Part shown: piece after piece, positions 1 through 25,512 of the stretch
How the letters are laid out: each line of letters starts with the position of its first letter
How positions within the stretch are numbered: position 1 is the stretch's first letter
IMG/VR virus record: IMGVR_UViG_3300008120_000368
Location: 1 to 25,512 of that record
DNA from: a virus
Reading direction: 5' to 3' (one strand)
DNA length: 25,512 nt
Notes under the pieces: generated by a model
The model's input: only the letters and a program-made list of their open reading frames with translations
The model's database searches: none
What the model was told of the DNA's origin: nothing
Position numbers and translations under genes: made by a program

Positions 1-1960
1 TATGTCTTCTGCGTGACATGTCTTTAAGAATAGCAATACTATTCTCAACCCCAATTGTATCCAATCCACTGTCAATCAATTCATCAATAAACAATGTATT
101 GATAGGTTGATACAGATTCTCCCACACATCACGGAAAGCAAAACTCAAACCCAGAATCAATCTATTACGCTCACCCCTAGACAAGTTATCAAAGTCAAGT
201 TCACGACCCAACTCAGTGATTTCAACTTGTAAGTCATTCTTAAAAACAACTTGATGCGGTAGACCAATCTTATCTAAATAATGTGTCAATCGTGAATTCA
301 AGTAACTTAGGTTCTGGTCAATGATTTTCTTACGAACAAACGAATCTTTGCTAGTTAATATATCTAACAAGAACTTTTGATGTTCCATTGTTCTTGTAAG
401 TTTGTTAATACTTTCAAAATTTATTTCTTGTAGTGCATTTGCTTCCATTTCAACTACTTGTTCTGAATATGGATCGACCTCACTTACCTTAGTGTCAATT
501 TGCTGTAATAAATTAGCAATTTTACTACGATGTTCAATAGCTTGCGCTTCGGTGTCATAATGTGTGATCGGTTGCGCACCTACTGCAATATCAACATGCT
601 CAGACAATTGTTCTCTAAATGGATTAGATTCTTGTTTCTTATCTTCCCAAACTTTCTTTAAGTTAGATACATCACCGCCGTGACGAATAGCCTCTGCTTC
701 GGTTTTATATGATGGCTTTGGTTTAGGACCTATATCTTTAATCAATGATTGCGCCTCAATCAATTGATTTTCAAATGTAGCTAACTCAGACCTAGCATTT
801 TCAAGCAATGTGGTTTTCTCTAATGTAACTTGTTCATGTTTCTCATCATGAAAATCTTGACCACATGCATAGCAAGTATGTTCTGCTAATGACCGAACCT
901 CTTTTTCAAGTTTAGAAATTAATTTTTTTTCTTTTTCTATACTTTTGGTTTGGGCATCTATTGCAGTAGCAATAGTTTTTTGTTCCGCTTCATTCTTAAG
1001 CCACTCATTTAACTTAGCCCATGTTTCTAGTTCAGTTTCAATGTCATACTCATTTTTAAGAGAATATGCTTTATGAGCAACAGACACATCACTGTTGTGC
1101 TTTTGTTGCCAAGCAGTGGAACGAGCAACCAATGCATTGTATGCATCCTGTTGTTTTTTCTTCTCGTTCCAAACTGATAATTCTTTATGAGCTAGTAACT
1201 CAGCATCAATATCAATTTTACTGAGATCATCGTAGTCTAATGCAAGATTGGCTAAGTCCTCATCGTGCTTTTTAAGCCATAACATTTGTCTACGCTTTAG
1301 TGCATCGATTTGTTCTTTAACACGTTTGTTAGCTTCTTCAATGGCTTTGACATTGAATTCTTCTTGTTGGATACTATCTTTACTAGACTTAATCATGTTC
1401 TTTATGACTTCAGCCTTTTCAGATAATAATGTAATACCCAAAAGCTGTTCGATAATATCTTTTTGTTCGTTATTTTTTAGTGCAAGAAATGGTTCGGAAT
1501 AGGTATTCAATACAACAATGTGACGGAACATATCGGCTGACATACAAAGCACACGTTCAATTGCTTGTTGTGTTTCTTTGTTCTCACCTTGTGCATCATC
1601 CTGATTCTTTTCTTGTACATCATTGACATAAAATCGTAAGATGTTTGGTTTACGTCCACGTTCAATCTTATAATTAACGCCGTTCGCACTAAACTCTAAT
1701 GTAACCATCATGGCTTTGCCATTTGTACGATTAACTAAATTATCTTTGCGAATATTGTTGATTGGAACACCAAACAGTGCATAGGAAAGTCCTTGAATAA
1801 GGGTTGTCTTACCTGTACCATTACGAGCACCATCACCACCTAAGTCTAAGTTCTCACCCAGAATAAGTGTTAAGTCTTTTTTGTCAAAGTCAACTGCTTG
1901 TGTTACTTGTCCTATTGAAAGGAAATTTCGTAGGGTAATATTCTTAAGTGTAATGCTCAT
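1..1960 (-). CDS. 46: gp46-like recombination endonuclease subunit (SbcC/Rad50 family), 3' end cut by window
   Basis: This is the ATPase subunit of the gp46/gp47 nuclease, which resects DNA ends for recombination-dependent replication in T4-like phages. Reading leftward from the ATG at 1960-1958, the frame stays open to the window edge (about 653 codons; T4 gp46 is 560, so this one is longer). Seen directly: a Walker A motif GARNGTGKT (residues 44-52), a zinc hook CYAC (Cys363 and Cys366) between Lys/Glu-rich coiled-coil arms, an ABC signature LSRGE (593-597) and a Walker B motif FIDE (624-627) followed by a D-loop-like SGLD. This is the full SMC/Rad50 motif order. The start overlaps the gp47 stop as ATGA, which suggests translational coupling and equal production of the two partners. 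Only the extreme C-terminus is missing. The family assignment is firm; the function is inferred from the family. Confidence 0.95.
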   Translation of the reverse strand, partial: MSITLKNITLRNFLSIGQVTQAVDFDKKDLTLILGENLDLGGDGARNGTGKTTLIQGLSYALFGVPINNIRKDNLVNRTNGKAMMVTLEFSANGVNYKIERGRKPNILRFYVNDVQEKNQDDAQGENKETQQAIERVLCMSADMFRHIVVLNTYSEPFLALKNNEQKDIIEQLLGITLLSEKAEVIKNMIKSSKDSIQQEEFNVKAIEEANKRVKEQIDALKRRQMLWLKKHDEDLANLALDYDDLSKIDIDAELLAHKELSVWNEKKKQQDAYNALVARSTAWQQKHNSDVSVAHKAYSLKNEYDIETELETWAKLNEWLKNEAEQKTIATAIDAQTKSIEKEKKLISKLEKEVRSLAEHTCYACGQDFHDEKHEQVTLEKTTLLENARSELATFENQLIEAQSLIKDIGPKPKPSYKTEAEAIRHGGDVSNLKKVWEDKKQESNPFREQLSEHVDIAVGAQPITHYDTEAQAIEHRSKIANLLQQIDTKVSEVDPYSEQVVEMEANALQEINFESINKLTRTMEHQKFLLDILTSKDSFVRKKIIDQNLSYLNSRLTHYLDKIGLPHQVVFKNDLQVEITELGRELDFDNLSRGERNRLILGLSFAFRDVWENLYQPINTLFIDELIDSGLDTIGVENSIAILKDMSRRRH

Positions 1961-2973
1961 AGGTTGTTATAAATTTCCAACAAAATCTTTTTGTCGAATG
2001 TAGTAGATTCGATGCTGTTAATTTGGTCAATGACAATCTGATCGACGGATTCAAATTTTAAACCATCACCACCAGCAGTTTGTTCTGTTTGGTCAACTTT
2101 CATTGGTATCAATGTCATTTCTCTTAGTTTGTGTTCTGGAATTAATGTTTCACGAATGAAGTTAGCTTCTTCATAACTAATGTCAATATCAAGATGTACT
2201 CTAACATGACTGTCAATCAATAGCAAGCCTTCAGGGTTTTCTAACACATCACTAAGTTTATAAACTCTAAACAACGGTTGTCTTGGCCAACTATAGAATG
2301 CAGGGTCTTTACCCCATTCTAACACCATCATGCCACGTGCGTCATCTCCTGCATCTGCATAGTTATGTGGGAAGGCATTGCCAATGTACCAGATGTTTTT
2401 CTTAGCTTGTCGTTTGTGAAAGTGACCACTGAATGTCATGTCAAAACCAGTAAAGTGGTCACTGCTTAGTTCACCGTGATCGGGCATCTCTACCATAGCA
2501 TTCATATAGAAATGTGGTAGTTCAAAATGACCAAACATATATTTGCCACTTAGTTTTTGAATTTTCTTATAATCCTGTTGCACAAGCCAGGGCGCAATAA
2601 CTACATCACCCTCGCTAAACCAATCGTTAACAATAGTAAGATTGGGTAAATGTTTAGCCCACTCAACACTATGAATATCACGACGGTCACGATAATACAA
2701 ATCGTGATTACCGGGTATAAAGAAAACACGTTCAAATGCCGCACTTAATTTTTCTAGTGAACGCAATCCAAACTGAAGTGTATGAATGTTTATGCTAGCC
2801 CGGTGATGATTATAATCACCTAAAAATAAACAAGTTTCACAACCTTCTTGTTTTGCTTTGGTGATGAACCAATCTACAAAACTTTCACAATCTTGATTGT
2901 GTTGTAAACTGTTTGACTTAAGACCGAAGTGGATATCGGTAAATACTGCCGCTTTTTTGAAAAGGTTACTCAT
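1957..2973 (-). CDS. 47: gp47-like recombination nuclease subunit (SbcD/Mre11 family)
   Basis: This is the metallophosphoesterase partner of gp46 and supplies nuclease activity for DNA end processing in phage recombination. Its 338 residues match the usual length (T4 gp47 is 339). The Mre11/SbcD metal-binding motifs appear in order: DIH (Asp13, His15), GDYNHH (Gly52-Asp53 onward), GNHD (88-91), GHFE (148-151) and GHFH (183-186). The stop overlaps the gp46 start by four bases. The chosen ATG at 2973 sits immediately before the first motif and gives family length, but it has no good Shine-Dalgarno sequence; only TAAAG precedes it. A 56-bp spacer with a perfect 10-bp inverted repeat separates it from the upstream sigma factor gene, so its expression may be set separately from that gene. 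Confidence 0.95.
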   Translation of the reverse strand: MSNLFKKAAVFTDIHFGLKSNSLQHNQDCESFVDWFITKAKQEGCETCLFLGDYNHHRASINIHTLQFGLRSLEKLSAAFERVFFIPGNHDLYYRDRRDIHSVEWAKHLPNLTIVNDWFSEGDVVIAPWLVQQDYKKIQKLSGKYMFGHFELPHFYMNAMVEMPDHGELSSDHFTGFDMTFSGHFHKRQAKKNIWYIGNAFPHNYADAGDDARGMMVLEWGKDPAFYSWPRQPLFRVYKLSDVLENPEGLLLIDSHVRVHLDIDISYEEANFIRETLIPEHKLREMTLIPMKVDQTEQTAGGDGLKFESVDQIVIDQINSIESTTFDKKILLEIYNNL

Positions 2974-2979
2974 CTTTAT

Positions 2980-3008
2980 ATTATAATAGGAATGACGTTG
3001 GATTACAA
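2980..3008 (-). promoter_or_regulatory. Candidate sigma70-type promoter before gp47
   Basis: On the minus strand TTGTAA (3008-3003) is followed after 17 bases by a perfect TATAAT (2985-2980). The -35 matches consensus at 4 of 6 positions. The expected start of transcription would fall about at the gp47 ATG, giving a leaderless or nearly leaderless message, which fits the absence of a clear ribosome binding site. The region is AT-rich, so chance occurrence is possible. The -35 lies inside the inverted repeat at 2991-3015. Confidence 0.3.
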
Positions 3009-3015
3009 CGTCATT
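2991..3015. repeat. Perfect 10-bp inverted repeat with 5-base loop
   Basis: The arms AATGACGTTG (2991-3000) and CAACGTCATT (3006-3015) are exact reverse complements around the loop GATTA. It occupies most of the spacer between the sigma factor gene and gp47. No T-run follows in the direction of transcription, so it is not a standard intrinsic terminator. It could be an RNA hairpin that stabilises or processes the leftward transcript, an attenuator, or a dimeric operator. The symmetry is certain; the role is inference. Confidence 0.6.
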
Positions 3016-3029
3016 GGTTAAATTGCTAA

Positions 3030-3926
3030 TTATTCTTCATAGCTAGTACTAGAACTAGCTTGTCTTGACCAACTTGGGTTAAGACCATTGATTTCTAAAA
3101 TATCATCACGTATGTTTTGGTTGCGTTTTTCCGTATTCAATACACGGCAGAAACTATTTGTTATAGCGGCTGTATAGTAAGCAAATGGATTTGCTGATTT
3201 TGCTTCATTAAAACGTAAGCCAACATATGTTAGTTGAAGGATAGCTGAGTTGCGCATCTCATCGTTGTATGTGTACCCACGCCAATTATATTTCATTGCG
3301 TATTTTTCACACATCATAATGTACATACGGGCAAGTTTGTTTGTGATATTTCCGTGATCCTTGCTGAATTCACCGTCTCTTAACGAACCGTTCCAATGAC
3401 TTTTTCCAATACATTGATATGTATTAGTGTTATCTACACGGAAATGTTGGAATGGTGGAAAGTTAACTTTAACGTGAACCATGTCATCAACTTCGGCTTT
3501 TGTTGTTGTATCTTCTAAATCTGCAAATAGTTCATCAATATCCGATTCAACTTCAAATATATCTTTAGCAGTTTTCTTTTTGTCTGATTTGCGTGGTTGT
3601 TTTGGTGCGACCGGTACATGATCCCAAGTCATTACCCTAAAAACTAAGTCAGTCACTGGGATTGAGTCTGGGCTAACTGAATCCTTTTCTCCTGCCTCTA
3701 AACTTAATCTAGTTGCCCGTGTTTCTTTTGCTTCCTGAATGACTTCTGGTTTAGATGCATGAGCTAAACTTTCTTCAATTGTAGCTAAGGGCATGTCTAC
3801 AATATAATCATATCGGTGATCTTCTGGGGTCAAAAAGCTACAATAAGCATTTTTGCTAGAGTGAATTTCTTTTAAAATATCTTTATTATTTAGGTAGTTG
3901 ACAGGTTTTCTAGTGGTTATAGACAT
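3030..3926 (-). CDS. 55: gp55-like late-transcription sigma factor with internal insertion
   Basis: This is an RNA polymerase sigma factor of the T4 gp55 type, which directs host polymerase to late promoters for virion genes. The C-terminal core (residues about 185-285) carries the gp55/sigma region 2 pattern: WRGYTYNDEMRNSAILQL, then ANPFAYYTAAITNSFCRVL, then a basic TEKRNQNIRDD segment. The N-terminus VNYLNNKDILKEI (9-21) resembles the T4 gp55 start (YNYVNNKELLQAI). Between the two lie about 150 extra residues, including FRVMTWDHVP (96-105), a Lys-rich stretch (109-121) and an acidic stretch (124-149). T4 gp55 is 185 residues and this protein is 298. The start at 3926 is supported by GGAG eight bases upstream. 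It is the first gene of the leftward block and is transcribed away from its probable target, the baseplate operon. I recall this longer architecture from marine phage sequences but cannot verify that here. Confidence 0.85.
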   Translation of the reverse strand: MSITTRKPVNYLNNKDILKEIHSSKNAYCSFLTPEDHRYDYIVDMPLATIEESLAHASKPEVIQEAKETRATRLSLEAGEKDSVSPDSIPVTDLVFRVMTWDHVPVAPKQPRKSDKKKTAKDIFEVESDIDELFADLEDTTTKAEVDDMVHVKVNFPPFQHFRVDNTNTYQCIGKSHWNGSLRDGEFSKDHGNITNKLARMYIMMCEKYAMKYNWRGYTYNDEMRNSAILQLTYVGLRFNEAKSANPFAYYTAAITNSFCRVLNTEKRNQNIRDDILEINGLNPSWSRQASSSTSYEE

Positions 3927-3951
3927 AGGTCTCCGTTATTATGTTGTGTTA

Positions 3952-3980
3952 AGTATAGCAGGTCTATTGCAGAAAAGCAA
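3952..3980 (-). promoter_or_regulatory. Sigma70-like promoter with extended -10 driving 55-47-46
   Basis: On the minus strand TTGCTT (3980-3975), a 17-base spacer, then TGC directly before TATACT (3957-3952), an extended -10 with five of six consensus bases. The predicted start near 3945 leaves a leader of about 19 bases that contains the GGAG ribosome binding site of the sigma factor gene. Spacing and position fit an early/middle promoter read by host RNA polymerase. It was found by eye and has no experimental support. Confidence 0.5.
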
Positions 3981-3993
3981 CAGTTTTTTAAGG

Positions 3994-4020
3994 AAAAGGT
4001 AAAAAGAGCACCTTTTTATT
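3994..4020 (+). terminator. Weak hairpin with T-rich flank in divergent region
   Basis: AAAAGGT (3994-4000) pairs with ACCTTTT (4010-4016) across a nine-base loop, followed by T, A and TTT (4017-4020). It resembles a weak intrinsic terminator read rightward. It lies between divergent genes, so it would block antisense read-through from the left rather than end an operon. The stem has only two G-C pairs, so it may be a chance structure. Confidence 0.25.
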
Positions 4021-4022
4021 TA

Positions 4023-4030
4023 GCTAAATA
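4023..4030 (+). promoter_or_regulatory. Candidate gp55-type late promoter box upstream of baseplate operon
   Basis: GCTAAATA (4023-4030) matches the T4 late box TATAAATA at six of eight positions and stands alone, without a -35, as late promoters do. It is 22 bases before the ATG at 4053, and the expected start near 4036 would put the AAGGA ribosome binding site (4036-4040) at the extreme 5' end of the message, which is tight. Two related boxes occur at 12973 and 13460. Confidence 0.4.
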
Positions 4031-4052
4031 TAAGTAAGGATAACAACATACT

Positions 4053-6224
4053 ATGGCAACCCCAACACAAGCTCAATTAACAGAAGAACGTGCCGCAATT
4101 GCGGCCGACCTTGCGGACAAGCAATCCCTGTATAATAGTATGATTGCAAAGGGACAAGTTAACTCGGCTAAAGAAGTATTAGAGTCTATCAATGTTACGA
4201 AATCTCAATTATCTACTGTAACTAATCAGATATCAAATTACTCTCAATTCAGTGCTGAAAGAGCATCGCAAGATGCTCAAATTGCAAAGACAGCAAATTT
4301 TGAGTCAGCGGCCGCTCCTGCAAATAACGTAATAACCAGTACCAGTGTCACCGGTACTACAACAGGTGGTAATCAAACTACCACAACAATCGGTGCGTCC
4401 TCATTAACACCTGAGGCACAGGCGGCAAACAAGGCTGCAAGTTTAAGAGCATCGGCATTTACTGCAAACCCATCGGGAAAATTTGGAAATAGCACAATTG
4501 ACCGAGCAGCTGCCTCTGGAGCAATTACAGCCGAAGAAGCCGCTGCCTTAAAAGCCGGGTCAATATCCGAAGCAGACCGCGCAGCCTCTGCTAATGCGGC
4601 ACGACAAGCTGGACAAGCCGCGTCTAGTGCAGGAACTGTACAGACTCCTGCAACTACTACGACAGTAACACCTACCCCCAACTCAGCAGGAGAGACTGCT
4701 GTTAGTGAAACACTAGTTGCAAATCCTGCAATAGTTACTAGCCAATCCAATCCTACTAATAATACAACTACTGTTACAAATATTGATGGTACTGTATCAG
4801 AAGTTACAGTAAACCCAATTGAGTCTACATCAACTATTACGCCGGTAGCACTTAATGAACTAAGTCAAAGCACAGAAACTACTATCACGGTTACTGAAAC
4901 ATCTACGTTGTCTGACCCCACTGGCGTATTGGCCGCAGAAGATGCGGCATTAGCGGCTTCTGCCGCGGCAGCAGATGATGCTGAAGCATTTCGACAAAAC
5001 GAACCAATAGCTGATCCATACGGCGTATTAGCGGCAGAAGATGCCGCATTAGCAGAAGAGGCGGCAGCCGCAGGCGATGTTGAAGCATTTCGACAAAACG
5101 AACCAATAGCTGATCCATATGGCGTATTGGCGGCAGAAGATGCGGCTATAGCAGAAGAGGCTGCAGCCGCAGGTGATGCTGAAGCATTTACTGATATGGA
5201 ACGAAATGGTCGACCAATTGATGATCCATATGGCGTATTGGCAGCAGAAGATGCGGCCATAGCAGAAGAACGAGCAGCCGCAGATGATGCGGCCGCATTT
5301 CGACAAAATGAACCGGTAGACGATCCATATGGCGTATTGGCCGCAGAAGATGCGGCTATAGCAGAAGAGGCGGCCGCCGCAGGTGACGCGGCTGCATTCA
5401 ACTCATCTTCTACCAATGTAGTCGGATCAACTTCCCGTGCATTAACTTCAAATCCGGCTGTTACTGTAACTCCCTACAAACAAGATGATTGGCGTATACG
5501 ATTAAGTTTAGCTGGCTCAGCAGATTATCTATATAAGATTGCTTCTAAATCTGATGTACTATATCCCTTGATAGCGACAGATGGTGTATTGTTTCCATAC
5601 TCACCTCAAATCAATACATCATATCGTGCAAACTACGACCCGGCCGAGCTAACACATTCTAATTATAAAATGTTTTTCTATAAAAATAGTAGTGTAGATG
5701 ATATTTCAATTACAGCAGATTTTACAGCACAAGATACAGCCGAAGCTAACTACATGCTAGCAGTGATTCATTTTTTCAAGTCAGCTACTAAAATGTTTTA
5801 TGGACAAGATACTTCGCCTAGAGCAGGTACTCCCCCTCCCTTATTATATCTAACTGGATATGGATTACACCAATTTCAAAAGCATCCGTTGTTGCTTACT
5901 AGCTTCAGTTATAATTTACCTAATGATGTAGATTACATAAGGGCCGGGAGTAATAGTCAATGGGGAGGCGTGTCTATAGCCCAACTGTCTAGTGGTAGTA
6001 AAACTAGATTGGGGTCAAGCGGATTGACCCCGGGGGGTGTTGGCAAACCGGCAGCATTCTCTGGACTTGCTAGCCAAGACAAAGTGACATACGTACCAAC
6101 TAAAATATCACTGTCACTAACGCTTGTACCGGTAGTTACACGAAATGATATTAGTAAAAACTTTAGTCTCAAAGACTATGCGGCAGGTAAATTATCAGCT
6201 AAAACCGGTGGAGGAATTTGGTAA
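4053..6224 (+). CDS. Tail-tube-initiator/baseplate-like structural protein with Ala-rich tandem repeats
   Basis: This is a 723-residue probable virion protein. Residues 1-287 are rich in Ala, Thr, Ser and Asn with a helical start. Residues 288-449 form five tandem repeats built on DPYGVLAAEDAA and an Ala/Glu helix. Residues about 478-645 are a compact domain starting DDWRIRLSL and including SVDDISITADFTAQD, YMLAVIHFFKSATKMFYGQD, a PPPLLYLTGYG segment and LPNDVDYI. This C-terminal domain looks like the tube-forming domains of T4 gp48/gp54 (baseplate tube and tail-tube initiators), by pattern and position rather than clear identity. It is the first gene of the rightward baseplate block and its TAA overlaps the next ATG by one base. 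AAGGA lies 12 bases before the ATG, a slightly long spacing. I am fairly sure it is a baseplate/tail protein and less sure of the gp54/gp48 equivalence. Confidence 0.6.
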   Translation: MATPTQAQLTEERAAIAADLADKQSLYNSMIAKGQVNSAKEVLESINVTKSQLSTVTNQISNYSQFSAERASQDAQIAKTANFESAAAPANNVITSTSVTGTTTGGNQTTTTIGASSLTPEAQAANKAASLRASAFTANPSGKFGNSTIDRAAASGAITAEEAAALKAGSISEADRAASANAARQAGQAASSAGTVQTPATTTTVTPTPNSAGETAVSETLVANPAIVTSQSNPTNNTTTVTNIDGTVSEVTVNPIESTSTITPVALNELSQSTETTITVTETSTLSDPTGVLAAEDAALAASAAAADDAEAFRQNEPIADPYGVLAAEDAALAEEAAAAGDVEAFRQNEPIADPYGVLAAEDAAIAEEAAAAGDAEAFTDMERNGRPIDDPYGVLAAEDAAIAEERAAADDAAAFRQNEPVDDPYGVLAAEDAAIAEEAAAAGDAAAFNSSSTNVVGSTSRALTSNPAVTVTPYKQDDWRIRLSLAGSADYLYKIASKSDVLYPLIATDGVLFPYSPQINTSYRANYDPAELTHSNYKMFFYKNSSVDDISITADFTAQDTAEANYMLAVIHFFKSATKMFYGQDTSPRAGTPPPLLYLTGYGLHQFQKHPLLLTSFSYNLPNDVDYIRAGSNSQWGGVSIAQLSSGSKTRLGSSGLTPGGVGKPAAFSGLASQDKVTYVPTKISLSLTLVPVVTRNDISKNFSLKDYAAGKLSAKTGGGIW
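4914..5399 (+). repeat. Five in-frame tandem repeats of 99/111 bp in an Ala-rich coding region
   Basis: Units start at 4914, 5013, 5112, 5223 and 5322. The spacings are 99, 99, 111 and 99 bp, all multiples of three; the last unit is cut short. Each encodes DP(Y/T)GVLAAEDAA(L/I)A, an Ala/Glu helix and, in units 1, 2 and 4, AFRQNEP(I/V). Unit 3 replaces this with a longer AFTDMERNGRPID. Units are close at the DNA level but differ at many third positions, so the array is not freshly duplicated. Likely a modular helical spacer. Confidence 0.9.
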
Positions 6225-6523
6225 TGGCATACCCACAAACAAGCCCGTATTATACTACATCGGTTATTAATAACGAATACTTAGATGTTATGATTAACAG
6301 AACTATACCACTAGACCCTAGCGATAGATACTGGGAAATAACTCAAACGTACAACATGCGACCTGATTTGTTAGCGTATGATTTATATTCTGATAGTAGA
6401 TTGTGGTGGGTGTTTGCACAGCGCAATTCAAATCGACTTAAAGATCCTGTCTTTGATTTTGTGGCTGGTACTGGAATTTATATCCCACAACTACCAAACT
6501 TACGTTCAGCGTTAGGATTCTAA
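6224..6523 (+). CDS. 53: gp53-like baseplate wedge protein
   Basis: This 99-residue protein resembles the core of T4 gp53, a wedge subunit that helps join wedges around the hub. The diagnostic part is the helix-strand pattern MRPDLLAYDLYSDSRLWWVF followed by QRN and a hydrophobic end FVAGTGIYIPQL, which matches the gp53 pattern PEELANAIYGNPQLYWVLLMCN and is LysM-like in outline. T4 gp53 is 196 residues, so this is a short form. The start is the ATG at 6224, which overlaps the preceding TAA (TAATG) and has GGAGG at 6210-6214, nine bases upstream. A TTG two codons earlier is less well placed. The gene lies between a tube-initiator-like gene and a hub-like gene, which suits a baseplate role. Confidence 0.8.
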   Translation: MAYPQTSPYYTTSVINNEYLDVMINRTIPLDPSDRYWEITQTYNMRPDLLAYDLYSDSRLWWVFAQRNSNRLKDPVFDFVAGTGIYIPQLPNLRSALGF

Positions 6524-6524
6524 G

Positions 6525-9500
6525 ATGTCAGCACTAAGTGATTTACAACAGGCGGCCGACGCAATTATTGCATTTGTGCCCGGTTATAGTACTGCGCAAC
6601 AGGATCTAGCTACCCAGTATGGTGATATTGACCCCGCTGCCGAAGATGCCCAAGCAAAATTTGATGCATTAGAATCTGGTCCAAGGGTTGCATTGCAAGC
6701 TGTAAACGTAGAATACAATGCGCTAATCAGCAAGATGAAATCGTTATCTGCAGCCGCAATTGCAGAAGACGCTACTGCGGCCAACGCATTAATTGACAAT
6801 ATTGAAAATTTAATAGCGCCTCTCAGAGGAATAATAACTAATACAGCAAACTCAATTCAAGCGGCTATTACTAAAGCCAAAGTAGAAAAAAATAAACCAG
6901 CAGAATCTGCCGCCCCTGACGCTACAAAAGCCCCGGCTACGGCAGACGGAGATAAAGCAGGGGACAGTAATTCTACTTCTAATTCAACAAACTCTAATTC
7001 TACAACCACCCCAAATGCCGGTACTACTGCTGCCGGTGCAGCCGGTACTAATCCTTCAACTGGTGCGGCGTCTATTGTAGGAAAAAGAACCTACAATCCG
7101 TTAGGTGATTTTAGTAGTTACACTTACAAAATAGGATTATACATGTTGAATAGTTCTGACTTCAATTCGTATATGAGTGGTGACTATACCAAAGTCAGTA
7201 AATTCAAATTAATAGCACAAAGTGGTGGTGTTACAACATCATTGGATAGTCCTAGAGCACCTGGATTTGATTTAGATTTGTACATCGATGATTTAGAAAT
7301 ATTAACTAAGGTCAATAACAAAGAAACAATGAGCGCAACAAATTCATGTGAGTTTAAATTTAAAATATATGAACCATATGGATTTAGCTTCCCACATACC
7401 TTAGCAAAAGCACAAGTTGCGGCGCAACAAGCTAAAGCAGGCGCAGCCGATGCTAATGCCCAGATAGTTGCATTGAAGGAAAACTTTCTATTAACTATTA
7501 AATTTTACGGGTATGATAAGAACGGAAAACTAGTTACCTCGGCTGATTATCCACAGTCAGATATAACTAAATCAGATACGCAGTCGGTGTTTGAAAGAGG
7601 CTTCCCTATAAAAATCAAAGACTTTAAATTTAAATTAGAAAACAAAGTAACAGTTTATAGTATCACAGCCGTACAAGTTACAGATCAAGTAGCCAAGGGT
7701 GCTAATTTTGGTACGTTACCTACAAACTTAACTCTAGCCGGCGAAACCATTCAAGATGTGTTAGTTGGTGCAGGTCAAGAAACTAGTAAAAAATCTATTT
7801 GGGGTATGGTACAGGGATTAAACTCGTTAGAAAAATCTAAAGTTAATGATGGAAAAATAACTTATCCTAATGAATATGCTATTGAATTTGAAAAAGGTAC
7901 AGCAATAGGTGATGCCAGACTTGTGCCAAAAGACTATTATGTTAAAGAAAGAACTCCGTTTAATTCGATACACAATGCAGATGGTAGCAACGAACGAACT
8001 GCTTGGAAAAACAGATTAGGTAGTATTGAAAAAGAAATCAGAACTATTGAAATGCAAGCAGGAACATCTATTATACAAGCTATTGACCAAGTTATTACTC
8101 AAAGTGAGTATTTAAAAAATATGATGACTGCTGTTGATAAAGAGATAGATCAACCAGTACAAGATACTGAATCAACGGTAGATAAAAATCCAAATCCAAA
8201 AACATTGTCATGGTATAACATATCTAACACAGTTAAAATAAACTCACCTGAACGAGACCCAAAAACAAACGAATATGCATATAAGATAACTTACAAAGTA
8301 TTAGAATATCAAATCCCCTATATTAGGTCTTTATATACAAGCAAGACTAGTTCATATTATGGACCTCATAAAAAGTATAATTACTGGTATACTGGTAAAA
8401 ATTCTGAAATATTATCGTATGAGCAAGATTATAATTTATTGTATAACGTTGATGCCGCATATGCAAGTGAAGCCGCAACAAAAAACGCACAGTCTGCAAC
8501 AGTGTCACAAAAATCTGCAATGAACACTGATTCAGTTAACAGTAAGTCAGGCACAAATGATGTAATCAACAGTGTTAAATCGTTTTTATATAGCCCGCAA
8601 GATTTATTAAAATTTAAACTTAAAATTTTAGGTGACCCGGATTATTTAATGCCATCGGTAGGTCTTGCTGGTACAAATGGTTTACAAAAATGGTATGGGG
8701 ACAATCTTACGATTAATCCAAACAGTGGTCAAGTGTTTATTGAAATCTATTTTGAACAAGGAGCAGATTATAATAACACTAATGGTTTATTAATTCCTAA
8801 CGGTGATATTCAGTTTATGAATTACCCAAAAGAATTAAAAGCTAAGGTAAAGGGAATGGTGTACATGTTAACAAACGTAACTAGTACATTTAGTAAAGGT
8901 AAATTTGAACAGTCATTGTCTGGTATAATTCCTGAATTTGCTAAAGCCGGCGACACTGCGACCACCCCACCTGTCGCTCCTAACAGCAGGGCGGCAGCAA
9001 GTACCCCTGCTTCAACTAATTCTAGTTCTAATTCTAGTTCTAATTCTAGTTCTAATTCTGACTCTGATCCCAATACTAATGCTAACGAAAGCCCCGCAGA
9101 CAATTCAACATCATCGGGATCTGTTTCTAGTAATTCAGGTGATACTACTGACGCAGTTGATAAAACAACAGTTGCAACTACAACCGGCCAAGGCACTTCT
9201 CCTACAACTAGTCCTGAAACAGTTTCAACACCAGCAGAGCCACCAAAATTCGTAGCCCCTAATCCATCACCTACTGCAAGAACAACATTTAACGGTGCAA
9301 TGATTAAGGCTTATCAAGATGGCTCATCTGTATCAGTTCCGATATTTTTACCAAGCGGAAAAGAATTACGAAACGTGTTGGGTTGGGATGCGCAAATGTG
9401 GGATGGTCAAATTGAAGTTGCAAAACCACAAGACCTTGAAGTGCTAAAAAGTTTGAAAGACAGTTACGCTTCTGTAATACAACCATTAGTAGATGATGTT

Positions 9501-9632
9501 AACGCTAAGATAGCAGCCAATGTTGCAGCCAAAAAAGAACACGATATCTTAGTTGCTAATTGGGGCAAGACTGCAGGCACTGGATCAAGCACTTCTACTG
9601 GTAAAGTAGCCGACGATGATTCTGGTGGATAA
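6525..9632 (+). CDS. Large baseplate hub-like protein (possible gp27 counterpart)
   Basis: This is a 1,035-residue structural protein. Visible parts are an Ala-rich helical N-terminus (1-120); a Ser/Thr/Asn/Ala linker (125-180); a beta-rich domain from about 186 (GKRTYNPLGDFSSYTYKIGL) with FDLDLYIDDLEI and FKFKIYEPYGFSF; a region with YKITYKVLEYQIPYIRSLY and a Tyr-rich YWYTGKNSEILSYEQDYN; a beta domain at about 696-805 starting FKLKILGDPDYLMP and ending YMLTNVTSTFSKGKFEQSL; then a Ser/Asn/Thr linker and a helical C-terminus. The GDP-Y start and the closing strand pattern resemble hub proteins of contractile tails (gp27/late-control D type). Placement directly before the gp5-like spike also fits, since gp27 binds gp5 in T4. 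AGGA seven bases before the ATG supports the start. Hub identity is inferred from order and pattern. Confidence 0.5.
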   Translation: MSALSDLQQAADAIIAFVPGYSTAQQDLATQYGDIDPAAEDAQAKFDALESGPRVALQAVNVEYNALISKMKSLSAAAIAEDATAANALIDNIENLIAPLRGIITNTANSIQAAITKAKVEKNKPAESAAPDATKAPATADGDKAGDSNSTSNSTNSNSTTTPNAGTTAAGAAGTNPSTGAASIVGKRTYNPLGDFSSYTYKIGLYMLNSSDFNSYMSGDYTKVSKFKLIAQSGGVTTSLDSPRAPGFDLDLYIDDLEILTKVNNKETMSATNSCEFKFKIYEPYGFSFPHTLAKAQVAAQQAKAGAADANAQIVALKENFLLTIKFYGYDKNGKLVTSADYPQSDITKSDTQSVFERGFPIKIKDFKFKLENKVTVYSITAVQVTDQVAKGANFGTLPTNLTLAGETIQDVLVGAGQETSKKSIWGMVQGLNSLEKSKVNDGKITYPNEYAIEFEKGTAIGDARLVPKDYYVKERTPFNSIHNADGSNERTAWKNRLGSIEKEIRTIEMQAGTSIIQAIDQVITQSEYLKNMMTAVDKEIDQPVQDTESTVDKNPNPKTLSWYNISNTVKINSPERDPKTNEYAYKITYKVLEYQIPYIRSLYTSKTSSYYGPHKKYNYWYTGKNSEILSYEQDYNLLYNVDAAYASEAATKNAQSATVSQKSAMNTDSVNSKSGTNDVINSVKSFLYSPQDLLKFKLKILGDPDYLMPSVGLAGTNGLQKWYGDNLTINPNSGQVFIEIYFEQGADYNNTNGLLIPNGDIQFMNYPKELKAKVKGMVYMLTNVTSTFSKGKFEQSLSGIIPEFAKAGDTATTPPVAPNSRAAASTPASTNSSSNSSSNSSSNSDSDPNTNANESPADNSTSSGSVSSNSGDTTDAVDKTTVATTTGQGTSPTTSPETVSTPAEPPKFVAPNPSPTARTTFNGAMIKAYQDGSSVSVPIFLPSGKELRNVLGWDAQMWDGQIEVAKPQDLEVLKSLKDSYASVIQPLVDDVNAKIAANVAAKKEHDILVANWGKTAGTGSSTSTGKVADDDSGG
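9018..9059 (+). repeat. 12-bp tandem repeat encoding Asn-Ser-Ser-Ser
   Basis: AATTCTAGTTCT repeats three times exactly (9018-9053), plus a half unit. It encodes NSSS x3 at residues 832-843 of the hub-like protein, inside a Ser/Asn/Asp-rich linker. Identical units indicate recent expansion by slippage, and the multiple-of-three unit keeps the frame. Confidence 0.9.
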
Positions 9633-9650
9633 ATTTAAAAGAGATAAAAA

Positions 9651-12600
9651 ATGAGTGATGATATTCAAAAAGTACGAGGTACACTTAGTAACTATAAAGA
9701 TGATAGAGGTGGTGCCAACACGATTCCTAGCGCAGAGCTTGGTATTGTTAAAGATAATATTGATACCACTCGTTCAGGAAGAATTAGAGTTTACTTAAAA
9801 CGCCTAGATGCTGGCAATGAAGATGATCCAAACAGTTGGAAATATGTAAGTTACTTAAGCCCTTTCTTTGGCTCAACACCCAATACTGCCAGTTCTAAAT
9901 CAGAAGGTGACTACTTAGGCAATCCACAAAGTTATGGCTTCTGGGCAACTCCACCTGATATAGGTACTGAAGTTGTTTGTCTTTTCTTAAATGGTGTTGC
10001 TGATGCTGGATATTATATTGGTTGTGTTCCTACTCCGGGACTAACACACATGGTTCCTGCAATAGGATCAAGTGATAGTGTAATCATAAACAATTCTGGC
10101 GAAGCTGATTCATATGGTGGCGCAACTAGATTGCCGGTTGGCGAAATAAACAATGCAAATCAAAAACAAGATAACAAGTCGTTGTTGTCGGCACTGTCTA
10201 GACCGGTGCATAGTTATCAGGCAGCAATATTAAACCAACAAGGTCTTATACGTGATCCTGATAGAGGTACTATTGGTAGCAACAGTATGCGTGAAAGTCC
10301 TAGTCGAGTGTTTGGTATAAGCACTCCTGGACGACCTATATACGAAGGTGGGTACGATGATACTACAATTGCAGATGCAGTTAAAGATGATTCTATTCCT
10401 GACAAAAATTTCAAAGTTGTAGGTAGACGAGGCGGGCATAGTGTTGTATTAGATGACGGAGACCTAGCCGGTAAAGACCAGTTAATGAGATTTAGAACTG
10501 CCGGCGGTCATATGATAATGATGAATGATAGTATTCAATCATTGTTTATTATTCACGCTAATGGTCAAAGTTATATTGAATTGGGTCGTGAGGGTACAAT
10601 TGATATGTACTCGACCAACAGTGTTAATATCAGAACACAGGGTGATTTAAATCTACACGCAGATAACGATATAAACATTCACGCTGGTAAAAACTTCAAC
10701 GTCAATGCTGAAAACATAAAAACAGAAAGTTCTAAAGAGACAACTAGCTTTGTTGGAACTAATTTTAAACAACAAATCAAAGCAGACATGACTGTAAAAG
10801 TAGATAGTAAAATGAGTTTTACTAGTACCGGTGATAGTAGTTTTAAAAGTTCAGCAATTTCATATATTAACGGTAGCAAGATAAATTTGAATACTGGTTC
10901 AAGTGGTCTAGTACCGGCTGATGTTAAACAAATGCCACTAGTTGCTCACACTGATACACTGTATGATAAGAAAAAAGGTTATGCTGCCGCACCCGGCAAG
11001 CTATCTAGTATTACCAGTAGAGCACCAGCACATAGTCCGTGGGCCTCGGCCGGTCAAGGTGTTAATGTTAAAACTGACATAAGCGCAGACTCAAACTTAC
11101 CAGCCGCACCTTCGCCTACTTTGTCTGCTGTTAATAATAGTACACCTGCAGTACCGCCAGCCGGAGTATCAGCCGCACTGTCTGCGGCCGCACCCAACGT
11201 ACCGGCAATTTCAGATAAATTTGATAAGGCTGCAACTAGCGCATTAGTTTCACAAATGGCAGTTGGCGCCGCTACAGGTTTAACTGCTGGTGCTGTAGCT
11301 GGAGCCGCAGGAATAGTTGATGTTGCTGGGCAAAAAGTAGCTAGTCTTGGTACGTATGGATTAAACCCTACTCAACTTGCTAATTCCGGAGTGTTAAAAA
11401 AGGGAGCAGACGTAGCAGTGAATGCCGCTGTTGCAGCCGGAAAATCATTGTCTGACGCAATGCCAACTAATTTGTTTACAGGATTGAATGGTATTAAAAG
11501 TGCGTCACAGTTTATTGGTAGTTCTTCGGCACAAGCCTCTTCTGCGGTATCATTGTTAAAACAAGGTTCAGATGCACTGAGTGCTACCGGTATATTGGGT
11601 ACTAATACAAGTCCAACACAGACAGGCGGATTGATGCTGTCTGCTGCCACTGCTGGAATCGACAAAACACTTGACTATGTTAAGACAACTGGAGGTGCTC
11701 TGGGTACAGGACTAACCTTGGGAAGCCAAATAGGCGGACTTAAGTTGCCTGGTAATTTATCTGCTATGTCAGGATCAGTTAAAGATATTATTTCAGGTGG
11801 AAATTTTGCTGCCAATCTAGCAGATAAGGTAACTGGTCCACTAAGTGGGTTGCCTGTTGCGGATCAATTAAAGGGAGCCGCTGCCGGAGCGTTTGCAAAA
11901 ATAACATCTGCTTTTAAATCATTTCCTAAGATTGGTGCACCTATTAACTTAACCGCAATCAAAGCAAAAAATGATGAAGATCAGGCTGCGGAAGATAGTA
12001 AAGATGCAGTACAAACACCAGAACAAATCGCCGCAAACGCATCGTTAAATCAAAAATTAACTAATGCTTTGGGATTACAAGCTGGTGGAACAACATCATC
12101 GGTATTAGGCGGTATAGGTGATAAAATTAGAGCGGCAACTTCTGGAATCACCGACCCAGCTAAATTAGCAAGTGCTACAGTAACTGCTTTGGGAACTGCT
12201 ACTAAAGGGTTTGGTGTAGATACTAGTGGATTGAGTAACTTACCGGGTGGAGCTTCAGCAATATCTAACGTAGTAAATTTAGGTCCAGTCGCAAAATCTA
12301 TTTCTAGTGATTTAAATAGTGGATTAAATGTTGGTGGTGTTACCGGCGCCGCAAACAAATTAGTATCAGGTGCAATAGACATCCCCGGGCTTCCTAGTAT
12401 ACCTGGTATTCCTAATGTACCGGGTAGTGGAGAATTATCCGGTGCTATTAACAAAATTTCTGGATCATTGTCAGGCTCAACAGGTGGAGTAACCGATGCA
12501 TTATCCGGGATAAAGTCTAAGTTGAGTGGTACTGGTGGATTACAAGCCTTGGCTGGTTTGGGATTAGGAACTAAAGGGCTATCATTATTAAGTAGTAGTA

Positions 12601-12977
12601 TCAATTCAATTGGCGCCGGTGGCGCAGTTGAAGTTAAGTTACCAACTGTAGCTAAAGATAGTTTTGATTTTGGTCCTATGATGGCTCAAGCTAAATCCTT
12701 GTTAGGTAACCCTAAGATCCCAGCATTGCCTTTTGGAACAATCCCAACCGGAGCATTTAAGATGCCAACTGCCGCAGAGGCGGAAAAATACGATAAACTT
12801 AAAGCAGAGTTAACAATACAAGAAGATTTACAATTTGATTTAAGAAAATCATATTTAGACTTCAAACTGAAACTTGGCCCAGATGATTCAACAACTACGA
12901 CTGCATATGCGGCATGGCAGGATAACGTTAAGAAAATTGAAACGATAAGACAAGACATGTCTAAAGTAGTGACATAA
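9651..12977 (+). CDS. 5: gp5-like central spike protein, no lysozyme domain, long Ala/Gly/Ser-rich extension
   Basis: This 1,108-residue protein is the probable needle beneath the tail tube. Residues about 28-128 look like the gp5/VgrG OB-fold (GIVKDNIDTTRSGRIRVYL, then YGFWATPPDIGTEVVCLFL and AGYYIGCVP). Residues about 280-418 form a triple-stranded beta-helix pattern (GGHMIMMNDS, INIHAGKNFNVNAE). T4 gp5 has a lysozyme domain between these parts; here the stretch 130-280 shows no lysozyme catalytic pattern. Residues about 430-1050 are Ala/Gly/Ser-rich, with a possible module at about 568-685 (YGLNPTQLANSGVL, then NLFTGLNGIKSASQFIG). The last 60 residues are charged helices. It follows the hub-like gene by 18 bp and precedes gp25. 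AAAAGAG lies just upstream of the ATG. The spike role is well supported; the C-terminal role is unknown. Confidence 0.8.
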   Translation: MSDDIQKVRGTLSNYKDDRGGANTIPSAELGIVKDNIDTTRSGRIRVYLKRLDAGNEDDPNSWKYVSYLSPFFGSTPNTASSKSEGDYLGNPQSYGFWATPPDIGTEVVCLFLNGVADAGYYIGCVPTPGLTHMVPAIGSSDSVIINNSGEADSYGGATRLPVGEINNANQKQDNKSLLSALSRPVHSYQAAILNQQGLIRDPDRGTIGSNSMRESPSRVFGISTPGRPIYEGGYDDTTIADAVKDDSIPDKNFKVVGRRGGHSVVLDDGDLAGKDQLMRFRTAGGHMIMMNDSIQSLFIIHANGQSYIELGREGTIDMYSTNSVNIRTQGDLNLHADNDINIHAGKNFNVNAENIKTESSKETTSFVGTNFKQQIKADMTVKVDSKMSFTSTGDSSFKSSAISYINGSKINLNTGSSGLVPADVKQMPLVAHTDTLYDKKKGYAAAPGKLSSITSRAPAHSPWASAGQGVNVKTDISADSNLPAAPSPTLSAVNNSTPAVPPAGVSAALSAAAPNVPAISDKFDKAATSALVSQMAVGAATGLTAGAVAGAAGIVDVAGQKVASLGTYGLNPTQLANSGVLKKGADVAVNAAVAAGKSLSDAMPTNLFTGLNGIKSASQFIGSSSAQASSAVSLLKQGSDALSATGILGTNTSPTQTGGLMLSAATAGIDKTLDYVKTTGGALGTGLTLGSQIGGLKLPGNLSAMSGSVKDIISGGNFAANLADKVTGPLSGLPVADQLKGAAAGAFAKITSAFKSFPKIGAPINLTAIKAKNDEDQAAEDSKDAVQTPEQIAANASLNQKLTNALGLQAGGTTSSVLGGIGDKIRAATSGITDPAKLASATVTALGTATKGFGVDTSGLSNLPGGASAISNVVNLGPVAKSISSDLNSGLNVGGVTGAANKLVSGAIDIPGLPSIPGIPNVPGSGELSGAINKISGSLSGSTGGVTDALSGIKSKLSGTGGLQALAGLGLGTKGLSLLSSSINSIGAGGAVEVKLPTVAKDSFDFGPMMAQAKSLLGNPKIPALPFGTIPTGAFKMPTAAEAEKYDKLKAELTIQEDLQFDLRKSYLDFKLKLGPDDSTTTTAYAAWQDNVKKIETIRQDMSKVVT

Positions 12978-12980
12978 ATA
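12973..12980 (+). promoter_or_regulatory. Candidate late promoter box before gp25
   Basis: CATAAATA matches the T4 late box TATAAATA at seven of eight positions. It overlaps the stop codon of the spike gene and lies 16 bases before the gp25 ATG. The predicted start, about six bases downstream, would leave a very short leader containing AGGA (12987-12990). Confidence 0.4.
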
Positions 12981-12996
12981 TAACATAGGAATAGAT

Positions 12997-13440
12997 ATGG
13001 CAACATACATTGGGTTTAGTACAAAAAACGTGAACGCTGTCAGAAAGACAGTACCCACTGGTACGGATGGCGGCTCTACTATAATAGCCAAATCAGGATC
13101 ACGCAAACGGTTTAAACTGACAGACGAACAACTAGTAATTAATGATCTTATCAATGCGTTAAACATACCACAAGGACAAAAACCCGGTAAACCTAGCTAT
13201 GGTACTACAATTTGGTCTTTCATTTTTGAACCAAATACTTTAGATGTGCGACAAGCGTTGACTACTGAAGTACAAAGAGTTGCACAATTAGATCCTAGGA
13301 TTGAATTAAATTCAATAGAAGTGTATCACCAAGATCATGGCATATTGATCCAACTTGAAATGGCAATTGCCCCCTTCAATGACGCTATGACGTTTAATCT
13401 ATTCTTTGACCCCAAGACAAATTCAGTCTACGGTAGTTAA
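12997..13440 (+). CDS. 25: gp25-like baseplate wedge protein (gpW/gp25 family)
   Basis: This 147-residue protein is a conserved wedge subunit of contractile injection systems; in T4, gp25 contacts the sheath-initiation region and gp6/gp53. Residues about 65-140 show the family pattern: GTTIWSFIFEPNTLDVRQAL, then EVQRVAQLDPRIELNSIEV (the EPR-type core) and a closing beta pair ILIQLEMAIAPFNDAMTFN. T4 gp25 is 132 residues. The N-terminal 60 residues are basic and variable, with a GSRKRFK patch. AGGA six bases before the ATG supports the start. It sits between the spike and gp6 genes, whereas in T4 gene 25 lies in a different cluster. Confidence 0.9.
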   Translation: MATYIGFSTKNVNAVRKTVPTGTDGGSTIIAKSGSRKRFKLTDEQLVINDLINALNIPQGQKPGKPSYGTTIWSFIFEPNTLDVRQALTTEVQRVAQLDPRIELNSIEVYHQDHGILIQLEMAIAPFNDAMTFNLFFDPKTNSVYGS

Positions 13441-13459
13441 AATTCTCATTTTTTAGTAT

Positions 13460-13467
13460 GATAAATA
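13460..13467 (+). promoter_or_regulatory. Candidate late promoter box before gp6
   Basis: GATAAATA matches TATAAATA at seven of eight positions and lies in the 46-bp gap before the gp6-like gene, 19 bases from its ATG. An AAGAG ribosome binding site follows at 13473-13477. This is the largest gap within the rightward block and the best-placed late box in the window. Confidence 0.5.
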
Positions 13468-13486
13468 CATAAAAGAGAAATAACTT

Positions 13487-16400
13487 ATGGCCACAAGTTC
13501 AAGACAATCTAGTATTTTTGGTGTAAATGATTGGAAAACAATCTATAAAACATACAAGCAAGCTGATTTCCAAAGCTACGATTACGAAACCCTTCGTAAG
13601 ACGTTCGTAGATTACCTACGTAAAAACTATCCGGAAACATTCAATGACTATATTGAATCTAGTGAATATGTTGCTCTACTAGACGTAATGGCATTCATGG
13701 GTCAAGCATTGAGCTTCCGTGATGACTTAAACACCCGCGAAAACTTCATTGACACCGCCGAACGCAGAGACAGTGTTATCAAGCTAGCTAATTTGGTTGG
13801 ATATAATCCTAAACGCAATCAAACTGGCGAGGGTTATTTAAAAATTACGTCAATTCAAACAACTGAACAAGTTAAGGATATCAATGGTTTAGTTCTTAAT
13901 AACTTAACAATTTTGTGGAATGATCCTGCTAACCCAAATTGGCAAGAACAATTTAACAGTATTATAAACGCGGCACTAATTGACTCACAGCGCATCGGTC
14001 GTCCTGGAAATAGTAAATCAATACTAGACGTTAAGACAGACGAATACAGTATTAGTCTTCCTACTGGCATTATTGCAACTGCTCCATTCAACGCAACTGT
14101 TGACGGAGTAAACATGGATTTTGAATGCGTTAGTGTAACTAGTTTAAATTCTGATAGTTTATATGAAATACCACCTGGCCCTAATGGCAAATTTAACATA
14201 GTGTATCGTAATGATAGACTGGGTTACGGAAGTCCAAACACCGGATTCTTTATGTATTTCAAACAGGGTTCACTACAAACATATGGTTTTAATTTAACTG
14301 AACAGATTAGTAGCCAAGTAGTTGATGTTAACATTCAAGGTATTAACAATACTGATACATGGTTATATAACTTTGACAATACGACCGGTGCAATTAATCA
14401 ATGGACTCAGGTAGACAGTATCTATGCTAACAATACTAATCAATTACTATCTACAAATAAAAAAATATACAGTATAACATCTCGCTTCAATGACCAAGTA
14501 AGTTACGTTTTTGGTGACGGAGTGTTTGGTGAAATGCCAATTGGTAACTTCACTGCATATGTTCGTGCCGGTAATGCACTAACTTATACAATCAACCCTG
14601 ATGAAATGCAAGGGACTACTGTTTCTATTAATTACATAAGCCGTGTTGGACGAGTAGAAACTTTGACAATAACAATGGAACTAACTATTCCGGTTGCCAA
14701 TGCACAAGCAAGAGAAACTCTTGCAAATATTAAGCAACGTGCTCCACAACGATTCTATAGTCAAAATCGTATGGTTAATGGAGAAGACTATAATAATTTT
14801 CCATATACATTATATGGATCAATCATTAAAAGTAAAGCACTTAACCGCAGTAGCGTGGGTGTAAGTCGCAATTTTGACTTGTTAGATCCAAGTGCAAAAT
14901 ACTCAAGTACAAACAATTTTAGTGATGACGGTGGTTTATACTTAGAGAATGGTGACGGGTATACTACGTTTACTGCAAATACTTCCAATGATGTTGTTGC
15001 ATTTTTAACAGAGACTTTAAATAACGAATTGAACGATCACCGATCTTACCAATATTATACACAAAATTATAGAAGATACAATGTTAACAGCGGTACGGGA
15101 GATGGTACAGTTGTTTGGAATCAAAGCTCATTCAATACATTAGAATCAACTGGATATTTTAAAAATCTTTCTGGTCCTATGCCCATTGGTGTTTACAGTA
15201 CCGGTAATGTAAAATATCTTACTGAAGGCGCACTGATTAAATTTATTGCACCTAGTGGTTATTATTTTGGTCAAGACAACAGATTGATTGAAGGATTACC
15301 TACCCCAGCAGACAATACATTTATTTGGACTAGCGTGGCAAGTGTAACTGGCGATGGTTGTAATAATGGTCAAGGAAATTTAGGCAGCGGCTTTGGCCCA
15401 GTGGTGTTAAATAATCCTATACCCAACGGAGTAATATTAACAACCGTTCTTCCTTCATTTACAAATCTATTACCATCCGATGTAATTCAAGACTGTATAA
15501 CACAAATTACATTGAATCAAAGTTTTACCTTAATTTACAATAACGCATTGCTTGCAAATCAAACACGATGGATAGTTGACACGTTTGACAAGACTAACTA
15601 TTTTGTCAAATTTGAAAGTTTAGGTAGTAATCGTTATATGGTAACGTATAAGTCATTAGCATATTACTTTGGTAGTGTAGCTAATATTCGATTTACATTT
15701 AACAAAAACAATGTCATATATGATCCTTCTACTGGAAAATTACTACAAGATTTTGTCAACGTATTGAAAGTTAATAGTCAACCAGATAGTAACTATCCGT
15801 TTGCAGTCGATAATAAGTTAAGTATCGTTGGGCAGTTAGTTGAGAGTGACGGTTATATTGATGACTATAGTGTAGAAATTTCTAGTACGGATCCCAATGT
15901 AGCTGGCGTTGTCAAAGATCCCGATTTCTTTTATGACCTAACTGGATATGCAACTGGTACAAAGAACACATCACATTTTGTATTCTTTCAACAAGTAACT
16001 GATATCAATTTATTAACTAGATATCAAATGGTATCTAATAAAAACATAATTTATGCATATACTACTAAAGCAGAGATAGCAGTAGTTCAGTATGAATATG
16101 CTGCCGGTCAATTATACTATGCTACTAAAGAAAATGCATTTTATCAATCGGTAAACGATGCGGTAACAAAAAACATTATTAGATTGGTGCAAGTTAGCAA
16201 CTACATTGCAAAGACCGGAAGACAAGGTTTATCATTCCAATATAGACACAACTCAAGCAATACAACACGTATTGATCCGGCCACAACTAACATCATTGAT
16301 TTGTATGTTGTGACCCAGTCTTATTATACTCAGTATCAAAATTGGATTAAAGATACGTCAAATAAATTGACAGAACCTACAAGCCCATCTATCAATGAGT

Positions 16401-16843
16401 TAAATATAGCATACAGCGAAATCAATGATTATAAAATGTTAACTGATAGTGTTATTTTAAACAGTGTTCAATTTAAACCATTGTTTGGAAATAAAGCATC
16501 ACCTCAACTACGTGCTACTATTAAAGTTATTAAGTCTAGCGGAACAACTGCCAGTGACAGTGAAATTCGAAGCGCAGTGCTAAGTGAAATGAATACATAC
16601 TTCAGCATTGACAATTGGAATTTTGGTGACACTTTTTACTTCACTGAACTTAGTGCATATTTGCATTCTAAGATAGGTGACTTAGTAAACTCTGTGGTGC
16701 TAGTGCCAAATGATCCTTCATTGAAGTTTGGTGACTTGTATGAGATTCGTAGCGCACCTTACGAAATTTTCGTCAATGCGGCACAAGCAACTGATATCAT
16801 GGTTATCAGCGCATTGACACCCGCCGAACTACAAACATTTTAA
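13487..16843 (+). CDS. 6: gp6-like baseplate wedge protein (baseplate J type), enlarged
   Basis: In T4, gp6 dimers form the inner ring that links wedges of the baseplate. This protein has 1,118 residues against 660 in T4. Both ends are recognisable. The N-terminal part (about 35-120) includes YETLRKTFVDYLRKNYPE, YVALLDVMAFMGQALSFRDD and an ERRDSVIKLANLVGY segment. The C-terminal part (about 985-1105) includes DSVILNSVQFKPLFG, DNWNFGDTFYFTELSAYLHS and NSVVLVPNDPSLKFGDLYEI. A middle piece includes YVFGDGVFGEMPIGNFTAYVRAG and AQARETLANIKQRAPQRFYS, typical of baseplate J-like wedge proteins. The extra length lies in residues about 500-970, a beta-rich Tyr/Asn/Thr region with no family I recognise. 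The ATG has AAGAG nine bases upstream. Confidence 0.85.
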   Translation: MATSSRQSSIFGVNDWKTIYKTYKQADFQSYDYETLRKTFVDYLRKNYPETFNDYIESSEYVALLDVMAFMGQALSFRDDLNTRENFIDTAERRDSVIKLANLVGYNPKRNQTGEGYLKITSIQTTEQVKDINGLVLNNLTILWNDPANPNWQEQFNSIINAALIDSQRIGRPGNSKSILDVKTDEYSISLPTGIIATAPFNATVDGVNMDFECVSVTSLNSDSLYEIPPGPNGKFNIVYRNDRLGYGSPNTGFFMYFKQGSLQTYGFNLTEQISSQVVDVNIQGINNTDTWLYNFDNTTGAINQWTQVDSIYANNTNQLLSTNKKIYSITSRFNDQVSYVFGDGVFGEMPIGNFTAYVRAGNALTYTINPDEMQGTTVSINYISRVGRVETLTITMELTIPVANAQARETLANIKQRAPQRFYSQNRMVNGEDYNNFPYTLYGSIIKSKALNRSSVGVSRNFDLLDPSAKYSSTNNFSDDGGLYLENGDGYTTFTANTSNDVVAFLTETLNNELNDHRSYQYYTQNYRRYNVNSGTGDGTVVWNQSSFNTLESTGYFKNLSGPMPIGVYSTGNVKYLTEGALIKFIAPSGYYFGQDNRLIEGLPTPADNTFIWTSVASVTGDGCNNGQGNLGSGFGPVVLNNPIPNGVILTTVLPSFTNLLPSDVIQDCITQITLNQSFTLIYNNALLANQTRWIVDTFDKTNYFVKFESLGSNRYMVTYKSLAYYFGSVANIRFTFNKNNVIYDPSTGKLLQDFVNVLKVNSQPDSNYPFAVDNKLSIVGQLVESDGYIDDYSVEISSTDPNVAGVVKDPDFFYDLTGYATGTKNTSHFVFFQQVTDINLLTRYQMVSNKNIIYAYTTKAEIAVVQYEYAAGQLYYATKENAFYQSVNDAVTKNIIRLVQVSNYIAKTGRQGLSFQYRHNSSNTTRIDPATTNIIDLYVVTQSYYTQYQNWIKDTSNKLTEPTSPSINELNIAYSEINDYKMLTDSVILNSVQFKPLFGNKASPQLRATIKVIKSSGTTASDSEIRSAVLSEMNTYFSIDNWNFGDTFYFTELSAYLHSKIGDLVNSVVLVPNDPSLKFGDLYEIRSAPYEIFVNAAQATDIMVISALTPAELQTF

Positions 16844-16856
16844 TAGGTAAAACAGA

Positions 16857-19800
16857 ATGGCAACAAGAGTTAGAACAATTGATTTTTTACCAGAAATCTT
16901 TAAAACAGATATTAACAATCAGTTTCTATCGGCTACACTAGATCAATTAGTACAACCTCCTAATTTCAAAAAAATTCAAGGGTTTATTGGAAGTAAGTTT
17001 GGGTATGGTGTTACCTCTAACGACGGCTATGTGGCTGAACCAACTAAGACTAGATCGGATTATCAGTTAGAACCAGCAGTCATTTTTAAAAAGAAAGATA
17101 CTCAAGTTGCAGTAGATGCTATTACATACCCTGAATTAATTGATTCATTATATGTTGAAGGTGCTGCCACTGACAACCACAACAACTTATTCACTAATGA
17201 ATTTTATTCATGGGATAGTTTTACAGATTTAGACAAGCTAATAAACTACAGCCAATATTATTGGTTGCCACAAGGTCCTGAACCAGTTAACATCAGTGAT
17301 ACTGACATGTACAAAAGCGGTACATTCACTATGCTCTCTAATAATGTGGTATATGATATTACATCTGATTTATTTACGTTTGACGTAAGTAATCCTACAA
17401 TCACATTGGTTAGAGGTGGTTCGTACAAATTTGTAGTAGGGCAAGATACTCAGTTTTTCATTCAAACAGAACCGGGTATTACTGGTTATGAAAAACTAAG
17501 AACAAACATTAGTACACGTGAAGTCTATGGGGTAGATAATAATGGGTTAGCCAATGGCACTATTACCTTTGATGTACCACTAGCTAATGCACAAGATGAA
17601 AACAACTATCCGGGTAATAACCCTGTTGACTTGGTTACTAATAAATCAATTGGCGATGTACACGGCAAAAAATTAAGTGAATTAAACAACATTGACGGTA
17701 TTGCAAGTTTAGATGGAAAAAGAATATTATTCTATGGAACGCAGCCAGAAGTACAAGCATACATTGGAGACTTCTACGGAGAGTATGCATTTGACGTTGA
17801 TAATCCTAGCAGAGTTATACCTATTGTAACTGAAGTAACCGCAACAACAGGCGAAGTAACAGACTTTGACGAAGAAACGTTTGATAGTGACCCATTAGCT
17901 TATACAAGACATACGATAACGTGTTTGTCTACTAGTGGATTTGATGTTAATGACGCAGTAACATTTACTGGAATTTCTTTTGGTGGTATAGAAGAAGGAT
18001 TAGTTTATTACATAGCTAGTGTTATAAATGACACCACTTTTAGTATATCTCCTTCTTTGTACGGAACTGCACTTGAGCTAACTAACGGTACAACCAATTC
18101 AAATGGTAAGTTGTATGTAACCGTGCATCAAGGTGGATTTGAAGAAGGTACATTAACTACTGTAAATAATAATTTTTATAGAATCTCATATGTTGGTGAA
18201 GTAGATGATCCTATTATCAGTTTATATGAAGATGGTGTGATCCCAAATGACCAAACGATAGAAGTAAATTATGGTAAACAGTATATCACTCGTCATTTTG
18301 TTCGCAATGCATATGGGGAAATATTATTAGTCCCTCTTATTACTGCCACTCTAAACAAGTTGTACTATCAGGACAGCGTCAATCCAGACCAGTATGGTAT
18401 CATTAAACTTATTGATTCTCCTAGCCTTTCTGAAATAGACATTGATGATATTATAGGAAAGAAAACATATACTAGCCCAAACGGAGTAACGTTTACAAAT
18501 GGCTTAAAGGTTAAGTTTAACGGTAATATTACACCTGCCAAGTATACCACAGACCAATATTATGTAGAGGGTGTTGGCACAAGCATTGCGTTATTGCCAG
18601 TTAGTGAACAGTTAGTACCTGAACCGTTTGGTCAGGGATTCTTTGCACCATTTGACAATGCAGCCTACGACACAGACGCATACGGTAATGCATTACTAGT
18701 ACCGGCGGAGAGTGATTATATTACCATCAACCGTAATAGCAAAAGTAAAAATGCCTGGAGTCGCAGTAATAGATGGTTTCACGTTGACGTATTAACTACC
18801 ACACTTGCTAATAATAGTAACAGTCCAATGGTTGCAACAGCACTTTCTAACACAACCGCTAGGGCCAAAAGACCGATCATTGAATATTATCCAAATATAA
18901 AATTATTCAATTCAGGTAGCATGGGTAAAGCACCGGTCGATTATATAAATTTTAGTGTCACTGATGCATTCAATCAAGTTGCAGGACAAACTACATATTT
19001 TCCAGACGGTGCTGAAAATGAATTGTTTGATGGTGCACGAATTATATTTGCTAATGATACTAACGTTGAAGTCAGAAATAAAATTTTTGTATGTAACTAT
19101 AGTAAAACAAAATCTACTACAACGGGTTCAGTTATTACATTAACTAAAGCATATGACGGTGATGTATTATATAATGACCAAACAGTTATAGTTAAGGGAA
19201 CTACTTATCAAGGTAAGAGTTTTTATTTTGATGGTTCTGTTTGGATACCCGCACAGTTCAAACAGTATGTAAATCAATATCCCAAGTTTGATGTGTTTGA
19301 TACCAATGGAATAAGTTTTGGTGATATTGAATATTATCCTGGTACTGATTTTATTGGTTCAACATTATTTGAATATCAATCTAGCTCGGGCGTAGATGAT
19401 GTTATTTTAGGTTTTCCTATTAAGTATAGTTCTATTACCAACATCGGTGACATTAGTTTTAGTGTAAGTTTAAATTCTCAAACATTCAACTACGTATATA
19501 ACAGCCAATCTATTACTACGTCAGTAAATTCAGGTTATGTTCATATCTACTCATCAAATACAATTTATGGCAGACATATTGGTTGGCAAACGGCTGTTTC
19601 ACCTTCTATCCAGTATCAGGTCTTTAATCTAGCATACTCTCAAGATACAATAATATGCGATATTCCTGCAAAAGATGTGGCAGAAACAGAATGGCCAGTG
19701 ATTACTGTATACGTAGATAATCAACGAACTACGGATTATACTTATATAGTAACTGACACAACCACTGTTATCACACTAACCAATCCACAAGTAGTAGGTA

Positions 19801-22800
19801 CACCAATAGAAATTTTAATTTACAGCGATAGCGTTAGTAAAGTTGCATATTATCAAATACCTGCAAACTTTGACCATAACCCGTTCAACGCACAAGTAGC
19901 TGTGGTTAACTTAGGTGACTTGCGTGGTCATTATAAGAGTATCTGCAACAATATTAAAACATTAACTGGTAATGCATTTGGACCCAACAACTATAGAGAT
20001 TTAGGAAATCTCGTTATATATGGTACACGTATCATACAGAATAGTGCCTCACTTGTAGCACCAGCTATATTTTTAAAATCATCTGATAATAATATTTTCA
20101 ATGCACTAACTTTCAATGCAACTGAATATACAAAATTCAAGGCAGCATTGATGGATACGGTAAACAGATCAGATTATAATCCATTACAACCTAACAGCGA
20201 TATATTGGATGATGCATTAGATCAATTGACCGGTACTAGGTCAGACACTAACTCTTTCTTTTGGAGTGATATGCTACCCTCAAAAGGAGCATTAACTGTC
20301 AAAACATATAACTTTAAGAGCGGTGTAGATTCATCTATATACCCCTTAACAAAAGTTTATGATTATGCTACTGCTAACTATAATGGTGTACTAGTATATC
20401 TAAACAGAAAAATTGATGGCGTAGTTCGAAACATACAATTACTAAACGATATTGATTATCAAGTAAGTTCAACTGAAAAAAGTTTAACTATTAGCAAATA
20501 TCTGTTACCTAACGATGTGCTTACCATCAAAGAGTATTCACAAACATACGGAAGCTATGTACCAAATACTCCTACTAAACTGGGACTATATCCATCATAT
20601 ATACCAGAAGTTTTTAAAGATAACAGTTTCATAACACCTACATATTTTATCAGAGGTCATGATGGATCATATACAAAACTGTATGGTGATTATAATGAAG
20701 GGTATCTAGAAGATTTTAGAGACCGTGTATTGTTTGAATTTGAAAACAGAATTTATAATAATTTAAAAGTTAAAGCTAAGATACCTCTAGAATATGATGA
20801 TATTTTTCCGGGACAATTTAGAACTACTGATTACTCGTTTGAAAAGTTAAACGCAATATATTCCTCACAGTTTTTAAACTGGGTGGGTACAAATAGAGTA
20901 AACTATCAAACTCAATATTATAGTGCCACTAATGAATTTACATGGAACTATAGAAATTCTACAAACAAGTTAACTAATACTAATCTTCAACAAGGTAATT
21001 GGAGAGGGGTATTTTATTGGTTATATGATACATCACACCCAGATACTCGTCCATGGGAATTATTAGGTATAAACAATAAACCAACTTGGTGGGATAGCCG
21101 TTATGGCGAAGCCCCATATACAAGTGACAATACATTACTATGGACTGATCTAAGTAACGGGTATGTATGGAATAACGGTGACGGTTATATTAATACTAAA
21201 CGTGTTCGACCTGAATTATTGAAGGTATTGCCAGTAGACTCTAAGGGTAGATTAGTTAGTCCATTTACGAATTTACTAAGCGCATACGACATTAAAACTT
21301 TCAATATAGATTGGAACATTGGAGATTTAGGTCCAACTGAATATAGCTATAGAAAGAGCAGTCAATGGCCATTCGATTTAATGCGCATGTATGCATTATC
21401 TAAACCTGCACAATTTTTCTCGTTAGGTATTGACCTTGACGTATTGCAATATAACTATGAATTTAAACAATACTTAGTTAATGATAGATTACGTCAACCA
21501 CCGTCGAGCTTGTTAATATACGGCGGCGGAGAAGATAACGCCGCTCATAGTTATTTGAACTGGATTGTTGATTACTTAAACCAATATGGTATTAACGGTA
21601 GTCAACAAATATCAGATTATTTTAATAATACTGATGTTAGATTAACTTATAGAATGGCTGGATTTAGTGATAAAGACTTGTTAAAATTCTATGCAGAAAA
21701 AGGATCACCTAACAGTAAGAACAATAGTTTGTTGATACCTGACGAAAGCTACAATGTCATACTGTATGAGAATCAACCGTACGACATCATTGTATATAGT
21801 TCCATCGTCATACAAAAAACTAGTCTTGGTTATAGAGTATATGGAAAATATGGTACTGAATTTACTAGTCTAAGTGCCTTAGTACAATTTGTTGGTGGGT
21901 ACGGCAATTATTTAGAAACTCAAGGTGTAACATTTAACAATATTGAAAATGCATTAGAGTTAAATTGGAAACAGATGATTGCAGAACTTCTATACTGGTC
22001 TAGATCTGGCTGGGAAGATGGTAGTATTGTAAACTTGAATCCAAATGCTAATAGTATTACTATTACTACAGAACGTGGTATATTACAACCACTAACACTA
22101 TACCGTGACAACTATATTCTAAATCAAAACTTAATACCTATTCCATTAAATGACTTAGCTATTACCAGACTGGATACTACGTTCACTGCTACTGCATTAA
22201 ATCAGGGTGATTCTATAAGTTTTATGCGAAGCAAAATAAGTGGTGTAGAACACATTGTGATATTTGACAACACCACTGTATTTAATGATACTATGTTTAA
22301 CTTAGTTACGGGCTTACGCCAACAACGTATATACGTTAAAGGTGTAAAAACGGCTGAATGGACTGGTCAGATGAACGCTGCCGGGTTTATTATTAATCAA
22401 GACAATATACAAGAGTGGGTTACTAATCAAAAATATAACAAAGGTTCGATTGTCAAGCACAAGAATGAATATTGGATTGCAAACAAAGTAACAGTAACGC
22501 CTGCTACTAAATTTAATCCAGACGAGTGGCACATAACATCATATGATAGTATCCAAAAGGGTATGTTACCTAACCCTAGTACTAGGGCATATGAATCAAC
22601 CTTGTACTATAACACCAACATAGCTAATTTAAAAAATGATGCAGACTTATTAAGTTTCTCATTGATTGGATATCGTCCTCGTAACTATCTAGCGGAAGCT
22701 AATTTGGATGATACTACTCAAGTTAATATCTACAAGAATTTGATTTCAAGTAAGGGTACTAGAAATGCATTCGATTCATTGGTTGGTATAAACCTACAAC

Positions 22801-25512
22801 AATCAAATTTAACATATGATTTTTATGATAACTGGGCGATCAAAACTAGCGAGTACGGCGGGGTATTAAACAAAAACTTTATTGAACTTACGTTAGATGA
22901 GAGCCAACTTTTAGGCAACCCAGCCACTATTGGTATCGTACATGGCGAAGAATTGCCGGGCATTCAACAAATAATTCAACTTTATAATTTGAAAAATTAC
23001 GGCTATGCTGTAAACAATACAAACATCTTACCTACTATTCCTTCTACCACTGATAGTAAATTACCATCTGCGGGTTATGTAAACTTAGATGACATATCAT
23101 ATACCGGTTACTATATTAGTAACTTAGATGATACTTCTATTGGTAATCTATACAAAAATGATTATATTTGGATTGCTGATAAAATTGGAGAATGGAAAGT
23201 TTATACTCCAGTGGCATCTACTAGCAGATTAGTTAATGTAATCAATAACTTAAATAACACTTGCACTTTCATTTTTAGTGGTCATCACGATTTTAGTGTC
23301 AATGATAATTTTGGTATTATAAACTATGAGTATCGTGTCAATGGATACTATACAGTGTCATCTATTGATAGCTTAACTGCAATTGTGGTTGATTTGGTAA
23401 TTGATTCTTCAGTAAGTAATATTACTACCAGTGGTAGTAATAGCATTATGTTTAAGCTAGAGAATCAACGGGTAGAACGTGCAAAAGACATTGTTGCTTT
23501 AAAATTGTTGAACTCAGAATATTCAAACAACAAAGTATGGGTAGATAAAAACTTATCCGGCGAGTGGAGTGTTCTACGTAAAACTAACAACTACTCATAT
23601 ACTAATTTTATTAAACCAGGTGGCACAATTGAATTTGGTAGTGCAGTATCATATACCGACAAACTAGGATTTTTTGTCTCAGACCCTGCAAATAGTAAAG
23701 TTCATCGTTTCTTGGAAGTTAATAGTGGTAATACTGATTATGCACTGGTTGATACTATTACGCATGGTCAAGGCTTTGGTACTGCTATAGCTAAAAACGA
23801 TGATGTAATGATTATATCACAGCCCGATCCATTCGGTGATTTGAGTATTCTATATGTTTATAGAATGGTTAGTAATGATAGAATCACATCACTAGTAGAA
23901 GAACAGATTCTTGCAGTTGCTGGATTTAGATTAGGTGATAGTGTAGCACTGTCTGGTGATGGCGAAATGTTCTACGCTAGTATCATTGACCTCAATGCAA
24001 TTGTTGAGTTCCAGCGTAGAGCGGATTATACCTATTATAATATCGGTGCTACACTAAAAGCATCAGTGACACCTGGATCTACATCTATTGAATTGAATGG
24101 TAATATTCCTAATTTAGTACCAGGTAGATATATTACGTTTACTGCGTTTGGATATGATGAAAAGTATATGGTAGTAACTTCAAGTTATAGTTCATCAACT
24201 AATTCTACCAGAGTTTATTTATATACTCCCGTACCATATAGCGTTGGTATCGGTGCAAACGTTTATAGAGCCAGCATCAGTTATTTCTTATTGGGTGCTA
24301 TTACAAGTGAAGGATTAGCCAATGGTACTGATTTGTTCAGTTACAGTTTAGCTACAAATTATGACGGAAGTAAATTATTTGTTGGATCCCCTCAATCTGA
24401 TTTTAGTGGACAATTGCAAGATTCTGGTTACGCATTTATATTTGATAGATTGATTGAAAATTGGGAAGTAGTTACAGACAGCCCCGGAAATAGCTTCTCA
24501 CTATTTTTCTTGCCATGGCAACCTACACCAACATCTATTGTTTACCTAAACGGTGTCAAACTTAATCCTTCATATTATGTATTGATATCAAACTTGTTAG
24601 TTGTAGGTCCTATATTACGTGCCGGCGACATACTAACGGTTAGCAGTGGTAATCTAGTATTAGTGCAACAAATTGCAAGCTATGATTTAATTGAAGATAT
24701 TGACCCGGGTGCTAAATTTGCATGGTCACTAGATTGTAATACATCGGGTAGTGAAGTATTGGTTGGTAGTCCATTCAATTTAAATCCAGAAGAAAAAGAA
24801 GGTGCGGTGTTTAGGTTCTCTAATGAAGGTAAACACTTTGGTAGAATCACTGGAATATTACAATGTAACTTATTACAACCAGCTAGTATTTTGATTAATG
24901 GATATCGTGTTGCATTGTCTGAACCTACTCCACAAGCACCGGGTAATGCATTTTACGTAGCAACCAAAATCAATCAAGCTGTCATTACTAACGTTTTTGC
25001 GTATGCAACAGAAGACAATCGTTTGGTGATTCGTTTACGTGATTTTGACTTGAATCCAATTAACAACAAATTAAACTTAACAGTCTTTAACGGAAATATT
25101 ATGGCAATGCTTGGAATAGCAATGTATATAAAGACTCAAGTGGTATATGATCCGCATCCTAGCACTAGAACTCAGTTTGGATATAAAGTTAAATTCAACG
25201 AACAAAACAGTTTTGTAGTAAGCGCACCTGCCGGCACAAGATATGTCGGAACACAGTTTGATTTTAGTAATGATGAAAACAATCACAATGATACTGTGTT
25301 TGACAATAACTTTACTCAATGGGAAGATGCATACAGTGATGCAGGTATTGTGTACATGTATGATTATATCCCCTCATATGCTGAAAGTTTATTAACTGCA
25401 AGTAACTATGTATATTCACAGTCTCTTCCGGACACTGTACTTGATTATGGTCGTCAACCATTCTATGGTCAATCATTAGATTTCTATAAAAATAAAGTAA
25501 TGATTGGCTCAC
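16857..25512 (+). CDS. 7: Giant gp7-position baseplate wedge protein with C-terminal beta-propeller, 3' end cut by window
   Basis: The ATG at 16857 has AGGT eight bases upstream. The frame stays open for 2,885 codons to the right edge; T4 gp7 is 1,032 residues. It follows the gp6-like gene by 13 bp, the position of gene 7 in T4. The N-terminus reads RTIDFLPEIFKTDINNQFL, then LDQLVQPPNFKKIQGFIG and YSQYYWLPQGPEPV, a start I associate with wedge/peripheral proteins of T4-like marine phages; no direct T4 gp7 identity is visible. The central region is beta-rich and Tyr/Asn/Thr-rich, with TWWDSRYGEAPYTSDN and WPFDLMRMYALSKPAQFFSL segments and at least three modules with a 'YLNG...Y...GD.LT' outline. 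From residue 2257 there are seven FG-GAP-like motifs. It probably forms the outer part of the wedge. Function is inferred from order and size. Confidence 0.65.
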   Translation, partial: MATRVRTIDFLPEIFKTDINNQFLSATLDQLVQPPNFKKIQGFIGSKFGYGVTSNDGYVAEPTKTRSDYQLEPAVIFKKKDTQVAVDAITYPELIDSLYVEGAATDNHNNLFTNEFYSWDSFTDLDKLINYSQYYWLPQGPEPVNISDTDMYKSGTFTMLSNNVVYDITSDLFTFDVSNPTITLVRGGSYKFVVGQDTQFFIQTEPGITGYEKLRTNISTREVYGVDNNGLANGTITFDVPLANAQDENNYPGNNPVDLVTNKSIGDVHGKKLSELNNIDGIASLDGKRILFYGTQPEVQAYIGDFYGEYAFDVDNPSRVIPIVTEVTATTGEVTDFDEETFDSDPLAYTRHTITCLSTSGFDVNDAVTFTGISFGGIEEGLVYYIASVINDTTFSISPSLYGTALELTNGTTNSNGKLYVTVHQGGFEEGTLTTVNNNFYRISYVGEVDDPIISLYEDGVIPNDQTIEVNYGKQYITRHFVRNAYGEILLVPLITATLNKLYYQDSVNPDQYGIIKLIDSPSLSEIDIDDIIGKKTYTSPNGVTFTNGLKVKFNGNITPAKYTTDQYYVEGVGTSIALLPVSEQLVPEPFGQGFFAPFDNAAYDTDAYGNALLVPAESDYITINRNSKSKNAWSRSNRWFHVDVLTTTLANNSNSPMVATALSNTTARAKRPIIEYYPNIKLFNSGSMGKAPVDYINFSVTDAFNQVAGQTTYFPDGAENELFDGARIIFANDTNVEVRNKIFVCNYSKTKSTTTGSVITLTKAYDGDVLYNDQTVIVKGTTYQGKSFYFDGSVWIPAQFKQYVNQYPKFDVFDTNGISFGDIEYYPGTDFIGSTLFEYQSSSGVDDVILGFPIKYSSITNIGDISFSVSLNSQTFNYVYNSQSITTSVNSGYVHIYSSNTIYGRHIGWQTAVSPSIQYQVFNLAYSQDTIICDIPAKDVAETEWPVITVYVDNQRTTDYTYIVTDTTTVITLTNPQVVGTPIEILIYSDSVSKVAYYQIPANFDHNPFNAQVAVVNLGDLRGHYKSICNNIKTLTGNAFGPNNYRDLGNLVIYGTRIIQNSASLVAPAIFLKSSDNNIFNALTFNATEYTKFKAALMDTVNRSDYNPLQPNSDILDDALDQLTGTRSDTNSFFWSDMLPSKGALTVKTYNFKSGVDSSIYPLTKVYDYATANYNGVLVYLNRKIDGVVRNIQLLNDIDYQVSSTEKSLTISKYLLPNDVLTIKEYSQTYGSYVPNTPTKLGLYPSYIPEVFKDNSFITPTYFIRGHDGSYTKLYGDYNEGYLEDFRDRVLFEFENRIYNNLKVKAKIPLEYDDIFPGQFRTTDYSFEKLNAIYSSQFLNWVGTNRVNYQTQYYSATNEFTWNYRNSTNKLTNTNLQQGNWRGVFYWLYDTSHPDTRPWELLGINNKPTWWDSRYGEAPYTSDNTLLWTDLSNGYVWNNGDGYINTKRVRPELLKVLPVDSKGRLVSPFTNLLSAYDIKTFNIDWNIGDLGPTEYSYRKSSQWPFDLMRMYALSKPAQFFSLGIDLDVLQYNYEFKQYLVNDRLRQPPSSLLIYGGGEDNAAHSYLNWIVDYLNQYGINGSQQISDYFNNTDVRLTYRMAGFSDKDLLKFYAEKGSPNSKNNSLLIPDESYNVILYENQPYDIIVYSSIVIQKTSLGYRVYGKYGTEFTSLSALVQFVGGYGNYLETQGVTFNNIENALELNWKQMIAELLYWSRSGWEDGSIVNLNPNANSITITTERGILQPLTLYRDNYILNQNLIPIPLNDLAITRLDTTFTATALNQGDSISFMRSKISGVEHIVIFDNTTVFNDTMFNLVTGLRQQRIYVKGVKTAEWTGQMNAAGFIINQDNIQEWVTNQKYNKGSIVKHKNEYWIANKVTVTPATKFNPDEWHITSYDSIQKGMLPNPSTRAYESTLYYNTNIANLKNDADLLSFSLIGYRPRNYLAEANLDDTTQVNIYKNLISSKGTRNAFDSLVGINLQQSNLTYDFYDNWAIKTSEYGGVLNKNFIELTLDESQLLGNPATIGIVHGEELPGIQQIIQLYNLKNYGYAVNNTNILPTIPSTTDSKLPSAGYVNLDDISYTGYYISNLDDTSIGNLYKNDYIWIADKIGEWKVYTPVASTSRLVNVINNLNNTCTFIFSGHHDFSVNDNFGIINYEYRVNGYYTVSSIDSLTAIVVDLVIDSSVSNITTSGSNSIMFKLENQRVERAKDIVALKLLNSEYSNNKVWVDKNLSGEWSVLRKTNNYSYTNFIKPGGTIEFGSAVSYTDKLGFFVSDPANSKVHRFLEVNSGNTDYALVDTITHGQGFGTAIAKNDDVMIISQPDPFGDLSILYVYRMVSNDRITSLVEEQILAVAGFRLGDSVALSGDGEMFYASIIDLNAIVEFQRRADYTYYNIGATLKASVTPGSTSIELNGNIPNLVPGRYITFTAFGYDEKYMVVTSSYSSSTNSTRVYLYTPVPYSVGIGANVYRASISYFLLGAITSEGLANGTDLFSYSLATNYDGSKLFVGSPQSDFSGQLQDSGYAFIFDRLIENWEVVTDSPGNSFSLFFLPWQPTPTSIVYLNGVKLNPSYYVLISNLLVVGPILRAGDILTVSSGNLVLVQQIASYDLIEDIDPGAKFAWSLDCNTSGSEVLVGSPFNLNPEEKEGAVFRFSNEGKHFGRITGILQCNLLQPASILINGYRVALSEPTPQAPGNAFYVATKINQAVITNVFAYATEDNRLVIRLRDFDLNPINNKLNLTVFNGNIMAMLGIAMYIKTQVVYDPHPSTRTQFGYKVKFNEQNSFVVSAPAGTRYVGTQFDFSNDENNHNDTVFDNNFTQWEDAYSDAGIVYMYDYIPSYAESLLTASNYVYSQSLPDTVLDYGRQPFYGQSLDFYKNKVMIGS
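23625..25512 (+). repeat. Seven FG-GAP-like motifs (probable beta-propeller) in the gp7-position protein
   Basis: Motifs of the form (F/L)G-x-S/A-V/L-hydrophobic run-V/I-S/G-x-P begin at residues about 2257, 2306, 2356, 2492, 2619, 2772 and 2869. Examples are GFGTAIAKNDDVMIISQP, LFSYSLATNYDGSKLFVGSP, FAWSLDCNTSGSEVLVGSP and FGYKVKFNEQNSFVVSAP. Each complete one is followed by a closing strand such as SGYAFIFD, GAVFRFS or GIVYMYDY. The last is cut by the window. Long inserts, probably separate beta domains, separate motifs 3-4, 4-5 and 5-6. Seven motifs fit a seven-bladed integrin-like propeller. Confidence 0.55.

Follow-up and report, generated by a model that had tools for sequence, protein, structure and literature searches.

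Most giant virion proteins of jumbo phages bear no annotation beyond "hypothetical" or "virion structural protein". The stretch of DNA analysed here (the window, which is the whole of a 25,512-base IMG/VR virus record) ends inside the gene of such a protein, and the last part of this open reading frame (ORF) encodes a series of FG-GAP motifs. Elsewhere, the FG-GAP propeller fold is well known in integrins and in surface proteins of microbes. This raises the questions whether the motifs build a true beta-propeller, how it is placed in the giant protein, and what it would do in a phage tail.

Position of the giant protein in the baseplate gene order

The window contains the following features upstream of, or including, the FG-GAP region.

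9651..12977, + strand: baseplate hub protein (gp5/tail-lysozyme type); phrog_13211, 3.3e-42; PF04717 weak
12997..13440, + strand: gp25-type baseplate wedge protein; PF04965, 1.1e-7; phrog_43
13487..16843, + strand: gp6-type baseplate wedge protein, directly upstream of the giant ORF; phrog_10646/219; PF21379 weak
16857..25511, + strand: giant virion protein ORF, 2885 aa, 3' end open at the contig end; phrog_10938 virion structural protein
22413..22535, + strand: CBM5/12-like module upstream of the propeller; a family-level lead, the window copy alone not being significant

The genes run from hub/lysozyme via gp25 and gp6 to the giant protein, and the annotated relatives of the giant protein in PA5oct, RaK2, Atu_ph07 and PBECO4 are found in the same gene order; SCTP-2 also has the giant gene, with neighbours that are mostly unannotated. 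The giant ORF matched the PHROG 10938 profile in four stretches of the shared part (E 4.7e-214). One relative, PA5oct gp355, carries an ESI-MS/MS mark in its record. In phage CBB, protein CBB_236, whose gene adjoins gp6 and gp25, was detected in virions (PMC5259590); judged by gene order, it is apparently the counterpart of the giant protein. The sequence-only reading of this locus had assigned the protein to the gp7 position. This label follows from gene order and to that extent it stands; homology to T4 gp7 was not detected in sequence or fold searches. PDB sequence searches with two profiles, the N-terminal one included, gave no gp7 match, and Foldseek returned nothing significant for residues 1062-2261, the model of which had a pTM of only 0.57.

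Six close relatives encode the same giant protein, and four of them extend to the stop codon; that of L005 is 5,285 aa long, its propeller lying at about residues 2255-2960. In a wider set, complete ORFs measured 4,460-6,498 aa, and the longest open one has at least 6,767 aa, intact giant ORFs being found in many independent contigs. The window shows a putative deletion of 126 bp at 21847/21848. In the relatives about 2,300 residues lie downstream of the propeller. It is therefore internal to the giant protein, and its earlier placement in the distal part of the protein was incorrect. The CBM5/12-like module was matched by PF02839 in 15 of 35 family members and by CBM_5_12 in 15 of 48 remote segments, and gave weak matches to chitin-binding entries of the PDB.

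The FG-GAP region as a predicted seven-bladed beta-propeller

Seven FG-GAP motifs follow one another in order from position 23631, as the sequence-only reading had claimed. Motifs 1-6 are complete; the seventh is half present, cut after strand B by the contig end, and is complete in relatives (L003-L008). DSSP assignment on the structural model described below gave the following blade coordinates.

23529..23594, + strand: left flank of the propeller site, NKVWVDKNLSGEWSVLRKTNNY; matches KVWID..DWAV of PA5oct
23631..23768, + strand: blade 1
23772..23918, + strand: blade 2
23925..24308, + strand: blade 3, with an 85-aa insert in the C-D loop (24024-24278)
24324..24677, + strand: blade 4, strand C being GYAFIFD, with a 53-aa insert in the C-D loop (24468-24626)
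24705..25151, + strand: blade 5, strand C being GAVFRF, with a 99-aa insert in the C-D loop (24825-25121)
25167..25427, + strand: blade 6, with a 38-aa low-confidence insert in the B-C loop (25230-25343)
25455..25511, + strand: blade 7, strands A-B only, the rest lying past the contig end

The two strands quoted previously, GYAFIFD and GAVFRF, are thus strand C of blades 4 and 5. The inserts that had been described as decorating the propeller are also present; their positions are within blades and not between them. Across the family, insert length ranges from 0 to 237 aa in blade 3, from 50 to 275 aa in blade 4 and from 31 to 185 aa in blade 5.

A Pfam scan of the whole 2885-aa ORF gave no matches, so that the repeats are visible only in sub-regions and in relatives. 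In the window, the stretch that matches FG-GAP_2 (PF14312) falls in blade 4; it scored 20.5 bits and so stayed below the curated cut-off of 23. When the aligned relatives were scanned one by one, 49 of 50 matched FG-GAP_2 (best E 2.8e-17), as did 45 of 48 remote segments (best 4.2e-25), and several relatives scored above the curated cut-off. Two scans with flank profiles each gave 548 candidate relatives. The motifs also behave as repeats of one another, as had been proposed: the tandem FG...GAP...GxVYxY units aligned with each other in hhalign, blade-versus-blade comparison of sub-profiles placed all seven in one group (11 of 21 pairs at a probability of at least 92%), and each blade had at least one partner at 92-97, whereas control inserts and flanks reached 3% or less. 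In addition, four blades were used to train an HMM, which was then iterated; it gave no matches in shuffled segments or in the part of these proteins adjacent to the propeller. Applied to 143 complete segments it counted between 0 and 7 blades, never more than seven, with a peak at 5-6. Members of a compact lineage lack long inserts and show seven blades at even spacing, separated by 26-69 residues.

An AlphaFold2 model was made of an 817-residue region of L009, which is the same contig as L005. It had a pLDDT of 81.7 and a pTM of 0.81, and DSSP assigned 28 blade strands, that is, seven times four. Foldseek searches of the PDB returned propeller proteins with E-values down to 1e-7; the TM-scores were low, which is to be expected when a model has large inserts. 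Among viral models the top matches were an uncultured Caudovirales protein (1e-27) and FG-GAP-annotated proteins, and a 393-aa Atu_ph07 protein reached a target-normalised TM of 0.62. Ring closure was judged from the strand pattern, the pTM and Foldseek alone. Together these results show by computation that the region is a seven-bladed beta-propeller of the FG-GAP_2 type, six and a half blades of which lie in the window, in agreement with the propeller predicted before any model was available. The earlier term "integrin-like" is appropriate for the fold; the repeats are of the FG-GAP_2 type and do not have the conserved calcium loop of integrins. Integrin-type calcium binding was considered and rejected: DxDxDG loops occur in 2 of 50 and 2 of 48 sequences, and the window has a degenerate form, in blade 5 only.

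The propeller occupies a fixed site, and all sampled carriers group on one side of the tree

Carriers of the propeller and cultured phages share the sequences on both sides of it, NKVWVD..GEWSV on the left and VVDI...DP.QGK.LG...DPA.YN on the right. In PA5oct, KVWID...DWAVAVV is followed by the right flank about 10 residues on, and the sequence at the propeller site is likewise short in RaK2 and PBECO4; between the same flanks, PA5oct, RaK2, PBECO4 and some contigs have about 215-320 aa of other sequence. Other sequence is also present at this site in SCTP-2 and Atu_ph07. A LamG domain in SCTP-2 seemed likely by eye and was dropped for want of Pfam support. The propeller is thus a module at a fixed site, a conserved joint, of the giant protein.

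Two or more blades were found in 126 of the 143 complete segments and none in 16. Blades were absent from all nine cultured or named phages tested (three carriers served as positive controls). A tblastn search with the propeller segment against 50,697 phage records gave nothing significant, and a scan of 84,980 cellular genomes turned up no relative. FG-GAP_2 matches in eight large virus contigs (92-525 kb) were confined to the giant ORF. In a tree built from the left-flank region, a fully supported branch separates all 47 sampled carriers from 15 of 16 non-carriers. The remaining non-carrier, L186, is placed among the carriers and has a YHYH domain (PF14240, 6.6e-31) instead of the propeller. 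Depending on the root of the tree, this split would reflect a gain in one clade or a loss in the other. These data show that a large environmental lineage of uncultured jumbo phages has the propeller and that the cultured relatives examined do not.

Conservation differs between the two halves of the propeller

In comparisons of L009 with distant relatives, the identity of blades 2-4 drops to 26-39% while the body of the protein keeps about 50%. Blades 5-7 stay near 50%; like the right flank, they match the protein body in conservation. Inserts 3 and 4 are the most variable, both in length and in sequence. Among close relatives (80-94% identical) variability of the propeller does not exceed that of the body; the extreme C-terminus (L009 residues 4700-5285, 64-73%) is more variable than the body. 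Because of this excess variability among close relatives, the extreme C-terminus may be the main receptor contact.

A proposed role at the baseplate

Most likely, the propeller serves as an exposed platform that binds the host surface or a fibre. By analogy with known wedge proteins, the giant protein is likely a wedge arm, and in it the propeller would form a rigid disc, held by its conserved side with the variable side out. In a closed propeller the two termini would be neighbours, so that the joint could accept the module and the parent protein would stay undisturbed. Blades 5-7 and the block that follows probably pack on the baseplate body, and blades 2-4, with the variable C-D loop inserts of blades 3-5, would project outward; by propeller geometry these inserts should leave from one face. 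This exposed face would bind host-surface glycans, or a fibre or other adhesion protein. We count the variable inserts 3 and 4 and the low identity of blades 2-4 in favour of exposure, and the CBM_5_12 matches in remote segments as adhesive company. On these grounds we consider it probable that the module, set in a conserved joint, exposes its variable face for binding to glycans or to a fibre or adhesion protein, and we infer that it acts in adhesion or fibre docking at the rim of the baseplate. Two observations speak against this reading: among close relatives the propeller varies no more than the body, and the CBM5/12 match of the window by itself is not significant. More tentatively, a large, as yet uncultured lineage of jumbo phages might use an exchangeable FG-GAP propeller, swappable for example with YHYH, in a fixed socket of the giant baseplate protein as a secondary adhesion head, independent of the ligand-binding heads of integrins and analogous to them.

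Other explanations were weighed against the same data. The propeller could be a structural hub in the tail, the loops of which dock fibres or neighbouring wedges and do not bind a receptor. Conservation of blades 5-7 and the right flank at the level of the body, and the lack of excess propeller variability in close relatives, agree with such a hub, as does the nozzle protein of SU10, a seven-bladed propeller with domains inserted between blades and, on blade 1, a loop that docks short fibres (PMC9509320). It would not be expected, however, that inserts 3 and 4 vary strongly in length, that blades 2-4 lose conservation, that a YHYH domain replaces the propeller in L186, or that the entire domain is missing in PA5oct, RaK2 and others, and we regard a purely structural function as rather unlikely.

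A calcium-dependent ligand-binding head that truly functions like the propeller of integrin alpha is suggested by the FG-GAP repeats, the seven blades and weak matches, in a profile search to integrin alpha-4 (0.013) and, among the Foldseek PDB matches, to the fold of integrin alpha6beta1 (7ceb, E 7.5e-6). The rarity of the calcium-loop pattern, and the fact that the best Pfam model is FG-GAP_2 and not PF01839, make it very improbable. An enzymatic propeller that cleaves surface sugars, as glycosidases or sialidases do, is equally improbable: the best fold matches do include phage endosialidases, but with TM-scores of 0.2-0.3, and generic propeller similarity accounts for these matches; no enzyme family profile matched convincingly. 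Finally, the sub-threshold Pfam score of the window and its truncated C-terminus could hint at chance motif matches or an artefact. This has next to no probability, being already refuted by the FG-GAP_2 matches of the family, the model, hhalign, the blade HMM controls and the intact ORFs in independent contigs. We therefore retain the exposed binding platform as the preferred reading.

Comparison with known systems

Neither the giant protein family nor the FG-GAP_2 repeat is new in itself. The literature searched contained no paper that joins FG-GAP with phage baseplates or tail fibers, nor any description of the fixed insertion site or of the lineage split; a paper on RaK2 adsorption (PMC10253068) makes no mention of gp070, gp071, gp7, a baseplate wedge or a propeller. 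With the present results one module of a giant virion protein is identified by its fold, and its site is mapped to within a few residues by comparison with propeller-less relatives. Its presence splits the family tree cleanly, with the one exception of L186. Part of a protein of more than 5,000 aa thereby becomes a domain with defined limits that can be expressed and whose role in adsorption can be tested, and the joint would be a socket where these phages exchange surface modules.

The closest known counterparts are other PHROG 10938 proteins (PA5oct gp355, RaK2 ORF070 and those of PBECO4, Atu_ph07 and SCTP-2). Their N-terminal ~2,100 residues are homologous, as is the block that directly follows the propeller, and they occupy the same place after gp25 and gp6. 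They differ in that they have no FG-GAP blades and short or unrelated sequence at the site, and measure 3,326-4,555 aa. In T4, six gp7 copies form the wedge arm, which touches gp8, gp9 and gp10, and of these gp9 and gp10 carry fibres (PMC3004832); in XM1, flexible parts of gp17 bind the tail spike (PMC10457771). Both resemble the giant protein as wedge proteins with peripheral attachments, encoded next to gp6 (PMC3004832, PMC10457771), but they are far smaller, with 1032 aa (T4 gp7) and 242 aa (XM1 gp17) against thousands.

The repeat profile of FG-GAP_2 (PF14312) proteins matches most members of the giant family; here the repeats lie inside a phage tail protein and have inserts in C-D loops. 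With the integrin alpha propeller (PF01839) the phage propeller shares seven blades, the order of the FG-GAP motifs and weak fold and profile matches; unlike it, the phage propeller has no conserved calcium loop or partner-subunit features, and its context is another one. Nozzles of the SU10/T7 type provide a seven-bladed propeller in a phage tail, with inserted domains and a fibre dock (PMC9509320). They belong to short-tailed phages, and the likeness is one of structure. As a structural precedent, the propeller of the SU10 nozzle and its fibre dock come closest to the propeller described here.

Further features of the giant baseplate protein

In a relative that itself belongs to the propeller clade (L186, positions 12437-14290), the site of the propeller is filled by a YHYH domain (PF14240). 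Another module of the giant protein showed weak similarity, in PDB and fold searches, to chitin-binding domains and to All3316, a baseplate protein of the Anabaena contractile injection system:

22413-22535, CBM5/12-like module preceding the propeller

Compared with a second relative, L003, the window is short by 126 bp at 21847/21848, an in-frame gap of 42 codons. Upstream of this gap the two are 99.9% identical, an ATATGG microhomology is common to both of its ends, and the absent block is kept across the giant-protein family. The gap may reflect a true deletion or else an assembly error.

Outside the window, residues 4350-4645 of the L009 copy hold a second repeat array of five S.DG..W-type (Asp-box/BNR-like) motifs, with four to seven in several relatives, which probably forms a second propeller close to the C-terminus. 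Residues 4700-5285 of that copy are the stretch of the protein that changes fastest among close relatives (64-73% identity) and may be the part that actually touches the receptor.

Genes adjoining the baseplate cluster

2-3926 (minus strand), genes for SbcC-like and SbcD-like proteins and a late sigma factor

The arrangement of these genes beside the baseplate cluster is T4-like.
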